Of a DNA stretch of 64,000 bases, positions 1-64,000 are shown one piece after another; within the stretch, counting starts at the first letter, position 1; each line of letters opens with the position of its first letter. Below the pieces are notes generated by a model, which ran no database searches, was not told where the DNA came from, and was given only the letters and a program-made list of their open reading frames with translations. Position numbers and translations under genes: made by a program. This stretch comes from Halomonas sp. YLGW01 (GTDB lineage Bacteria > Pseudomonadota > Gammaproteobacteria > Pseudomonadales > Halomonadaceae): the NCBI RefSeq assembly GCF_014840935.1, contig NZ_CP062005.1:1488001-1552000 (forward strand), in the 5' to 3' direction.

Positions 1-1
1 T

Positions 2-694
2 AAACTCGCACTGATGCAGGAATACCAGGGACGCAGCGACAAGTTCATCGAGGCCCTCGGCTATCACAGCCTGCTGGTGGCCTCGGCGGTGGGGCTTAGC
101 CTGATACTGGGATTCGCCCTGGCGCTCGCCATGCGCCGCTGGTCGCGGCTTGAGCGTGGTATCAATGGCCTCCTGAGCCTGATCCAGACCATTCCCAGTC
201 TGGCGCTGTTCGGTCTGCTGCTGGCCCCGCTGGCCTGGCTCGCCGATCGCTATGACTGGCTGGCGGCGCTCGGCGTGCAAGGCATCGGTGCCGCGCCGGC
301 CCTGATCGCCCTGGTGGGATATAGCCTGCTGCCGATGACGCGCAATACCTTCGTGGCGCTGGGGGACGTCGATCCCGGCGTCATCGAATCGGCCCGTGGC
401 ATGGGCATGAGTCCGCGTCAGGTCTTTCTGCAGGTGCGCCTGCCGCTGGCGCTACCCGTGTTACTCGAGGGCGTGCGCATCACCAGCGTCCAGGCCATCG
501 GCCTAGCGGCGGTGGCGGCGCTTATCGGTGCCGGCGGGCTCGGCACCTTCGTCTTCCAGGGACTTGGCCAGGCGGCCATGGACCTGGTGTTGCTCGGGGC
601 CTTGCCGATCATCGCCATGGCGGTGATCGTCGATGGCCTGCTGACCGCCCTGGCCGAGGCGCTGCGACAAGGAGCCCGCCATGACGGCCGGTAA
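2..694 (+). CDS. yehY: osmoprotectant ABC transporter permease, YehY-like (5' partial)
   Basis: Inner-membrane permease of an osmoprotectant (glycine-betaine/choline class) ABC importer. The frame is open to the left edge, and the family is about 385 aa in E. coli YehY, so the roughly 230 codons seen here are the C-terminal part; the ATG at 14 is probably internal. The protein is almost entirely hydrophobic helices. It carries the BPD-permease EAA-like loop (around ESARGMGMSPRQVFLQVRLP), which docks on the ATPase. It overlaps the ATPase gene by 14 bp, so the two are translationally coupled. Gene order permease-ATPase-permease matches E. coli yehY-yehX-yehW, with the binding protein yehZ expected just outside the window. 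Family assignment is firm; the substrate is inferred. Confidence 0.85.
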   Translation, partial: KLALMQEYQGRSDKFIEALGYHSLLVASAVGLSLILGFALALAMRRWSRLERGINGLLSLIQTIPSLALFGLLLAPLAWLADRYDWLAALGVQGIGAAPALIALVGYSLLPMTRNTFVALGDVDPGVIESARGMGMSPRQVFLQVRLPLALPVLLEGVRITSVQAIGLAAVAALIGAGGLGTFVFQGLGQAAMDLVLLGALPIIAMAVIVDGLLTALAEALRQGARHDGR

Positions 695-1784
695 AACCGA
701 GATGGCGCGTATCGCGCTGATGGACGTGTCCAAGCGTTTCGACGAGGATACCGCCGTCGACGGCATCTCGCTTGCCATCGCGCCTGGCGAGCTGTGCGTG
801 CTGGTGGGGACCTCGGGCTGTGGCAAGTCCACCACGCTGCGCATGATCAATCGCCTGATCGAGCACAGCGACGGCCAGATCCACATCGACGGTCAGCCCA
901 TCCGCGAGATCAACGAGCAGGCCCTGCGCCGGCGTATCGGCTATGCCATCCAGAGCACCGGGCTCTTCCCGCACTGGACGGTGGCGCGCAACATCGGCCT
1001 GGTGCCGCGGCTGTTGAAGTGGCCCGCCGAGCGCATCCAGGAGCGGACCCGCGAATTGATGGCGCTGCTGGGGCTCGATGAGGCCGAGTTCGCCGGCAAG
1101 TACCCGCATCAGCTCTCCGGCGGTCAGGCACAGCGAGTCGGGGTGGCGCGAGCCCTTGCCGCCGATCCGGATATCCTGCTGATGGACGAGCCCTTCGGTG
1201 CCCTCGACCCCATCACCCGCGAGTCGTTGCAGGACGAACTGCTGCGCCTTCAGGCGCGCCTTAAAAAGACCATCGTCTTCGTGACCCATGACATGGAAGA
1301 AGCCCTGAAGCTTGCCGATCGTATCGTGGTCATGCATCGCGGGCGGATCGTCCAGCAAGGCAGCCCCGAGGATTTATTAGCGTCGCCGGCGGATGCGTTT
1401 GTCGAATCGTTGCTCGGTGGGCGCGATCGCGGTCTCAAACAGGCCGGGCTGATCCGTGTCCGCGAGGTGATGCACCCGACCGGCGCGCGTCGCCAGACCA
1501 CTGCCGCCGCGGTTGGCCAGGATGACGACCTGCGTCAGGCCCTGTCGGTGATGCTGCTGCATCGGCTGTCGAGCCTTACGGTCGTGGATGATCGCGATCG
1601 CACCGTGGGGACGCTGGAGGTGGATGACATCATGCAGCGGAAGAGTGCTGCCAAGGCGGAAAGGCCTCGCGCCAGGAACAGCACAAGCGTGACGACCGCT
1701 GCACCCGACGAGGCGGGTGATGGCCCTGATATCGCTAAGGGGAAGGCGCCACCCGAGGCGCCGGAGGGGCGCCATGAAGACTGA
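681..1784 (+). CDS. yehX: osmoprotectant ABC transporter ATP-binding protein, YehX/ProV-like
   Basis: Cytoplasmic ATPase that energises the flanking permeases. Walker A is at residues 43-51 (GTSGCGKST), the signature LSGGQ at 145-149, Walker B at 165-170 (ILLMDE) followed by PFGALD, and the switch histidine lies in FVTHD. After about residue 255 there is a CBS-like region (VREVMHP, then LSSLTVVDDRDRTVGTLEVDDIM), as in ProV/OpuA-type ATPases, where CBS modules sense ionic strength. The last 50 residues are charged and low complexity. The start at 681 has AAGGAG 7-12 bases upstream; ATG 702 is a possible alternative. It overlaps yehY by 14 bp and yehW by 11 bp, a tight operon. At 367 aa it is longer than E. 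coli YehX because of the C-terminal extension. Confidence 0.9.
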   Translation: MTAGKTEMARIALMDVSKRFDEDTAVDGISLAIAPGELCVLVGTSGCGKSTTLRMINRLIEHSDGQIHIDGQPIREINEQALRRRIGYAIQSTGLFPHWTVARNIGLVPRLLKWPAERIQERTRELMALLGLDEAEFAGKYPHQLSGGQAQRVGVARALAADPDILLMDEPFGALDPITRESLQDELLRLQARLKKTIVFVTHDMEEALKLADRIVVMHRGRIVQQGSPEDLLASPADAFVESLLGGRDRGLKQAGLIRVREVMHPTGARRQTTAAAVGQDDDLRQALSVMLLHRLSSLTVVDDRDRTVGTLEVDDIMQRKSAAKAERPRARNSTSVTTAAPDEAGDGPDIAKGKAPPEAPEGRHED

Positions 1785-2535
1785 TCCGGTCAGTATGGTG
1801 CGCGCCATCCCATCGCCCTGGCGACGCTGGGCAGCCCCTCTGGGCTGGTGCGCGGCCCTGGGCGCTTTGCTGGTCACCCTGCCGCACCTGGGGCCTGTGT
1901 TTGCCGCCATCGACCCCGACGCCCGTGAGCCGATCTATCGGCGCGATGCCTTTGTCGATCTGTTGGCCAACCATCTGCTGCTGGTGGCCGGGGCCTCGCT
2001 GATCGCCATTGTCAGCGGGGTGAGTGCGTCGATCATGGTCACCCGCCCCTGGGGGCGCGACTTCCTGCCTCTGGTCAGCCAGCTGGCCTCCATCGGTCAG
2101 ACCTTCCCGCCGGTGGCGGTGCTGGCCCTGGCGGTGCCCTGGCTCGGTTTCGGCGGCCTGCCCACCGTGGTGGCACTGGTGCTCTACGGCCTGCTGCCGA
2201 TCGTGCGCAATACCCTGGTCGGTATCGGCGAGGTCGATCCGGCGACGCGCGAGGCTGCCCGCGGCATGGGCATGTCACCCACCCAGGTGCTCTGGCAGCT
2301 CGAGCTGCCCCTGGCGGCGCCGGTCATCCTCGCCGGCATCCGCACCTCGGTGACCGTGGGGATTGCCACCGCGGCGATCGGCTCGACCATCGGCGCCAAG
2401 ACCCTCGGTGACCCGATCATCGCCGGCATCATCAACGGCAACACCGCCTATATCCTGCAGGGGGCGATCCTGATCGGCGTGCTGGCACTGGCCATCGACA
2501 GTGCCTTCGCGCGCCTGCTGCCGTCTCGTCGCTGA
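1774..2535 (+). CDS. yehW: osmoprotectant ABC transporter permease, YehW-like
   Basis: Second inner-membrane permease of the importer, 253 aa from ATG 1774. That start is chosen because GGAGGGG lies 5-11 bases upstream and the protein then begins MKTDPVSM, like YehW; the open frame continues upstream inside yehX. The sequence closely follows E. coli YehW, with QTFPPVAVLA, the LYGLLPIVRNTL segment, the EAA-like loop EAARGMGMSPTQVLWQLELPL and ILAGIRTSV. About six transmembrane helices are visible. It is the last gene of the operon; no canonical terminator is seen, only a perfect 18-bp palindrome about 105 bp downstream. Confidence 0.9.
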   Translation: MKTDPVSMVRAIPSPWRRWAAPLGWCAALGALLVTLPHLGPVFAAIDPDAREPIYRRDAFVDLLANHLLLVAGASLIAIVSGVSASIMVTRPWGRDFLPLVSQLASIGQTFPPVAVLALAVPWLGFGGLPTVVALVLYGLLPIVRNTLVGIGEVDPATREAARGMGMSPTQVLWQLELPLAAPVILAGIRTSVTVGIATAAIGSTIGAKTLGDPIIAGIINGNTAYILQGAILIGVLALAIDSAFARLLPSRR

Positions 2536-2640
2536 GGACGTGAATGGCGGTTCTCAACCGCTCACATTTCCGCTTTTCCCTCTTGCCTCCCCTCATGCCA
2601 CCCGGGCCACTAGGCTCCTTCCTATCTCTGTTTACTTTCC

Positions 2641-2658
2641 CTGCGACCATGGTCGCAG
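2641..2658. repeat. perfect 18-bp palindrome
   Basis: CTGCGACCATGGTCGCAG is identical to its own reverse complement, with no loop. It lies in the 300-bp gap between yehW and the branched-chain dehydrogenase operon. With no spacer and no following T-run it is a poor terminator; a dimeric regulator site is more plausible. Function unknown. Confidence 0.5.
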
Positions 2659-2696
2659 AGGCGGTGGCTATACAGCACCCTCGGTCAGGCTCTATC

Positions 2697-2710
2697 TTAC
2701 GTTAACGTAA
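2697..2710. promoter_or_regulatory. candidate LiuR-type operator upstream of the bkd operon
   Basis: TTACGTTAACGTAA is a perfect 14-bp palindrome, 126 bp before bkdA1. Its ACGTNNACGT core resembles, from memory, the palindromes bound by the MerR-family regulator LiuR, which controls branched-chain amino acid degradation in proteobacteria. The palindrome is seen directly; the regulator is inferred, and no such regulator gene is in the window. Confidence 0.45.
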
Positions 2711-2780
2711 ACTTGCATCGCTTGGTCGTTGCCCAGCCGACCATGCTGCCGTTGTGGTTTATGACTACCTTCTGAATAAC

Positions 2781-2801
2781 CATGCCCCCACAAGGGGCAT
2801 G
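2781..2801 (+). terminator. terminator-like hairpin in the bkd leader
   Basis: CATGCCCC and GGGGCATG form a perfect 8-bp stem around a CACAA loop, followed by AGGCTTTT. It ends 34 bp before the bkdA1 start and lies downstream of the candidate operator, so it would sit in the mRNA leader. It could be a weak attenuator or the terminator of a short upstream transcript. The T-run is short, so termination is uncertain. Confidence 0.35.
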
Positions 2802-2835
2802 AGGCTTTTCACCATCACCCCCAGGGAAGAGCATC

Positions 2836-4050
2836 ATGACAACAACCACTTCCTCGCTCGTTCACTCCCCGACCTTCCTGAAAGGCGACGAGTTCTCGAT
2901 CGATACCTTCGCCTTGCTCAAGCAGGACGGCAGCCTCTTCGAGGGGGCGACGGCGCCTGAGCTCGATCGTGAAAAAGCGCTGCGCATCTACCACACCATG
3001 GTCTTCACCCGGGTGCTCGACGAGCGCATGCTGGCCGCCCAGCGCCAGGGCCGGCTTTCCTTCTACATGCAGTGCACCGGCGAGGAGGCCGCGGTGATCG
3101 GCAGTGCCGCGGCGCTGGATGATGAAGACATGATCATGGCCCAGTACCGGGAGCAGGGAGCGCTGGCCTATCGCGGCTTCAGCTGTGACGAGTTCATGAA
3201 CCAGATGTTCGGCAACGAGCGTGACTACGGCAAGGGTCGCCAGATGCCGATCCACTACGGGTCGGCCAAGCTGCACTACATGACCATCTCCTCGCCGCTG
3301 GCCACCCAGATTCCCCAGGCCACCGGCTACGCCTACGGCCAGAAGCTGGCCGGCGACGGCCACTGCACCATTACCTACTTCGGCGAGGGCGCCGCCTCGG
3401 AGGGCGACTTCCATGCGGCGCTGAACATGGCCACGGTGCATAAGGTCCCGGTGATCTTCTTCTGTCGCAACAACGGCTATGCGATCTCCACCCCGGCGGT
3501 CGAGCAGTTCGCCGCCGATGGCGTCGCCCCCCGAGCCTTCGGCTACAAGATGCGTGTGATCCGGGTCGACGGCAACGACGTGCTGGCGGTCTACCAGGCG
3601 ACCCTGGAGGCGCGCCGGCTGGCCGTGGAGCACAACCAGCCGGTGCTGATCGAGGCCATGACCTACCGTCTGGCGGCCCACTCGTCCTCAGATGACCCCT
3701 CTGGCTATCGCAGCAAGAAAGAGGAGGAGGCCTGGCGCGAGAAGGACCCGATCCTGCGGATGCGTCGCTGGCTGGAGTCGCGTGAGTGGTGGAGCGATGA
3801 GGAAGAGAAGGCCTTGCAGGAGCGCCTGCGTCGCGAGGTGCTGGAGACCATGAAGGTCGCCCAGAAGCGCCCGGCACCGCCGCTGGAGAGCCTGATCACC
3901 GATGTCTACGATACGCCCACGCCGCAATTGAACGAGCAGCTCAAGGCGTTGGAAGCACATATTCGCCGCTATCCCGAGGCCTATCCCAAGAGCTCTTCCC
4001 GAGTCTCGCCCACGTCGTCGAGTGCCGTGACCGGCCAGGGAGGGCACTGA
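2836..4050 (+). CDS. bkdA1: branched-chain 2-oxoacid dehydrogenase E1 alpha subunit
   Basis: Thiamine-diphosphate E1 alpha chain of the branched-chain 2-oxoacid dehydrogenase, which decarboxylates the 2-oxoacids from Val, Leu and Ile. The ThDP/Mg motif runs from GEG at about 183 to NN at 212-213. The segment [19 protein letters not shown] and the [10 protein letters not shown] stretch match mammalian BCKDHA type rather than pyruvate E1. The loop at about 281-293 ([13 protein letters not shown]) corresponds to the loop that carries the regulatory phosphoserine in mammalian E1 alpha. Length 404 aa fits Pseudomonas BkdA1 (about 410). It is the first gene of a four-gene run, 1 bp ahead of the beta subunit gene. 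Start chosen at ATG 2836 with GGGAAGAG upstream. Confidence 0.93.
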
Positions 4051-4051
4051 A

Positions 4052-5029
4052 ATGGCGAATCTCAATCTGCTGCAGGCCATCAATCAGGCGCTGGATATCG
4101 CCATGGCGGCCGACGAGAAAGTGCTGTGCTTCGGCGAGGACGTCGGCGGCTTCGGCGGCGTCTTCCGAGCCACCAGCCATCTGCAGGAAAAGTACGGCAA
4201 GGCGCGCTGCTTCAATACGCCGCTGGTCGAGCAGGGCATCATCGGCTTCGCCAATGGCCTGGCCGCCCAGGGCTCCACCCCGGTGGCGGAGATCCAGTTC
4301 GCCGACTACATCTTTCCGGCCTTCGACCAGATCGTCAACGAGTCGGCCAAGTTTCGTTACCGGTCGGGCAACCTGTTCAACGTCGGCGGCCTGACCATTC
4401 GCGCGCCCTATGGCGGCGGCATCGCCGGCGGGCTCTACCACTCCCAGTCGCCGGAGGCCTACTTCGCCCATACCCCGGGCCTCAAGATCGTGGTGCCCCG
4501 CAACCCGCACCAGGCCAAGGGCCTGTTATTGGCGGCCATCCGTGACCCCAACCCGGTGCTGTTCTTCGAGCCCAAGCGCCTCTATCGTGCCTCGACCGGA
4601 GAGGTGCCAGAGAGCGACTACCAGCTGCCGCTCGGCGAGGCCGAGGTGATCAAGGAGGGCAGCGATATCACCCTGCTGGCCTGGGGGGCTCAGGTAGAAG
4701 TCATGGAGCAGGCCGCCGAGCTCGCCGAAAAGGAAGGTATCTCCTGCGAGATCATCGATTTGCGAAGCATCCTACCCTGGGACGCCGAGACCGTGGCGAC
4801 CTCGGTGCTCAAGACCGGCCGGCTGGTGATCAGCCACGAGGCCCCGCTGACCGGCGGCTTCGCCGGCGAGATTGCCGCCACCATTCAGGAGCGCTGCTTC
4901 TTGTACCTGGAGTCGCCGATCAGTCGAGTTACCGGTATGGATACGCCCTTCCCGCTGACGCTGGAGAAGGAATACCTGCCCGATCGCCTCAAGGTCTTCG
5001 AGGCAATCAAGGCGAGCATGGCGTACTAG
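4052..5029 (+). CDS. bkdA2: branched-chain 2-oxoacid dehydrogenase E1 beta subunit
   Basis: Beta chain of the alpha2-beta2 E1 enzyme; it provides the second half of the ThDP site and the contact to E2. The 325-aa protein shows the transketolase pyrimidine-binding domain ([13 protein letters not shown] near the N-terminus, [15 protein letters not shown] at about 57-71, [15 protein letters not shown]) and the C-terminal transketolase domain ([17 protein letters not shown]). It lies 1 bp after the alpha gene and 28 bp before the E2 gene, so co-transcription is near certain. Length is normal for the family. Confidence 0.93.
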
Positions 5030-5057
5030 ATCCCGATATCCGGACAGGAGAGCAACG

Positions 5058-6716
5058 ATGAGCGATTTTATGCTGCCCGATATCGGCGAAGGTATCGTGG
5101 AGTGCGAGGTGGTCAAGTGGTTGGTCGGCGAGGGCGACGTGATCGAGGAGGACCAGCCTGTCGCCGAGGTGATGACCGACAAGGCACTGGTGGAAATTCC
5201 CGCGCCCTATCATGGCCGGGTGACCCGGTTGTATTACCAGGAAGGCGAGATCGCCAAGGTGCATGCGCCGCTCTTCGCCCTGGTGGGGGACGAAGCCGGC
5301 CAGGAAGGTCCGGCGGATGAGGCGGCATCATCCCCGCGTACCGGGCAACAGGCCGCGACCGATCGGGCGCCGATGCCGAAGGAGGCCAAAGGCTCGGCGC
5401 CAAAGGCCGCCGCCGGTGGCGGGGCCATCGATTTCATCCTGCCGGACATCGGCGAGGGCATCGTCGAGTGCGAGGTCGTCGAATGGCGTATCCAGGAGGG
5501 TGATGAGATCGCCGAGGATCAGCCGGTGGTCGACGTGATGACCGACAAGGCGCTGGTGGAGATCACCGCGCCCGAGGCCGGCCGTGTCACCCGGCTGCAT
5601 TACCAGCAGGGCGAGCAGGCGCGGGTGCATAAGCCCCTGTTCGCCTATCTTCCCGAGGAGCAGGCAGCGGCGACCGCCGAGCCTGCTGCGGCCCAGCCGC
5701 AGGAGACCCAGCAGGCGGGACCTGCTGATAAGAGCGCGGTCGCGTCGCCGAGCGCGCCGCAACAAGGACATGTCTCAGCTCAAGCCAGTGGTACCTTCGG
5801 GCGCATTCCAGCGAGCCCGGCGGTGCGTCGGCTGGTACGCGAGCACGCGCTGAGCCTCGCGGCCATTCCCGGTTCGGGCAAGGACGGCCGGGTGCTCAAG
5901 GACGACGTGCTGCGCTTTCTCGAACAGGGCGGACACAACGAAGCACATCGGCAGCCGCCATCGACTGAGGTCGCGGCGCCGTCGACTGCCGAGGCCACGG
6001 CCGTGTCAGGCAACGTGCGCGTGGAGCCGCTCAAGGGCATCCGGGCGGTCATGGCCCGGCGCATGGTGGAGTCGGCCAGCACCATCCCCCATTTCGCCTA
6101 TGGCGACGAGATCGATGTCACCGAGCTGCTGGCGCTGCGCGAGCGCCTCAAGCCACAGGCCGAGGCGCTGGGGGTGAGACTGACGCTGATGCCCTTCTTC
6201 ATGAAGGCCCTGGCCCTGGCCGTGCAGGAATTCCCGATCCTCAACAGCCGGCTCAACGATGACGTCACCGAGATCCACTATCAGAGTGCCTGCAACATCG
6301 GCATGGCGGTGGATGGCCGGGCTGGCCTGATGGTGCCCAACGTGAAAGGCGTCGAGGGCAAGAGCCTGCTGGCCATCGCCGGCGAGATCGCGCGCCTGAC
6401 TCATGAGGCGCGCGAGGGGCGCGTGCAGCAGGCGGATCTCAAGGGCGGCACCATCAGTATCTCCAACATCGGCGCCCTGGGCGGCACCTATGCCACGCCG
6501 ATCATCAATGCCCCGGAGGTGGCCATCGTGGCGATCGGCAAGACTCAGCGACTGCCGCGCTTCGATGCCGACGGTCAGGTGGTGAGCCGGGCGATCATGA
6601 CCGCGACCTGGTCGGGGGATCACCGGCTGATCGATGGCGGCACCATCGCCCGCTTCGTCAATCGCTGGAAGGGCTATCTGGAGTCGCCGCAATCCATGCT
6701 GCTGCACCTTGGCTAA
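5058..6716 (+). CDS. bkdB: branched-chain 2-oxoacid dehydrogenase E2, two lipoyl domains
   Basis: Dihydrolipoyl acyltransferase core of the complex; it transfers the acyl group from E1 to CoA. The order is lipoyl domain 1 (about 1-75, lipoylated Lys42 in MTDKALVEI), an Ala/Pro-rich linker, lipoyl domain 2 (about 124-200, Lys164), a linker, the E1/E3-binding domain (about 251-290, ASPAVRRLVREHALSL) and the catalytic domain (about 320-552), with the active-site DHRLIDG at about 521-527. At 552 aa it is longer than Pseudomonas BkdB (about 420, one lipoyl domain) because the lipoyl domain is duplicated. The two lipoyl domains are very alike at protein level (both contain DIGEGIVECEVV). No E3 (lpd) gene follows; the cell must use one encoded elsewhere. 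Confidence 0.93.
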   Translation: MSDFMLPDIGEGIVECEVVKWLVGEGDVIEEDQPVAEVMTDKALVEIPAPYHGRVTRLYYQEGEIAKVHAPLFALVGDEAGQEGPADEAASSPRTGQQAATDRAPMPKEAKGSAPKAAAGGGAIDFILPDIGEGIVECEVVEWRIQEGDEIAEDQPVVDVMTDKALVEITAPEAGRVTRLHYQQGEQARVHKPLFAYLPEEQAAATAEPAAAQPQETQQAGPADKSAVASPSAPQQGHVSAQASGTFGRIPASPAVRRLVREHALSLAAIPGSGKDGRVLKDDVLRFLEQGGHNEAHRQPPSTEVAAPSTAEATAVSGNVRVEPLKGIRAVMARRMVESASTIPHFAYGDEIDVTELLALRERLKPQAEALGVRLTLMPFFMKALALAVQEFPILNSRLNDDVTEIHYQSACNIGMAVDGRAGLMVPNVKGVEGKSLLAIAGEIARLTHEAREGRVQQADLKGGTISISNIGALGGTYATPIINAPEVAIVAIGKTQRLPRFDADGQVVSRAIMTATWSGDHRLIDGGTIARFVNRWKGYLESPQSMLLHLG

Positions 6717-6736
6717 CACCATGACGGGATGAAGTC

Positions 6737-8560
6737 ATGACCGCGACGTCGCTCCAGCAGTTCTACATCCCGGAAGAGCAGTCGATCTATCTGCTCAGCC
6801 ACGACGATGCCAAGAAGCTCAAGGACTGGGTCGCACTCTGCCAGACCCAGCTCGAACAGCTCGGCTACCGGGATATCGCGCTGATCGGCAAGGGCGCCTA
6901 CGGCTTCGTGTTCGCCGGCCGGGCGCGCCGACCAGGGGGCGAGGTCGAGCATGTCTTCAAGTTCACCCGGGTGACGCTGCCCCAGCACCTGCAGGACCGG
7001 CTCGAGGAAGAGGCCTTCATGCTCGAGCAGGTCGACCACCCGCGGGTGCCTGAGCTGATCGCCTACCAGCGGGTTCGCAACCAGTCGATCCTGGTCATGG
7101 AGCGGGCGCCGGGGGAGAACCTCGAGGAGGTATCCTTGCGCCATGGTCGGCTGTCGCCGCGGCTGGTGGTGCACATCGCCGCCCAGCTGGCGGACATTCT
7201 GCGTCACCTGCGCCGTGAGTCGGGGCGGCGCAAGCCGCTGGTGCACGGTGACATCAAGCCCTCGAACCTAGTCTTCGATACGAAAACCGAACGTATCGCT
7301 CTGATCGATTGGGGCTCTTCGGTGTTCGCTCAGCTCGATGAGCGCCTGCAGCACGTGACCACCAACGTCATGGAGCTGATGTCCGACAACCTGCAGCAGA
7401 CCAATGCCCGCCTGGGCGATGTCTATTTCATCGGCGAGGAGCAGTTGAGCGGTGCGCTGTCATCGCCACGCTTCGATGAGCAGGGCGCCGCCGGCACTCT
7501 CTATGCGCTAGCGTCGGGCCAATCGTGCCGCTTCGGCCATCGGGCCATTCCGGCGACGTCGCTGGGCCTGCCCATGGAGTTTGCCCGCATGCTGGATGCC
7601 ATGCTTTCGCCGGACCCGGCGCTGCGTCTGCGGGCCGGGGATTACTTCCTTGACGAGATGCCGCGGCTGTCGCGCACCGTGATGATCGATCTCGACGACC
7701 CCCCCGAGACGCCGCTGCTGCCGGTGTGGGTGCGCCCGGCCGAGCGCGAGATCGATACCGTGGTGTACAGCTCGCGCAAGGCCTTCTTGCGTGAGGAAGG
7801 GGCGCCGGAGCAGATGAGCGAGGTCAACGACGTTCAGCTCGATCGCTACTACAAGAACTTCATGCAGGGCATGGGCGATACCGAGAAGGCCTTCCTGGCG
7901 GCGGTCAGCCGGCTCGGCCGCTATCCGGTGGTCGGGGGACTGGCGATCCGCTGGGAGACCGACGGTATCTATGTCGATATCTCACTGAACCTGCATGACC
8001 CGGCGCTGAAGGCGGCCTTCGTCAGCGCGGTCAATAACATGGTGCACCTGGCGAGGGCCATCTACCGCCGGGGGATCTTCAAGAGCTGCCTGTTCAATGC
8101 CCGGGAGACCCTGCATGTCGACCGGCTGGGCCCGGATCAGCCCTTTATTCTGACGCCAGACATGCGTCTGCCCTACGAGGTCAGCGCGGTACCCGAGCTC
8201 GAGGATCACACCCGGGTGCATTCCTACTTCGAGGATGGCCCGGACCCCGAGGAATTCCTGGTGCTGCCCGACGAGATCATCGTTTCCCTGGAGGCGCTCA
8301 ATGCTATTCACCATACCGGGATGATCATCTTCGAGGCGCTGCCGACCCACCTGAAGATCCATAGCTACTATCGGCTGCTGGATCCCGCCCGTGAGGGCGA
8401 GTTTCGTAAGTGCCTGGATGACATCCTGGCGGCGGTGGGCCTGATCGAGGGGCTGGGGGTATCGGGTTTCATGAAGATGCCCTACAAGGACACCAAGTTC
8501 TTCGCCCATATCGAGCGTCTGCCGGACCGCTTCTATCCGAAGGATCCCCGCAACCGCTGA
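6737..8560 (+). CDS. Hanks-type protein kinase with a long unassigned C-terminal half
   Basis: Predicted cytoplasmic Ser/Thr-type kinase, 607 aa, starting 20 bp after the E2 stop and so probably in the same transcript. The N-terminal half has the kinase landmarks in order: glycine-rich loop GKGAYGFVF at 51-59, the ATP-anchoring lysine in VFKF (Lys75), hinge VMERAPGEN at about 120-128, catalytic loop HGDIKPSN at 170-177 (HRD replaced by HGD, with Asp172 and Asn177 kept), and a DWG metal motif at 191-193 in place of DFG. Residues from about 320 to the end match no domain I recognise and show no transmembrane segment. Position suggests it could act on the dehydrogenase complex, but no substrate can be deduced from sequence. 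Kinase fold is confident; function is unknown. Confidence 0.75.
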   Translation: MTATSLQQFYIPEEQSIYLLSHDDAKKLKDWVALCQTQLEQLGYRDIALIGKGAYGFVFAGRARRPGGEVEHVFKFTRVTLPQHLQDRLEEEAFMLEQVDHPRVPELIAYQRVRNQSILVMERAPGENLEEVSLRHGRLSPRLVVHIAAQLADILRHLRRESGRRKPLVHGDIKPSNLVFDTKTERIALIDWGSSVFAQLDERLQHVTTNVMELMSDNLQQTNARLGDVYFIGEEQLSGALSSPRFDEQGAAGTLYALASGQSCRFGHRAIPATSLGLPMEFARMLDAMLSPDPALRLRAGDYFLDEMPRLSRTVMIDLDDPPETPLLPVWVRPAEREIDTVVYSSRKAFLREEGAPEQMSEVNDVQLDRYYKNFMQGMGDTEKAFLAAVSRLGRYPVVGGLAIRWETDGIYVDISLNLHDPALKAAFVSAVNNMVHLARAIYRRGIFKSCLFNARETLHVDRLGPDQPFILTPDMRLPYEVSAVPELEDHTRVHSYFEDGPDPEEFLVLPDEIIVSLEALNAIHHTGMIIFEALPTHLKIHSYYRLLDPAREGEFRKCLDDILAAVGLIEGLGVSGFMKMPYKDTKFFAHIERLPDRFYPKDPRNR

Positions 8561-8578
8561 CTCGGCAAAGAACAAAAA

Positions 8579-8607
8579 AGCCCCCGCAGGCGCAAACTGC
8601 GGGGGCT
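8579..8607 (-). terminator. rho-independent terminator for the minus-strand regulator/TRAP operon
   Basis: AGCCCCCGCAG and CTGCGGGGGCT form a perfect 11-bp GC-rich stem around a 7-nt loop. The run of six A on the left (8574-8579) reads as a T-run on the minus strand, so it terminates the gene ending at 8643. On the plus strand no T-run follows, so it would stop the kinase transcript poorly. Confidence 0.8.
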
Positions 8608-8642
8608 CGGCGTGCCTCGGCTTGGAATGTCAGGGCGGGGCG

Positions 8643-9182
8643 TCAGAGCGAGGCGGCCGCGCGCGCCGCCTGGTCATAGAGGCCCGACATGGCGCGCAAT
8701 AGGCCAGCCATCTGGTGCATGTCCTCTCGGCCGATGCCCAGGGACGACAGCGATTCCACCAGGCAGGCCTCGCGGATCTCCGCGTAGCGCTGGCAGGCCG
8801 CGCGCCCCGCCTCGGTGGTGCGAAACAGGGTTTCCTTGCCCTGCTTCTCGCCGGCCACCAGATCGTGCTTGCCAAGCTTCTTCAGCGCGTAGGTGACGGT
8901 GTGGGTGTCCTCGACATTGAGTACCAGGCAGATATCCGCCTGGCGCTTGGCGCGTTCGCGGTGATTGACGCTGTGCAACACCAGCACGTCCAGCACCCCG
9001 AGCTCCGGTAATCCCGCCGCCGTCATGCAGCGCACCATCCAGCGGTTGAAGGCATGGCCGCAGATGTTCATGCCGAACTCGAACTCGGAGAGTTCCATGG
9101 CACTGCGTGACAGGTGCTCCGACGACACGATCGGTCCTAAACGACTCATGTCGGTGCGGGCGGTATTGCGATCCTCGCTCAT
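8643..9182 (-). CDS. MarR-like winged-helix regulator
   Basis: Predicted DNA-binding regulator of 179 aa. The start ATG at 9182 overlaps the stop of the TRAP permease gene in a TGATG arrangement, indicating translational coupling; the frame also opens 3 bp earlier with a TTG. The central part (LGVLDVLVLHSVNHRERAKRQADICLVLNVEDTHTVTYALKKLGKHDLVAGEKQGKETLFRTT) has the helix-turn-helix plus wing layout of MarR/winged-helix proteins, with the wing at about GKETLFRTTEAG. It is the last gene of dctP-dctQ-dctM-regulator and is followed by a strong terminator. It probably senses a substrate or product of the transporter, but no ligand can be named. Confidence 0.7.
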   Translation of the reverse strand: MSEDRNTARTDMSRLGPIVSSEHLSRSAMELSEFEFGMNICGHAFNRWMVRCMTAAGLPELGVLDVLVLHSVNHRERAKRQADICLVLNVEDTHTVTYALKKLGKHDLVAGEKQGKETLFRTTEAGRAACQRYAEIREACLVESLSSLGIGREDMHQMAGLLRAMSGLYDQAARAAASL

Positions 9183-10480
9183 CAACGGTTCCCCATGGCC
9201 TCGGGCAGGTAAGTAACGATCTGCGGAAACAGGGTGATCAGGATAACACCCAGCAGCATCAGGCCGAAGAAGGGCAGTGCGGCCCGGGCGATATGCAGGA
9301 TGTTACGCCCCGTCATGCCCTGCAGCACGAAGAGGTTGAAGCCGACCGGGGGCGTGATCTGCGACATCTCCACCACGATCACCAGGTAGATGCCGAACCA
9401 GATCAGATCGATGCCGGCAGCCTCGACCATCGGCAGCATGATCGAGGTGGTCAGCACCACCACCGAGATGCCGTCGAGGAAGCAGCCCATCAGGATGAAG
9501 AACACCGTCAGCACGGCGAGCAGCATCATCGGGGAGAGTCCCTGGGTGGCGATCCAGGCGGCCAGGTCGCTGGGCAGGCCGGTGAAGCCCATGGCGGCGG
9601 TTAGGAAGGAGGCGCCGGCGAGGATGAAGGCGATCATGGTGGAGGTCTTGACCGCGCCGAGCAGGGCCTCCGTGAAGATCGACCGGCTCATGGCCCCCTG
9701 CAGCTTCGCCAGCAGCAGCGACAGCACCACGCCGACGGCGGCGGCCTCGGTGGGGGAGGCGATGCCGGCATAGATCGAGCCGATCACGCCGACGATCAGC
9801 GAGAACAGCGGAATCAGGCGCCGTGATGCCCGAAGCTTTTCCCGGAAGCTGACTCGGGTATCGGCAGGCGGCACCTTGTCCGGATAGCGCCAGGACCACA
9901 GCATCAGATAGCCGGTGAACAGGGTGATCAGCATCACGCCCGGCAGCACGCCGGCCATGAACAGGCGTGCGATGGACTGATCGGTGGCGACCGCAAAGAC
10001 GATCAGGATGATCGAGGGCGGAATCAAAAGCCCCAGGGTCGCCGAACCGGCCAGGGTGCCGAGCACCAGGCGCTCATCGTAGCCGCGGCCAGTAAGCTCG
10101 GGGATCGACATCTTGCCCATGGTGGCGCAGGTGGCCGCCGAGGAGCCGGAGACGGCGGCGAACAGGCCACAGCCGACCACGTTGGTGTGCAAGAGGCGGC
10201 CGGGGATGCGTTGCATCCAGGGGGAGAGGCCGCTGAACATGTCCTCGGCGAGGCGCGAGCGGAACAGGATCTCACCCATCCAGATGAACATCGGCAGGGC
10301 GGTCAGCTCCCAGCTGTGGCTGGCGCTCCAGATATCGGAGGCCATCACGTCCCCGGTGGGTACGGAACTGAACTGGCTGATGGCGATCCAGGCCAGTCCC
10401 ATCAGCGAGAAGGCCACCCAGACGCCGCTGCCGAGCAGCAGCAGCAGGGCAACCAGCAATACGGTCATCATGACGAGCAT
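9182..10480 (-). CDS. dctM: TRAP transporter large permease, DctM-like
   Basis: Twelve-helix inner-membrane ion-coupled subunit of a tripartite ATP-independent periplasmic transporter. At 432 aa it has the usual DctM length. The sequence is hydrophobic throughout and has family segments such as GSSAATCATMGKMSIPEL, GSATLGLLIPPSIILIV, ASPTEAAAVGVVLSLLL and ITPPVGFNLFVLQG. It starts 15 bp after dctQ and overlaps the downstream regulator gene by one base. Together with DctQ and DctP it imports an organic anion, driven by a sodium gradient in characterised systems. Proximity to csiR/csiD suggests glutarate or a related C5 dicarboxylate, which is inference. Confidence 0.92.
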   Translation of the reverse strand: MLVMMTVLLVALLLLLGSGVWVAFSLMGLAWIAISQFSSVPTGDVMASDIWSASHSWELTALPMFIWMGEILFRSRLAEDMFSGLSPWMQRIPGRLLHTNVVGCGLFAAVSGSSAATCATMGKMSIPELTGRGYDERLVLGTLAGSATLGLLIPPSIILIVFAVATDQSIARLFMAGVLPGVMLITLFTGYLMLWSWRYPDKVPPADTRVSFREKLRASRRLIPLFSLIVGVIGSIYAGIASPTEAAAVGVVLSLLLAKLQGAMSRSIFTEALLGAVKTSTMIAFILAGASFLTAAMGFTGLPSDLAAWIATQGLSPMMLLAVLTVFFILMGCFLDGISVVVLTTSIMLPMVEAAGIDLIWFGIYLVIVVEMSQITPPVGFNLFVLQGMTGRNILHIARAALPFFGLMLLGVILITLFPQIVTYLPEAMGNR

Positions 10481-10495
10481 GGGAAATCTCCGCGC

Positions 10496-11074
10496 TTATT
10501 CGTGGCCGCCATCATCGACCGTGAAGGTCGCGGGCCGGGTCAGGGCAGTGGTCAGGGTGGACAGCCAGGCCTCGAACAACGCCAGGCAGAACAGTGCGGT
10601 GCCGGCGAGCATGACGCCTTGGGGAATCCAAAGCGGAATCGGCACCAGCCCGTAGGAGGTCTCATTGAAGGCGATGCTGTCGGCCAGCAGACGATACTCG
10701 TAGAAGGCCAGATAACTCGACAGCAAGAGCGCAAGGCTCAGGCACCACAGTTCGATGAAGACCCGGACCTTGGCCGGCAGATGGCCGATTAGCAGGGTCA
10801 CGCGGATATGGCCGCCATTGACGAAGGTGTAGGCGAGTCCGAGGAAGCTGGCGCCGACCAGTAGGAAGCCGGAGATATCGGAGAGGCCGGGAATGGCCAG
10901 TCCCAGGCTGTCGAGGCCGAGTTGGGCGGCGGCCTTGTCGACGAGGCGGCCGACGATCTGGGCAGTAATCAGGGTGCAGATCAGGCACAGGCAGAAGGCC
11001 GCGCCATAGGCCCCGAGGTCATATATTGGGCGAAGACGAAAGGACATGGGAAATACCTGGGCAGGAGTCGCCAT
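10496..11074 (-). CDS. dctQ: TRAP transporter small permease, DctQ-like
   Basis: Small four-helix membrane subunit of the TRAP transporter, 192 aa. It lies between dctP and dctM as usual. Four hydrophobic segments are visible (about 18-38, 68-88, 105-125, 148-168), with the DctQ-like stretch AYTFVNGGHIRVTLL between the second and third. The start at 11074 has no good ribosome site. ATG 11047 (MSFRLRP, preceded by CCAGGTATTTCCC) is an equally plausible start giving 183 aa. Confidence 0.88.
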   Translation of the reverse strand: MATPAQVFPMSFRLRPIYDLGAYGAAFCLCLICTLITAQIVGRLVDKAAAQLGLDSLGLAIPGLSDISGFLLVGASFLGLAYTFVNGGHIRVTLLIGHLPAKVRVFIELWCLSLALLLSSYLAFYEYRLLADSIAFNETSYGLVPIPLWIPQGVMLAGTALFCLALFEAWLSTLTTALTRPATFTVDDGGHE

Positions 11075-11139
11075 CCAGGGAGAGCGCCGACCGTGGCCGG
11101 CGCATCCCGATGAGATAGTGATTAACGGTCAGGAAGGCG

Positions 11140-12138
11140 TTACTTGGCGTCGCGGTAGGCCTTGAGGATCTGCATGCCCTGTTCGCCGGCGCGCTGGACC
11201 CACTCCTCGGTCATCATGCTGCCGATCCCTTCCAGGGCCTTGGCCAGTTCCGGGGTGGGCTCGCTGACGGCGATGCCGTTCTCCTCGAGGACCTTGACCG
11301 CATCCTGGGTTTCCTGGCGGCTCATGTCCCAGCCGCGCTGTTCGGCGGTCTCGGCTGCATCCAGGACGGCCTGCTGGGTGGTCTCATCCAGACGCGAGAA
11401 GGCGCGCTCGCTGACGATCACCATGTTCTTGGGCAGCCACAGCTGGGCGTGGTTGTAATGGCTCAGGAAGTCCCAGGCCTTGGAGTTGGCGCCAGTGGTC
11501 GGCGAGGTCACCATGGCATCGACACGGCCGGTGCTGAAGGCGGTGGGAATGTCGGGGTTGTTGACCTGGGTGGGCACCGCGTTGGCCAGCCCTGCCAGTC
11601 GTTCGCTGGAGCTGTTGTAGACGCGCATCTTGAGGTTGCGCAGGTCCTCGATTTTCTCGATGGACTGCTGGGCATAGATGCCTTGGGGCGGCCAAGGCAC
11701 GGCAAACAGTAGGCGAAGGCCCTGTTGTTCCAGTTCCTCACCGATGATCTCGCGGGAGGCCTCCCACAGCGTCCAGGCATCCTCGTAGTTGGCGGCCAGG
11801 TAGGGTACGGAATCGACCTCGAAGATCGGGTTCTCGTTGGCCAGGCGCGACATGATCAGTTCGCCGGCCGGCACGATGCCCCGGCGCACGGAGTTCTTGA
11901 TCTCGGCATGACCGATCAGCGAGCCGTTGGAATGCACGGTGATGTCCAGCTCACCATCGGTGGCCTCACGCACGTCATCGGCGAATTCGCGAATGTTCAC
12001 GGTATGGAAGGTGCGATCGCCATAGGGCGTCGGCATGTCCCACTCGGTGGCAGCCTGAGCGTTGATGGCCAACGGCAGGGTGGCAGCGGCCATACCGAGG
12101 GTGGCCAGGGTGGCACTGGCAAGGGTCTTGGCGGTCAT
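11140..12138 (-). CDS. dctP: TRAP transporter periplasmic solute-binding protein, DctP-like
   Basis: Periplasmic receptor of the TRAP system, 332 aa. The start ATG 12138 is chosen because GAGGA stands 6-10 bases upstream and it yields a proper Sec signal peptide (MTAKTLASATLATLGMAAAT..., cleavage likely after NAQA); the open frame continues upstream without signal features. The mature domain contains the family pattern in FHTVNIREFADDVREATDGELDITVHSNGSL and GELIMSRLANENPIFEVDSVPYL. It is the first gene of dctPQM-regulator and is preceded by a 295-bp gap that carries an AT-rich inverted repeat resembling the one in front of csiD. Ligand unproven; glutarate is the contextual guess. Confidence 0.9.
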   Translation of the reverse strand: MTAKTLASATLATLGMAAATLPLAINAQAATEWDMPTPYGDRTFHTVNIREFADDVREATDGELDITVHSNGSLIGHAEIKNSVRRGIVPAGELIMSRLANENPIFEVDSVPYLAANYEDAWTLWEASREIIGEELEQQGLRLLFAVPWPPQGIYAQQSIEKIEDLRNLKMRVYNSSSERLAGLANAVPTQVNNPDIPTAFSTGRVDAMVTSPTTGANSKAWDFLSHYNHAQLWLPKNMVIVSERAFSRLDETTQQAVLDAAETAEQRGWDMSRQETQDAVKVLEENGIAVSEPTPELAKALEGIGSMMTEEWVQRAGEQGMQILKAYRDAK

Positions 12139-12433
12139 CGAGAAGTCCTCATTGTTATTGGTGAGGTTATTGTCGGCATCGTCGATCTCGTGCCATGCAG
12201 GGCATAACACGAAGGCGTCGAGACCAAGATACTTGAGGAAGATTAGGTTGAGGAAGTGGTGGCCGTCAACGATATTTCGACTAATTGGCGGCTTTTTAAA
12301 AATAAAATGTCGATAATTTATTTATGACAGCTGGGTGGCAGTGTGGTGCCGGGGCAGGGAAGCGACACCGACGAGGGCAAGAATATTTGCTCGGCCGGCG
12401 AGGGCGCAGCAATGGCGCAGGGTCGGGCGGTCG
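12139..12433 (-). promoter_or_regulatory. intergenic region between csiR and dctP, likely TRAP operon promoter
   Basis: 295 bp without a convincing gene. The csiR-proximal part is GC-rich. The segment about 12270-12330 is strikingly AT-rich and contains an inverted repeat of the form AAATAAAAT-(7 nt)-ATTTATTT. Since dctP is on the minus strand and csiR ends upstream of it, this is the expected place for the TRAP operon promoter and operator. Confidence 0.5.
12304..12324. promoter_or_regulatory. candidate CsiR operator upstream of dctP
   Basis: An AT-rich imperfect inverted repeat (AAAATGT, C, GATA, then T-rich). It agrees at 16 of 21 positions with the sequence at 13270-13290 in the csiR-csiD gap. 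Both have the form AAAAT-(6/7 nt)-ATTT. The sharing is seen directly; binding by CsiR is inferred. Confidence 0.4.
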
Positions 12434-13168
12434 TCAGACCAGCCCGCGAGCCTGCATCAGGTCCGTGATGATCGGGACCGGGGTCATGATGTGCTCGAGG
12501 GTAAGCTCGCTGGCCCTTTCGGCATCCCGGGCGAGAATTGCATCGACGAGGGCGGCATGCTCTTGACGCTTGGTGGCCAGCGCCTGGTCGGAAAATACCG
12601 TCTGACACAACCACAGGTGACGATAGCGAGCGGCCTGGTCGAAGAGGCTCTCCCGGGCCATCAGCAGCTGGCGTGAGCCGCAGCCTTCGACCAGGGCGCT
12701 GTGGAACGCCTGGTGACGACGATCCCAGAGCTCCAGCATCTCTTCCGGGCCATGCACCTCGGCCACCTTGGCCAGAGTGTGCGCCTTGGCCAGCACCTCG
12801 GCCTCCCAGGCATCGTCGCCCCGCTCGATGGCCAGGCGCACCAGCAGGGCCTCGAGCTGAGCCCGGGCGTCGTAGATGTCGTCGAGTTCCTCGACCGACA
12901 TGGGCGCCACGCGATAGCCGCGCTGGCTGATGGCCACCACCAGATGCTCCGCGACCAGTTGGGACAGCGCCTCACGCAGGGGGCTGATGCCCAGTGCGTA
13001 CCGCTCTCTCAGTCGGCTCATCAAGAGCTTCTCACCCGGTTGGTAGACCCCGCGAATGATGTCCTGCTTCAGCCAGGCATAGGCACTGATGCCCATGTTC
13101 TGGCGGGGCTCGCCTTGCTGTGCAGGGCGCTTGTGTGGAGAGGAGTCCTGGGGAGAGGAGGGGGCCAT
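12434..13168 (-). CDS. csiR: GntR/FCD-family regulator, CsiR-like
   Basis: Transcription repressor of the GntR family, FadR/FCD branch, 244 aa. The N-terminal winged helix spans about 28-95 (AYAWLKQDIIRGVYQPGEKLLMSRLRERYALGISPLREALSQL), and the C-terminal FCD ligand domain about 105-235 with the metal/ligand residues Asp (DIYDAR) and His (HQAFHSAL, EHAALVDAI). It is divergent from csiD; in E. coli and Pseudomonas putida CsiR represses csiD-lhgO and is relieved by glutarate. The first 24 residues are unlike the family, and ATG 13096 (MGISAYAW) could be the real start. No strong ribosome site favours either. It probably controls both csiD-lhgO and the TRAP genes. Confidence 0.82.
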   Translation of the reverse strand: MAPSSPQDSSPHKRPAQQGEPRQNMGISAYAWLKQDIIRGVYQPGEKLLMSRLRERYALGISPLREALSQLVAEHLVVAISQRGYRVAPMSVEELDDIYDARAQLEALLVRLAIERGDDAWEAEVLAKAHTLAKVAEVHGPEEMLELWDRRHQAFHSALVEGCGSRQLLMARESLFDQAARYRHLWLCQTVFSDQALATKRQEHAALVDAILARDAERASELTLEHIMTPVPIITDLMQARGLV

Positions 13169-13269
13169 AGGCGCTATCCATCACGGGAGAGTCAATAAGT
13201 GGCGACATGATACCGAATCCAGCCGGGCGGGCATAAGACGATGCAGTGCATTTATTTTGACGTATAGAG

Positions 13270-13290
13270 AAAATGTAGATATTTTTTATT
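13270..13290. promoter_or_regulatory. candidate CsiR operator / promoter in the csiR-csiD gap
   Basis: An AT-rich patch in otherwise GC-rich sequence, 108 bp before csiD, with AAAAT-GTAGAT-ATTTT as an inverted repeat. It resembles the element at 12304-12324 in front of dctP. It lies in the 229-bp divergent region between csiR and csiD, the place where CsiR acts in other bacteria. Confidence 0.4.
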
Positions 13291-13397
13291 ATTGTAGTTT
13301 TTGGCGCGGCGAGGCTTGACGTTCGTGCGCCAGCATCCGTGAGCCCCGTGAATCGCTAGGGTCTCACCGCTTGCTTTGATCCATTCTGGAGGCCCCG

Positions 13398-14378
13398 ATG
13401 ACCGCCCTGACTTCGTTTGACACCACACTCGTGCCGAAGCCTGACCCTCTCGAGGGCTTCACCCTCACCCCGTCGGCGCAGTCGCCGCGCCTGCTCGAGC
13501 TGACCCTGCACCGCGGGGTGGTCGATGCTTTTCTCGAAGCGGTGGCCGAGTGGCCGGTGCAGGCACTGGAATACAAGTCCTTCCTGCGGTTTCGGGTCGC
13601 GAAGCTCCTGGATGATCTGTGCGGCAATACCCTACAGCCGCTACTGATCAACACCCTGGTCGACCGCCGCACAGGAGGCCTGTTGGTGACGCCCGAGGGG
13701 CTTGATCGGGTCGAGCAGGCCGAGGACATGGTCAAGGTCTCTACCGCGGTGGCGCACCTGATGGGGCGTTCCAATTTCGACGCCATGAGCGGCCAGTACT
13801 ATGCCCGCTTCGTGGTCAAGAACGTGGATGAGTCCGACAGCTACCTGCGTCAGCCGCACCGGGTCATGGAGCTGCACAACGATGGCACCTTCGTCGAGCA
13901 GGACACCGATTACGTGCTGATGATGAAGCTCGATGAGCAGCACATGGAGGGCGGTAATTCGCTGCTACTGCACCTGGACGACTGGGAGGGGCTGTCGCGC
14001 TTCTATCATCACCCGCTGGCCCGGCGCGAGATGCGCTGGACGGCGCCGCCCAGCAAGAAGGTCGACAAGGACATCTACCATGCGGTCTTCGATGTCGATC
14101 GTGACGGGCTGCCGATCATGTCCTATATCGATCAGTTCGTGCAGCCCAAGGACTTCGAGGAGGGCAACTGGCTCGCCGATCTCTCCGATTCCCTGGAAAC
14201 CAGCGAGCATCGCCTCTCGGTGCCGGTCCCCGTTGGCAGCTTCCTGCTGCTCAACAACCATTTCTGGCTGCACGGGCGTGACCGCTTCACGCCTCACCCC
14301 CAGTTGCGTCGGGAGCTGATGCGCCAGCGGGGCTACTTCACCCACGCCAAGACGCTACGCCAGCCGCGTCAGCGCTAG
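13398..14378 (+). CDS. csiD: glutarate 2-hydroxylase CsiD (GlaH)
   Basis: Fe(II)/2-oxoglutarate-dependent dioxygenase that converts glutarate to L-2-hydroxyglutarate, the first step of the CoA-independent glutarate (lysine) pathway. The 326-aa sequence aligns almost colinearly with E. coli CsiD. It has [16 protein letters not shown] near the start, [13 protein letters not shown], and the facial triad at the same numbers as in E. coli: His160 and Asp162 (ELHND) and His292 (WLHGRDRF). The 2-oxoglutarate-binding arginine is in LRRELMRQR. Start ATG 13398 has GGAGG 8 bases upstream. lhgO follows after 59 bp, so the L-2-hydroxyglutarate produced can be reoxidised to 2-oxoglutarate. Confidence 0.96.
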
Positions 14379-14437
14379 GCGTCGTCTGCAAACTGCCAGA
14401 CGGCTTCACGAGCAGGACACTTCCCAACAGCGAGGCG

Positions 14438-15640
14438 ATGCGGGTGTACGATTTCATCATTCTGGGTGGGGGCATTCTCGGCATGTCCACCGCCATGCAA
14501 CTGGCCAAGGCCTATCCCGATTGCCGCCTGCTGGTGGTCGAGAAGGAGACGGGCCCAGCCCAGCACCAGACCGGCCACAACAGCGGCGTCATCCATGCCG
14601 GTGTCTACTACACGCCGGGCAGCCTGAAGGCGCGTTTCTGTCTCGAAGGCAATCGCGCCACCAAGGCGTTCTGCGATGCCCACGACATCCGCTATGACGA
14701 GTGCGGTAAGCTGCTGGTGGCCACCAACGCGCTGGAGATGGAGCGCATGCAGGCCCTGTGGGAGCGCACCGCGGCCAATGGCCTTGAGCGAGAGTGGCTC
14801 GAGGCAGATGCGCTCTACGAGCGTGAGCCCAATATCACCGGCTTGGGCGGGATCTTCGTGCCCTCCAGCGGGATCGTCGACTACGGCGAGGTGACGCGCG
14901 CGATGGCCGCTGAATTCGAGCGGATGGGGGGCGAAATTCGTTATTCCACCGAGGTGGTGGGCATCCAGGAGGGCTCCCACGAGGTGGTGGTGGAGACGCC
15001 TGAGGGTGCCATTCCCGGCAAGTTTCTGGTGACCTGCTCGGGCCTGATGGCGGATCGGGTGGTACGCATGCTGGGCGAGACGCCGGACTTCACCATCTGC
15101 CCGTTCCGTGGCGAGTACTATCGCCTGCCCGAGCAGCACCACCAGATCGTCAATCATCTGATCTACCCGATTCCCGATCCCGCGATGCCGTTTCTGGGCG
15201 TCCACCTGACGCGGATGATCGACGGCAGCGTCACCGTGGGGCCGAACGCCGTGCTGGCGTTGAAGCGTGAAGGCTATCGGAAATCTGATATCTCTCTGCC
15301 CGACATGGCCAGGATGTTCACTCACCCGGGCATCCTCAAGGTGCTCAAGGCCAACCTGCGGCCTGGGCTGATCGAGATGAAGAACTCGCTCTTCAAGCGG
15401 GGCTATCTCAAGGAAGTGCGCAAGTATTGCCCGAGCCTTACGCTTGAGGATCTCGAGCCCTATCCGGCCGGGGTACGGGCCCAGGCGGTGTCCCGCGAGG
15501 GTAAGCTGATCGACGATTTCCTGTTCGTCGACACCCGGCGCACCGTGAACGTCTGCAATGCGCCGTCGCCGGCCGCCACCTCGGCGCTGCCGATCGGCGC
15601 GCATATCGTCGAGCGAGTCAGACAGCGCCTGCCCCAGTAA
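14438..15640 (+). CDS. lhgO: L-2-hydroxyglutarate oxidase/dehydrogenase LhgO
   Basis: FAD-dependent, membrane-associated enzyme of the DAO family that oxidises L-2-hydroxyglutarate to 2-oxoglutarate and passes electrons to the quinone pool. At 400 aa it matches E. coli LhgO (422) closely. The dinucleotide motif GGGILG is at about 10-15; HQTGHNSGVIHAGVYYTPGSLKARFC and the conserved YDECGKLLVAT follow. The C-terminus has APSPAATSALPIGAHIVE for FAD contact. It is downstream of csiD in the same orientation. Together they regenerate the 2-oxoglutarate that CsiD consumes. Start ATG 14438 follows GCGAGGCG. Confidence 0.95.
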   Translation: MRVYDFIILGGGILGMSTAMQLAKAYPDCRLLVVEKETGPAQHQTGHNSGVIHAGVYYTPGSLKARFCLEGNRATKAFCDAHDIRYDECGKLLVATNALEMERMQALWERTAANGLEREWLEADALYEREPNITGLGGIFVPSSGIVDYGEVTRAMAAEFERMGGEIRYSTEVVGIQEGSHEVVVETPEGAIPGKFLVTCSGLMADRVVRMLGETPDFTICPFRGEYYRLPEQHHQIVNHLIYPIPDPAMPFLGVHLTRMIDGSVTVGPNAVLALKREGYRKSDISLPDMARMFTHPGILKVLKANLRPGLIEMKNSLFKRGYLKEVRKYCPSLTLEDLEPYPAGVRAQAVSREGKLIDDFLFVDTRRTVNVCNAPSPAATSALPIGAHIVERVRQRLPQ

Positions 15641-15729
15641 ATCACCAAACCTGGGTCGCATCGAGCTGGCGGATTCCCGGGGGCTGGCATATACCTGAAA
15701 CGCTATCGCCGCGATCAGGGAGCCAGGTC

Positions 15730-16560
15730 ATGCTGCACTCGATTCTGTTGGCCGTTAACGCCTCCACGGCCTCACAGGTGGCCGCCGCCCAGGCCGTCGA
15801 TCTGGCTCGTCGCCTGGGTGGGCAGCTGCTCGCCGTAGAGGTCAATGACACGCGTGATGCAGCGCTTGGCAGTTATCGCCTTGACGGCCAGCTGGCCTTC
15901 CAGGCGGCCGATGCCATGCCACCACGAGCGATATCGCGTCATTCGCCCTCTCGATCCGGAGCCCTGGCAGGTGTGGCTCGGGCGGCGCTGGAGGCCGGGG
16001 TGTCCTGTCGCACCGCGAATCCCTCTGGTATCCCGGCGGAGGTGCTGCTGGAAGCGGCCGTGGACAGTGATCTGATCGTCATGGGGCGCCATGGGGACGC
16101 GCGGGGCAGGCGGACGCCGCGGGGACTCAGCGGGGTGGTCGAGGCGGTGTTGCGACAGGCGAGCCAGTCGGTACTGCTGGCCGGCGTCGAATTCGAGCCG
16201 CCGCGGCGAATCCTGCTCGGCTTCGATGGCCGTGCGCCGGCTCGTGCCACCATGTCGGTTGCCTTCGAGCTGGCCCAGCGGCTGGCGCTGCCGGCCTGTG
16301 CATTGAGCGCGCACACGAAGCCAGGCGCAGCGAGACGCCAGTTGGATGCCGTCGAGCATTTCGCCTCCGCCCATGGCGTCGAGGTGGAGACCCATGCCGT
16401 CGCAGGGGCGCCGGTGCCCGCGCTGCTGGAGCTGGCCGAGGAAGATGACCTGATCGCGATCGGGGCCTTCGGCGAGGGCCGCCTGCACGAATGGCTCAAG
16501 GGCTCGACCACTGCCGATTTGCTAAACGCCGCCCCCCAGCCGGTGCTGCTGCACCGCTGA
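15730..16560 (+). CDS. tandem-domain universal stress protein
   Basis: Cytoplasmic UspA-superfamily protein of 276 aa with two Usp domains. Domain 1 (about 1-150) begins MLHSILLAVNAS and contains the nucleotide-binding tail MGRHG...GLSGVVEAVLRQASQSVLLAG. Domain 2 (about 155-276) begins RRILLGFDGRAPAR and ends AIGAFGEGRLHEWLKGSTTADLLNAAPQPVLLHR. In domain 1 the expected G-2x-G-9x-G pattern is altered by an Arg/Pro-rich stretch (DARGRRTPRG); in domain 2 it is closer to consensus. It sits alone between lhgO and a strong terminator. Usual role is stress tolerance; nothing more specific can be deduced. Confidence 0.85.
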   Translation: MLHSILLAVNASTASQVAAAQAVDLARRLGGQLLAVEVNDTRDAALGSYRLDGQLAFQAADAMPPRAISRHSPSRSGALAGVARAALEAGVSCRTANPSGIPAEVLLEAAVDSDLIVMGRHGDARGRRTPRGLSGVVEAVLRQASQSVLLAGVEFEPPRRILLGFDGRAPARATMSVAFELAQRLALPACALSAHTKPGAARRQLDAVEHFASAHGVEVETHAVAGAPVPALLELAEEDDLIAIGAFGEGRLHEWLKGSTTADLLNAAPQPVLLHR

Positions 16561-16634
16561 TGCGGCGCCCGAACCCGCTTGCCGCTCCCGGGCAAGGCCA
16601 TTCGCACTTTAGCCGGGCTCGCCGCTAAGATCGA

Positions 16635-16665
16635 CAAGGCCGCCGACCTGAGGTCGGCGGCCTTG
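16635..16665 (+). terminator. rho-independent terminator after the universal stress gene
   Basis: CAAGGCCGCCGACCT and its exact complement are separated by a single G, so 12-13 base pairs plus a small loop form. TTGTT follows. It is 75 bp downstream of the stress gene and lies between convergent genes. A 14-bp piece of the right flank (CTTGTTGTTGGCGT, 16662-16675) is repeated at 16678-16691. Confidence 0.8.
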
Positions 16666-16702
16666 TTGTTGGCGTGACTTGTTGTTGGCGTAATAAGTGC
16701 AT

Positions 16703-18415
16703 TCAGTCGCGACGCTGACGCAGCTCGCACCAGGCCGCATAGGTGCTCAAGAAGACACGGCCGGTCAGGCCGTCCAGCAGGTCGCTCTGCTTGAGCTTGT
16801 CCATCACCGGCCCCTTGACCTCGGACAAATGCAGGGTGACTCGGGAATCCTCGAGGCGTTCGTTGATGGCCTCGAGGCTCTCCAGCGCCGAGGCGTCGAT
16901 CAGGTTGACCGCCGAGCAGATCAGCACCACATGCTCGACCTCTGGTCGGTTGGCGATCAGGGCGTAGACGGTGTCCTCTAGGTAGCGCGCATTGGCGAAG
17001 TAGAGGCTCTCGTCGATGCGCAGCAAGGCGACATGGCTGTCGGTCTCCACGTCATGGCGAGCCACGTTGCGAAAGTGTTCGGTGCCCGGGACACGCCCCA
17101 CCAGCGCGCTGTGGGGCCTGCTGGTACGATAAAGGAACAGACCGATCGACAGCGCTACCCCGGCGATGATGCCGGCTTCGACGCCCTCGACCAGGGTGAG
17201 GAGGATGGTGGCCGCCATGGCGGTGAAGTCGCTGCGGGAGTAGCGCCAGGTCTGGCGGATCATCTTCACGTCGACCAGAGTCAGGATCGACACCGTGATG
17301 GTGGCGGCCAGGGTGGCGATCGGCAGGTGATAGAGCAGTGGCGTCAGCCCTACGGTGACCAGGGCGATGCCGATTGCCGCGACGGTGCCGGCGGCGGGAG
17401 TCTGTGCGCCGGCATCGAAGTTGATCACGGTGCGCGACAGCCCGCCGGTGACCGGCATGCCCGCCGAGACGGCGGCGGCGATATTGGCGGTGCCGAGCCC
17501 GATCAGCTCCTGGTTGGGGGAGATGCGCTGGCGGCGTTTGGCGGCCAGCATCTGGCCCATGGACACCGACTCGACGAACCCCACCACACTCAGCAGCAGG
17601 GCCGGCACCAGCAGCTGTTGCCATAGGGAAAGCTCCAGGTCCGGCCACGTCAAGGGCGGCAATCCTCCGGGTATGTCGCCGACCACAGCTACCCCCTGCT
17701 CGGCGAGCGCGAAGTGCCAGGTCATGAGCGTGGTCAGCACCACGGCGAACACCGGGCCCGCCTTGGCCAGCAGGTCGGCGGCCCCCGCCGGCAGGCGAAG
17801 GGCTCGCAGGGCCTGTCGGCCATGGCGACGCATCAGCACCAGGAAGGCGAGGCTGCCCGCTCCGATGGCAAGCGTCGGCGCATGGGTGTCGGTGAGCCCC
17901 GCAAGCAGCCCCGGCAACAGTTCGGCGACGGTAAAGCCCGAGGCGGTGATACCCAGTAGGTGGGCGGCTTGGCTGGTGGCAATCAGCAGGCCCGAGGCGG
18001 TGAGGAAACCCGAAATCACAGGGTGGCTGAGGAAATTGGCGAAGAAGCCGAGCTTCAGGGCTCCCATCAAGGTGAGCATCAGCCCCGAGAGCAGGGCCAG
18101 TGCCATCGCCGCCTGCAGGTATTCCGCGCTGCCCGCCACGGCGATGGGCGCCAGGGCGGCGCCGGTCATCAGGGCCAGGATCGCCACCGGGCCCACCGCC
18201 AGGGTACGGCTGGTCCCGAACAGCGTATAAGCCAGCAACGGCAGGATGCTGGCATAGAGCCCCACGACCGGTGGCAGGCCCGCGATGATGGCATAGGCCA
18301 GCGATTGGGGAATGACCATGATGCTGACGATGATGCCGGCCACCAGGTCGGCGGCCAACAGGCGGCTCGTGTAGTGGGGTAGCCAGGTCAGGATGGGCAG
18401 ATAGCGCTTCAACAT
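16703..18415 (-). CDS. SulP-family anion transporter with STAS domain
   Basis: Inner-membrane transporter of the SLC26/SulP family, 570 aa. The N-terminus YLPILTWLPHYTSRLLAADLVAGIIVSIMVIPQSLAYAIIAGLPPVVGLYAS is the family signature; about 12 hydrophobic segments run to about residue 410. A cytoplasmic STAS domain follows at about 440-560 (DSHVALLRIDESLYFANARYLEDTV, with the regulatory loop VINLIDASALESLEAI). The substrate may be sulfate, bicarbonate or another dicarboxylate; sequence alone does not decide. It is followed 7 bp after the stop of a RarD-like permease gene, so the two form a minus-strand pair. Confidence 0.9.
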   Translation of the reverse strand: MLKRYLPILTWLPHYTSRLLAADLVAGIIVSIMVIPQSLAYAIIAGLPPVVGLYASILPLLAYTLFGTSRTLAVGPVAILALMTGAALAPIAVAGSAEYLQAAMALALLSGLMLTLMGALKLGFFANFLSHPVISGFLTASGLLIATSQAAHLLGITASGFTVAELLPGLLAGLTDTHAPTLAIGAGSLAFLVLMRRHGRQALRALRLPAGAADLLAKAGPVFAVVLTTLMTWHFALAEQGVAVVGDIPGGLPPLTWPDLELSLWQQLLVPALLLSVVGFVESVSMGQMLAAKRRQRISPNQELIGLGTANIAAAVSAGMPVTGGLSRTVINFDAGAQTPAAGTVAAIGIALVTVGLTPLLYHLPIATLAATITVSILTLVDVKMIRQTWRYSRSDFTAMAATILLTLVEGVEAGIIAGVALSIGLFLYRTSRPHSALVGRVPGTEHFRNVARHDVETDSHVALLRIDESLYFANARYLEDTVYALIANRPEVEHVVLICSAVNLIDASALESLEAINERLEDSRVTLHLSEVKGPVMDKLKQSDLLDGLTGRVFLSTYAAWCELRQRRD

Positions 18416-18422
18416 GGAGGTT

Positions 18423-19355
18423 CTACTTGTGGCTGGCGGCGTTGGCTGGAGTCGTGCGTTCGCGGGATGACCAGGCCGACCAGGAGTAGAGTGCCAGGCC
18501 CGCCCAGATCAGCAGGAAGCTCGCCAGTTGCTGCGGTGCCAGCGGCTCATGAAACACCAGCAGGGCGATACCGAACTGGATGCTCGGGTTGATGTACATC
18601 AGAAAGCCGAGGGTGGCCAGGCGCAGCCGTCGGGCGGCTCCGGCGAAGGCCAGCAACGGCAGGGCGGTGATCACCCCGCTGGTGATCAGCAGAGCGGTGG
18701 TGGCCGGGGTGTCGGTGAAGTGCCCCGTGCCTTGAGCCCCTAGCCAGGCGACGGCGGCGAGGGCCACCGGGAAGAGCAGCAGTGTCTCGACGAAGAGCCC
18801 CGACAGGCCATCCAGCGGGACCTGCTTGCGCAGCAGGCCGTAGGTGCCGAAGGAGAAGGCGAGCGCCAGCGTGATCCAGGGTAGCTCGCCGAGCCCCACC
18901 AGCTGAATGGCGATGGCAATGCCCGCGAGAATCACCGCCACGCCCTGCAAGCGGTGCATGCGCTCGCGCAGCACCAGCATGCCCAGCGCTACATTGACCA
19001 GCGGCGTCAGGAAATAGCCGAGGCTCGCCTGCAGCACCTGACGGCTTTCGACGGCATAGATATAGATGCCCCAGTTCAGGGCGATCAGCACCGCACAGGC
19101 CAGCACCCGACCGAGTCGCTCGGGGCTACGCAGGGCGGTGATCACCGGCGACCAGCGCCTAAGCAGGCTGACCAGCCCGACCAGAAACAGGCAGGACCAC
19201 AGCACCCGGTGAGTCAGGATCTCGAGGGCCGGCACACCCTCGAAGAGCGCGAAGAACAGCGGAAAGCAGCCCCACATCACATAGGCGCCCAAGCCAAGCG
19301 CTACCCCCTTGGTGGCTTCCGGGTCCCGGTTCATGGAAGTCGCTGGTTGCCCCAT
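18423..19355 (-). CDS. rarD: EamA-family permease, RarD-like
   Basis: Inner-membrane protein of 310 aa with ten predicted helices in two EamA repeats, like E. coli RarD (chloramphenicol-sensitivity protein). The conserved RarD start GVALGLGAYVMWGCFPLFFALFEGVPALEILTHRVLWS and the SRQVLQASLGYFLTPLVNVALG segment are present. ATG 19355 gives MGQPATSMNRD; ATG 19334 is a possible alternative. The physiological substrate of this family is not established. It is upstream of the SulP gene, 7 bp apart, and divergent from the omega-amidase gene. Confidence 0.88.
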   Translation of the reverse strand: MGQPATSMNRDPEATKGVALGLGAYVMWGCFPLFFALFEGVPALEILTHRVLWSCLFLVGLVSLLRRWSPVITALRSPERLGRVLACAVLIALNWGIYIYAVESRQVLQASLGYFLTPLVNVALGMLVLRERMHRLQGVAVILAGIAIAIQLVGLGELPWITLALAFSFGTYGLLRKQVPLDGLSGLFVETLLLFPVALAAVAWLGAQGTGHFTDTPATTALLITSGVITALPLLAFAGAARRLRLATLGFLMYINPSIQFGIALLVFHEPLAPQQLASFLLIWAGLALYSWSAWSSRERTTPANAASHK

Positions 19356-19546
19356 GGCTGCGTCCTTGCCTCGCTGTTGAAAGCCCCTAAGCTAGCACAC
19401 CGCTTGCATCAGCCCCAGCCGATGTCATCCGCGCGAGGCCCGGCCCGTGCGCTCGTTGCGGCCGCTGGTCATGCTTGAGAGGACGACACGGGGAAGCGCG
19501 GCCGTTAGGATATGGCGCATCCGAGCCAATCAATGGAGGGCATGGC

Positions 19547-20350
19547 ATGAGCGATCTGAGAACGACCCTGGTGCAATGCGACCTGCGCTGGGAAGATCCT
19601 GCGGCCAACTGCGCGATGCTCGAGGAGCTGCTCGGCGATCTCGGGGAAAGCGACACCGATTTAATCGTATTGCCCGAGATGTTCGCGACCGGCTTCACCA
19701 TGAACTCCCGGGAGATGGCCGAGCCGATGGGTGAGAGCACGACGGTCGCCTGGCTCAGGCGACAGGCAACGGCGCGTGGCTGCGTGATGACCGGCAGCGT
19801 GGCCATCGAGGACGGCGGCAGCTGCTACAATCGCCTGATCTGGGCCCGCCCCGATGGCAGCATCACCCATTACGACAAGCGTCATCTGTTTCGCATGGCC
19901 GGTGAGCACGAGCGGTATGGCGCCGGGAACGAGCGCACCATCGTCGAGCTCAAGGGCTTTCGCCTGTTGCTATCGGTCTGCTATGACCTGCGCTTTCCTG
20001 TGTGGATGCGTCAGCAGCCGCAGGCGGAAGAGCACTTCGAGTACGACGTGATCCTGTGTATCGCCAACTGGCCGGCTCCGCGCCGGAATCCCTGGCGGAC
20101 CCTGCTGGCGGCGCGAGCGATCGAGAACCTCGCCTACGTGATCGGCGTCAATCGGGTCGGCGAAGATGCCAAGGGCCTGTCCTATGCAGGCGATTCCATG
20201 CTGGTGGACTTCAAGGGCGACTCCCTCCTGGACCGTCCCCGCGATCAGGCTTTTCTCTCTACCGCGACCCTCCCGCGCCAACCGCTCGAGGCGTTTCGCG
20301 ACAAGTTTCCCGCCTGGCGGGATGCCGATGATTTTGAGGTATTTCTTTAA
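19547..20350 (+). CDS. omega-amidase / carbon-nitrogen hydrolase, YafV-like
   Basis: Nitrilase-superfamily amidase of 267 aa, close to E. coli YafV (256 aa), which hydrolyses 2-oxoglutaramate and similar omega-amides. The catalytic Glu is in VLPEMFATGFTM, the Lys in YDKRHLFRMAGEHERYGAG and the Cys in SVCYDLRFPVW. ATG 19547 is preferred because GGAGGG lies about 8 bases upstream and the protein then begins MSDLRTTLVQCDLRW; the open frame extends 72 bp further upstream. Its stop overlaps the rsuA start (TAATG), so the two are coupled although functionally unrelated. Confidence 0.9.
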   Translation: MSDLRTTLVQCDLRWEDPAANCAMLEELLGDLGESDTDLIVLPEMFATGFTMNSREMAEPMGESTTVAWLRRQATARGCVMTGSVAIEDGGSCYNRLIWARPDGSITHYDKRHLFRMAGEHERYGAGNERTIVELKGFRLLLSVCYDLRFPVWMRQQPQAEEHFEYDVILCIANWPAPRRNPWRTLLAARAIENLAYVIGVNRVGEDAKGLSYAGDSMLVDFKGDSLLDRPRDQAFLSTATLPRQPLEAFRDKFPAWRDADDFEVFL

Positions 20351-21054
20351 TGCGTTTGGACAAGTTTCTCAGCGACACCACCGACCTGACCCGCAGCCTG
20401 GCCAAGAAGGCCATGCACCGGGAGGAGGTCATGGTCGATGGGGTCGTGGTCAAGAACCCGGCGACGCAAGTCGGCCCGGACAATGCCGTGAGCTGGCTGG
20501 GCCAGTCGCTGGCACTGGTCGGGATGCGCTACGTGATGCTGCACAAACCCGCCGGGGCTGAATGCAGCGCCCGCCGGGGGCTCTATCCTCTGGCCCATGA
20601 GCTGATCGATCTGCCCAAGGCCGAGCGCCTGAATCCGGTGGGTCGCCTGGATGTGGATACCACCGGCCTGGTGCTGATGACCGACGACGGCCAGTGGTCG
20701 CACCGCATCACCTCGCCGAAGCGGCGGTGCGAGAAGGTCTATGAGGTGACACTCGCCGAGCCTCTCGAGGGCGAGGCCGCCCGGCGAGCCGTGGAGGCCT
20801 TCCGCGAAGGCGTGCTGCTGGACGGTGAAGATCAGCCCACCAAGCCTGCCGAACTCGAGATGCGCGAGGCGCAGCGGGCGCGATTGGTACTGATCGAGGG
20901 CAAGTATCATCAGGTGAAGCGTATGTTCGCGGCCATCGGCCATCATGTGACGGCATTGCACCGCTCCTCGATTGGCCCCATTACCCTGGATGCGGCGCTG
21001 GCGCCTGGCGAGTGGCGGGAGTTGACCCAGCAAGAGGTCGACGCCTTTCGCTAA
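20350..21054 (+). CDS. rsuA: 16S rRNA pseudouridine(516) synthase RsuA
   Basis: Isomerises U516 of 16S rRNA to pseudouridine during 30S assembly. The 234-aa protein has an N-terminal S4 RNA-binding domain (about 1-60, MRLDKFLSDTTDLTRSLAKKAM) and a catalytic domain with the aspartate motif GRLDVDTTGLVLMTDDGQWSHRITSPK at about 98-124, nearly identical to E. coli RsuA. Also present are EGKYHQVKRMFAAIGHHV and ITLDAALAPGEWRELT. The start codon shares one base with the omega-amidase stop. Confidence 0.94.
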   Translation: MRLDKFLSDTTDLTRSLAKKAMHREEVMVDGVVVKNPATQVGPDNAVSWLGQSLALVGMRYVMLHKPAGAECSARRGLYPLAHELIDLPKAERLNPVGRLDVDTTGLVLMTDDGQWSHRITSPKRRCEKVYEVTLAEPLEGEAARRAVEAFREGVLLDGEDQPTKPAELEMREAQRARLVLIEGKYHQVKRMFAAIGHHVTALHRSSIGPITLDAALAPGEWRELTQQEVDAFR

Positions 21055-21151
21055 GCGCATATACCGTTATCTTGGTCATTGCTGCACGGAACCATGCTAC
21101 GCCCGACCAGGAGTGCCCGGCGAATCGCGGTGGGGGTCTCGGAAGGTGCGC

Positions 21152-21739
21152 TCAGAAACGGTAGATCAGCGAGGCAGTGGCCATGGTCAGATGGTCGAGA
21201 TCACTGGAATCGATGATCTCGTACTCCAGTTGGCCGGTCAGGGCAGGGAGCAGGCGCAGGTTGGCGCCCAGGCCGTAAATCGGCGCGGTTCCGCTGATGG
21301 AACCACGGCTATCCGGGGCGTCGATGCTGCCGCGCCATTCGGCGAGCCCAGACTTGGCGAAGAGCCCCAGGCGTCCCATCTTCACCCCTGCCAGAAGGCT
21401 GCCATTGATGCTGGTGGTGTCGAGCAAGGTGGGGGAGCCATCCAGAGAGGCTGAGACGTTGTCGCTTTCCAGGTAGGCCAATTCGGCACCAAACTCCAGA
21501 TGCGGCAAGCGGGAGAAGAAGTAGCCCGCCATGACCCGGAAACCGGTGATGGCGCCGTCGCCGGAATCCACCTCGCGCCCGCCAACCGTCAGGCCATTGT
21601 CTAGGGCAATGCTCCCGTCCCCGGTGTCGGCGTAGATCGAGCTCTCGTTGGCGTTCACTGCAGGCGCCATGGCGCTCGTGGCGAACAGGGCGGTCAGCAC
21701 CAGAGCGGTCAACAGCGAGGAGGGTGCGCGGGACGTCAT
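21152..21739 (-). CDS. outer-membrane beta-barrel protein, YfaZ-like
   Basis: Predicted secreted outer-membrane protein of 195 aa. ATG 21739 is chosen because AAGAAGG lies upstream and gives a clean signal peptide (MTSRAPSSLLTALVLTALFATSAMAPAVNA); the frame stays open to 21784. The mature part is rich in Gly and alternating hydrophobic residues (AGYFFSRLPHLEFGAELAYLES, SINGSLLAGVKMGRLGLFAKSGLAEWRG), has about eight predicted strands and ends in the C-terminal aromatic signature YRF typical of BAM substrates. The layout resembles YfaZ/OmpA-like small barrels. Function unknown. Confidence 0.75.
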   Translation of the reverse strand: MTSRAPSSLLTALVLTALFATSAMAPAVNANESSIYADTGDGSIALDNGLTVGGREVDSGDGAITGFRVMAGYFFSRLPHLEFGAELAYLESDNVSASLDGSPTLLDTTSINGSLLAGVKMGRLGLFAKSGLAEWRGSIDAPDSRGSISGTAPIYGLGANLRLLPALTGQLEYEIIDSSDLDHLTMATASLIYRF

Positions 21740-21817
21740 CTGGAGTTCGCCTTCTTTCCACTCAAGGTGGCGTCGGTCATTCATAGACTACAAGCTTAGT
21801 CCGCGACTCGGGTTTAT

Positions 21818-22273
21818 CTAGTGCGCCTTGCCCTTGACATCATCTTTGGTCTTCGTCCTGAAACGGCTACGCAGGATGAACAACAGTGACTTGAAGGCCT
21901 GCGTCAGCACGAAGACGACCCAGCCGGCGCTCGCCAGTACATTGACCAGCAGCATCTTCTGGCTGCCGGTCAGCGGTGTGACCAGGAGCCCTTCGACCAC
22001 AATGGCAAAGAACAACGCCATCAGCAGCGGCAGGGCGAAGAGGTGCATCTGCATCTCGGTGCGCCGACGACGGACCCGGAAGCGACGCAGGGTAACCCGC
22101 ATCGGCCGGTGGCCCCAGCTGACCAGCAGGATGGTGGCGACCAGGGTCATGGCGGCCACCGTCGGCATCGTCGAGCCTTCCCAGATCGAAAAATTGACCG
22201 ACCAGGCGAGTGCCAGCCACATGGCGCCCTCCAGGGCGGCAATGATATCGGCTGACTGGCGAACCCTTGGCAT
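21818..22273 (-). CDS. small hypothetical inner-membrane protein
   Basis: 151 aa with about four hydrophobic helices (roughly 12-30, 36-54, 78-96, 106-126). A strongly basic cytoplasmic loop (RVTLRRFRVRRRRTEMQ) lies between the second and third, and the tail is Lys/Arg-rich. I do not recognise the family. It is divergent from pyrC and its stop lies 79 bp before the start of the outer-membrane barrel gene, in the same orientation. Codon and base use are like the neighbours, so it looks like a resident gene. Confidence 0.65.
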   Translation of the reverse strand: MPRVRQSADIIAALEGAMWLALAWSVNFSIWEGSTMPTVAAMTLVATILLVSWGHRPMRVTLRRFRVRRRRTEMQMHLFALPLLMALFFAIVVEGLLVTPLTGSQKMLLVNVLASAGWVVFVLTQAFKSLLFILRSRFRTKTKDDVKGKAH

Positions 22274-22419
22274 GATGTGACTCTCCCCGCGTAAAGACCT
22301 CCATGATACGTAAGACTAACGGGCTTGTCGCAAGCCGAGTCTGTATGTCGGCGGGGAAGCGATCGATGGTTCGGTACATCGGCTGATGAGGCAGGGGCCA
22401 CGCGGGGAGGGCGAGACGT

Positions 22420-22425
22420 TATACT
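22420..22425 (+). promoter_or_regulatory. candidate pyrC -10 box
   Basis: TATACT in GC-rich sequence, 31 bp before the pyrC GTG start; no good -35 is visible at the standard distance. Transcription from here would give a leader of about 25 nt, similar in size to the short pyrC leader of enterobacteria, where start-site choice regulates expression. Confidence 0.3.
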
Positions 22426-22456
22426 AGGCGCCGCCATCTACCACACAGGACCCGCC

Positions 22457-23497
22457 GTGAATCAGCTAACCCTCACCACCCCCGACGATTGGCACCTTCA
22501 CCTGCGCGATGGTGAGCCTCTCGAGGCCGTCTTGCCCTACAGCGCCCGCCAGTTCGCTCGCGCCATCATCATGCCGAACCTGACACCGCCGGTCACGACC
22601 ACCGAGCAGGCGCTTGCCTACCGGGAACGCATCCTGGCGGCGCTGCCGGAAGGCTCGAGCTTCGAGCCGCTGATGGTGCTCTACCTCACCGACAACACCC
22701 CGGCCGAGGAAATCGAGCAGGCCGTAGCCAGCGGCGTGGTCAAGGCGGTCAAGCTCTATCCGGCCGGGGCCACCACCAACTCGGCTTCCGGCGTCACCGA
22801 CATCCGCCACTGCGACGCCGCCATCGGCGCCATGGCGCGCCTCGGCCTGCCGCTGCTGGTGCATGGTGAGGTCACCTCGCCTGAGATCGATATCTTCGAT
22901 CGCGAGGCCATCTTCATCGAGCAGGTCATGGCCCCCCTGCTCGAGCGCCATCCGACCCTCAAGGTGGTGTTCGAGCATATCACCACCGCCGATGCGGTGC
23001 GCTTCGTGCGCCAGGCGCCGGATAACGTCGCCGCCACCATCACCGCTCATCACCTGCTGTTCAACCGCAACCACATGCTGGTCGGCGGTATCCGCCCGCA
23101 CTATTTCTGTCTGCCGGTGCTGAAGCGCGAGACCCATCGTGCGGCCCTGATCGAGGCGGCGACCTCCGGTTCGCCCAAGTTCTTCCTGGGCACCGACAGC
23201 GCGCCCCATGCCCGCGGGGCCAAGGAGTCTGCCTGCGGCTGTGCCGGCGCCTTCACGGCGCCCGCGGCTCTTGAGCTGTACGCGACTGCCTTCGAGCAGG
23301 CCGGGGCCTTGGATAAGCTCGAGGGCTTTGCCAGCCACTTTGGTCCGGATTTCTATGGGCTGCCGCGCAACCAGGGCACAGTGACCCTGAGCCGCGAAGA
23401 CTGGCAGCTGCCAGGTGCGCTTGAGTATGTCGGCGATGAGGTGATCGTACCGCTGATGGCGGGCGAGACGCTGACCTGGAAACTGGCTGACGCCTGA
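22457..23497 (+). CDS. pyrC: dihydroorotase PyrC
   Basis: Zinc amidohydrolase that cyclises N-carbamoyl-aspartate to dihydroorotate in pyrimidine synthesis. GTG 22457 is chosen because the protein then starts [19 protein letters not shown], colinear with E. coli PyrC (348 aa, here 346). The metal ligands are in DWHLHLRDG (two His), the carboxylated Lys in [15 protein letters not shown], and further His residues in VHGEVT and FEHITT; the catalytic Asp is in [10 protein letters not shown]. It is followed 42 bp later by hrpB. Confidence 0.95.
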
Positions 23498-23510
23498 AAC
23501 ACGCATTCAT

Positions 23511-23544
23511 TATGACGGCATTTTTATGACGGCATTCTTATGAC
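23511..23544 (+). repeat. 14-bp tandem repeat forming two mini-ORFs at the hrpB start
   Basis: The unit TATGACGGCATTTT/CT occurs at 23511 and 23525, and a third degenerate copy starting at 23539 contains the hrpB ATG. Because 14 is not a multiple of 3, the ATGs at 23512, 23526 and 23540 are in different frames. The first two each encode MTAFL-stop, and each stop overlaps the next ATG (ATGA). No clear ribosome site precedes the first copy. Confidence 0.7.
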
Positions 23545-25990
23545 TGGCACGCCCACGCTACCTATCGAGAATCGCCTGTCGGCCATTCGAGAGGCGCTGG
23601 CCGGATACACCCGGGTCCTGCTGGTCGCCGAGCCTGGCGCCGGCAAGACCACCCGGGTGCCGCTTGCCTTGCTCGACGAGCCCTGGTGTCGTCAAGGCAA
23701 GCTGCTGCTACTCGAACCGCGTCGCGTGGCGGCAAGGCTCGCCGCCCGCTATATGTCCGAGCAGCTCGGTGAGTCGCTTGGCGAGACGGTGGGCTATCGC
23801 ATGCGGGGCGAGAGTCGGGTGGGGCCCAATACGAGGCTCGAGGTCGTCACCCAGGGGGTGCTGACGCGTCTCCTGCAGGATGACCCGATGCTCGAGGGCG
23901 TGGCCGTGATCATCTTCGATGAGTTCCATGAGCGCAGCCTGGAGGCGGACCTGGGGTTGGCGCTGACCCTGGAGGTGCAGCAGGGGCTGCGCGAGGATCT
24001 GCGCCTGCTGGTGATGTCGGCGACACTGGATGTGGAGTCGCTTAAGAGTGTTCTGGGGGAGTCGACGCCGTTGATTGACTGTCCCGGTCGCTCCTATCCG
24101 GTGACGACCCATCACCGGCCGGTGAATTCCCGTGACACGGCGGCCCGCCAGCAGGCGACGGTGGTCCGTGAGGCCCTGACGGCGGATGAGGGCGATCTGC
24201 TGGTATTCCTGCCCGGTATTGGCGAGATTCGTCGCCTGGGCCGGGAGCTGTCCAGCCTCTCAGACGACGATGTCGCGGTGCTCGAGCTGCACGGCCGTTT
24301 GCCGCTTGCGGAGCAGCAACGCGCGCTGACCAGAGATGATCAGGGGCGGCGCCGGGTGGTGCTGGCCACTGCCATCGCCGAGTCCAGCGTGACCGTCGAT
24401 GGGGTGCGGGTGGTGATCGATGGTGGCTTCGAGCGGGTACCTGTCTTTCAGCCGCGACTCGGGCTGACGCGCCTGGCGACTCAGCGTCTCAATCGGGCCA
24501 GCGCCGGTCAGCGGCGCGGGCGTGCCGCCCGCCAGGGCCCAGGGGTGTGTTATCGGCTTTGGGCCGATGAGCAGCCCCTGCCGGCCCATGGCGAGCCCGA
24601 GATGCTCCAGGCCGACCTGGCCCCGCTGGCCTTCGAACTGGCGCGCTGGGGCGTGCAGGATGCCGCGACTCTCGACTGGGTCACGCCTCCGCCCGCGGGG
24701 CCATTGGCCGCGGGTCGCGTATTGCTTGTGCGTCTTGGGGTGCTCGATGACTGCCATCGGCTGACGACGCTGGGGCGTGGCTGCAGCCGTTGGCCCTGCC
24801 ATCCGCGCCTGGCGGTGATGCTTGAACGGGCAAGCGAGCTCGATGCCATGCCGCTGGCCTGCTGGCTGGCGGCGCTGCTCGAGTCCCGCGCGGGCGGTGA
24901 GGCGCGTGATCTTGCGGTGACGCTGTCGCGGTTGCCCGGTCGCGACGCGCGAGGTGCCGAGTCGCAGTGGTATCGCGATGCCAAGCGCCTGGCCGGGGTG
25001 GCCACATGCGGCCTCAAGGTATCCTCCATGGCGCCGCTTGGCGAGCTACTGGCGCTGGCCTATCCCGAGCGGGTCGCGCTCTTTCAGTCGCCCGGGCGCT
25101 TCAAGCTGGCCGCCGGCAATCTGGCGCTGCTCGAGGCGGATCATCCGCTGGCTCACGGCGAGGCGCTGGTGGCGGTGGAACTGGATGGCCGGGCCCAGGG
25201 CGCGAAGATCTATCGCGGCGCGGCATTGTCCTTGTCGCGGCTCGAGGTGCTCTTTCCGCAGGCGCGCGAGTTTCGCCCCCGGCTCGAGTGGAGCGAGGAG
25301 GAGGGGCGGCTGATCGGTGAGGAAGTGCGCTCGCTTGGCGAGCTGATACTCGAGAGACGACCCTTGAAGACACTACCCGCCGAGGCGGTACAGGAGGCCT
25401 TGCTGGCGGCGGTCCGTCGCCGCGGGCATCTGGCCCTCGATGCGGCCGCCGAACAGCTGATAGCGCGGGTGGCCTTGCTACGCCAGACCCTGGGCGGTCC
25501 TTGGCCCGATTGGTCCCAGGAGGCTCTGCTTGCCGATCTTGAGGTCTGGCTGGCGCCCTATCTCGAGGGTGTACGGCGGCTTGATAAGCTCGACCGCCTG
25601 CCGTTGGCGTCAATCCTCCTCGACCGGCTCGACTGGCCGCAGCGCCAGGCGCTCGATGACCTGGCGCCGACCCATGTGGCGGTACCCAGTGGCTCCAGGA
25701 TCCGTCTCGACTATACCGGGGCCGAGCCGGTGCTGGCGGTCAAGCTCCAAGAGCTGTTCGGGCTTGCCGAGACACCACGTATCGCCGGTGGCCGGGTGCC
25801 GGTGCTTTTGCACCTGCTGTCGCCGGCGGGCCGGCCCCTGCAGGTCACCCGGGATCTGGCGAGCTTCTGGGCCAACGGCTATTTCGAGGTGCGCAAGGAC
25901 ATGCGCGGGCGCTACCCCAAGCATCCCTGGCCCGAGGACCCCTGGGACGCTCGGGCCACCGCCCGCACCAAGCACGCTAGGCGTCAGTAG
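23540..25990 (+). CDS. hrpB: ATP-dependent RNA helicase HrpB
   Basis: DEAH/DExH-box helicase of 816 aa, the normal HrpB length. Walker A EPGAGKTT is at 31-38, the DEFH box at about 127-130 (IIFDEFHERS), motif III in MSATLD at about 158, and motif VI in the QRRGRAARQGPGVCYRLW stretch. The HrpB-specific C-terminus ends WANGYFEVRKDMRGRYPKHPWPEDP, a highly conserved block. In E. coli HrpB is non-essential with no defined target. The start is the third ATG of a 14-bp tandem repeat. Confidence 0.94.
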   Translation: MTGTPTLPIENRLSAIREALAGYTRVLLVAEPGAGKTTRVPLALLDEPWCRQGKLLLLEPRRVAARLAARYMSEQLGESLGETVGYRMRGESRVGPNTRLEVVTQGVLTRLLQDDPMLEGVAVIIFDEFHERSLEADLGLALTLEVQQGLREDLRLLVMSATLDVESLKSVLGESTPLIDCPGRSYPVTTHHRPVNSRDTAARQQATVVREALTADEGDLLVFLPGIGEIRRLGRELSSLSDDDVAVLELHGRLPLAEQQRALTRDDQGRRRVVLATAIAESSVTVDGVRVVIDGGFERVPVFQPRLGLTRLATQRLNRASAGQRRGRAARQGPGVCYRLWADEQPLPAHGEPEMLQADLAPLAFELARWGVQDAATLDWVTPPPAGPLAAGRVLLVRLGVLDDCHRLTTLGRGCSRWPCHPRLAVMLERASELDAMPLACWLAALLESRAGGEARDLAVTLSRLPGRDARGAESQWYRDAKRLAGVATCGLKVSSMAPLGELLALAYPERVALFQSPGRFKLAAGNLALLEADHPLAHGEALVAVELDGRAQGAKIYRGAALSLSRLEVLFPQAREFRPRLEWSEEEGRLIGEEVRSLGELILERRPLKTLPAEAVQEALLAAVRRRGHLALDAAAEQLIARVALLRQTLGGPWPDWSQEALLADLEVWLAPYLEGVRRLDKLDRLPLASILLDRLDWPQRQALDDLAPTHVAVPSGSRIRLDYTGAEPVLAVKLQELFGLAETPRIAGGRVPVLLHLLSPAGRPLQVTRDLASFWANGYFEVRKDMRGRYPKHPWPEDPWDARATARTKHARRQ

Positions 25991-26017
25991 ATAACGCTAG
26001 CCGTCGGTTGATCCGCT

Positions 26018-27337
26018 TTAGAGCGTCTTCACGAAGGCAGTCAGCGTGTGAATGCCGTCGCGGATCTTCTCGAGCCCCGGATGCGCGAGCACGGGGCCTG
26101 ATGTGTCCAGCAGGATCTCGCCATCGAAGTCGACGTAGGCCAGGCGTGCCGTCAGCCGCTCGGCCGGGGCACCGAAGGCCGAGCCTGGCAGCAGCGCCAC
26201 ACCACATTCCTCGAGCAGTGCCTGGGTCAGTTCACTGCCGCTAGTAATTCCGCGCTTGGCCAGAGCCTCACGGTGAGCCTCGAAATCCGGATACAGATAG
26301 AAGCCACCATCGGGCGCATGGGTGCGGATACCCGCGGCATCTAGCTCGTGGGCGGCCCACTGACCGATCTCGGTGAGAATCTCACGCTGACGGTTGATAT
26401 AGGCATCCAGTGCTGCGGTGCGCTGGTAGGCAATGCAGGCGGCTTCCTGCACGGGACTCGCGACGCTCGACCAGGTCTCGGACGCGATACCGAGCAGGCG
26501 GGCAAACAGCGCCTGCCCAAGGGGGGCCGGCACATGCATCGCGCCGAAGCGCCAACCGCCGGCGCCACACCACTTTGAGAGCCCGGTGGTCGTGACCGTG
26601 CCTTCCGGATAGTCGAGGGCGAAGGCCCGATGACTACCGTCATGATCCAGCACACCGTAGATTTCGTCGGACAGCACCAGCAGGTCATGGCGCCGGGCGA
26701 CTGCGGCGAGCTCGGCCTGCTCGGCATGGCTCATCGACAGGCCGGTAGGGTTGCTGGGCTGGTTGAGAATCAGCAGGCGTACCCGATTGTCCGACGTGGA
26801 TGTCTCGGCCAGTGCGGCCTCGAGGGCATCGGCAGTGACCTGCCAGCGGCTCTCGAAGCTGCAGGTCAGGCGCCGGGTGGCGAGGTGACACATCCGCGCC
26901 TGGGGCGCGTAGGACACCCAGGCCGGGTCGGGGATCAGGACTTCGGCATCGGCGGGCAGCGCCTTCATCAGGGCGAACAGCAGCAGCTTTGAGCCGGGAG
27001 CCAGCAGCATCTCGTCGGCCTGCCAGTCGACGCCATCCACCTCGCGATGAAAGGCGGCAACCGCCTCCCGGGCCAAGGCGAGGCCCTGAACCGGCAGGTA
27101 GGCCTTGTCGGCGGCATGCGCGGCCAGGGCCTTCACGGCTGGCGTGAAGACCGGGAAGGGTGACTGGCCGAAGCCGAACTTGATCACGCGCTCACCGCCG
27201 GCCTCGCGCAGGCGAGACTGCTCGTTGATCAGCAAGGTGTCCGAGGCGCGGGGCGCCTCGCCGGCGTTCAGGCGCTGGGTGAGCGTCGACGTGCTGGCGG
27301 GTGCCGGAGCATGTTGTGCGGACGAGGGAGCCGGCAT
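26018..27337 (-). CDS. class I/II PLP aminotransferase
   Basis: Fold-type I aminotransferase, 439 aa from ATG 27337, which is preceded by a perfect GGAGGC at the right distance; the frame extends 96 bp further but without a ribosome site. The substrate-side motif ILNQPSNPTG, the PLP-phosphate motif VLSDEIYG and the Schiff-base Lys in TTGLSKWCGAGGWRFGAM (about residue 256) are all present. The first 40 residues are Ala/Pro/Ser/Thr-rich and probably disordered. It lies 73 bp downstream of an RpiR-type regulator in the same orientation, which may control it. The substrate cannot be deduced; aspartate- or alanine-type transaminases are closest in layout. Confidence 0.85.
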   Translation of the reverse strand: MPAPSSAQHAPAPASTSTLTQRLNAGEAPRASDTLLINEQSRLREAGGERVIKFGFGQSPFPVFTPAVKALAAHAADKAYLPVQGLALAREAVAAFHREVDGVDWQADEMLLAPGSKLLLFALMKALPADAEVLIPDPAWVSYAPQARMCHLATRRLTCSFESRWQVTADALEAALAETSTSDNRVRLLILNQPSNPTGLSMSHAEQAELAAVARRHDLLVLSDEIYGVLDHDGSHRAFALDYPEGTVTTTGLSKWCGAGGWRFGAMHVPAPLGQALFARLLGIASETWSSVASPVQEAACIAYQRTAALDAYINRQREILTEIGQWAAHELDAAGIRTHAPDGGFYLYPDFEAHREALAKRGITSGSELTQALLEECGVALLPGSAFGAPAERLTARLAYVDFDGEILLDTSGPVLAHPGLEKIRDGIHTLTAFVKTL

Positions 27338-27410
27338 GGTTGCCTCCTGAGGCGTAGCTCTTGTCTGTGGTGTCTGGTGGTTGTGGCGTGACATGAGGTG
27401 CTGGTTTTCG

Positions 27411-28376
27411 TTACTCGACGCCGCGGCGGGCAATCAGCGCCTCACGACGGCGGATTCTCTTGATGGCGTCCTGGCCCAGTCGGGTCGACAGGCGAGACAG
27501 CAGCATCTCGACCAGCAAGAACAGCGAGCCCATCGGGTTGAAGAAGAAGGGGCCTGACGCCGGTGCTACCAGCGTTCGATTGCTCAACCCCGGAACTTCG
27601 CCCCGGGGATGATTGGTCAGGCCGATAATCGGCGTGCCCTGATCGGCGGCGGCGCGAGCATAGGCGAGGGTGGCGCGGCTTTCGGGTCGAAAGGCAATGG
27701 CGATCACGCAATCGCGCTCATCGAGATCCAGCACCCGCTCGACATCGACCCCGGCCGTGGAGGCAATCAGCTCAACGCCATCCCGCAGGTAATCTAGGTA
27801 GTAGGCCAGGTAATGAGCGGCGGCGAAGCTGGCACGCAGCCCCACGACATGGATTCGGCGTGCCGCCAGCAACTGGCTGCAGGCGGCCTCGAGCGCCTCG
27901 GGATCGAGGCCCTTCAGGCAGGCATCGATATTGTCCCGCTCGGCCAGATAGAGAGGATCATCGGAGGCAGTGACGCTTTCTGAGGCGGGCGTCGGCTCGA
28001 TATCACCGATCAGGCGCTGAGCGCGGCTCGAGTAGAAGCTGCTGTCGGCGAGATCCTCGCGGAAGAGCCCCTGGAATGACTTGTAGCCCTCGAAATGCAG
28101 TGCCTTGCACAGTCGCGTCAGGGTCGAGGCATTTACGCCATGGTCGTCGGCCAGGGCCGAAATACTGTTCAGACCGACCTGGTGGGGTTGTGCCAGGAAA
28201 CTTTCCAGAAGCGTCATAGCCCGGGCCGATAGCTTAGGTATCGGCATGCCCCGGAAGCGTCGGTCGCCGCGGCGCGCGGCCTCGACCAGCCTTGCCAGCG
28301 TCGACAGATCGCTGGGTGGCAGAGGAGAGGCGGGTTGATCGTCGTTCGGTGACTCGACAGGTAGAGGAGGCATCGG
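27411..28376 (-). CDS. RpiR/MurR-family regulator (HTH plus SIS domain)
   Basis: Transcription factor of about 321 aa. The N-terminal RpiR helix-turn-helix spans about 55-110 (LLESFLAQPHQVGLNSISALADDHGVNASTLTRLCKALHFEGYKSFQGLFRED), and the C-terminal SIS domain about 160-290 (AARRIHVVGLRASFAAAHYLAYYLD, DCVIAIAFRPESRATLAYARAAADQGTPIIGLTN). SIS domains bind phosphosugars or related ligands. ATG 28376 is preferred because an inverted repeat at 28404-28419 then falls in the promoter; ATG 28427 keeps the frame open but has no ribosome site. It probably regulates the aminotransferase gene 73 bp downstream. Confidence 0.85.
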   Translation of the reverse strand, partial: PMPPLPVESPNDDQPASPLPPSDLSTLARLVEAARRGDRRFRGMPIPKLSARAMTLLESFLAQPHQVGLNSISALADDHGVNASTLTRLCKALHFEGYKSFQGLFREDLADSSFYSSRAQRLIGDIEPTPASESVTASDDPLYLAERDNIDACLKGLDPEALEAACSQLLAARRIHVVGLRASFAAAHYLAYYLDYLRDGVELIASTAGVDVERVLDLDERDCVIAIAFRPESRATLAYARAAADQGTPIIGLTNHPRGEVPGLSNRTLVAPASGPFFFNPMGSLFLLVEMLLSRLSTRLGQDAIKRIRRREALIARRGVE

Positions 28377-28403
28377 GACTCTCGAGGTTGGGAGGTTCTG
28401 CAA

Positions 28404-28419
28404 TTTATGGTGGCATAAA
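28404..28419. promoter_or_regulatory. inverted repeat, possible autoregulatory operator of the RpiR-type gene
   Basis: TTTATG-GTGG-CATAAA, a perfect 6-bp inverted repeat with a 4-nt spacer. It lies 28-43 bp upstream of the preferred start of the RpiR/MurR gene, and a further GCCATAAA half follows at 28423-28430. The regulator assignment is inferred from position. Confidence 0.35.
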
Positions 28420-28568
28420 TTTGCCATAAAGCAAAAAAAATTGCGTTAAAGGCGGGTGAGTATGGCCTTAGCGTCTCCATGATGCAGGGGGCATGCATGG
28501 GCTTATGCTCGTTACAGCGCCAATTGCCGGTCCGTCCATGGACACCGTGGATGGGGTTCTGGAAGTGG

Positions 28569-28589
28569 GAGGGGCTTGAAAAGCCCCTC
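28569..28589. other. stable hairpin in the region upstream of the cold-shock gene
   Basis: GAGGGGCTT-GAA-AAGCCCCTC is a perfect 9-bp stem with a 3-nt loop and no adjacent T-run on either strand. It lies 324 bp before the csp start, so it is outside the likely leader. Role unknown. Confidence 0.35.
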
Positions 28590-28735
28590 ATGTCGCGCTC
28601 CGAGACGAGATGCTATCCCCTCGTTCTAGATAGCTATCGTGGGAGGGGGCGCGGGAGGTAACGCCACCGGACGGGCGTTGCCAGCTCGTTGGGACTGAAC
28701 CTGAATGCCAAGAGGGCAGGCAAGAAACGCGAGGG

Positions 28736-28764
28736 TTGACCGTCGCCTGCAAAAACGTCATGGT
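28736..28764 (+). promoter_or_regulatory. weak candidate promoter of the cold-shock gene
   Basis: TTGACC, a 17-nt spacer, then CATGGT. The -35 is good and the -10 poor. A start near 28771 would leave a 5' leader of about 140 nt, in line with the long regulatory leaders of csp genes. Confidence 0.25.
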
Positions 28765-28912
28765 GTGCGCAGTTGGTTAGCAAGTAGTAGAACGTCAGTT
28801 GTAAGCGATCCCTTCGATCGTCCTGGTGTATTTCTTTCTTGTTTACCCACTGCTTCATCGGGTAACACCCGGCAATTGAATCAATGCGCTATATGCGTAA
28901 GGATCGTAAAAA

Positions 28913-29116
28913 ATGGCAACTGGTACAGTTAAGTGGTTTAACGACGCAAAAGGTTTTGGCTTCATCGCTCCGTCTGACGGCGGTGATGACGTCTTTGCTC
29001 ACTTCTCCGAGATCAAGATGGAAGGGTTCAAGTCCCTTCAAGATGGTCAGGAAGTGACCTTCGAAGTGACTCAGGGCCAGAAGGGCCTGCAGGCTTCGAA
29101 CATCCAGCCGGCGTAA
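28913..29116 (+). CDS. cold-shock domain protein, CspA family
   Basis: Small RNA/DNA-binding protein of 67 aa consisting of one cold-shock domain. RNP1 is KGFGFI at about 13-18 and RNP2 is VFAHF at about 27-31; [17 protein letters not shown] and [19 protein letters not shown] are typical. It acts as an RNA chaperone or antiterminator in the cytoplasm. AAGGA lies 9-13 bases before the ATG, and a rho-independent terminator follows 50 bp after the stop, so it is monocistronic. Several csp paralogues are usual, so no numbered symbol is assigned. Confidence 0.95.
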
Positions 29117-29166
29117 CGTCGCTGGCCCTGGCACCGCCAGGCATAAGAGGCTTCTAGCCTTATCCG

Positions 29167-29193
29167 ACAAGGCCCGCGCAACGCGGGCCTTGT
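29167..29193 (+). terminator. rho-independent terminator of the cold-shock gene
   Basis: ACAAGGCCCGCG, a 3-nt loop, then CGCGGGCCTTGT: a perfect 12-bp stem. The right arm runs into TTGTTGTG. It marks the end of the GC-rich core region; the sequence becomes AT-rich shortly after. Confidence 0.85.
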
Positions 29194-29510
29194 TGTGTCC
29201 AGTCGGTGTAGTTGAAGAAGCTGAGACGTCTTTACATTGACGGCAGATCGAACTGCTGGCTCGCTCTATCGTCACCTCTTACGCCATGCCCAATGATGCT
29301 CATCTGGCGTTCAATCCATTCTGGCTTTACTACAGGGGATATTAGCCCCTGCCCCTCTCCCAAGATTGCTTTTAACGCATTGATAAAAAGATATTTTTAT
29401 CTGATGTTGTCATCGGGCGCCCATGCGGTACTCCTTTCTGCGCGCGCATGCCGATTAGATTTCTCATCCTCATCTGATTAGGAAAATGATGGTGTGAAAT
29501 CTAAGTATTT

Positions 29511-29548
29511 TTGTAACCTTATGAAATCAATCTTCATATATTGTAACC
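29511..29548. repeat. direct repeat flanking an inverted repeat in the polysaccharide leader
   Basis: TTGTAACC occurs at 29511-29518 and again at 29541-29548 (30-bp spacing, about three helical turns). Between them TATGAA-(7 nt)-TTCATA forms an inverted repeat at 29520-29538. Such spacing suits a regulator site or an overlapping promoter; neither is proven. Confidence 0.35.
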
Positions 29549-29667
29549 AAGCGTTATGGGCGAAGGTGGCCGTCCGACAGGGAGCAGACAGTCTGTTTTG
29601 CTGGCTGAGGCGGTACAAAAAGATAAGAATTTATAGCGTTTGGCCAATGCTGAAATATGATTTCAGT

Positions 29668-29679
29668 GGCGGTAGCGTG
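29668..29679 (+). promoter_or_regulatory. ops element (RfaH recruitment site)
   Basis: GGCGGTAGCGTG matches the 12-base ops consensus exactly. In enterobacteria ops in the non-template strand pauses RNA polymerase and recruits RfaH, which suppresses Rho termination across long polysaccharide operons. It is correctly oriented, in the leader, 25 bp upstream of wza. This implies that an RfaH homologue exists in the genome and that the genes downstream are one long RfaH-dependent unit. Confidence 0.88.
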
Positions 29680-29704
29680 GTTATATTTCGCAAGGGAGTA
29701 CGTG

Positions 29705-30886
29705 ATGGAATTGATCTTCCGTGATGAGGAAGTTCAGGAAAAGGTAATTCGAGTAAGGAAAGTTGGCAAGTCTTACCTTTCCATCAGTCTTTCTCTGTTA
29801 CTGTTAGTAGTTATTCTGGTTTCCCAAGGCTGTGCTTTTGCGCCAGGTGGGCATATTAGATATGAGACAGAGTCTCCTCCTATAGATGACTTGGTCGATA
29901 TCCAGGCTATTACGCCTGAACTCGTCGCGGCTTACCGAAAAGAAATCAATGGCGATATTGCTAGCTTGATCCCCCCTGCGATTCAGCAAGAGCTTGACGA
30001 TTATCAATATCTTGTCGGTTCAGGGGATATCCTGAGTATCATTGTCTATGATCATCCGGAGCTTACTATTCCGGCCGGTGCCGAGCGTAGCGCGGCAGAA
30101 ACAGGTAATGCCGTGCATCCGGATGGGACGATTTTCTATCCCTATATCGGTAGTGTGAAGGTTGAAGGGAAATCCTTGGATGAGATTCGGCGTCTAATTA
30201 CCATAAGGCTATCCAACTACATCAATGATCCGCAAGTTGAAGTGAATATTGCTGTCTACCGTTCCAAGAAGGTCTATGTGAGTGGTGCAGTCACTACGCC
30301 AGGAACTTTGCCGATTACCAGCGTGCCCTTGACGGTTCTGGACGCGATGAGTCAAGTCGGTGGCGCCACCGAGAATGCCAACTGGCACAGTGTGATACTC
30401 AATCGAAAGGGCGGTAAGCAGGAAATCTCCCTGTATGCCTTGTTGCGGCAGGGCGACCAGACACAGAACCTGTTATTGAAGGATGGAGATGTTCTCCATG
30501 TATCGACTCTTGAGAATCAGAATGTCGCCGTGCTCGGTCAGGTACGCACTCCGGGCAATTTGGCCCTCGGGAATGAGCGGATCACATTGACAACGGCTCT
30601 GGCAAGAGCTGGCGGTGTCATTGAAACAACTGCAAAACCCTCAGGAATATTCGTGATACGAGTCCAGCCTCCTGAGAGTGATAAGCTGGCTACCGTCTAT
30701 CAGTTAGACATCAGTAATGCCGCTGCGCTGACCATGGGAACTCACTTCCCGCTACAGCCAAAAGATGTAGTTTATGTTACGGCCGCGCCACTGTCGCGCT
30801 GGAACAATGTTATTAGTCTATTGTTGCCCACGGCTGTGCTTCCAATCACAATATCTAATGCCAACAGCGGACTCGAAGGCCTGTAG
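29705..30886 (+). CDS. wza: outer-membrane polysaccharide export protein, Wza family
   Basis: Export channel for capsule or exopolysaccharide, 393 aa. ATG 29705 is chosen because AAGGGAG stands 7 bases upstream; the frame opens at 29657 but that would place the ops element inside the gene. A hydrophobic segment at about 25-42 ends in VSQGC (Cys43), a probable but atypical lipobox with an unusually long charged N-region. The Poly_export domain follows (YQYLVGSGDILSIIVYDHPELTIP at about 101-124), then SLBB repeats (VYVSGAVTTPGTLPI, VAVLGQVRTPGNLAL). The C-terminal hydrophobic end is WNNVISLLLPTAVLPITI. It partners with the Wzc-type kinase encoded 132 bp downstream. Confidence 0.93.
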   Translation: MELIFRDEEVQEKVIRVRKVGKSYLSISLSLLLLVVILVSQGCAFAPGGHIRYETESPPIDDLVDIQAITPELVAAYRKEINGDIASLIPPAIQQELDDYQYLVGSGDILSIIVYDHPELTIPAGAERSAAETGNAVHPDGTIFYPYIGSVKVEGKSLDEIRRLITIRLSNYINDPQVEVNIAVYRSKKVYVSGAVTTPGTLPITSVPLTVLDAMSQVGGATENANWHSVILNRKGGKQEISLYALLRQGDQTQNLLLKDGDVLHVSTLENQNVAVLGQVRTPGNLALGNERITLTTALARAGGVIETTAKPSGIFVIRVQPPESDKLATVYQLDISNAAALTMGTHFPLQPKDVVYVTAAPLSRWNNVISLLLPTAVLPITISNANSGLEGL

Positions 30887-31018
30887 TCGTCAGATAGGTA
30901 GCCTGTTTGGGTATTGTTAGTGATCGGGTTGTTATTTACTGCTTCGCGTTGGTTTATAAAAACGTTTTTATACCGTCGACAGGTTTCCTTTGCAGGTATC
31001 TTTAAGCGAGGGTTAACC

Positions 31019-33292
31019 ATGCCAAAAGGCACCGTCATGACTCAGATGCAACAGATTCCTAATGTGCCTAATGAAAGTGCAGATATAGATATTTCCCGCT
31101 TGTTAGGAATTGTTATAGATAACAAGTGGTTGATATTTTCTGTTGCATTCTTGTTTTTTATAGGAGGGGGTTTTTATGTGTTCATGTCGACTCCAGTGTA
31201 TAGGGGGGATGCACTGGTTCAGATAGAAAAGCGTTCTTCCGTTAATCCTCTTGGGGATCTCAAAGCGGTCATGGGAGAAGAGGATCAGAGTTCATCTGTA
31301 GAAGTTGAAATACTGCGCTCCAGGATGGTGTTAGGGAGAGTTGTTGATCAAATGAATCTTGATTCCATCGTCGTACCGCATACAATTCCTCTTGTCGGAG
31401 AGTATATCCAGAGGAAGAATTTCTCACGCCCTAGTATTGCTTCCATACCAATTCTAGGCACTTTTTTAGACCAGTATAGTGAATATCTGCCAGTTTTTAG
31501 GGAAATGGATGCCTACGTATGGGGGGGGGAGAGCGTTAACGTTGGCCTTTTCTCTGTTGGAGATGCGCTACGTGGTCGATCTCTGACATTGAAATCCTTG
31601 GGGCACAATGGCTATCAAATTTTGCTTGGTGATGAACTGCTGGGAAAGGGCGTATCTGGAGAGAAAGCTAGCTTTATGGATGGTGCTATAGAGTTGCGAG
31701 TGTCAGAGATAATGGCACCAGAGGGAGCTGAATTTACACTGATCAAGGCACCGCGTTCGTCTGCAATACAGTCTCTGGCTTCGAGGCTGTCCGTTTCTGA
31801 AACAGGAAGTGGTTTTGTTGGCAATGCTGGAATGCTCCGCTTGACATTGACGGGTACGGATCGTGAAGAAATCCGTCGCTTGCTGGACGCCATCAGTGAA
31901 AATTTCTTGATGCAGAATGTTGAGCGTCAGTCGGCACAAGTAGATCAGAGTCTTGCATTTATTGACGAACAGGCGCCGGAGCTCCGTGCTCAGTTATCCA
32001 ATGCCGAGGACAAGTTAAATGCATATCGTGTCAAGATGGATAGCGTAGACCTTGACTCGGAGTCTCAGTCTGTCATTGCTCAATTGATTGATATAGAGAA
32101 GAAATTGAGTGAGGTGGAGTTTCAAGAAGCAGAGCTGGTGCAGCGTTTCACTCGAAATCATCCTGCTTATCAAGCCTTGATTCGTCAAAAAAACTTCCTG
32201 AGGAATGAGCGAGACCGTCTTGATGCGCGTGTTGAGAAAATGCCCGCCGCTCAGCAGGAGGTTGTCAGGCTGACTAGGGATGTGGAAGTCACGCAAGCGA
32301 TATATGTAAACCTGCTAAATCGTTCTCAGGAGTTGCATTTGGCAAAAGCCGGGACAATCGGCAACGTTCGCATCATTGATTCAGCTCAGGTCAGCGCAAG
32401 CCCGATCACACCGAAAAAATTCTTAATCATAATGTCCGCAACTTTGCTAGGCGCGGCCTTGTCCATCGGTGTGGTGTTGCTGCGTGCTTTTATCAACAGG
32501 GGGGTTGAGATTCCCGAGCAGTTAGAAAGTATCGGGCTTCCGGTTTATGCTACCGTGCCCTTATCGGATGATCAGCTGAAGCTGGTGAGAAAAAGCAAAA
32601 GCCATTCACGTAATGGAAATGTGATCAAGGGCGTTCTTTCAGTGGAATGCCCAACGGACATTGCGATAGAAGCACTCAGAGGACTGCGAACAAGTTTGCA
32701 CTTTGCCATGATGGAGTCAAAAAATAACTGCATCATGGTATGCGGACCAAGCCCTGAGGTTGGCAAGAGTTTTGTGGCGATAAATCTGGCGGCTGTTTGT
32801 GCTCAAGCAGGTAATAGGGTCTTGCTTATCGACGCCGATATGCGTAAGGGGAATATTCATAAGGCATTCGGCGAAGATTCAGGAACAGGTCTCTCAGATT
32901 TTCTGTCAGGGAAGATGGAATGGAAGAAAGTAACTCGCTGTAGCGGTGTTGAAGGGCTATCTTATGTCTCTAGGGGTATGGTGCCGCCCAACCCTTCTGA
33001 GCTTTTGATGCAGGGTAGGTTCGGAGATTTATTGGAAGATGCTGGCCAGGAGTACGATCTAATTATTATTGATACTCCACCAGTGCTGGCCGTTACAGAT
33101 AGCGTGATAGTGGGGAAAAAGACCGGGACGGCCCTCATGGTTGCGCGTTATAGGCATAACCCACCAAAGGAGATAAATCTGGCTTTACGGCGATTCGAGA
33201 CCTCTGGCGTGGAAGTTCGAGGGTTTATCCTTAATGCTCTGGAGGGAAAGGCTAGAGTTAATTACGGATATTATAATTACGTCTATAAGTAA
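31019..33292 (+). CDS. wzc: polysaccharide co-polymerase and BY-kinase, Wzc family
   Basis: Inner-membrane chain-length regulator and tyrosine autokinase, 757 aa. ATG 31019 is chosen (GCGAGGG 6-12 bases upstream); the frame is open upstream. Domains: Wzz N-terminus (about 20-110) with transmembrane helix 1 at about 37-57, a large periplasmic coiled-coil region, helix 2 at about 465-490, and a cytoplasmic kinase with Walker A GPSPEVGKS at about 576-584, Walker A' LLIDADMRKG at about 602-611 and Walker B IIDTPPV. The C-terminus is a tyrosine cluster (VNYGYYNYVYK, five Tyr) for autophosphorylation. The cognate phosphatase gene wzb, usually between wza and wzc, is not here; the 132-bp gap is too small. 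Confidence 0.93.
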   Translation: MPKGTVMTQMQQIPNVPNESADIDISRLLGIVIDNKWLIFSVAFLFFIGGGFYVFMSTPVYRGDALVQIEKRSSVNPLGDLKAVMGEEDQSSSVEVEILRSRMVLGRVVDQMNLDSIVVPHTIPLVGEYIQRKNFSRPSIASIPILGTFLDQYSEYLPVFREMDAYVWGGESVNVGLFSVGDALRGRSLTLKSLGHNGYQILLGDELLGKGVSGEKASFMDGAIELRVSEIMAPEGAEFTLIKAPRSSAIQSLASRLSVSETGSGFVGNAGMLRLTLTGTDREEIRRLLDAISENFLMQNVERQSAQVDQSLAFIDEQAPELRAQLSNAEDKLNAYRVKMDSVDLDSESQSVIAQLIDIEKKLSEVEFQEAELVQRFTRNHPAYQALIRQKNFLRNERDRLDARVEKMPAAQQEVVRLTRDVEVTQAIYVNLLNRSQELHLAKAGTIGNVRIIDSAQVSASPITPKKFLIIMSATLLGAALSIGVVLLRAFINRGVEIPEQLESIGLPVYATVPLSDDQLKLVRKSKSHSRNGNVIKGVLSVECPTDIAIEALRGLRTSLHFAMMESKNNCIMVCGPSPEVGKSFVAINLAAVCAQAGNRVLLIDADMRKGNIHKAFGEDSGTGLSDFLSGKMEWKKVTRCSGVEGLSYVSRGMVPPNPSELLMQGRFGDLLEDAGQEYDLIIIDTPPVLAVTDSVIVGKKTGTALMVARYRHNPPKEINLALRRFETSGVEVRGFILNALEGKARVNYGYYNYVYK

Positions 33293-33403
33293 TAATATTT
33301 TATCTTGGATGGAAGATCTTTTCGGCTCGATATGATAGTGCCTTGCGTGATCATGGTGGAAAGTTTGAGTGTGGTGTGACCTGTTGTATATAAGGGGCAT
33401 GCC

Positions 33404-34444
33404 GTGAATTCCTGGAAGATAGTGATAATTAAAATGAATCTAAAAGGGAAGAAAGTTCTCGTTACAGGTGCAGATGGCTTTATCGGCTCTCATCTTGTAG
33501 AAGCATTGGTTAGCCAGGGATGTTCCGTTCGAGCCTTCGTGATGTATAACTCCTTCAACTCCTGGGGGTGGCTTGATCATTGTTATCCGGGTGTTCGCAA
33601 TGATCTGGACATATTTGCTGGAGATATACGGGATCCAAATGGTGTTCGCCAGGCCATGAAAGGGTGTGATGTTGTCTTTCATCTTGCCGCCCTCATTGCA
33701 ATTCCCTATTCCTACCACTCACCTGATACCTACATTGACACCAATATCAAGGGCACGCTGAACGTTGTGCAGGCAGCCCGGGATTTGAACGTGGCGAAGG
33801 TCGTGCATACGTCTACCAGCGAAGTGTATGGAACGGCACGTTACGTGCCCATTAACGAAGAGCATCCTCTGCAAGGGCAGTCACCCTATTCCGCGTCCAA
33901 GATCGGGGCCGATCAACTTGCTCTGTCTTTCCAACGTTCGTTTTCTACTCCGGTGGCGCTGATTCGACCGTTCAATACCTACGGGCCACGCCAATCGGCT
34001 CGAGCCGTGATTCCCACCATTATCACTCAAGTTGCGTCCGGAGCACGTCGGCTGAGCCTCGGCGCCTTGCACCCCACCCGAGATTTCAGCTTTGTCTCCG
34101 ACACCGTCGCCGGCTTTATGCGCGTTGCTGAGTGCGATGCCGCCGTGGGAGAAGTGATCAACGTCGGCAGTGGTTTTGAGATCAGCATCGGAGACACCGC
34201 CGGCCTGATTGCCGAACTGATGGGCTGTGAGATCGACATCGGCCTCGATGAGCAGCGGCTGCGCCCTCGTGATAGCGAGGTCGAGAGGCTCTGGGCAAGC
34301 ACCGAGAAGGCCGCTCGGCTACTAGGGCACCGACCCGACCATGAAGGGCTCGATGGATTGCGTCGTGGACTAGAGAAGACCATTGCCTGGTTCGCCGAGA
34401 GTGAGAACCTGAGCCATTACAAGACGCACCTCTATAACATCTAG
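33404..34444 (+). CDS. legB: nucleotide-sugar 4,6-dehydratase, LegB family
   Basis: Extended SDR that makes the 4-keto-6-deoxy intermediate in legionaminic-acid synthesis. The Rossmann motif GADGFIGSH is at about 22-30; the LegB-type insertion YNSFNSWGWLD at about 48-58; the active site is TSTSEVYG and Tyr162-x3-Lys166 (PYSASKIG). GTG 33404 is preferred for its strong AAGGGG 7 bases upstream; ATG 33434 (MNLKGKKVLV) is the alternative. 346 aa. It heads the nonulosonic-acid genes. In known loci legC (aminotransferase) follows at once, but here only a 101-bp gap precedes legH. Confidence 0.9.
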   Translation: MNSWKIVIIKMNLKGKKVLVTGADGFIGSHLVEALVSQGCSVRAFVMYNSFNSWGWLDHCYPGVRNDLDIFAGDIRDPNGVRQAMKGCDVVFHLAALIAIPYSYHSPDTYIDTNIKGTLNVVQAARDLNVAKVVHTSTSEVYGTARYVPINEEHPLQGQSPYSASKIGADQLALSFQRSFSTPVALIRPFNTYGPRQSARAVIPTIITQVASGARRLSLGALHPTRDFSFVSDTVAGFMRVAECDAAVGEVINVGSGFEISIGDTAGLIAELMGCEIDIGLDEQRLRPRDSEVERLWASTEKAARLLGHRPDHEGLDGLRRGLEKTIAWFAESENLSHYKTHLYNI

Positions 34445-34545
34445 GCTCTGACTGAAAACTGCCGGCGCTCGCCGTCTTTTCGGACAAGGCCAAGCACCGA
34501 TATCAAGCGCACCGCTGTTGAGCCGTTGAGTAGCCAGGAGACCCA

Positions 34546-35172
34546 GTGAGCGAATTCTGCGTAGTAGGAGGTGGCGGCCATGCCCGGGTGTTGATTCATG
34601 GGCTTCTGAAGCTGGGTCATCAAGTTCATGGCTATACGGCGTTGCATGATGAGGGAAATCTAATGGGCGCTCGCTATCTTGGATCCGACATGGCATTTCA
34701 TGAGCATGAGGCTCATCGACCTGTCTCTGCGGTACTTGGGATGGGAAAGGTATCGGTAGCAGGGCCTCGGCTCGCACGCTTCGAGCAATACCGGGCCCGG
34801 GGTTTCCGCTTTCCGGCCATTTATACGGTCGGGGCTATTGTGCATGACGATGTTCGTGCCGGAGCCGGGACCGTCATTCTGGATGGCGCCGTGGTAGTAA
34901 CCGGCAGTCGTCTGGGGCAAGCCTGTATCGTCAATACCCGTGCCACGGTCGACCACGACTGCGAACTGGGTAATGACGTTCATGTCGCACCGGGCGCCAC
35001 TCTCAGCGGCGGCGTTGTGATTGGTGATCATTGCATGATCGGAACGGGCGCCAACATCATTCACTCCGTTCGGGTATGTGCGGGTTGTTTGATAGGTGCC
35101 GGTGCCACCGTGACCCGCGACATAGTCATGCCGGGGACTTATGTCGGCGTTCCGGCCAGGAGAATCTCATGA
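34546..35172 (+). CDS. legH: NeuD/LegH-family sugar N/O-acetyltransferase
   Basis: Left-handed beta-helix acyltransferase of 208 aa. The N-terminal Rossmann-like PglD/NeuD domain begins CVVGGGGHARVLIHGLL, and hexapeptide repeats run from about 100 to 200 (GAIVHDDVRAGAGTVILDGAVV, VNTRATVDHDCELGNDVHVAPGATLSGGVVIGDHCMIGTGA). The catalytic His is in TVDHDCELG. In a legionaminic pathway it would acetylate the 4-amino group of the dideoxy sugar. GTG 34546 has AGGAGA upstream. The stop overlaps the neuB-like start by 4 bp (ATGA). Confidence 0.85.
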   Translation: MSEFCVVGGGGHARVLIHGLLKLGHQVHGYTALHDEGNLMGARYLGSDMAFHEHEAHRPVSAVLGMGKVSVAGPRLARFEQYRARGFRFPAIYTVGAIVHDDVRAGAGTVILDGAVVVTGSRLGQACIVNTRATVDHDCELGNDVHVAPGATLSGGVVIGDHCMIGTGANIIHSVRVCAGCLIGAGATVTRDIVMPGTYVGVPARRIS

Positions 35173-36188
35173 GCACCTTGCCTTCCACCTTCGTGATCGC
35201 CGAGGCGGGTGTGAATCACAATGGCTCCTTGGACATGGCCATCGAACTTATCAATGCCGCCAAGCGGTGTGGGGCCGATGCCGTCAAGTTCCAGACCTTC
35301 AAGGCTGATCGACTGGTGACCCGCAATGCCAGTAAGGCTGCCTATCAGCATCAGGCCGTGCCGGGCTCGAACTCCCAGTATGCGATGTTGAAGGCCCTAG
35401 AGTTGACGGATGATGCCTTCCGGCATCTTCATTACCACTGCTTGGACATTGGCATCGAGTTCCTGTCCAGTCCCTTCGACGTCAGTAGCGCCACCTTTCT
35501 GGACGCACTCGGCATGCGTCTGTTCAAGGTTCCCTCTGGAGAGATCACGAACCTGCCTCTCCTGAAGTGCATCGGAGGCTTCGGCAAGCCGGTCATCCTG
35601 TCGACCGGCATGTGTTATTTGGCGGAGGTCGAGGTTGCCCTGAGCCTGTTGAAAGAGGCCGGGGCGGGGGACATCACGGTACTGCACTGTGTTACCGAAT
35701 ATCCGGCTCCCTATGCTGAGATTAACCTGCTGGCGATGAACACTCTCGCGAGTGCCTTTGGTGTCAGCGTGGGCTACTCCGATCATACGGCGGGTATTGA
35801 AATTCCCATCGCTGCCGTGGCCATGGGCGCCCGTGTGATCGAAAAGCACTTCACTCTGGATACCACCTTGTCAGGCCCCGATCATGCAGCTTCCCTGGCA
35901 ATCGAGGACTTTCGCCAGATGGTTCAGGCCATTCGCCATGTCGAGAGCGCCCGTGGCGATGGTCGCAAGTGTCCCGCCCCCTGCGAGCGTCCCAATCTCA
36001 ATGTGGTCCGCAAGAGCATCGCGACACAGCGCCCGGTTGCCGAGGGAGAAGTCATCACCCTAGATCATCTGGCATTGAAGCGGCCGGGGAGTGGGCTTGC
36101 TCCCAGCCAGCTCGAGGTGGTCGTGGGGTGCCGCGCGTCTCGCGCCATCGCTGCCGACGAACTCCTCGACTGGAGGGATCTGGTGTGA
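35169..36188 (+). CDS. legI: nonulosonic acid synthase, NeuB/LegI family
   Basis: Condenses phosphoenolpyruvate with a 6-carbon diacetamido sugar to form the nine-carbon nonulosonic acid. ATG 35169 overlaps the previous stop by 4 bp; the protein is 339 aa. The TIM-barrel NeuB domain has AEAGVNHNGSLDMAIELINAAKRCGADAVKFQTFKADRLV near the start, LKVPSGEITN-type residues (LFKVPSGEITNLPLL) and GYSDHTAGIEIPIAAVAMGARVIEKHFTLD. A C-terminal SAF (antifreeze-like) domain spans about 285-339 (VVRKSIATQRPVAEGEVITLDHLALKRPG). Next gene neuC/legG overlaps by 4 bp. Confidence 0.92.
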   Translation: MSTLPSTFVIAEAGVNHNGSLDMAIELINAAKRCGADAVKFQTFKADRLVTRNASKAAYQHQAVPGSNSQYAMLKALELTDDAFRHLHYHCLDIGIEFLSSPFDVSSATFLDALGMRLFKVPSGEITNLPLLKCIGGFGKPVILSTGMCYLAEVEVALSLLKEAGAGDITVLHCVTEYPAPYAEINLLAMNTLASAFGVSVGYSDHTAGIEIPIAAVAMGARVIEKHFTLDTTLSGPDHAASLAIEDFRQMVQAIRHVESARGDGRKCPAPCERPNLNVVRKSIATQRPVAEGEVITLDHLALKRPGSGLAPSQLEVVVGCRASRAIAADELLDWRDLV

Positions 36189-37381
36189 GCAGTCGACGTA
36201 TATGGGTTCTATCGACCACTCGCGCTGATTACGGCCTGCTCTTTTGGCTGTTACGTGAGATCGACGAGGATCCCGAGCTGGAGCTGATGCTGGCGGTCAG
36301 CGGGACGCACCTGTCTATCGAATTTGGTGAGACTGTTTGCGAGATCGAGCGAGATGGATTCCGTATTCATCGCCGTCTTGAGGTACTGCTGTCCTCTGAT
36401 AGCCGCACGGCGATGATCAAGGCGATGGGACTGGCCATGTTGTCATGTGCCGAGGCGCTGGCGGAGGATCGTCCCGATTTGCTGGTGTTATTGGGAGACC
36501 GGTTCGAGATCGTGCCGGTGGCACTCGCTGCGGTGGCGCACGGTATTCCCTTGGTGCACCTGCACGGAGGAGAAACCAGTCGTGGTGCCCTGGATGAGTA
36601 CTTCCGTCACGCTGTCACCAAACTTGCCAATATCCACTTTCCGGCGACCGAGGTTTATCGGCGGCGCATCATTCAGATGGGGGAGGATCCGGCATGGGTG
36701 TTCAATCACGGCGCGCCGGGCCTGGACCATCTTCACCGTAGCGAGCCGATTGGCCGCGATGCCTTGGCAGAGGCCCTCGGCATATCGCTGGACCGGCCGA
36801 CGGCCATCGCCACCTTTCATCCTGCCACCAGCGATATGACGACCGGCTGCAGGTCACAGGTAGCTAACCTGCTGGAGGCACTCGAGGCGTGTGACGATCT
36901 CCAGGTGGTTTTCTCCAAGGCTAATGCCGATACCCAGGGGCGGGATATCAATCTGGAGTTGACTCGCTGGTGTGTAGACCATCCCGGTCGCAGTCGCCTT
37001 TTCGACAACCTGGGGCCGCTGGTTTACCAGGGGTGCCTTCGCCATCTCGATCTGATGGTAGGTAATTCCTCTAGTGGCCTGGTTGAAGCGCCGTCTTTTG
37101 GGCTCCCTGTGGTGAACATCGGATCTCGTCAGGAAGGTCGCTTAGCCGCTGGCAATGTCATTTCAGTGGACAATCAGGTCGACGAGATTCGCCGGGGCAT
37201 TGCCCTCGCCCTGAGCCCTGAATTTCGAGCGCAACTCATCCATCTGCAAAATCCCTACGATCGCTACGGCGATGGTTGGACCTCGCGACGGATAAAGGAA
37301 ACCTTGAAGGTCGTTCCTCTGGACACGGGGTTGACCAAAAAAGGATTTATCGATGCCGCTATGGCAGCTGGGAACGAATGA
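36185..37381 (+). CDS. legG: hydrolysing nucleotide-sugar 2-epimerase, NeuC/LegG family
   Basis: GT-B-fold hydrolysing 2-epimerase of 398 aa that releases the mannosamine-type sugar used by the NeuB/LegI enzyme. GTG 36185 overlaps the previous stop by 4 bp and gives SSRRIWVLSTTRADYGLLFWLL, the NeuC start. Key features are VSGTHLS, LVLLGDRFEIVPVALAAVAHGIPLVHLHGGETSRGALDEYFRHAVTKLANIHF and VGNSSSGLVEAPSFGLPVVNIGSRQEGR. In the legionaminic pathway the substrate would be GDP-linked, in agreement with the ptmE gene next door. Confidence 0.9.
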   Translation: MSSRRIWVLSTTRADYGLLFWLLREIDEDPELELMLAVSGTHLSIEFGETVCEIERDGFRIHRRLEVLLSSDSRTAMIKAMGLAMLSCAEALAEDRPDLLVLLGDRFEIVPVALAAVAHGIPLVHLHGGETSRGALDEYFRHAVTKLANIHFPATEVYRRRIIQMGEDPAWVFNHGAPGLDHLHRSEPIGRDALAEALGISLDRPTAIATFHPATSDMTTGCRSQVANLLEALEACDDLQVVFSKANADTQGRDINLELTRWCVDHPGRSRLFDNLGPLVYQGCLRHLDLMVGNSSSGLVEAPSFGLPVVNIGSRQEGRLAAGNVISVDNQVDEIRRGIALALSPEFRAQLIHLQNPYDRYGDGWTSRRIKETLKVVPLDTGLTKKGFIDAAMAAGNE

Positions 37382-37395
37382 AGGGAGGTTATCCG

Positions 37396-38454
37396 ATGTT
37401 CGACTCACTCTTGATTGACGAGCAGCGCAAGGTCCTTGAAGCGTTACACCAACTGGAAGAGACCCGGCGTAAGATTCTCTATGTCACCAATGAGAAAGGC
37501 CAGTTGCGTGGGACACTGACGGATGGCGATGTGAGGCGCTGGATTCTGGGCGGTGGAGACCTGGAAGGGCAGGTCGGCGCTGTATGCAACCGCATCCCCT
37601 ATTCTGCGCGTGAAGGCTATCGAATCGCTGATATCGAAAGTGCCATGTCGATGCACAAGATCACATCGGTGCCGGTGCTGGATGACGATAATTGCATCAT
37701 CGATGTTGTATTCTGGGAAGACCTCTTCCAAAAGGGAGGTAGCATCAAGAAGCAGGAGCCTCTTGCGTTACCGGTAGTCGTCATGGCCGGTGGGAAGGGC
37801 TCTAGGCTTGCTCCCTTCACCAGCGTATTGCCCAAGCCGCTAATACCGGTTGGAGAAAAGACCGCTATCGAGATGATCATCGATTCATTCGTCCAGTGTG
37901 GTGTCGATGATTTCTATCTGTCGGTCAATTACAAGTCGAAGTTGATCCAGGCCTATTTCGAGGAACTCGAACCGTCCTATCGGATTAGCTATATCCATGA
38001 GGAAAAACCACTAGGCACGGGCGGGGGCTTGCATGCGTTGATAGGTCGCTTTAATGGCGACCTGATCGTGACCAATTGCGATGTCATTATCAAGGCTGAT
38101 TACCATGCCCTGATGGCGCATCACAGCCTGGAAAATAACGACATCACCATGGTCGTGTCACTACGCCATTACGATATTCCTTATGGCATCTGTGAGATTG
38201 TCGATAATGGCCAGCTCTGTGAGATGCGGGAAAAACCTCATTACAATTTCCTGGTTAACACCGGGCTTTATGTTCTCAAGGCCTCGGTGCTTGATTTGAT
38301 TCCCGAGAATGAGTTCTACCACCTCACCGATCTGATCCAGGACGTCAGGGATCGCGGCGGGCGTGTCGGCGTCTACCCGATCAGCGACAAGGCTTGGTTG
38401 GATACCGGTGAATGGCAACAGTACTGCGAAACCATGGCGCAGCTACGCGCTTGA
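37396..38454 (+). CDS. ptmE: CBS-domain nucleotidyltransferase, PtmE-like
   Basis: 352 aa: two CBS motifs (about 5-118, LRGTLTDGDVRRWIL and ITSVPVLDDDNCIIDVV) followed by a nucleotidyltransferase domain from about 125 (VVMAGGKGSRL, LPKPLIPVGEKTAIEMII, GTGGGLHALIGRFNGDLIVTNCDVI). This architecture is that of Campylobacter PtmE, which makes GDP-glucosamine for the GDP-based legionaminic route. ATG 37396 has GGGAGG 9-14 bases upstream; an upstream open frame is ignored. The gene lies between legG and legF, as in other nonulosonic loci. Confidence 0.87.
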   Translation: MFDSLLIDEQRKVLEALHQLEETRRKILYVTNEKGQLRGTLTDGDVRRWILGGGDLEGQVGAVCNRIPYSAREGYRIADIESAMSMHKITSVPVLDDDNCIIDVVFWEDLFQKGGSIKKQEPLALPVVVMAGGKGSRLAPFTSVLPKPLIPVGEKTAIEMIIDSFVQCGVDDFYLSVNYKSKLIQAYFEELEPSYRISYIHEEKPLGTGGGLHALIGRFNGDLIVTNCDVIIKADYHALMAHHSLENNDITMVVSLRHYDIPYGICEIVDNGQLCEMREKPHYNFLVNTGLYVLKASVLDLIPENEFYHLTDLIQDVRDRGGRVGVYPISDKAWLDTGEWQQYCETMAQLRA

Positions 38455-38503
38455 TCCCTCTCCGTGACAGCCACGGCATGCCCTTTGTTTGAAGGTGAAC
38501 GCA

Positions 38504-39220
38504 ATGATTGATAGCCAACGCGTCGTGGCCATGATCCCGGCTCGCGGCGGCAGCAAGACGATCCCTGGTAAGAACCTACGTGACCTCAATGGCAAGCCAT
38601 TGATTGCCTGGACCATTGAGTTGGCCTTGAGCCTCGAGGAAGTGGATCGGGTCATTGTGTCCACCGACAGCGAAGAAATTGCCGCCGTTGCACGCCAGTA
38701 TGGCGCTGAGGTCGTTTCTCGCCCTCCCGAGCTGGCAACCGATACCGCCTTGGTCCTGGATGCTGTGCGTGATCTCGCGCATCGCCTTCATCAAGAAGGT
38801 GAAGACGCGGCCTATGCACTCCTATTGGAGCCGACGGCACCCCTGCGCCGCGGTATCGATATGCAGTCCTGCCTGCAACGCTTGCATCAAGATGGCTTGG
38901 ACTCGGTGGCAACGTTCAAGCCCGCCGACCTGAACCCGCACCGGGCTTGGCGTATCCATGATGGGATGCCGGAAACCTTCGTAGAGGGCAGCGTGCCCTG
39001 GTTACCGCGGCAGCAATTGCCGGAGGCCTTTCAGCTCAGTGGTGAGGTTTATGCCTTCCGCCTCGACACGCTCGCAAAAGCGACACGAGGCATGCTGTTC
39101 GGGCGGACCGGGGCTGTGATTGTCGATGGAAAGACATCATTGGATATCGATAACGAACAGGATTTTCTTATCGCAGAATTCATCACCAGGGAGAGCCAGG
39201 ATGAACAGATCTCTGCATGA
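38504..39220 (+). CDS. legF: CMP-nonulosonic acid synthetase, NeuA/LegF family
   Basis: Cytidylyltransferase that activates the nonulosonic acid with CTP. The signature [26 protein letters not shown] is at about 14-39, followed by [33 protein letters not shown] and [15 protein letters not shown]. 238 aa from ATG 38504 with GAAGGTG upstream (a TTG 15 bp earlier keeps the frame). It overlaps the next gene by 20 bp. Whether the sugar is legionaminic or a relative cannot be told from this enzyme. Confidence 0.9.
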
Positions 39221-39998
39221 CTTACTCAATCTCGAGGGACGCACGGCGCTAATCAGTGGTGGTGCCGGTCATCTGGGGCTCGCCATGGGCGAGGCGCTTG
39301 CCGAGCTAGGGGCCAATGTAGTGATTGCCAGCCGTGATGCCGAACGGTGCAAGGCGATCGCGGCAGGGTGGTGTGATCGTTGGCCAGCTGCGCAGCACCG
39401 GGGAATCGCTCTCGACGTTACCGACCGGGAGTCGGTAGCGCGCTGCGTGGAGTATTTGCAAGACACTTGCGGCGGTCTGAATATCCTGGTCAACAATGCC
39501 TGGTCGGGCCGCAAGAACAGCTGGCAGAGCATCGATGAAGATGACTGGTACAACGACGTGGACATCAGTCTGAATTCAGTATTCAGGATGGTGAAACAGT
39601 GCCACCCTCTGCTAAAAGCCAGTGCTGGCAGCATCATCAACATCTCGTCCATGTATGGTCATGTGGCGCCCGACTACCGCCTTTACGAAGGCACTGACCA
39701 TGCCAACCCGCCCAGCTATGGCGCGGCCAAGGCCGGTGTCCTGCAATTCACTCGCTACCTGGCCAGTTTCCTATCGCCTGATGCCATTCGTGTCAACGCC
39801 ATCAGCCCGGGCGCGTTCCCGCATGCCGTAACCCAGGAAAACCAGGCCTTCATGGAGCGCTTGAAGAGCAAGGCCCCCGCCGGCCGACTAGGTGAGCCAG
39901 AGGATCTGAAGGGCGTCGTAGCGCTGCTGGCAAGTGATGCCGGTGCTTACATGACGGGACAGAACCTGTGTGTCGACGGTGGCTGGGCGATCTGGTGA
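39201..39998 (+). CDS. short-chain dehydrogenase, PtmA-like
   Basis: Classical SDR of 265 aa. The cofactor motif [16 protein letters not shown] is at about 18-33, NNAW near 93-96, catalytic Ser in INISSMYG, and Tyr-x3-Lys in [13 protein letters not shown]. The C-terminus [21 protein letters not shown] is typical. It overlaps legF by 20 bp. In Campylobacter the equivalent position after ptmB holds ptmA, a similar SDR needed for legionaminic acid supply; exact reaction unknown. ATG 39201 is preceded by CCAGG. A second SDR of similar layout lies at 43310-44137. Confidence 0.85.
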
Positions 39999-40045
39999 AT
40001 CTGAGCATCGAGGATGAGCCACTAGCCGGGAAGGTGGGAGACGCA

Positions 40046-41233
40046 ATGAAAGTATGTCTGGTCAACGATACCTCCGATGACCCGAATTGGGGCGCTAGAG
40101 CGACCTCTTTGGCGCTTCGCGAGCTGATTCATGAAGGCGGCGGGCAGGTCGAATCGACGCTGTATCAGTACCGTATTGGCATTGCGCAGACAGAGGATAT
40201 TGCGTCAGTTCTAGACGCGGAGGTTCTATCAGGGCAGGTGGAAGATGTCGCGCCGAGACGTTGGCAAGAGTTTGAGTCTAGAGCCCGCGAGGTCATGGAT
40301 GGCGTCATCTTTCCGGAAATATATACCGCTCTGGCCAGCAGTGACGTCGTGCTAATCAGCGGCGAAGGCTGCATCTATGACTGTACCCGTCAGAGTCGCA
40401 TGATCTACTTCATCGCCTATCTGGCAAAGCGCTTTTTCGGCAAGCCAACGGCGATAGTCAATCACAGTATCGTGATGAACGACCCGGTATTGAGGGAAAT
40501 CGCCGACCATGTCTATTTGTTGTTGGATGACATCGTGTTTCGCGAGCCAGACTCGGCGCTGGCATGTTCCAGCGGGCTGGGCCGCGTAGCCTCTGATGCC
40601 GCTTATCTGTACCAACCAGAAGGGGAAGAATGGTGGTCTCGCCTGGGATCGTCGCAGGATGAGGTTGAAGGCGGGATCTTGCGCGGTGGAGCCTTCGATC
40701 CGCAGGCGCCTTATGCCTGCATCGGTGGAGGCTCGGTGTATTTTCGCGGACTCAAGCCTGGATTCGATGCGGTACCGAGCTTCAGCAAACTATGTCGAGC
40801 GCTGCAGGTACGTGTTGGCCAGGTCATTCTTACCGCTTCTTCGGGCAAGGATCTGCGCATCATGGAGCCCGTGGCAGAACGCCTCGAGCTGCCTTTGGCT
40901 GGTGTCAATTTGCCTATCCAATCGGCGGTAAATTTGATGGGGAATGCCCAGGTTTATATTGGCGGTCGATGGCATCCCAGCATCTTTGCACATAGCGGCG
41001 GTACACCGGTCATCGCCCTGAATCGGCATACTGTCAAAATGGATGCCTTCCTCAAGCAAGCGGACATGCAGCAGAGCGCCTTCGATCCATTCGCGATCGA
41101 GGATCAGTTTGATGATCTGATGGCAGAGGTCAAAGCACATCTGAAGGCGGGAGTGGGGCTCAGAAGCCGCTTGCGCAGCGGTGCGCTTAGGCTTGCCGGT
41201 ATGGCGCGTGAGAACGTGCGTCTCCTGACCTAA
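40046..41233 (+). CDS. polysaccharide pyruvyl transferase family protein
   Basis: 395 aa from ATG 40046 (AAGGTGGGAG upstream). The start VCLVNDTSDDPNWGARATSLALRELI, the ISGEGCIYDCTRQSRMIYFI segment and the C-terminal GGRWHPSIFAHSGGTPVIAL block fit the polysaccharide pyruvyl transferase fold, which is GT-B-like. Known members add pyruvate ketals or act as sugar transferases. Whether this one pyruvylates the polymer or transfers a sugar is not decided by sequence. An IS30-family element begins 48 bp after its stop. Confidence 0.7.
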   Translation: MKVCLVNDTSDDPNWGARATSLALRELIHEGGGQVESTLYQYRIGIAQTEDIASVLDAEVLSGQVEDVAPRRWQEFESRAREVMDGVIFPEIYTALASSDVVLISGEGCIYDCTRQSRMIYFIAYLAKRFFGKPTAIVNHSIVMNDPVLREIADHVYLLLDDIVFREPDSALACSSGLGRVASDAAYLYQPEGEEWWSRLGSSQDEVEGGILRGGAFDPQAPYACIGGGSVYFRGLKPGFDAVPSFSKLCRALQVRVGQVILTASSGKDLRIMEPVAERLELPLAGVNLPIQSAVNLMGNAQVYIGGRWHPSIFAHSGGTPVIALNRHTVKMDAFLKQADMQQSAFDPFAIEDQFDDLMAEVKAHLKAGVGLRSRLRSGALRLAGMARENVRLLT

Positions 41234-41280
41234 TCCCGTTCGTCTATTGAATCTGGTGATATTCAACTCCTGCCCTTAAT

Positions 41281-41308
41281 TCCTGAATTCATAGAGTAAT
41301 CGCAGCAC
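41281..41308 (+). repeat. left terminal inverted repeat of the IS30-family element
   Basis: TCCTGAATTCA, then TAGAGTAAT, then CGCAGCAC. It pairs with 42357-42384 at 21 of 28 positions. Confidence 0.85.
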
Positions 41309-41371
41309 TTTGGACCACGAGGTAGAGGCGGGAGGGGCAGCGCCGGTACCCTTCTCGGCTCACCTACCAAA

Positions 41372-42376
41372 GTGAAGCAGAGCATGGGATACCGACAGCT
41401 GACCCAGATCCAACGATACCAGATCTATGCCCGTCATGACGTGGGCATGAGCCGACGTCAGATCGCCAGAGAGCTTGGCATTCACAACAGCACGGTCAGC
41501 CGGGAGCTGCGCCGAAACACCACCGACAGCGGTTACGATCCTGAGCAGGCGCAGTCCTGCAGTGATCATCGGCGACGCACTGCCTGGAAGAGGACAAAGC
41601 GCTTGCCCAGCCTGATTGCCGCTGTCGTCGACCGGCTGCGAGAGGAATGGAGCCCAGAGCAGATCAGCGGTTTCATGGCGCCCTTGTCTGGCGTCGGCGT
41701 CAGTCACCAGTGGATCTATTCCTTAATCTGGGATGACAAGGCCCGCGGTGGCGATCTCTGGCAGCACCTCCGCCAGCCCAAGCGGCGCAGCAAGCACCGG
41801 GCTCAAGCCAAGAGCGCAGGACTTGGTAAGATTCCCAACCGCGTGGGCATCGAGCATCGCGCGGCTGAGATCGATGAAAGGCGCTTCATTGGCCACTGGG
41901 AGGGTGACACCGTGGTCCAGGTGCACAAGCAGTCGGGCCTAGTCACGCTAGTCGAGCGACGTAGCGGCTATCTGCTGGCGGCACGGTTGCCCAAGCTTTC
42001 GGCGGAGCTGACGCAAAAGGCCATGATTCGGCTGCTAAAACCTCGCCGCGGTGCTGTCCAGACCATCACCCTGGACAACGGCTCGGAATTCGCTGATCAC
42101 GAGACCGTGGCCCAGGCGGTAACGGCAGCGACGTACTTCTGCGATCCCTACTGCTCCGGGCAGCGTGGGACCAATGAGAACACCAATGGCCTGATACGAC
42201 AGTACTTCCCCAAGGGAACGGACTTTCGACAGGTCACCGATGCCAAGCTGCGCAAGGTGGTCGAGAAGCTGAATGACCGACCCCGAAAGCGTCTCGGCTA
42301 TCGCACACCGGCACAGGTGTTCCTGGGGGAATATTCAGGAGCCCTGGATACCGCAGGTGCTGCGCTTGTTGCTTGA
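41372..42376 (+). CDS. IS30-family transposase
   Basis: DDE transposase of about 334 aa. The N-terminal helix-turn-helix is IQRYQIYARHDVGMSRRQIARELGIHNSTVSRELRRN. The catalytic core starts near 170: first Asp in GHWEGDTVV, second Asp in TLDNGSEFADH, Glu in TNENTNGLIRQYFPKGTDF. All three acidic residues are present, so it looks functional. The start may be GTG 41372 or ATG 41384 (MGYRQLTQ). The stop falls inside the right inverted repeat. Confidence 0.93.
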   Translation: MKQSMGYRQLTQIQRYQIYARHDVGMSRRQIARELGIHNSTVSRELRRNTTDSGYDPEQAQSCSDHRRRTAWKRTKRLPSLIAAVVDRLREEWSPEQISGFMAPLSGVGVSHQWIYSLIWDDKARGGDLWQHLRQPKRRSKHRAQAKSAGLGKIPNRVGIEHRAAEIDERRFIGHWEGDTVVQVHKQSGLVTLVERRSGYLLAARLPKLSAELTQKAMIRLLKPRRGAVQTITLDNGSEFADHETVAQAVTAATYFCDPYCSGQRGTNENTNGLIRQYFPKGTDFRQVTDAKLRKVVEKLNDRPRKRLGYRTPAQVFLGEYSGALDTAGAALVA

Positions 42377-42384
42377 ATTCAGGA
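42357..42384 (-). repeat. right terminal inverted repeat of the IS30-family element
   Basis: Read on the minus strand: TCCTGAATTCA, then AGCAACAAG, then CGCAGCAC. It overlaps the transposase stop codon and ends 18 bp before the oxidoreductase gene. Confidence 0.85.
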
Positions 42385-42402
42385 TTTAGAGGCGTACGAG
42401 CC

Positions 42403-43332
42403 ATGGTCACGCGTGTCGGCATGCTGGGAATGAGTGATGGTAACGGCCATCCGTTCTCTTTCTCCGCGATCATCAATGGTTACTCAGACAGTGGGATGCG
42501 GCATTCCGGCTGGCCAGGCATCTATGACTACGTGAGTCGCCGCCATGGGTCGGAATTCGGCGTGGGCGACCTGCGCGTCACCCATGCCTGGACGCAGCAC
42601 GACGAACAGACGGCGCTACTTTGCAGGGCCGCAAGTATTGCGCATGCTGTTTCGTCACCTACCGATATGCTGGGTGAAGTGGATGCGATAATCCTTGCCC
42701 GGGACGATTACGTTTCGCACCTCCCTCTGGCCAAGCCATTTCTGGAAGCCGGTATCCCCGTATTTATCGATAAACCTCTGACACTGGATATCGACGAGTT
42801 GCGCTGGTTTACGCCTTATCTGGAGAGTGGGCTGCTGATGTCCTGCTCAGGGATGCGCTATGCCAAGGAACTGGATGCATGCAGAGCAGGGCAGATCAAT
42901 CACGGTGAGATGAGACTGGTGCGCGGAACCATCCTCAACGATTGGGTGCGCTATGGTGTACATTTACTGGACGCCATCCTGCCGATGATGCCATCTCGCC
43001 CGATATCGGTAAGCGCCTTGCCTGGCGAACATGATTCTTTGGTTGTGCTAATGGAAGACGGTGTGCCGGTCCATATAGATGCCCTCGGGCAGGTGCCGGC
43101 GATGTTTCGTGTAGAAGTGATGGGTAGTCAGCATATCTCAAGCTTCGATATCACTGACAACTTCTCAATGTTCCGCCGTACGCTATGGGCTTTCTGGCGA
43201 CAAATCGTCGAAGGGCGTCCGGCGATTGTTACGACAGAGACACTCGATGTCATTCGCACCCTGATCGCTGGAAAAATGGCGTTACAGAACCGAAAGGAGG
43301 TGTCACTTGATGGATTCGACGACCTTTTATGA
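42403..43332 (+). CDS. Gfo/Idh/MocA-family oxidoreductase
   Basis: NAD(P)-dependent sugar oxidoreductase-like protein of 309 aa. N-terminal Rossmann domain (MVTRVGMLGMSDGNGHPFSFSAIINGY; VDAIILARDDYVSHLPLAKPFLEAGIPVFIDKPLTLD, containing the family EKP-like motif as DKP). The C-terminal domain is shorter than in classical members. ATG 42403 is preferred; the frame opens 30 bp earlier inside the IS30 repeat. A Gfo/Idh protein (PtmF) is also, as I recall, part of the Campylobacter ptm legionaminic set, so a link to the block left of the insertion element is likely. It overlaps the next SDR gene by 23 bp. Confidence 0.8.
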   Translation: MVTRVGMLGMSDGNGHPFSFSAIINGYSDSGMRHSGWPGIYDYVSRRHGSEFGVGDLRVTHAWTQHDEQTALLCRAASIAHAVSSPTDMLGEVDAIILARDDYVSHLPLAKPFLEAGIPVFIDKPLTLDIDELRWFTPYLESGLLMSCSGMRYAKELDACRAGQINHGEMRLVRGTILNDWVRYGVHLLDAILPMMPSRPISVSALPGEHDSLVVLMEDGVPVHIDALGQVPAMFRVEVMGSQHISSFDITDNFSMFRRTLWAFWRQIVEGRPAIVTTETLDVIRTLIAGKMALQNRKEVSLDGFDDLL

Positions 43333-44137
43333 CCTGTTCGATCTCAAGGGGCGCGTCGCAATCGTGACCGGAGGGCTTGGTATTCTGGGGCAGAGTTTCT
43401 GCCAAGCCCTGGCCGAGTTTGGTGCCAATGTGGTGGTGGCCGATCTGGATGGAGAGTCTGCGGAGCGCTATGCAGCTGAGCTAGGACGGGATACGAACGT
43501 GCGTTGTATCGGCCTGCCCTGTGATGTCAGCGACGAGGCTTCGGTGGAGGCACTGGTCACTAGCACTTTGCAGCACTTCGGTGCCATCGACATTCTGCAC
43601 AATAATGCGGCAAGCAAGTCCGATGATCTCGGGGCATTCTTCACACCGGTAGAAGAATACAGTCTGGCGGAATGGAGAAAGATCATGGCCGTCAATCTGG
43701 ATGGAGTATTCCTGGTGTCGCGCAGTGTGGGTCGCCGCATGATTGAGCAGGGTAGGGGGGGAAGCATCATCCATACTGGCTCCATCTATGGCGAGTTAGG
43801 AAGCGACCCTCGCATTTATGAAGGATCTGAATACATGGGAATCGCCATTAACACGCCGCCTGTCTATGCCGCCTCCAAGGCAGGTGTGTCGGGCCTTGCA
43901 AGGTATCTTGCTACTAACTGGGCGCCGCACGGTATTCGGGTCAACACCTTGATTCCTGGTGGAGTCCAAAGCGGTCAGAACGCGGCATTCGTGGATCGTT
44001 ACTCCCAGCGAGTGCCACTGGCAAGGATGGGGCAGCCCGGTGATCTAGTGGGAGCCCTTATTTTCCTGGCCTCTGATGCCTCGCGATACGTGACTGGTCA
44101 GTGCCTGTATGTCGATGGCGGACTCAGCGCCTGGTAG
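43310..44137 (+). CDS. short-chain dehydrogenase (second SDR of the locus)
   Basis: Classical SDR of 275 aa. Cofactor motif VTGGLGILGQSF at about 18-29, VADLDGE for cofactor choice, NNAAS near 100, catalytic Ser in IHTGSIYGELG, Tyr-x3-Lys in VYAASKAGVSGLARYLA. Ends RYVTGQCLYVDGGLSAW. AAAGGAGG sits 9 bases before ATG 43310. It resembles the SDR at 39201-39998 in length and termini (both ...TGQ.L.VDGG), suggesting related substrates or an old duplication. Substrate unknown. Confidence 0.85.
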   Translation: MDSTTFYDLFDLKGRVAIVTGGLGILGQSFCQALAEFGANVVVADLDGESAERYAAELGRDTNVRCIGLPCDVSDEASVEALVTSTLQHFGAIDILHNNAASKSDDLGAFFTPVEEYSLAEWRKIMAVNLDGVFLVSRSVGRRMIEQGRGGSIIHTGSIYGELGSDPRIYEGSEYMGIAINTPPVYAASKAGVSGLARYLATNWAPHGIRVNTLIPGGVQSGQNAAFVDRYSQRVPLARMGQPGDLVGALIFLASDASRYVTGQCLYVDGGLSAW

Positions 44138-44184
44138 GACGCAGAACATCTCGATAACAACACAATGACTAGGTAGCGACGATC

Positions 44185-45180
44185 ATGGCGAATAATCTCA
44201 CCATCGTGATGTATCACTATGTCCGCCCCTTAAAAGAGTCCCACTATCCTGAGCTCAAGGCCCTTGAACTGGACAACTTTCGCGGTCAGCTTGATTTCAT
44301 ACAGCATCACTACACAGCAGTGACTATGGAAGACGTCATCGCTGCGAGCAGGGGCGAGGCCATGCTGCCGGAGCACGCCATCCTGCTGACCTTTGATGAC
44401 GGTTACCGGGATCACTACGAGCATGTTTTTCCGCTTCTGTTGGAGCGAGGCATGCAAGGAAGTTTCTTTCCCCCGGCTTGTGCGGTGAGGGAAGGGCGAG
44501 TGTTAGACGTGAACAAGATTCACTTTACACTTGCCAGTAGAACCAATCCACAGCGGTTGATCGACGAGATCTTTGCTGAAATGGATGCTCACCGTAAACA
44601 ATATGGTTTGCTCGGTAATGCGGAATACTTTGAGATTTTTTCGAGAGAAAGCCGCTATGACAGTGCCAAGGTGACCTTCATCAAGCGCATCCTGCAGAAG
44701 GGGCTGCCGGCGCCGATGCGAGGGCCCTTAATTGACCGGCTTTTTCGTCAATTTGTAACCCAAGATGAGCGTGACTTTGCGGCCGAACTGTACATGACTG
44801 ATACCCAGCTTCGAGACCTACTTGATGCCGGCATGTTCATTGGCAGTCACGGTGATCAGCATCTGTGGCTGAATACACTTAGTGGCGAAGAACAGCTACG
44901 TGAAGTCGAAACCAGTCTGGAATTCATGGCTGACCTTGGTGTTGCGCTACAGGATTGGGTCATGTGTTACCCCTACGGTGGCTATAACGATGCTCTGCTG
45001 TCGCTATTGCGGAGAAAGGGCTGTGCACTGGGGCTGACGGTTGATGTCGGTGTGGCAGATCTAGCGATAACAGACTCTCTGTGCCTACCCAGGTTGGACA
45101 CTAACGACTTACCCAATTCGCTTGACGCCTGCTTAGCACACGGTGAGCCGACCATCGACGGCCGGCATCTCGAGGCATAA
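44185..45180 (+). CDS. polysaccharide deacetylase (NodB-fold) family protein
   Basis: 331 aa. The NodB homology domain has MYHYVRP at about 9-15 and LLTFDDGYRDHYEHVFPLLLERGMQGSFFPP at about 67-97, giving the catalytic Asp-Asp pair. The usual His-x3-His metal site is represented by SHGDQHLWLNTLS; PYGGYNDALL is the later conserved motif. Such enzymes remove N- or O-acetyl groups from sugars. There is no signal peptide, so it would act in the cytoplasm on a precursor. It is followed 31 bp later by the DUF4910-type gene and probably forms an operon with it. Confidence 0.82.
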   Translation: MANNLTIVMYHYVRPLKESHYPELKALELDNFRGQLDFIQHHYTAVTMEDVIAASRGEAMLPEHAILLTFDDGYRDHYEHVFPLLLERGMQGSFFPPACAVREGRVLDVNKIHFTLASRTNPQRLIDEIFAEMDAHRKQYGLLGNAEYFEIFSRESRYDSAKVTFIKRILQKGLPAPMRGPLIDRLFRQFVTQDERDFAAELYMTDTQLRDLLDAGMFIGSHGDQHLWLNTLSGEEQLREVETSLEFMADLGVALQDWVMCYPYGGYNDALLSLLRRKGCALGLTVDVGVADLAITDSLCLPRLDTNDLPNSLDACLAHGEPTIDGRHLEA

Positions 45181-45211
45181 ACCCATATAAGTCGTCGTAA
45201 CAGGACTGCCC

Positions 45212-46501
45212 ATGACTAACATGATGAAACTGCTTGCCGACCTGACGCCGCTTAATCGCGTGGTCTGCTCTAGCGACTTTGATGACACCATTCGCTACAT
45301 GCAGGATATTCTGCCATTTCGTGAACATACCTATTCGGCTGATAATCACTACAACGGTTGGGTGATTCCCAATAAATGGGATATCAAGACCGCAAGAATC
45401 GGTTATCAGGGCAAAACGATATACGAAAGCAGTCATCCGATGGCCGTCATGGCTCTCTCTATCCCGTTTAGTGGTACCGTCGATCGTGAGGAACTGCGGC
45501 GCCATCTCCATTACGACCACCGTTACCCCGATGCCGTCCCCTTCCACTTCCGGCAACTCTTTCGTAGTTGGCAGAGAGACTGGGGGTTCTGCGTGCCGAG
45601 AACCTTCTACGACGGCCTCGAGGAAGGGGACTACGATGTCCTGATCGAGACTGAAGAGGCGCCTGGAACACTGCGGGTGATTGATTACACCCTCGAAGGA
45701 AAATCGCCTGAAACCATCATTTTTGCCGCCAATCTGGACCACCCCGGTGTGGCCAACGACGGCCTATCCGGTGTGGCGGTAGGGGTGGCCCTGTTCGAGG
45801 CATTGCGCCGGCGACAGGAAAAGACGAACTTCAGCTACCGACTGGTACTGGCACCGGGGATTATCGGCAATGAGTATTATCTTGGCCACCTGATGAGAGA
45901 AGAGAAGGAACACTTGCTCGAAGGGGTGATGCTGGAAATGCTAGGTTCACCTACCGAATTGGCCCTGCAGTATTCTCGTCACCGAGAGTCCAATATAGAG
46001 TTGGCTGTAGCCGAATCTCTATTATCAAATGATTGCGAACACCATACCGGTGAGTTCGAGAGCGAGCTGCTAAATGACGAGTACATCTGGGAAGCCTATG
46101 GCATTCCCATGGCATCCTTGTCACGCTTCCCTTATCCCGAGTATCACACCGATCGCGATAATCTGGATTTAATGCGATCTGAGCGGCTGGAAGAGGCCGT
46201 AAAGGTGCTAATGCATGCAGTCGAGACCTTGGAGTCGAGCTCCATCCTCCGCAAGCGTTTCTCAGGGAACATCTGCCTTTCTAATCCCGAGTATGATCTC
46301 TACATTGATCCGGGACAGGTCGCCTTTGGCGATATGCCTGACGAGCAGCGCCGTCGCATGCGACTATTGATGGACACGATTCCTACCCTGACTCGGCCTA
46401 CGAGCATCCATATTCTGGCGGGGCGAGTTGGCTTGCCATTATCGATGGTCGAGAATTATCTCGGAAAATGGGTTCGTCATGGCCTGCTGGAGCTGACCTG
46501 A
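45212..46501 (+). CDS. M28-like aminopeptidase-fold protein, DUF4910 type
   Basis: 429 aa. A zinc aminopeptidase-like core is visible: NLDHPGVANDGLSGVAVGVALFEAL at about 175-200 (His and Asp ligands), LEMLGSPTELALQYSRH (Glu) and FPYPEYHTDRDNLDLM (His). An N-terminal subdomain (about 20-130) and a C-terminal winged-helix-like tail (about 375-429, TSIHILAGRVGLPLSMVENYLGKWVRHGLLEL) frame it, the DUF2172/DUF4910 plus wHTH layout. No signal peptide. Members occur in surface-glycan clusters, yet their substrate is not established; amide hydrolysis on a sugar or peptide precursor is possible. Confidence 0.7.
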   Translation: MTNMMKLLADLTPLNRVVCSSDFDDTIRYMQDILPFREHTYSADNHYNGWVIPNKWDIKTARIGYQGKTIYESSHPMAVMALSIPFSGTVDREELRRHLHYDHRYPDAVPFHFRQLFRSWQRDWGFCVPRTFYDGLEEGDYDVLIETEEAPGTLRVIDYTLEGKSPETIIFAANLDHPGVANDGLSGVAVGVALFEALRRRQEKTNFSYRLVLAPGIIGNEYYLGHLMREEKEHLLEGVMLEMLGSPTELALQYSRHRESNIELAVAESLLSNDCEHHTGEFESELLNDEYIWEAYGIPMASLSRFPYPEYHTDRDNLDLMRSERLEEAVKVLMHAVETLESSSILRKRFSGNICLSNPEYDLYIDPGQVAFGDMPDEQRRRMRLLMDTIPTLTRPTSIHILAGRVGLPLSMVENYLGKWVRHGLLELT

Positions 46502-46628
46502 ACTTTCTCTTGTTATATGTAATGCTCGGGCCCCACCTAAAATATTGATTTGTTGGTTTAGTTTATTGTTTTTAGATATCGCTCCAGTGTTCGGAGTGGC
46601 TTCCAGTCTTTATTTGGGAATGGGGATT

Positions 46629-48434
46629 ATGTTTAATAGTATAAAAGAGCTGTATTCCCTGTTGAACAAAGATCAGAGAAATAAACTCCTTGTCATGCAG
46701 ATTATGGTGGTTTGTATGTCCTTCTCTGAGCTGGCAGGTGTCATTTCTGTTGGGCCTTTTATGGCCTTGGTTGGTGACATGAGCAGGCTCGAAGGTGACT
46801 CCATATGGGCTGAAATCTACCGTGCCAGCGGGGCTTCTTCCCCTTCTGACTTTATCTTCTGGTTTGGTGTTGGTGTATTGTTACTTCTCAGTATTACTAC
46901 TCTGATATCGATAGTTACCACCTGGCAACTCGAAATGTTCGGTCATCGTGTAGGGGCGGAAATTTCGAGCCGTTTGTTTAAGCATTACATGTACCAGCCT
47001 TGGCTATTTCACGCCAATGGCAGTAGCAGTCAATTGTCCAAACAAATTGCTCAGGAGTGTCAGCGTATTACGGTATCTGTAATAACTCCTTTGATGAACA
47101 TGAATGCCAAAGCTGTTATGGCAAGCCTGATGGCGACGGCACTGTTCATTTACGATCCGCTAGTAGCGACAGTCGGCTTGCTAATCTTTACGATCGCATA
47201 TCTTCTGCTTTACCGTACAGTGCGCCGTCGGTTGATCAACAATGGAACGACAGTTTCGGAAACTCAGGCTCTACGATTCAAGTTGATGGCAGAGGGTTTT
47301 GGAGGCATCAAGGATGCACTCTTGCTGGGGCGGCAGCGCGTCTTTACTGAACGTTTCGAAAAAGTGAGCCAGCGTTTTGCCAATGCGCAGGGAGCTACCT
47401 TGGCGATGAGCCAGGTACCGCGCTTTGCGATGGAGTTGGTCGCCTTCGGTGCGGTGATATTCCTCGTGCTTTACCTTTTGGCTGCTCATCAAGGCAACTT
47501 GGGCACCATCCTGCCGGTACTTTCCGTGTATGCGCTGGCTGGCTTCAAACTTCTTCCGGCCTTTCAGCAGATCTACTCCAGTGTTTCGCGGGTGCGCGGT
47601 AACCTTGCCGCATTCGAGTCAATGCGTGATGACCTTCACGCCAGTGTGGTCAGCAGTGTTGATCAGGAGCGCGCGGATCCCAAGAAAGCTGACCGCTGGG
47701 TGCCTCGGCAGTCTATAGAATTTCGCGACGTCCATTTTACATATCCGGGTAAGCAAGCGTCTGCCGTAGATGGGCTGACACTGAAGATCACGGCGAATCA
47801 AGTCATTGGTCTTGTCGGAGCCTCGGGTTCTGGGAAGTCGACTGCCATCGATCTGCTTCTAGGGTTGATCGACCCCTCAAGTGGCCAGGTACTGATCGAT
47901 GGTGAGCCCCTGACCACGATGAACAAACGTGCATGGCAGAACAGTCTGGGCCTGGTGCCTCAAAGCATTTTTCTCTCCGATACAAGCATTCGCGAGAATA
48001 TTGCTTTTGGGCTTCCGCCATCTGCAATCAATGATGTACGCGTGAGACGTGCGGCAAATTTGGCTAATCTCGATGAACTGATATCGGAGCTACCCGAGGG
48101 GCTGGAAACTGATGTGGGTGAACGTGGTGTCCAGCTTTCTGGTGGGCAGCGTCAGCGGATCGGTATCGCCCGTGCCTTGTATCATGATGCCGACGTACTG
48201 GTGTTGGATGAAGCAACCAGTGCCTTGGATGGTATCACGGAGCAGCTGGTTATGGACGCCATTCATGAGTTTTCGGGCACCAAGACGATCGTCATTATTG
48301 CTCATCGCCTCGCTACCGTGAAGCAGTGCGACTGTATCTATCTGATTAAGGATGGAAGAGTTCTTGATCAGGGGCGATTTGAGGACCTGGTAATTCGTAA
48401 CGATACCTTCAAGCGGATGGCGGAACGGGCCTGA
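46629..48434 (+). CDS. ABC transporter / lipid-linked oligosaccharide flippase, PglK/MsbA-like
   Basis: Half-transporter of 601 aa. The start ATG 46629 is preferred (GGAATGGGG upstream); the frame opens at 46545. Six transmembrane helices span about 20-335. The nucleotide-binding domain starts near 365, with Walker A GASGSGKST at about 398-406, signature LSGGQRQRIGIARAL, and Walker B VLVLDEATSALD. In Campylobacter PglK, of similar length and layout, flips the undecaprenyl-linked heptasaccharide. Since no Wzx-type flippase is seen here, this protein is the best candidate to move the repeat unit across the membrane. The DNA is visibly more AT-rich than in the preceding genes. Confidence 0.87.
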   Translation: MFNSIKELYSLLNKDQRNKLLVMQIMVVCMSFSELAGVISVGPFMALVGDMSRLEGDSIWAEIYRASGASSPSDFIFWFGVGVLLLLSITTLISIVTTWQLEMFGHRVGAEISSRLFKHYMYQPWLFHANGSSSQLSKQIAQECQRITVSVITPLMNMNAKAVMASLMATALFIYDPLVATVGLLIFTIAYLLLYRTVRRRLINNGTTVSETQALRFKLMAEGFGGIKDALLLGRQRVFTERFEKVSQRFANAQGATLAMSQVPRFAMELVAFGAVIFLVLYLLAAHQGNLGTILPVLSVYALAGFKLLPAFQQIYSSVSRVRGNLAAFESMRDDLHASVVSSVDQERADPKKADRWVPRQSIEFRDVHFTYPGKQASAVDGLTLKITANQVIGLVGASGSGKSTAIDLLLGLIDPSSGQVLIDGEPLTTMNKRAWQNSLGLVPQSIFLSDTSIRENIAFGLPPSAINDVRVRRAANLANLDELISELPEGLETDVGERGVQLSGGQRQRIGIARALYHDADVLVLDEATSALDGITEQLVMDAIHEFSGTKTIVIIAHRLATVKQCDCIYLIKDGRVLDQGRFEDLVIRNDTFKRMAERA

Positions 48435-48546
48435 GTCGTCTCAATACTGTTTCTCTAACCATTAAGCCTTGCCAGCAGGCGGTTGGTATTAAATTGACCG
48501 CCAGTTAAAGAATAAAATGCCTTACAAAGCTGAGGAGTGGCTCAGG

Positions 48547-49977
48547 ATGAAAAATATCTTTTTTCTACTTTCCGTGAGTGAGTCTTTTTTTACGAACTGT
48601 ATGGAGTTGTTTAAAAAGGGTCCTAGTAGCAAGAATGTATACTTGTCTTGCTTTTCATATTGCAACAAAAATGACAGCGATTTATCTGTTTTTGATCATG
48701 TTGTGTATTTCAAGGATGTTCTTGAGTCCAAAGAAAAAAAAAGTATGGAAGAATACCTTCGCCAGGCGAAACGGATGGAAGACGAGTATCAGTTCGTCTT
48801 GTCCGACTTGATCCATGCTGAGCGTAACTTTGATCGCTTTGATAAGCAGGATGCATTTCGCATCGCTATTTCAATGGCACTAAAGGTAGAAGAGATACAT
48901 TCTTCGAAGCCAATTGAAATGGTTGTGTCAGAAGGGCTGGATGACTTCTTAAGTATGTTCCTATACTTCTTATCTAAAAAGATTGATATACCTTTCAGGT
49001 ATCCCGTCCGGAGCAGGATAGGTACGGGACTGTATCTGTCTGATGGCCCAGACGGTCATGTTGTCACGGCAAGCTTGCGCAACAAAGGGAAGTCTATGCT
49101 TGAGGCCGATGCCTATATAGAAGGTTATTTAAAGGAGAAGATTCAGCCATCATATATGGTCGCGAATAGGCGGTTCTTCAAGGTAGCCAGTAAGCAAGAT
49201 TTCCTCACCTTGGGAAAGATGCTTATTCGAAAAGATAGAAAAACAACCTTTCACGCTTACGAGGATCCCTTTAGTGCCGTGAAGAAGAGGGTGGTTAGGA
49301 TAATCAATGCATCAAGATATTCTTCATGCCTGAGCAAGAACGAAGCTAATATTGAAAAACTGTCAGATATGGGGTTGAAATATTTTATTTATCCTCTGCA
49401 TTTTCACCCAGAAGCATCAACGCTTGTAAAAGGACGTTGGATAAATAACCAGCTGCAGATTATTGAATTTATCTCAAAGTCATTACCTTCAGATTGCGTA
49501 CTGCTTGTAAAGGAACATAAGGTATCTATTGGTAGAAGAGAACGCAGCTTTTATGACGAAGTCGTTAAGCACCATAATGTGATGTTGGTCAGCCACAAGC
49601 TGAATCCTCATGATCTGATAAAGCGTTCCTGCGGGGTGGTGACCATATCCTCTAGCATGGGGTTGGAAGCAATATTTCATGATAAAGCCGTAATATGTTT
49701 TGGCGATGTTTTTTACAACCAGGTAAGCGGTGTGGTAAACGCTAGAAATATTGCCAAAATGAATGAGTATGTGTTGGAAGCCCTAGATTTCAAAGGGTAC
49801 TCACAAGGTGATGTTAGATGTCTTATACATGACATAATAACCTCATCAGTTTTTCCGGATGAAGACTTTAGTCCACACAAATATGCAGAGGAACATTGTG
49901 AAGTCTTCCTGGATTTACTCGCAGCGGATATTGATTTTGTCATTAACGGTAAAGCGTTGAGGGTAAATGTAGCATAG
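48547..49977 (+). CDS. capsule-synthesis-type glycosyltransferase (KpsC/LipB-like, tentative)
   Basis: 476 aa from ATG 48547, chosen because AGGAG lies 9 bases upstream and the protein begins MKNIFFLLSVSESFF; the open frame starts 30 bp earlier. I recognise a GT-B-like second half: YFIYPLHFHPEASTLVKG at about 290, LLVKEHKVSIGRRERSFYDEV, then VVTISSSMGLEAIFHDKAVICFGDVFY. These resemble the Capsule_synth family that uses CMP-Kdo. It has no transmembrane segment. Because this locus makes a CMP-nonulosonic acid but contains no other recognisable transferase for one, this gene is a candidate. AT-rich with many Lys/Phe/Ile codons, unlike the GC-rich core. Confidence 0.55.
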   Translation: MKNIFFLLSVSESFFTNCMELFKKGPSSKNVYLSCFSYCNKNDSDLSVFDHVVYFKDVLESKEKKSMEEYLRQAKRMEDEYQFVLSDLIHAERNFDRFDKQDAFRIAISMALKVEEIHSSKPIEMVVSEGLDDFLSMFLYFLSKKIDIPFRYPVRSRIGTGLYLSDGPDGHVVTASLRNKGKSMLEADAYIEGYLKEKIQPSYMVANRRFFKVASKQDFLTLGKMLIRKDRKTTFHAYEDPFSAVKKRVVRIINASRYSSCLSKNEANIEKLSDMGLKYFIYPLHFHPEASTLVKGRWINNQLQIIEFISKSLPSDCVLLVKEHKVSIGRRERSFYDEVVKHHNVMLVSHKLNPHDLIKRSCGVVTISSSMGLEAIFHDKAVICFGDVFYNQVSGVVNARNIAKMNEYVLEALDFKGYSQGDVRCLIHDIITSSVFPDEDFSPHKYAEEHCEVFLDLLAADIDFVINGKALRVNVA

Positions 49978-50090
49978 CCTTCATGTGTTGGTTTTGTATT
50001 TTCTTGCGGATACATTACTATTGATAAGTTATCTAGTAGTGTTTCTCAGAATAAATTTCATGTCGATTATTTTCCCGGCGGGAGATTTAA

Positions 50091-51875
50091 ATGTGCGGCA
50101 TCTTTTTTTGCAAAGTCCTTGATGAGGCGGGGTGCGGCCCTGCCAACCTGGATGAGTTGTTTTCCAGTGCTCTTGAAAAAATGAGGTACCGCGGGCAAGA
50201 TAACGTAGCTATAAGAAAAATAAATGGGCTTCACTTTGGTCATTCTCGCCTGGCGATAAATGGTTTGAATCCGGAGTCCAATCAGCCTGTGGTAACTGAT
50301 GACTACGCTCTTATATTTAATGGCGAATATTATAATTATAAAGAAGATTATGCCCACAAGGGTTCAGATACTCTGGCGCTATTCGATCATTTGCTGGAAA
50401 ATCCGGATGCCCACTCTTTCGTGAATGGTCCATATGCCTATGCGTGGTACGATATAAAAAACGACAAAGTTGTATTTCGCAGAGATGTTTTTGGCGAAAA
50501 GCCACTTTATTACTATAAAGATGAGACGGTTGTTTTAGTATCATCCACTCTTAAATCTATTTTGTTTTTTGTCAAAGGTATCGGTGGTAGGGTGCTGCTG
50601 AATATTGATGCTTTACGCTGTGACTATGTGTTGAATGGTTTTATCAGGGAGCCTGAAACTGTTTGGAAAGGTATATATGAAATACCTCCTAACCATTCAC
50701 TTTTTTTAAATGGAGTTGATATTTTATTGAAGAAGGAAAGTTTCTTTTGTTCAGCCGATTCGCGATCTTCAGTCGCTGAAAAATATTTGAAATATTCGTT
50801 AATAACTCGGGATGTTGATGCTGCGTTATTGCTAAGTTCAGGAGTGGACTCTAGTTATCTTCTGGTAAAGTCGATTGAATCGGGCGCCGGATTGTCATTG
50901 GTAACTTATGGAGGGTGTGATGGAAGCGGGGAAGTTAGTGAAGTTGAGAATAACCTATCTTTTATAGACTTAAACGAAGCTGGTTGTAAATTCTCCGCAC
51001 TCCAGAAAGTGGGTGAAGGTCGTCCAGACTGTATCAGCGAAGAAATCGCGTTTTATGCAGGAATTATGGAGCAACCCACTTCCGATGGTCTCCAGGTTCA
51101 CAGGATTCTGCAGCATTTGAAAAGTGAGTTTCCCCACCTGAAGGTTGTATATTCTGGTTTAGGCGGTGACGAAATATTCGGAGGCTATCCTTCTTTTAAC
51201 AATTATCAGCTGATAAATATATTAGCTAGTATTCCCAAGTCATTTCTCCTTGTTCCAAAGATGAGAAGGTTTTTAGAGGGAAGAGAAATGCTGGGTGAGT
51301 GGGGAGTCATGGCATACTATTTTCTCTACAGGGCTGATTCCTGTTTCGTAAAAAAAGAGCACGAGGACACATTGAGAGAGTCTTATAGACGATTTAAGGA
51401 AGGCATTTACGAGTCTGTGCCATCAGGGCTTTTTGAGCGATACAAGGACTGCTCTAGCATGCAGTTAAAGTTGCTTGAGACGTTTGATTACTGCAAGAAC
51501 CAGTTGCTGAGAGATATGGATAATATCTCAATGCATCATGGCGTTGAAGCAAGAGCCCCTCTCCTTAATCCGCACCTGATCATGCAGGCTGTAGACAATA
51601 AAAAGGGTCTGAAAGAATACGTGCAAGCTAGGACGAAAATATCTTTTGGAAAGAAAAAAGGGTTTTCTATTTTAGATCATGATTGTTTAGAGAAATATAA
51701 AAAATCTTTGAGTCGCAACCGGGAGGTGCTTAATGCAGTCTTTGGGGAAAAAGTCTGCAATGTAAATTATCTTCTGGATATTGGTGCAATGAGAAAATTC
51801 TCCTTTATCGCTGAGTGGTTGAAGGTGAATGTTGCAGTTTGTGAGGTTGATGGGGAAACGTTAGTTGCAAGATAA
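50091..51875 (+). CDS. asparagine-synthase-like glutamine amidotransferase
   Basis: 594 aa with the AsnB layout. It begins MCGIFF, so after Met removal Cys is the N-terminal nucleophile of the glutaminase domain (about 1-190; RYRGQDN, FGHSRLAI, FNGEYYN). The synthetase domain has the PP-loop SSGVDSS at about 249-255, GLGGDEIFGGYPSFNN at about 357-372 and HHGVEARAPLLNPHL. In polysaccharide loci such enzymes (for example WbpS) amidate sugar uronic acids, which fits the UDP-HexNAc dehydrogenase gene at 59766. AT-rich, like its neighbours. The start is fixed by the need for Cys2. Confidence 0.85.
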   Translation: MCGIFFCKVLDEAGCGPANLDELFSSALEKMRYRGQDNVAIRKINGLHFGHSRLAINGLNPESNQPVVTDDYALIFNGEYYNYKEDYAHKGSDTLALFDHLLENPDAHSFVNGPYAYAWYDIKNDKVVFRRDVFGEKPLYYYKDETVVLVSSTLKSILFFVKGIGGRVLLNIDALRCDYVLNGFIREPETVWKGIYEIPPNHSLFLNGVDILLKKESFFCSADSRSSVAEKYLKYSLITRDVDAALLLSSGVDSSYLLVKSIESGAGLSLVTYGGCDGSGEVSEVENNLSFIDLNEAGCKFSALQKVGEGRPDCISEEIAFYAGIMEQPTSDGLQVHRILQHLKSEFPHLKVVYSGLGGDEIFGGYPSFNNYQLINILASIPKSFLLVPKMRRFLEGREMLGEWGVMAYYFLYRADSCFVKKEHEDTLRESYRRFKEGIYESVPSGLFERYKDCSSMQLKLLETFDYCKNQLLRDMDNISMHHGVEARAPLLNPHLIMQAVDNKKGLKEYVQARTKISFGKKKGFSILDHDCLEKYKKSLSRNREVLNAVFGEKVCNVNYLLDIGAMRKFSFIAEWLKVNVAVCEVDGETLVAR

Positions 51876-52017
51876 ATTTGAGTGCCTTATTTGAATCGAA
51901 AAAGAAGATTTCTGCAGTTTGCTCTAGTTCCTTAAGATTTTCCTTAGAGTCGGTTGAGGATGGCATTCATCTCATGTATGGACGCCGATAACATAAGGGC
52001 ATGCCGAGATAAAAGTT

Positions 52018-52827
52018 ATGGATGATGTTCGCACCCCTCTTGTAAGTATTTATATGACGGTAAGGAATGGTTTTCCATTTCTTCCTAAATCCATCGAAAG
52101 TATTAAAAAGCAAACATATTTAAACTGGGAAGCTGTGATCGTTGATGATGGCTCAAGCGATGACTCTGTGAAATATTTGCGTGAAGTTGAGAAGCAGGAT
52201 TCACGCTTCAGGATTATTGCGACAGAGGGGGTTGGCCGTGGCAAAGCATTAAACATGGCAATTGCAAATGCTCGCGGCGTATATGTTGCCAACTTGGATG
52301 CAGATGACTTGTCACATCCTCAGCGTATAGAGGTGCAAGTTGATATTTTGTTAAATAATAAATGTCTTTTTTTGTGTAGTGAGACCAGCTTTTTTCATGA
52401 TGATGCCAGTGTCGATTGGTTTTCTTTCAATTATCCATTTAACAGCCAAGTTTATGATGTTTCGATGGGGTTGATGAAAAGAAACCCAGTTAGTCACATA
52501 AGTGTTATTTGTGATCGTTGTAGTATTATGGAGGTTGGGGGATATAACGAAAACAGGAAATCACAGCTTGACTATGAGCTATGGTTCAGGCTTGTTAAGC
52601 ATGGTGTTAGGCTCCAGAAAACGGGATACTCTCTTGTCTCTAAGAGGATACATACAGGGCAATCATTCGAGAACAAGAGACGATTATATTACCTTTTGTC
52701 CAGCACCCTACTTCAGAATGCAATAATTACTGAAATGAAGGGCGGTGTTAAATATCGTGCTTACCCCGCTTTTAGGTTTTTTTATGGTTTATTGCCTCAA
52801 AAACTCCGTGTGCGTATTAGACAGTGA
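52018..52827 (+). CDS. family 2 glycosyltransferase
   Basis: 269 aa inverting GT-A transferase. It begins VSIYMTVRNGFPFLPKSIESIKKQTYLNWEAVIVDDGSSDDSV, with the nucleotide-binding Asp in VDDGSSDDS and the DXD motif in ANLDADDLSHPQRI at about 94-107. The acceptor-side region contains YNENRKSQLDYELWFRL. It is cytoplasmic with no clear transmembrane helix. It adds one sugar to the lipid-linked unit; the donor is unknown. Flanked by the amidotransferase and the Wzy-like gene, all AT-rich. Confidence 0.88.
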   Translation: MDDVRTPLVSIYMTVRNGFPFLPKSIESIKKQTYLNWEAVIVDDGSSDDSVKYLREVEKQDSRFRIIATEGVGRGKALNMAIANARGVYVANLDADDLSHPQRIEVQVDILLNNKCLFLCSETSFFHDDASVDWFSFNYPFNSQVYDVSMGLMKRNPVSHISVICDRCSIMEVGGYNENRKSQLDYELWFRLVKHGVRLQKTGYSLVSKRIHTGQSFENKRRLYYLLSSTLLQNAIITEMKGGVKYRAYPAFRFFYGLLPQKLRVRIRQ

Positions 52828-52933
52828 TTGAGAGACAAGGATCGTCATTTCACAGTCTGGCGACATGATTTGCAGGTGTCACCTTTCACTTCTATTAATA
52901 CAAAATTAAGTTATCAGTTAGGAAGGTGTCGGC

Positions 52934-54037
52934 ATGATGCGGATGATTTTGTGCACTCTAGTTTTTGCTAGCTTGTTAAGCCCAGTATATTTTTATCCGA
53001 GTGGGAATCCGCAGCCTACTGATTATATTTTTTTGGCTTTGGTTTTTATGGTATATTTCCATTCTATGGCGACCTCAAGGGAGTTGCCATTAGCAAAGAT
53101 TCCTCTTTGCTGGGGGCTGCTGGCGTACTGGGTATTCATTCATTGCCTTGTTTCATCTTTAGCTCTCCAGTCATCTGACTTTTATAGAACGATGGCATTC
53201 TGGATGTATAATACTGCAGTGGCGTCCTGTTTTTTGTATTTGCTTGGGATGGGGCCTAAAAGCAAGATTTATGTTGAATGGGGTATTTGCCTAGGGCTAA
53301 TTACTTCCGGGGTTGGTGTGATTGTTTCACTAGGTGTAGAAGGTCGTGCGGTTGGTTTTTTTAATAATCCCAATCAGCTTGCTTTCTTTTCTTTGTTAGG
53401 AATCTCTTCCTTGTTGGTGCTTGCCAGGATGAGCTTGCTCGTCAGGCCTCTTGTGATCTTAGCCGTTTTATCTGGAGTTTTAGGTATCTTTGCTGCTGCG
53501 TCATTAGCAGCCATCGCAGGCTTCTTCTTGGTGGTAATGGGTTACTTGTTTGCGAATTTACAGCCAAAACAGCTCTTCCGTTTCTCGGTTATCCTTTCGC
53601 TGCTTTTCATGACTACCTTGCTGGTTGATGATGAAGCTGTGGTTGTAATATCTGAAAATATTTATAACAGGTCGGTGGTGGCAGAGGGGAAGTTTGATTC
53701 TATAGCCGAGGAAAGAAATTATGACCGTATTTTGGCTTTTCCGGAGTACGCCTTGTTAGGGGCCGGGGAAGGACACTTGGAAAGATTTTATCCATATAAT
53801 AAAAACGAAATACATTCAAGCCTTGGCAATCTTCTTTTTGCATATGGTATTCCTGGGATAGCATTGTTCTTGGCATTGCTATTTTCAATTGTGAGAAGTT
53901 CGCCACTACCCATCTGGTTCGTCGTGTCAGGCCCCATAGTTTATTCATTGACCCACATGGGCCTGAGAACGACATTGTTTTGGATCTTCTTAGCCATAGT
54001 TTGGTCAGAATATGGCGCAAAGGAAAGATATGCTTGA
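52934..54037 (+). CDS. wzy: O-antigen polymerase / ligase family membrane protein (Wzy-like)
   Basis: 367 aa with about ten hydrophobic helices covering most of the sequence and a larger hydrophilic loop at about 235-285 (VVISENIYNRSVVAEGKFDSIAEERNYDRILAFPEYALLGAGEGHLERFYPYNKNEIHSSLGN), which is the Wzy_C-type periplasmic loop. The GFFNNPNQLAFFSLLG motif and the HSSLGNLLFAYGIPG motif are typical of polymerase/O-antigen ligase proteins. ATG 52934 has GGAAGG upstream. It presumably polymerises the repeat unit; a ligase role cannot be excluded. AT-rich; GC rises right after it. Confidence 0.83.
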   Translation: MMRMILCTLVFASLLSPVYFYPSGNPQPTDYIFLALVFMVYFHSMATSRELPLAKIPLCWGLLAYWVFIHCLVSSLALQSSDFYRTMAFWMYNTAVASCFLYLLGMGPKSKIYVEWGICLGLITSGVGVIVSLGVEGRAVGFFNNPNQLAFFSLLGISSLLVLARMSLLVRPLVILAVLSGVLGIFAAASLAAIAGFFLVVMGYLFANLQPKQLFRFSVILSLLFMTTLLVDDEAVVVISENIYNRSVVAEGKFDSIAEERNYDRILAFPEYALLGAGEGHLERFYPYNKNEIHSSLGNLLFAYGIPGIALFLALLFSIVRSSPLPIWFVVSGPIVYSLTHMGLRTTLFWIFLAIVWSEYGAKERYA

Positions 54038-54221
54038 GTTCAGGAATATAAAACGAATTGTTTTGGTGTGTGGTGGTTTATGTTGGCTTTTGTCGTGATT
54101 TTTTATTTATTATCTATGGTCTAACTGGTCATGGTTGTTGTCCCTGCTACATACAAGCCTAGCTTCTGCATATTCAGCATGATTAACTACAACCGCTACG
54201 CACAAAGGGCAAGGCACGCAG

Positions 54222-55433
54222 ATGAAACGATTCCTGATGATTGCCAGTTTTCCTGATTCCCTTGTCACTTTCCGTGGCCAGTTGCTCGATGCATTGCGCG
54301 AAAATGGATGTGAGGTGCATGTCGCATGCCCTGACATTCGCAAGGATAGCGCGGTCTGTGAGCACTTGGAGTCCAGGGGGATTATCGTGCATGACATCCC
54401 GATGCAGCGCACGGGGATAAACCCGGTGGCCGACCTCAAGACACTCGGAAATCTCTCCCGCCTGATGCGCCGTATTCAGCCAGATGTCGTCATGGGGTAC
54501 ACCATTAAGCCGGTGATCTATGGAACTCTCAGTGCTTGGCTGTGCCAAGTGCCCAGGCGATTTGTCTTGATCACTGGCCTGGGCTATACATTCACCTCCG
54601 ATGCATCGGGTAGATGGTTCTGCAAGCGCCGGGGGTTGCTGTGGGTCGTAGGATCCCTGTACCGCCTGGCTTTGCTCGGAGCCCACAAGGTGTTCTTCCA
54701 GAACCCCGATGACCAGGCGCTCTTTCGGCAACTGAAGGTGCTTTCGGCCAGGAGCCCCTCGCACGTCGTCAACGGCTCTGGGGTTGACCTGGACCAGTAC
54801 GCTGTGGCGTCACAGGCGAAGGGTCCGCTCAGATTTCTGATGATCGCCAGACTGCTCGGTGATAAGGGTGTGCGCGAGTATGTAAAGGCTGCCCGACAAG
54901 TGCACCGGACCCATCCTCAAGTGACGTTCGCCTTGGCAGGCTGGATTGATGACAATCCCGATGCCATTGCCCCACAGGAGCTCGATGATTGGATCGTCGA
55001 GGGCACCGTCGACTATCTCGGCTGTCTCGATGATGTACGGCCTGCTATTGCTGCTTGCCATGTCTACGTGCTGCCTTCCTATCGCGAAGGCACGCCTCGC
55101 ACGGTACTCGAAGCCATGGCTATGGGGAAAGCGGTCATTACCAGCGATGCGCCTGGCTGCCGAGAGACTGTGATCGATGGAGTGAATGGCTACCTGGTAC
55201 CGGTTCGCGATGTCTCTCAGCTTGCCGTCGCCATGCGGCGTTTCATCGATACTCCTGAGCTGACTGGGGCTATGGGCTGCAAATCACGTGAGATCGCTGA
55301 GGCCAAGTACGACGTCAACAAGGTCAATGCGGATATTCTTGAGCAGCTGGGCATGGGCGCTAATGCACAGGAACCTCGTGCCGAGGCGGTGACGAGAGAA
55401 TTGAGAGGCTTACATGGCAAAACGACTCCTTGA
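54222..55433 (+). CDS. family 4 (GT-B) glycosyltransferase
   Basis: 403 aa. The N-terminal Rossmann half begins FLMIASFPDSLVTFRGQLLDALRENGCEVHVACPD and includes PDVVMGYTIKPVIYGTLSAWL. The C-terminal half has FLMIARLLGDKGVREYVKAARQ, then the donor-site signature VLPSYREGTPRTVLEAMAMGKAVITSDAPGCRETVIDGVNGYLVPV at about 285-331 (two Glu of the E-x7-E motif). This is a retaining GT4-type enzyme. It overlaps the PglC-like gene by 20 bp, so it may add the second sugar to the lipid-linked residue. GC content is back to the genome-like level. Confidence 0.9.
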   Translation: MKRFLMIASFPDSLVTFRGQLLDALRENGCEVHVACPDIRKDSAVCEHLESRGIIVHDIPMQRTGINPVADLKTLGNLSRLMRRIQPDVVMGYTIKPVIYGTLSAWLCQVPRRFVLITGLGYTFTSDASGRWFCKRRGLLWVVGSLYRLALLGAHKVFFQNPDDQALFRQLKVLSARSPSHVVNGSGVDLDQYAVASQAKGPLRFLMIARLLGDKGVREYVKAARQVHRTHPQVTFALAGWIDDNPDAIAPQELDDWIVEGTVDYLGCLDDVRPAIAACHVYVLPSYREGTPRTVLEAMAMGKAVITSDAPGCRETVIDGVNGYLVPVRDVSQLAVAMRRFIDTPELTGAMGCKSREIAEAKYDVNKVNADILEQLGMGANAQEPRAEAVTRELRGLHGKTTP

Positions 55434-56007
55434 CCTCAGCGTTGCGATGTTCCTGCTCGTTGCGCTATCACCTGTCATTGCCATCGCGGCGGTGTTGATC
55501 GCGCTCAGGTTGGGGCGCCCAGTGTTCTTTCGGCAGCACCGCCCCGGCCTTCATGGACGACCCTACGAGATCGTCAAGTTCCGGACCATGCGGGATTCGT
55601 TCGACTCACAGGGAAGGCCGTTGCCCGATGAGGCGCGGATGACGCGGCTGGGCACCTGGTTGCGGGCGACCAGCATCGACGAGCTGCCCGAACTCTGGAA
55701 CGTCGTCAGAGGGGACATGAGTTTGGTCGGCCCTCGTCCGCTGATGATGGAGTATTTGCCCCGTTATAGTGCCGAGCAGCAGCGTCGTCACGACGTACTC
55801 CCCGGCATCACTGGCTGGGCCCAGGTGCACGGACGTAACTCGCTTTCCTGGCAAGAGAAGTTCGAGCTTGACGTTTGGTACGTGGATCACCGCACGGCAT
55901 GGCTGGACCTGCGCATTCTGATGTTGACCGTGAAGAAGGTATTTTACCAAGACGGGATCTCGGCGGAAGGGCATGTGACCGTCGATGATTTCTATGGCAA
56001 CGATTGA
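55414..56007 (+). CDS. pglC: PglC-like phosphoglycosyl transferase
   Basis: Monotopic enzyme of 197 aa that transfers a sugar-1-phosphate to undecaprenyl phosphate, starting the repeat unit. It is colinear with Campylobacter PglC (about 200 aa). The N-terminal re-entrant helix carries the Ser19-Pro20 break, RPGLHGRPYEIVKFRTMRD follows, the catalytic Asp89-Glu90 dyad lies in SIDELPELWNV, then SLVGPRPLMMEYLP and PGITGWAQVHGRN, and the C-terminus ISAEGHVTVDDFYGND mirrors PglC. PglC uses UDP-N,N'-diacetylbacillosamine, so a 4-amino-4,6-dideoxy sugar is the likely first residue. It overlaps the previous gene by 20 bp. Confidence 0.9.
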   Translation: MAKRLLDLSVAMFLLVALSPVIAIAAVLIALRLGRPVFFRQHRPGLHGRPYEIVKFRTMRDSFDSQGRPLPDEARMTRLGTWLRATSIDELPELWNVVRGDMSLVGPRPLMMEYLPRYSAEQQRRHDVLPGITGWAQVHGRNSLSWQEKFELDVWYVDHRTAWLDLRILMLTVKKVFYQDGISAEGHVTVDDFYGND

Positions 56008-56074
56008 CGCTTCGGCCCAGGGATCATCTCTTTGTTGCATGAAGCCAACTCCATGAGGCTGGAGGAATTGGGGT

Positions 56075-57277
56075 ATGTCCTACGATTACACATTGCTTGC
56101 AGATATCTCGGGGCGCGTGGGAGGCTCCTTTTACATTTTCGATAGCGAGTTGTTCGAACATAACTATCGAGCATTCAGGGAGAGTCTCCGTCATTATTAT
56201 CAAAATGCTGATGTTGCCTACTCATTCAAGGCTAACTATATGCCAGAGTTGGGGCGAATTCTGAATGACCTGGGAGGCATAGGGGAAGTCGTCTCTCGGC
56301 TTGAGTACGATATCGCCAGACGAAACCTGCCGCCTAATCGATTGATCTTCAACGGCCCGGTGAAGCGGGAGGAGGATGTGAGGTACTGTATCGCTTCCGG
56401 TTCACGCCTCAATATTGATTCGTTCAACGAGATTAAATATCTCGAGGACCTGTCAGAAAGTTTCGACCATATCGAGGTAGGGCTAAGGGTCAGCTTTTCC
56501 CTGGAGGGCCGGACCTCGAGGTTCGGTTTCTGTTGCGACAACGGTGACTTGGAAAAAGCGGTTAAGCGGCTTCAGGCGATCGGCAACGTGACGGTTAACG
56601 GCATCCACTCCCACCTCAGTACGCGTGAAAAGAGCCTGGCGTTGTTTGCTTCGAGATCGAGGAAAATGATTGAGCTGGCCAACCGCATCAGCCCCTCCCG
56701 CCCAGTAAAATCCATCAACGTCGGGGGAGGGTTCTTCGGTCAGATACCGGCAGCGATGCGAGAACAGTTTCCCCCTGACCTTCCTTCCTTCGATGACTAT
56801 GCTAGTACCATTGGTGGCATCTTCCACCGTGAATACGGAGACCATGGGCCGCGGCTGATCATCGAGCCGGGTATCTCTCTGATTGGTAATACCATGGTGC
56901 TGGTTGCCGAAGTCCTCGAGATCAGAGAACGACAAGACATCAAGTACGCCTTGTTGGACACCAGTATCAATGTCGTCAACCCGACGCATTCGACGGCCAG
57001 GCGATGCTTCTCAATCGTGCCTCGCCAAGCTCTGTCCGAACCCGGCCATGACCGCTATGTGTTGGTCGGCAACACCTGCATGGAGCACGACGTCATCGAT
57101 GCCAGTTACGAGGGCCGGTTGCAGCGAGGCGATTTCGTCGTCTTTCCCAATCGCGGGGCCTATTCCAACAACTACACCCCGCCCTTCATCATGCCCTCTG
57201 CCGCGATCGTCTCTCCCAGCGGCGTCATCTACAAGGAAAGGGATGGCGTGGAGAGTATTCTCGCGACCTATCGTTAG
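56075..57277 (+). CDS. fold-III PLP decarboxylase (Orn/DAP/Arg decarboxylase 2 family)
   Basis: 400 aa. The alanine-racemase-like barrel carries the PLP lysine Lys52 in AYSFKANYMPELG, the glycine loop INVGGGFFG for the phosphate, and EPGISLIGNTMVLVAEVLEI. The second domain has the catalytic Cys in NTCMEHDVIDA at about 330, followed by DFVVFPNRGAYSNNYTPPF. This is the family of diaminopimelate, ornithine and carboxynorspermidine decarboxylases. Its position between the PglC-like gene and an ATP-grasp gene is not that of lysA. It probably makes a small amine or amino acid for decoration of the glycan. The substrate cannot be named from sequence. Confidence 0.82.
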   Translation: MSYDYTLLADISGRVGGSFYIFDSELFEHNYRAFRESLRHYYQNADVAYSFKANYMPELGRILNDLGGIGEVVSRLEYDIARRNLPPNRLIFNGPVKREEDVRYCIASGSRLNIDSFNEIKYLEDLSESFDHIEVGLRVSFSLEGRTSRFGFCCDNGDLEKAVKRLQAIGNVTVNGIHSHLSTREKSLALFASRSRKMIELANRISPSRPVKSINVGGGFFGQIPAAMREQFPPDLPSFDDYASTIGGIFHREYGDHGPRLIIEPGISLIGNTMVLVAEVLEIRERQDIKYALLDTSINVVNPTHSTARRCFSIVPRQALSEPGHDRYVLVGNTCMEHDVIDASYEGRLQRGDFVVFPNRGAYSNNYTPPFIMPSAAIVSPSGVIYKERDGVESILATYR

Positions 57278-57362
57278 CTATCTGTTTTATCTCCGGCGAC
57301 CGTTGTTTGTCCGGCGCCATAACTGCCTGCAACTTCAATGACTAGCTTCCTGGAGAATTACG

Positions 57363-58418
57363 ATGAACGTGTTGTTGACCTGCGTGGGGCGAAGAAGCTA
57401 CCTAGTCGACTATTTCAGGCAGGCATTGGCCGGCGAGGGCGTGGTCATTGGTGTCGACATGGACCCCAACACTGCCGGTATGGCATGCGTCGATAAGGCA
57501 TATCTTGTACCACGGGCCGACTCGGGCGACTACATTCCGACGCTGCTGGACATCTGCATGCGAGAGCGTGTTGGCCTACTGGTGTCGCTGTCTGACCTGG
57601 ACCTGGGGCCGCTGTCTCGCGCCATCGAAGATTTCGGTCGCTTCGGCGTCCAGGCGTTCGTCAGCGATCCTGAGGTCATTGAGGTGGCCAATGACAAGTG
57701 GGCGTGTTTCGAGTTTCTTCAGCGCCACCGCATCCCGAGTCCAGTCACTTGCCTCCAACTGGACAAGGCGCAGCATCATCTCCGTGATGGCCATCTTGCT
57801 TTCCCGCTAATGGTCAAACCGAGGTGGGGCATGGGTTCGGTCTCACTGTTCAAGGTCAACGACGACGAGGAACTGGCATTCTTCTATCATTATGCCCGCA
57901 AGCAGGTCCGCGACTCATTCCTTCACGTGATCAGTCAGGATGATATCGATCACTCGGTGATTATCCAGGAGTTCCTCGGAGGCGACGAATACGGCATTGA
58001 CGTGTTGCACGACTTTGACGGCGAGCACGTTGCCACGGTGGTCAAGCGAAAGCTCTCCATGCGGGCCGGCGAAACCGATAGCGCTATGACCGTCGAGGAT
58101 CGCGGGGTGGCAAACACCGCGGAACGCGTTGCCGCACTTCTTCGGCATAGGGGAAACCTGGATATCGACATCATGCTGGACGCCGCTGGTTTGCCGCGCG
58201 TGCTAGAGCTCAATGCGCGATTCGGCGGTGGCTATCCTTTCTCGCATCTTGCCGGTGTAGATTTTCCCAGAGCATTGATCGAGCTGGCGGAGGGGCGGCG
58301 ACCCGCGCCTTATCTATTACGCCCTTCCGTTGGAGTACGGAGCATGAAGCATATTGTGCCGACCGTATATTCACCCCTGCGGTCTGAAAAGACTATTGAG
58401 GTACGTTACCCCTCATAG
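57363..58418 (+). CDS. ATP-grasp carboxylate-amine ligase
   Basis: 351 aa. Pre-ATP-grasp domain at about 1-105 (MNVLLTCVGRRSYLVDYFRQAL...VIGVDMDPNTAGMACVDKAYLVP). The ATP-grasp core follows, with nucleotide-binding Lys in FPLMVKPRWGMGSVSLF at about 140-156, VIIQEFLGGDEYGIDVL near 200, and metal-binding Glu/Asn in RVLELNARFGGGYPFSHLAG near 283-302. Such enzymes activate a carboxylate as acyl phosphate and join it to an amine; CarB is a distant relative. Between a PLP decarboxylase and a DegT aminotransferase it most plausibly acylates an amino sugar with an amino-acid-derived carboxylate. This is inference. AGGAGAATTACG precedes ATG 57363; 64 bp separate it from the previous PLP gene region's end feature of non-coding sequence. 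Confidence 0.82.
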   Translation: MNVLLTCVGRRSYLVDYFRQALAGEGVVIGVDMDPNTAGMACVDKAYLVPRADSGDYIPTLLDICMRERVGLLVSLSDLDLGPLSRAIEDFGRFGVQAFVSDPEVIEVANDKWACFEFLQRHRIPSPVTCLQLDKAQHHLRDGHLAFPLMVKPRWGMGSVSLFKVNDDEELAFFYHYARKQVRDSFLHVISQDDIDHSVIIQEFLGGDEYGIDVLHDFDGEHVATVVKRKLSMRAGETDSAMTVEDRGVANTAERVAALLRHRGNLDIDIMLDAAGLPRVLELNARFGGGYPFSHLAGVDFPRALIELAEGRRPAPYLLRPSVGVRSMKHIVPTVYSPLRSEKTIEVRYPS

Positions 58419-58496
58419 GATGCATGGTCAGTATGCGGCCATCGCCGGCGGTCAGTCGGCGTTCCGTAGAGCAGCATAGCCTTGGAGGGCGCCAGT

Positions 58497-59669
58497 ATGC
58501 TCAATTCTCATTTTTCTCCCTGGCCTTGTTTCAGCGAAGCCGAGGTCCAAGCCGTCAAGCGAGTGCTGTGCTCCAATCGCGTCAACTACTGGACAGGGGG
58601 AGAGGGACGCGCCTTCGAGAGCGAGTTTGCTCGCTTTGCGGGCACCGAATACGCCGTTGCTGTTTCCAATGGCACCACCGCCCTGGACTTGGCAATGAAG
58701 GCACTGGGAATCGGTGTGGGCGATGAAGTGGTGGTCACTTCTCGAACCTTCATGGCGTCGGTGTCTTCCATTGTCATCGCTGGTGCAGTGCCTGTCTTTG
58801 CGGATGTCGATCGCGACTCCCAGAACATTACGGCTAGCACCGTGGCGCCTTTGATTACGTCGCGCACCAAAGCCATCATTGCGGTCCACCTGGCTGGCTG
58901 GCCCTGTGACATGGACGGTCTGATGTCGCTGGCAGAAGGCCATGGTCTCTATGTAATCGAAGACTGTGCGCAGGCGCATGGGGCTAGCTGGCGCACGCGC
59001 AGTGTTGGAGGGATCGGGCATATCGGCGCCTGGTCCTTCTGTCAGGACAAGATCATGTCTACCGGCGGGGAGGGGGGCATGGTCACTACCAATGATCGGG
59101 CTCTGTGGCATCGGATGTGGGCCTACAAGGATCACGGCAAGAGTTGGGAGGCGGTCTACGAGCGGGAGCACCCGCCAGGCTTTCGCTGGTTGCATGAATC
59201 CTTCGGTACCAACTGGCGGCTGACCGAGATGCAGGCGGCCATTGGTCGCCTTCAGCTGCGCCGCATGCCGGACTGGACGCGGCAGCGCCGTGACAATCTG
59301 GATCGCATTTGGCAGGCGGCCAGAGCCTGTGGCCTGCGTGTGCCTGAGTTGCCAGGACATGTCGGACACGCCGCCTACAAGGCCTATGTGTTTGTTGATC
59401 CGCTGGCACTGCGGCCGGGGTGGAATCGTGACCGGATCATCGACGAGATTCAGCAGCGGGGGGTGCCGTGTCTGGGGGGGAGCTGTTCCGAGGTATATCG
59501 CGAAAAGGCCTTCGATGACACGGGGTGGCGGCCTGCTCATGCCCTGCCGGTCGCCGCCGAACTGGGGAAGACCAGCTTGATGTTCCTTGTCCATCCCACG
59601 TTGACCTCGGAGGAGATTGACCGCACCTGTCTGGCGTTACAGGAGGTAATGGCACTGGCTGCGGTTTGA
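58497..59669 (+). CDS. DegT/DnrJ/EryC1-family sugar aminotransferase
   Basis: 390 aa PLP enzyme that transaminates keto-sugars on a nucleotide carrier. ATG 58497 is chosen for GGAGGG 8-13 bases upstream; a TTG 15 bp earlier keeps the frame. The AVSNGTTALDLAMKALGIGVGDEVVVTSRTF block is at about 55-85, Asp156 in VIEDCAQAHGA contacts the PLP ring nitrogen, and the Schiff-base Lys185 lies in FCQDKIMSTGGEGG. With the WbpM/PglF-type dehydratase encoded at 61074 it could form the PglF-PglE pair that makes UDP-4-amino-4,6-dideoxy-HexNAc. It is the only sugar aminotransferase in the locus, so it may also have to replace the missing LegC. No acetyltransferase (PglD) follows. Confidence 0.88.
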   Translation: MLNSHFSPWPCFSEAEVQAVKRVLCSNRVNYWTGGEGRAFESEFARFAGTEYAVAVSNGTTALDLAMKALGIGVGDEVVVTSRTFMASVSSIVIAGAVPVFADVDRDSQNITASTVAPLITSRTKAIIAVHLAGWPCDMDGLMSLAEGHGLYVIEDCAQAHGASWRTRSVGGIGHIGAWSFCQDKIMSTGGEGGMVTTNDRALWHRMWAYKDHGKSWEAVYEREHPPGFRWLHESFGTNWRLTEMQAAIGRLQLRRMPDWTRQRRDNLDRIWQAARACGLRVPELPGHVGHAAYKAYVFVDPLALRPGWNRDRIIDEIQQRGVPCLGGSCSEVYREKAFDDTGWRPAHALPVAAELGKTSLMFLVHPTLTSEEIDRTCLALQEVMALAAV

Positions 59670-59710
59670 TCTTTGGATAGCGAAGATACACGTGGCCAGC
59701 AGTTAAATTA

Positions 59711-59749
59711 AACGCCCTTGACCGCGAGATACCTTGGCCGGGGGGCGTT
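59711..59749. terminator. terminator between convergent genes
   Basis: AACGCCC and GGGCGTT form a 7-bp stem around a GC-rich loop of about 25 nt. On the plus strand it is followed by GTTTTATG, and on the minus strand by TTTAATTTAA. It probably serves both the DegT gene (plus) and the dehydrogenase gene (minus). Confidence 0.6.
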
Positions 59750-59765
59750 GTTTTATGTGCCAGGG

Positions 59766-61052
59766 TTAGAGTCGTAAGTCGGCCTCGCCATTCCCCAGCA
59801 GGTACTTCAGATCAAACAGCACGTGGCTGGGTTTGCCCCAGGAGCGTATACGGTCAACGCCATAGTCGCGGAATTCATCGTGGGCGACCGCCAGTATCAT
59901 CGCATCATAGCTACCCACATCTGGCCGGTCGACGGGTCGGATCGTATAGGCGCGCTGGGCTTCGTCACGATCGGCATGAGGGTCGAAGACATCGACCATG
60001 ACATTGAAGTCCGCCAGTTCTCGAATGATATCGGTGACACGTGTATTGCGCAGATCGGGGCAGTTCTCCTTGAACGTCAGGCCCAGGATCAGCACCCGTG
60101 CGCCTTGTACGTGGATTCGTTCCTTAATCATCTGCTTGACCAGCTGGCCTGCCACATAGGCGCCCATACCATCATTGATACGCCGGCCTGACAGGATGAC
60201 TTCCGGATGATAGCCCACCTGTTGGGCCTTGTGCGTAAGATAATAGGGGTCGACACCGATGCAGTGCCCGCCTACCAGTCCTGGCCGGAAGGGAAGAAAA
60301 TTCCACTTGGTTCCCGCTGCCAGCAGGACTTCTTCGGTATCAATACCCAAGCGGCTGAAGATCATGGCCAACTCGTTGATCAGGGCAATGTTTACATCAC
60401 GCTGAGTGTTTTCGATGACCTTGGCGGCCTCCGCGACTTGCATTGAACTGGCTTTGAAGGTACCCGCTATGATGATTGATGCATAGAGATCGTCGACGAA
60501 GGTTGCCACAACTGGAGTCGATCCTGAGGTCACTTTCCTGATCGAGGTGACTCGGTGTTCCTTGTCGCCTGGATTGATGCGCTCTGGACTATAGCCGGCG
60601 AAGAAGTCGCGATTGTAGATCAGCCCTGAGCCCTGCTCGATGACAGGAATGCATTCCTCTTCGGTAGCACCCGGATAGACGGTCGACTCATAGATGACGA
60701 GATTGCCTGGCGAAATGACGTGGGCTACCGTCTGGCTGGCTTTGAGCAATGGCGTCAGATCCGGGCAGTGCTGTGCGTCGATCGGCGTTGGAACCGTGAC
60801 TATATAGACATTGCATTCCCGCAGTCGCTCGACATCATCACTGAAGTCGAGATGTTTTGCGCATCTTAGCTCATCGAATGAGACTTCTCGCGTGGTGTCG
60901 AGGCCATCGGTGAGCTGCAGGATTCGATGGGTATTGATGTCGAAACCCAGTGTCGGGTAACGCTTGCCGAATTCCACGGCCAGAGGCAAGCCGACATAGC
61001 CCAGTCCAATCACGCCAATACGAATAGAATCCAGCTTCAGGGTCAGGTCCAT
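59766..61052 (-). CDS. tviB: UDP-N-acetylhexosamine 6-dehydrogenase, TviB/WbpO-like
   Basis: 428 aa nucleotide-sugar dehydrogenase that oxidises C6 of UDP-GlcNAc or UDP-GalNAc to a uronic acid in two NAD-linked steps. The Rossmann motif [13 protein letters not shown] is at 13-25; Lys211 lies in [12 protein letters not shown]; Asn225 and the catalytic Cys264 lie in [13 protein letters not shown]. The C-terminal UDP-binding domain has [17 protein letters not shown]. Length equals S. Typhi TviB (about 425). It shares orientation with the dehydratase gene 21 bp upstream. The product would suit amidation by the asparagine-synthase-like enzyme encoded at 50091. Confidence 0.92.
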
Positions 61053-61073
61053 GATCCATTGTCCTTGTGGTAA

Positions 61074-63128
61074 TCAGAAGTGGCTGTCCTTGGCCAGGGC
61101 CGCGGTCGAGAGATTGAGTTGAGTTGACACTACCTTTAGGGCTGTGGGCGTTGGTGTGGAAGCTCTTTGGCTGACTGGGTGCTTTTCCTTGTCAACGACT
61201 GCAGTCTCTGTTGGCGGATGTGCCGTTGTATCCCCGTATTGCTGGAGCCAAAGCAGGTCGGAAATGGGGTGGTTGGGGTGGTAATCGATAGGGGCTTCCA
61301 GCAACAATTCTCTGATAACCTCGTGCTGGACCTTGACCACAGCGTTATGCAAACGACGAAGGTAGGCTTCCAGGCGCGGCCACTCCCAGCAGGTTTCCCG
61401 TGCGGTCATGATCCGTGGATGTGCTGTCGATGTGGTATTGGTGCCGGTCAGCAGCTCCTCATAGAGCTTTTCCCCTGGGCGCAGGCCGCTATAGTGGATA
61501 GCGATGTCGCCATCTGTGCTGTCCTCGGTGATCAATTCCAAACCCGAAAGGCGAACCATTTGCTTTGCCAAATCGGCAATTTTGATCGGTTCACCCATGT
61601 CCAGAACGAACACATTCCCGCCACTACCCATTGCACCTGCCTGAATCACCAACTGAGCGGCTTCGGGGATAGTCATGAAGTAGCGCGTTATATTGGGGTG
61701 GGTCACCGTAATCGGTCCGCCATCGCGTATCTGGCGCCTGAACAACGGCACAACGGAGCCGGATGAGCCTAAGACATTGCCAAATCGAACCATGCAAAAA
61801 CGCGTCTTTACCTGCTCACTGGACAGGGCCTGGCAGACAAGCTCTGCAAGACGCTTGGTTGTGCCCATGACATTGGTTGGCCGCACGGCTTTATCGGTCG
61901 AGATCAAAACGAAGGTTTCAACGCCGCACTCGATAGCTGCCTGCGCGGTCTTCAGTGTACCGAAAACATTATTACGGATGCCTTCGACCATGTTGTGTTC
62001 CACCATCGGCACGTGCTTGTAGGCGGCGGCATGATAGAGCGTCTGCACACCAAAGCTGCGCATGGTAAGCGTGAGGCGTGGCCGGTGCTGGACGGATACC
62101 AGCAGTGCCTTGATGGAAATATCGAGATGATGGCGTTCAGCGAGTGCCTTGATTTCTTGCTCCACCCGGTAAAGGGCATACTCACAGACGTCCAGCAGTA
62201 GAAGCTGGCGTGGCTGCTGTAGAAGAATCTGCCGGCTCAGCTCGGAACCTATCGAGCCGCCTGCTCCAGTCACCATTACAACCTTGCCCAAGATATTGGC
62301 CTGCATCAGTAACGGCTGCGGTGGCACGGGATCGCGTCCCAGGAGATCTTCGACGGTTACGTTGCGAATGTCGTTGATTCTCGCGCGTCCGGCGACAATG
62401 TCGGCCGTACCCGGCACGGTTTGCACGGGGATCATCAGTGGCTCTAGAGCACTCAAGACGGCCCGTCTCCTCGCCCTAGTCGCGCTGGGAATCGCCAATA
62501 GAATCCGCTCTACGCCGTAGTCATTGATAAGTTGGCCTACCTTTGCCGGGGAGTACACTTCCAGTCCCTCGACATGAGTGCCATGCATACCTCGCCAGTC
62601 ATCCACAAAGGCCACCGGCACATGTTGATCGCTATGTTTCAGTGAATTTACCAAGTGGGCTCCGGCGGCCCCAGCGCCGTATATCACGACACGTGTTCGG
62701 TTCTTGATGCTTTCCCTTCTGTAGGCTGCGCGGAGCAGGTAACGGATACCGCCAATACTCACGAATGCCAGCAGGAAAAAGACGACGGAAATGGAGATGG
62801 GAGATGGCGTTCCCAGCGCGAAGCTAACGGTGATAAGTGTTACCGTCGTGGCGACCAGTCCTTGCAAAATGGTTTTTAGAGCGCGTTGGTTGATATATCG
62901 AATAACCGCGCGATAAAATCCCAGTCTGATAAAGAAGTAGATACTTACTGGAAGTGTGGTAAGAAATGCCAGCCAGATTTCCTTATCCAGTATCTTATCC
63001 CAATGTTCGAATTTAATCAGCATCGCTATCAAGAAGCTAAGCGTCAAGGAGGTAGAATCAACCATTATCTGGATGAGTCGCTTGTAAATACGAGGCAACC
63101 TGAAAATGTAATCAATTGATTTGTACAC
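61074..63128 (-). CDS. wbpM: membrane UDP-GlcNAc 4,6-dehydratase, WbpM/PglF/CapD family
   Basis: 684 aa from GTG 63128, which has GAGGG 8-12 bases upstream; the open frame reaches 63218. Four N-terminal transmembrane helices (about 15-120) precede a CoA-binding-like Rossmann domain (VVIYGAGAAGAHLVNSLKHS) and the catalytic SDR domain with GAGGSIGSELSRQ at about 288-300 and STDKAVRPTNVMGTTKR at about 406-422 (Met-Lys in place of Tyr-Lys, characteristic of this family). The product is UDP-4-keto-6-deoxy-HexNAc, the precursor of bacillosamine- and FucNAc-type sugars. The C-terminal about 40 residues are Thr/Pro-rich. It starts the minus-strand pair with the TviB-like dehydrogenase. Confidence 0.93.
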   Translation of the reverse strand: MYKSIDYIFRLPRIYKRLIQIMVDSTSLTLSFLIAMLIKFEHWDKILDKEIWLAFLTTLPVSIYFFIRLGFYRAVIRYINQRALKTILQGLVATTVTLITVSFALGTPSPISISVVFFLLAFVSIGGIRYLLRAAYRRESIKNRTRVVIYGAGAAGAHLVNSLKHSDQHVPVAFVDDWRGMHGTHVEGLEVYSPAKVGQLINDYGVERILLAIPSATRARRRAVLSALEPLMIPVQTVPGTADIVAGRARINDIRNVTVEDLLGRDPVPPQPLLMQANILGKVVMVTGAGGSIGSELSRQILLQQPRQLLLLDVCEYALYRVEQEIKALAERHHLDISIKALLVSVQHRPRLTLTMRSFGVQTLYHAAAYKHVPMVEHNMVEGIRNNVFGTLKTAQAAIECGVETFVLISTDKAVRPTNVMGTTKRLAELVCQALSSEQVKTRFCMVRFGNVLGSSGSVVPLFRRQIRDGGPITVTHPNITRYFMTIPEAAQLVIQAGAMGSGGNVFVLDMGEPIKIADLAKQMVRLSGLELITEDSTDGDIAIHYSGLRPGEKLYEELLTGTNTTSTAHPRIMTARETCWEWPRLEAYLRRLHNAVVKVQHEVIRELLLEAPIDYHPNHPISDLLWLQQYGDTTAHPPTETAVVDKEKHPVSQRASTPTPTALKVVSTQLNLSTAALAKDSHF

Positions 63129-63633
63129 TGTTGCACCCTCATCCCTGTATTTTGTGCGACTATTGTTTCTTATTAAAGCGCATCGATTATAGTTATTGTA
63201 TGAAATGTTTCTTTGCATTCAGCTTATAAAATACCGTCAGGCTTTATGTTGATGCATGGTGCTTACGCTTATTGTTACTTTCTGTTTCATTGTGATTTTG
63301 TGTTTCTTTATGATAATGGTCGTAAGGGGGCTTACCAAGATGATTTTTCTAGTCTGTTGATGACTGAAGGGATATGCATAAGCATTAGTTCTTTAATTTT
63401 TTTTGAGTAATGTTTTCTGTCATTCCTTTGCTTTCTATTAGTTCCTTGTTGCTATATTAGAGGTTTAATGCTCACTTATCTTTGCCGGCTTTCCGTTTTT
63501 TTAATACATTTGATGTGGGTGGTTAGGCGAGCGAATGATTGGCGGAGGTCATCTTGAGCGTTTCTAATTGGACTCAACCACGCTTATCATGAATTATCAG
63601 GACGCCCTTCAGGCTCCTCATCAGGGAATTGAT
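63129..63633. other. 505-bp AT-rich divergent intergenic region
   Basis: It separates the minus-strand dehydratase gene from the plus-strand epimerase gene and is markedly AT-rich with T-rich runs. No credible gene is seen, and no ops-like element or terminator. It should contain divergent promoters, but no box stands out enough to call. Confidence 0.5.
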
Positions 63634-64000
63634 ATGAAGTTCTTGATTACGGGTATGGCAGGTTTCATCGGCTATTCAGTAGCTAAGCGGCTGGCCGGGA
63701 AAGGGCATCTGATTGTCGGGGTCGATAACCTCAATGATTACTATGATGTGTCGCTCAAGCAGGCACGGCTGGATGTCCTGTCGGAGTATGAGGATATCCT
63801 CTTCGTCAGACTGGATCTCTGTGATAGGGAGGGCATGACGCGACTGTTTTCAGAGCATAGCTTTGACAGGGTCATTCATCTCGCCGCTCAGGCGGGGGTG
63901 CGCTATTCACTGGATAATCCCTATGCCTATATCGATGCCAACCTGATGGGGTATCTCAATGTGCTTGAGTGCTCCCGGCATCATGGGGTGGGGCACCTCA
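63634..64000 (+). CDS. UDP-glucuronate 4-epimerase-like NAD-dependent epimerase (3' partial)
   Basis: Extended SDR cut by the right window edge; 122 codons are visible. The start MKFLITGMAGFIGYSVAKRLAGKGHLIVGVDNLNDYYDVSLKQARLDVL is the hallmark of UDP-glucuronate 4-epimerases (CapI/LspL type), and HLAAQAGVRYSLDNPYAYIDANLMGYLNVLE follows. Such enzymes convert UDP-GlcA or UDP-GlcNAcA to the galacto form. ATG 63634 has CAGGGA 7-12 bases upstream; ATG 63589 is an in-frame alternative. Its place beside the dehydrogenase gene suggests that the uronic acid pool is epimerised before use. Confidence 0.85.
   Translation, partial: MKFLITGMAGFIGYSVAKRLAGKGHLIVGVDNLNDYYDVSLKQARLDVLSEYEDILFVRLDLCDREGMTRLFSEHSFDRVIHLAAQAGVRYSLDNPYAYIDANLMGYLNVLECSRHHGVGHL

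Follow-up and report, generated by a model that had tools for sequence, protein, structure and literature searches.

Which group is placed on the 4-amino nitrogen of the first sugar of a surface polysaccharide when a ligase and a decarboxylase stand where the acetyltransferase gene would be expected? The question is raised by a stretch of 64,000 nucleotides, the window, from the salt-loving bacterium Halomonas sp. YLGW01. An earlier note on this DNA had described four genes on the forward strand, in the order PglC-like transferase, decarboxylase (DEC), ATP-grasp ligase (GRASP) and DegT aminotransferase, with a PglF-type 4,6-dehydratase on the opposite strand; the open reading frame list and Pfam matches bear out each element of this description (Table 1). 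From inspection of the sequence, DegT likely starts at the ATG at 58497, behind GGAGGG, rather than at the TTG at 58482 given before. The enzyme that adds the acetyl group to the first sugar appears to have been replaced here by a ligase and a decarboxylase.

Table 1. Genes of the window that bear on acylation of the first sugar.
Feature	Position	Strand	Evidence
Family 4 glycosyltransferase	54222..55433	+	PF13692/PF00534; overlaps pglC
PglC-like phosphoglycosyl transferase	55414..56007	+	PF02397 213 bits; 8g1n 212.8 bits
DEC, fold-III PLP decarboxylase	56075..57277	+	PF02784 and PF00278 above cut-off
GRASP, PylC-like ATP-grasp carboxylate-amine ligase	57363..58418	+	PF21360, PF15632 and PF02655 above cut-off; NF009404
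DegT/PglE-type sugar C4-aminotransferase	58497..59669	+	PF01041 309 bits; 7l7x 567 bits
TviB-like UDP-GlcNAc 6-dehydrogenase	59766..61052	-	NF011729 623 bits, cut-off 592
PglF-type UDP-GlcNAc 4,6-dehydratase	61074..63218	-	PF02719 406 bits
NeuD/PglD-family hexapeptide acetyltransferase of the LegB-NeuB-NeuC block	34546..35172	+	TIGR03570 175 bits

The outer members of the cassette point to the sugar. DegT aligns across residues 3-391 with 7l7x, which we take to be Pcryo_0638 in view of the abstract of the paper on that enzyme, and this close similarity within the DegT family assigns it to the PglE/Pcryo_0638 type. It is closest to a characterised UDP-4-keto-6-deoxy-GlcNAc C4-aminotransferase, and that activity is predicted here. 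The top solved relative of the PglC-like protein, 8g1n, is a diacetylbacillosaminyl-phosphate transferase. PglF and DegT would together yield UDP-2-acetamido-4-amino-2,4,6-trideoxy-glucose by the same dehydratase-aminotransferase route as Pcryo_0638/Pcryo_0637 (PMC8040287) and Campylobacter PglE/PglD; unlike in those systems, the acetyltransferase partner is replaced in the window by DEC and GRASP.

Sequence alone already places DEC among the predicted fold-III PLP decarboxylases, through the PLP lysine Lys52 and a catalytic cysteine motif (Cys335/Asp339), which are invariant in 23 aligned rows together with His178, Gly217-219 and Glu264. We rejected housekeeping LysA as its identity, as a genuine LysA (541 bits) lies elsewhere in the genome; DEC reaches 127 bits against the LysA model TIGR01048, below the cut-off of 297.9. 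Alignments give EPG[IVT] and mostly NPTxS in DEC, versus EPGR and an RP[AS]xY stretch in LysA chains, where the Arg of the former and the Arg and Tyr of the latter bind the substrate. The best solved relative of DEC is the N-citrylornithine decarboxylase 7kh2 (FslC), which acts on an amidated amino acid. FslC retains the Arg of E-x-G-R that is missing from DEC, and DEC scores 132 bits against the FslC model NF041039, below its cut-off of 500. GRASP belongs with the PRK12767-type ATP-grasp proteins with a PylC-like N domain (NF009404 at 331.6 bits, cut-off 316; PF21360 at 72 bits, cut-off 27), and its Lys112, Lys152, Asn284 and Arg286 are invariant in 23 aligned rows. The predicted structure of DEC is usable (pLDDT 74.5) and that of GRASP is poor (pLDDT 49).

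DEC and GRASP travel together. GRASP stands beside DEC at 22 of the 23 places where DEC occurs in Halomonadaceae, a pairing beyond chance. The earlier note had proposed a search for the whole trio as a conserved neighbourhood of pglC, and this link proved looser: of the 23 DEC loci, just 8 have PglC next to DEC and 10 have it no more than about 5 kb away, so that we dropped PglC-DEC-GRASP-DegT as one fixed unit and retain only DEC-GRASP as such. The module lies between PglC and DegT in the window and in both O. taeanensis loci, adjoins PglC in L044, L045, L046, L049 and L051 and is within about 5 kb of it in L050 and L055, with a Wzy-like gene in the same row for several of these; PglC-DEC-GRASP was also seen outside the Halomonadaceae, in a family belonging to the same class (L085). 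No match to PglC or DegT occurs in the roughly 20 kb examined at six DEC loci (L041-L043, L048, L053 and L056). These loci, and the siderophore role of the N-citrylornithine decarboxylase, would suit a pair that makes a free small molecule with PhyH and GNAT, such as an osmolyte or a siderophore piece, and lies in polysaccharide clusters only secondarily. We regard this as unlikely, given the positions beside PglC, DegT and Wzy-like genes and the presence of the sugar C4-aminotransferase clade in 20 of 22 genomes with DEC, including all six with a stand-alone locus, versus 76 of 253 without it (p = 2e-8 for the whole family, kinship ignored). When stratified by genome-label ranges that we assume to be genera, the co-occurrence gave p = 0.006 in g8 (G027-G116), p = 0.013 in g23 (G192-G273) and p = 0.29 in the window's own genus (3/3 vs 2/4). 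No relative was confirmed on viral contigs, and plasmids gave no match at E 1e-30.

We surveyed what stands just upstream of DegT across its clade. There were 112 DegT hits; L152 is unclassified, and removal of L150 as a duplicate of the L123 place left 111 loci. Labels were BLAST matches to reference proteins (those of RmlA and RmlB are our own), and Pfam was applied to one representative each of three ATP-grasp groups and the sulfotransferase group and to two GNAT-like proteins. A PglD/NeuD acetyltransferase occupies the place in 40 loci, an ATP-grasp in 35, a sulfotransferase in 6 and a GNAT in 5; the remaining 25, with none of these, are an upper bound, because upstream genes can be missed in the 28 loci that covered only about 1.5 kb each side of DegT. 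Acetyltransferase and ATP-grasp were never found together within three genes upstream (0/111). Not all of the 35 ATP-grasps lie between PglC and DegT, as nine precede PglC. NeuD genes are also seen one to three open reading frames downstream of an ATP-grasp-DegT pair in L124, L125 and L202. The exchange is also visible among close relatives: in the same cluster of the congeners G166 and G167, a GNAT-like gene (weak match to PF13480) and a different PglC replace PglC-DEC-GRASP before the same DegT, and the family 4 glycosyltransferase before the cassette is kept in synteny (L071, L073 and L075). The window's DegT is sister to that of G166/G167, with O. taeanensis outside, and the cassette was therefore exchanged within the genus while the aminotransferase was retained. 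ATP-grasp and PglD are thus alternatives next to DegT, and the cassette has been swapped between congeners.

The absence of PglD, on which the earlier note had built, holds for the locus but not for the window, which contains a NeuD above the family cut-off of 160.8 bits, the only such match in the genome. It lies in the same EPS locus, 20 kb from DegT, between LegB and NeuB. Might this enzyme acetylate the sugar to give ordinary diacetamido-bacillosamine, leaving DEC and GRASP to modify something else? DegT and NeuD might cooperate, because the LegB block is without LegC and no more than two strong DegT-family matches occur in the genome. However, the same block, NeuD included, occurs in G166 and G167, which have no DEC-GRASP, and the acetyltransferases of the 40 survey loci lie at most three genes from DegT. 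We judge this the least probable of the alternatives considered here. For the note's central proposal, amidation of the 4-amine in place of acetylation, the mutual exclusion upstream of DegT, the swap in G166/G167 and the co-occurrence with the aminotransferase clade speak in favour; the distant NeuD, the loose link to PglC, the six stand-alone DEC loci, the ATP-grasps that precede PglC, the NeuD genes downstream of ATP-grasp-DegT in L124, L125 and L202 and the 25 survey loci with none of the enzymes count against it.

On balance, we favour a cassette that makes and loads a 4-N-acylated bacillosamine variant, in which GRASP joins the carboxylate of an amino acid to the sugar 4-amine and DEC takes off the alpha-carboxylate. 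GRASP would join an ATP-activated carboxylate to the 4-amino group where PglD would use acetyl-CoA. An amino acid linked through its side-chain carboxylate is the probable substrate, with aspartate or glutamate as first guesses; DEC would act before or, more likely, after the joining, to leave for example an amide of beta-alanine or 4-aminobutyrate whose amine is free, and PglC would transfer the sugar phosphate to undecaprenyl phosphate. We infer the chemistry of both enzymes and the amino-acid origin of the acid; which acid is used, and which of the two enzymes acts first, are guesses. The GRASP-containing set comprised 33 genomes with 34 places (wider neighbourhoods cover all but the g10 genomes G120, G121 and G128), and since 12 of the 33 have a GRASP homologue without DEC, GRASP does not require DEC for its action. 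In L118, L122 and L123 GRASP is instead partnered by a fold-II PLP enzyme (CuyA/ACC-deaminase-like), which fits a role of the partner in tailoring the acid. The 18 of 23 DEC loci with a PhyH hydroxylase are those that also carry a GNAT or formyltransferase; in these relatives PhyH would hydroxylate the side chain and the second enzyme would cap it, and could do so on the newly freed amine. Neither was seen next to DEC in the genus of the window, where the amine may therefore stay free.

A different target for the amide is suggested by the TviB uronate gene next door. In Campylobacter jejuni, a decarboxylase and an ATP-dependent amide ligase of one capsule locus, Cj1436 and Cj1438C, are described as amidating glucuronate (PMC11800397), and DEC might likewise make an amine that GRASP couples to a uronic acid carboxylate of the same polysaccharide. 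We rejected this as the main reading and hold it improbable. The Campylobacter ligase is described as a TupA-like ATP-grasp (PMC11800379), and the Pfam matches of GRASP up to E 0.001 include no TupA model. TviB is kept in congeners that lack DEC-GRASP, only 5 of the 23 DEC loci have a TviB match nearby (one at 23% identity), and GRASP occupies the place that PglD has in relatives. TviB is a neighbour, outside the acylation step.

In butirosin biosynthesis the ATP-grasp BtrJ joins glutamate to a carrier, the fold-III decarboxylase BtrK generates a 4-aminobutyryl group and a hydroxylase acts next. DEC is distantly related to BtrK, as it is to several other proteins (chains 2j66 and 7ru7 appear among the matches); the butirosin carrier is an acyl carrier protein, unlike the nucleotide sugar proposed here. 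More tentatively, the cassette may be a modular side-chain factory that transfers this logic from the carrier protein of an antibiotic pathway to the first O-antigen or exopolysaccharide sugar: an ATP-grasp would put an acidic amino acid on a UDP-4-amino sugar, a fold-III decarboxylase would convert it, while sugar-bound, to an omega-amino acyl group, PhyH and a GNAT or formyltransferase would finish the chain in relatives, and the cassette would be exchanged with PglD, GNAT, sulfotransferase or other ATP-grasps.

The earlier note knew of no characterised pathway of this composition, which needs qualifying, as the replacement of an acetyltransferase by an ATP-grasp is already known. Neisseria PglB2 combines an ATP-grasp with a PglC-type phosphoglycosyl transferase and yields a different 4-N-acyl group, a glyceramide instead of an acetamide, in a glyceramido-acetamido trideoxyhexose (PMC11130364). 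The window resembles it, compared by description, in having an ATP-grasp beside PglC and a C4-aminotransferase with no acetyltransferase in that row. It differs in that PglB2 is one bifunctional protein with a glyceramide product, and the available part of its description mentions no decarboxylase (PMC11130364). For the decarboxylase-ligase pair on an amino sugar we found no characterised counterpart: among the matches listed from the open-licence PMC literature, none described a fold-III decarboxylase with an ATP-grasp in this role.

The amide on such a sugar influences the charge and antigenicity of surface glycans and probably how phages recognise them. Marine polysaccharides are described as bearing alanyl, hydroxybutyryl and other amides on amino sugars (PMC3210612). 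Our survey marks a position in these loci at which the acylating enzyme varies beside a constant dehydratase, aminotransferase and transferase. This could allow the acyl group to be predicted from genomes, and the survey provides a small set of enzymes for assay, the decarboxylase-ligase pair included.

The window's genome (3.45 Mb, a single contig) carries a run of consecutive plus-strand genes encoding GT4, a PglC-like phosphoglycosyl transferase (PglC), a fold-III PLP decarboxylase (DEC), a PylC-like ATP-grasp ligase (GRASP) and a PglE-type sugar C4-aminotransferase (DegT), with one overlap and otherwise gaps of less than 90 bases. The opposite strand carries a dehydratase of PglF type and a TviB-like dehydrogenase. 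The closest relative of DegT among solved chains is 7l7x, which we take to be Pcryo_0638, a UDP-4-keto-6-deoxy-GlcNAc C4-aminotransferase. Pcryo_0638 is described as having this activity (PMC8040287). Across 23 aligned rows, DEC invariably retains its PLP lysine and cysteine motif, along with further residues typical of fold III, and GRASP retains an Asn-x-Arg pair as well as two lysines in 23/23 (the N terminus is missing from 2 rows). On the basis of these gene identities and conserved residues, the locus is predicted to encode 4,6-dehydration, C4-amination, ATP-dependent ligation, alpha-decarboxylation and transfer to a lipid carrier.

Most likely, GRASP would acylate the 4-amine of the UDP-sugar in place of PglD, and DEC would most likely act on the amino-acid part, perhaps decarboxylating it on the conjugate. 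Action on a conjugate fits the absence from DEC of LysA residues holding a distal carboxylate, and the kinship of DEC with N-citrylornithine decarboxylase and BtrK. Our guess for the acid is aspartate or glutamate.

Features and their coordinates (in the window unless a locus of a relative is named).
Feature	Location	Position	Strand
LegB-NeuD-NeuB-NeuC-nucleotidyltransferase-CMP-transferase block	window	33404-39220	
NeuD-family match, sole one over cut-off in the genome	window	34546-35172	
Reading frame resembling a transposase (domains HTH_38 and rve), within the polysaccharide locus	window	41372-42376	
PglC	window	55414-56007	+
DEC	window	56075-57277	+
GRASP	window	57363-58418	+
DegT	window	58497-59669	+
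Fold-II PLP enzyme of the CuyA/ACC-deaminase kind, between PglC and ATP-grasp	L118	8065-9036	
Fold-II PLP enzyme of the CuyA/ACC-deaminase kind, between PglC and ATP-grasp	L122	5517-6437	
IlvE-like/PglC/distant DEC/HpcH-HpaI-like arrangement	L077	8743-12347	
IlvE-like/PglC/distant DEC/HpcH-HpaI-like arrangement	L084	7427-11051	
IlvE-like/PglC/distant DEC/HpcH-HpaI-like arrangement	L086	8255-11808	

The earlier note, which proposed amidation with an amino-acid-derived carboxylate, knew of no characterised pathway of this kind. That is too broad for the ligase: Neisseria PglB2 is described as already joining an ATP-grasp to a transferase to give a non-acetyl amide, as proposed here, with glyceramide instead of acetamide (PMC11130364). 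Amino-acyl and hydroxy-acyl amides are reported on amino sugars of marine polysaccharides (PMC3210612), and amide-linked lactate in a Psychrobacter capsule (PMC7281560). Campylobacter is reported to combine a decarboxylase with an amide ligase acting on glucuronate (PMC11800397, PMC11800379). For the pair itself, the open-licence PMC literature searched yielded no description of a fold-III decarboxylase with an ATP-grasp where PglD stands in relatives; this pairing would be the new element.

PglD had also been thought absent. None occurs in the DegT row, but the window does hold one over-cut-off NeuD. Its place between LegB and NeuB argues for nonulosonate synthesis. Over-cut-off NeuD is found in G165, G166, G167 and G168 too, and the order LegB-NeuD-NeuB-NeuC in the first three, which are congeners, with G166 and G167 lacking DEC. 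Since the window's LegB block contains no LegC aminotransferase and strong DegT-family matches number only two genome-wide (DegT and a second whose neighbour, in a different cluster, is a hexapeptide protein), DegT may also serve this block.

DEC is present in 22 of 275 Halomonadaceae genomes (E 1e-40), at 23 places including the window; among the named genomes scanned, the window's closest relatives are two records of Onishia taeanensis (DEC identity 87%). At all places except L056 (22/23), DEC has a same-strand GRASP no more than 2.2 kb away, midpoint to midpoint, but PglC adjoins DEC at only 8/23 and lies within about 5 kb at 10/23, so the co-conservation expected of the trio with pglC extends to the pair and only partly to PglC. 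At the thresholds used DEC is rare outside the family, with relatives in 4/390 genomes of the order sample (two from the family: the window's and G027), 3/369 of the class sample and 3/398 of the phylum sample, each count including the window's own; PglC-DEC-GRASP recurs there in L085 and DEC-GRASP in L076. Of the two, GRASP is the more constant, whereas its PLP-enzyme partner varies: DEC accompanies GRASP in 21 of 33 GRASP-positive genomes and is missing from 12. L118, L122 and L123 have GRASP before DegT and, between PglC and GRASP, a fold-II PLP enzyme resembling CuyA/ACC deaminase, under curated cut-offs (with a further ORF in L122). Four genomes examined from g10, a group taken as a genus, have RmlB-RmlA (our own labels), DegT, GNAT, then GRASP, and no DEC. 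Separately, other families have a cluster without GRASP in which PglC and a distant DEC (~30%) are accompanied by an IlvE-like aminotransferase and an HpcH/HpaI-like protein (Pfam on L077 only; L084 and L086 labelled by eye).

In 18/23 loci there is a PhyH-family dioxygenase no more than 4 kb from DEC (matches above 45 bits; partial for L055 and for L056). All 18 also carry a same-strand GNAT (14 loci) or formyltransferase (6 loci), two having both. A hydroxylase and an N-acyl-capping enzyme beside DEC are expected if DEC frees a side-chain amine. GNAT and formyltransferase are likewise absent from the five loci without PhyH, namely those of the window and of the two O. taeanensis records, and L057 and L058, where DEC and GRASP are separated by a sulfotransferase. 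A search of G000 (the window's genome), G165 and G168 for PhyH relatives (E 0.001) found none.

The DegT clade occurs in 20/22 DEC-positive versus 76/253 DEC-negative genomes (Fisher p 2e-8, which ignores kinship; the association is weaker within genera). All six genomes in which neither PglC nor DegT is close to the DEC module still carry the clade, so the module may act there in trans. The clade is missing from the DEC-positive G022 and G064, whose DEC loci contain, no more than 3.5 kb from DEC, a DegT-family gene that is less closely related (24-28% identity).

In G166 and G167, the compared polysaccharide-locus genes follow the window's order at 75-97% identity, and a GNAT-like protein (PF13480, E 0.003, under its cut-off) and a different PglC (35%) stand where the window has PglC-DEC-GRASP. 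In the DegT tree the window's protein pairs with theirs (SH-aLRT 96) and O. taeanensis branches outside, whereas the closest grouping of the window's GRASP is with O. taeanensis (99/99); the cassette has therefore changed within the genus around a retained aminotransferase. The swap could have run either way: L133, which comes next to the genus group as a whole on the DegT tree, is also of GNAT type.

Across the 275 genomes, the DegT clade was found at 112 places (E 1e-95), 111 of them classified (28 covered by only 1.5 kb on each side). Up to three genes upstream of DegT, there is a hexapeptide acetyltransferase at 40 loci, an ATP-grasp at 35, a GNAT-like gene at 5, a sulfotransferase-like gene at 6 and none of these enzymes at 25; acetyltransferase and ATP-grasp never occur together (0/111). 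The ATP-grasps form sequence groups of 14, 12 and 9, that of 12 resting on 21-25% matches to GRASP with its representative under Pfam cut-offs. Acetyltransferases and the first two ATP-grasp groups lie mostly between PglC and DegT; the third group, GNAT-like and sulfotransferase-like genes lie before PglC. The sulfotransferase-family protein before PglC and DegT in L132, L144, L147, L166, L168 and L174 (Pfam on L174 only) may sulfate the 4-amino sugar or the amide on it. A formyltransferase followed by a PIG-L deacetylase upstream of the C4-aminotransferase in L170, with the same sequence groups in L139 and L216, suggests formylation of the sugar. On the DegT tree these labels change at least 35 times, compared with 6 for seven clean groups and 63 for shuffled labels (quick method), which suggests frequent, though non-random, exchange of the genes upstream of DegT in the family.
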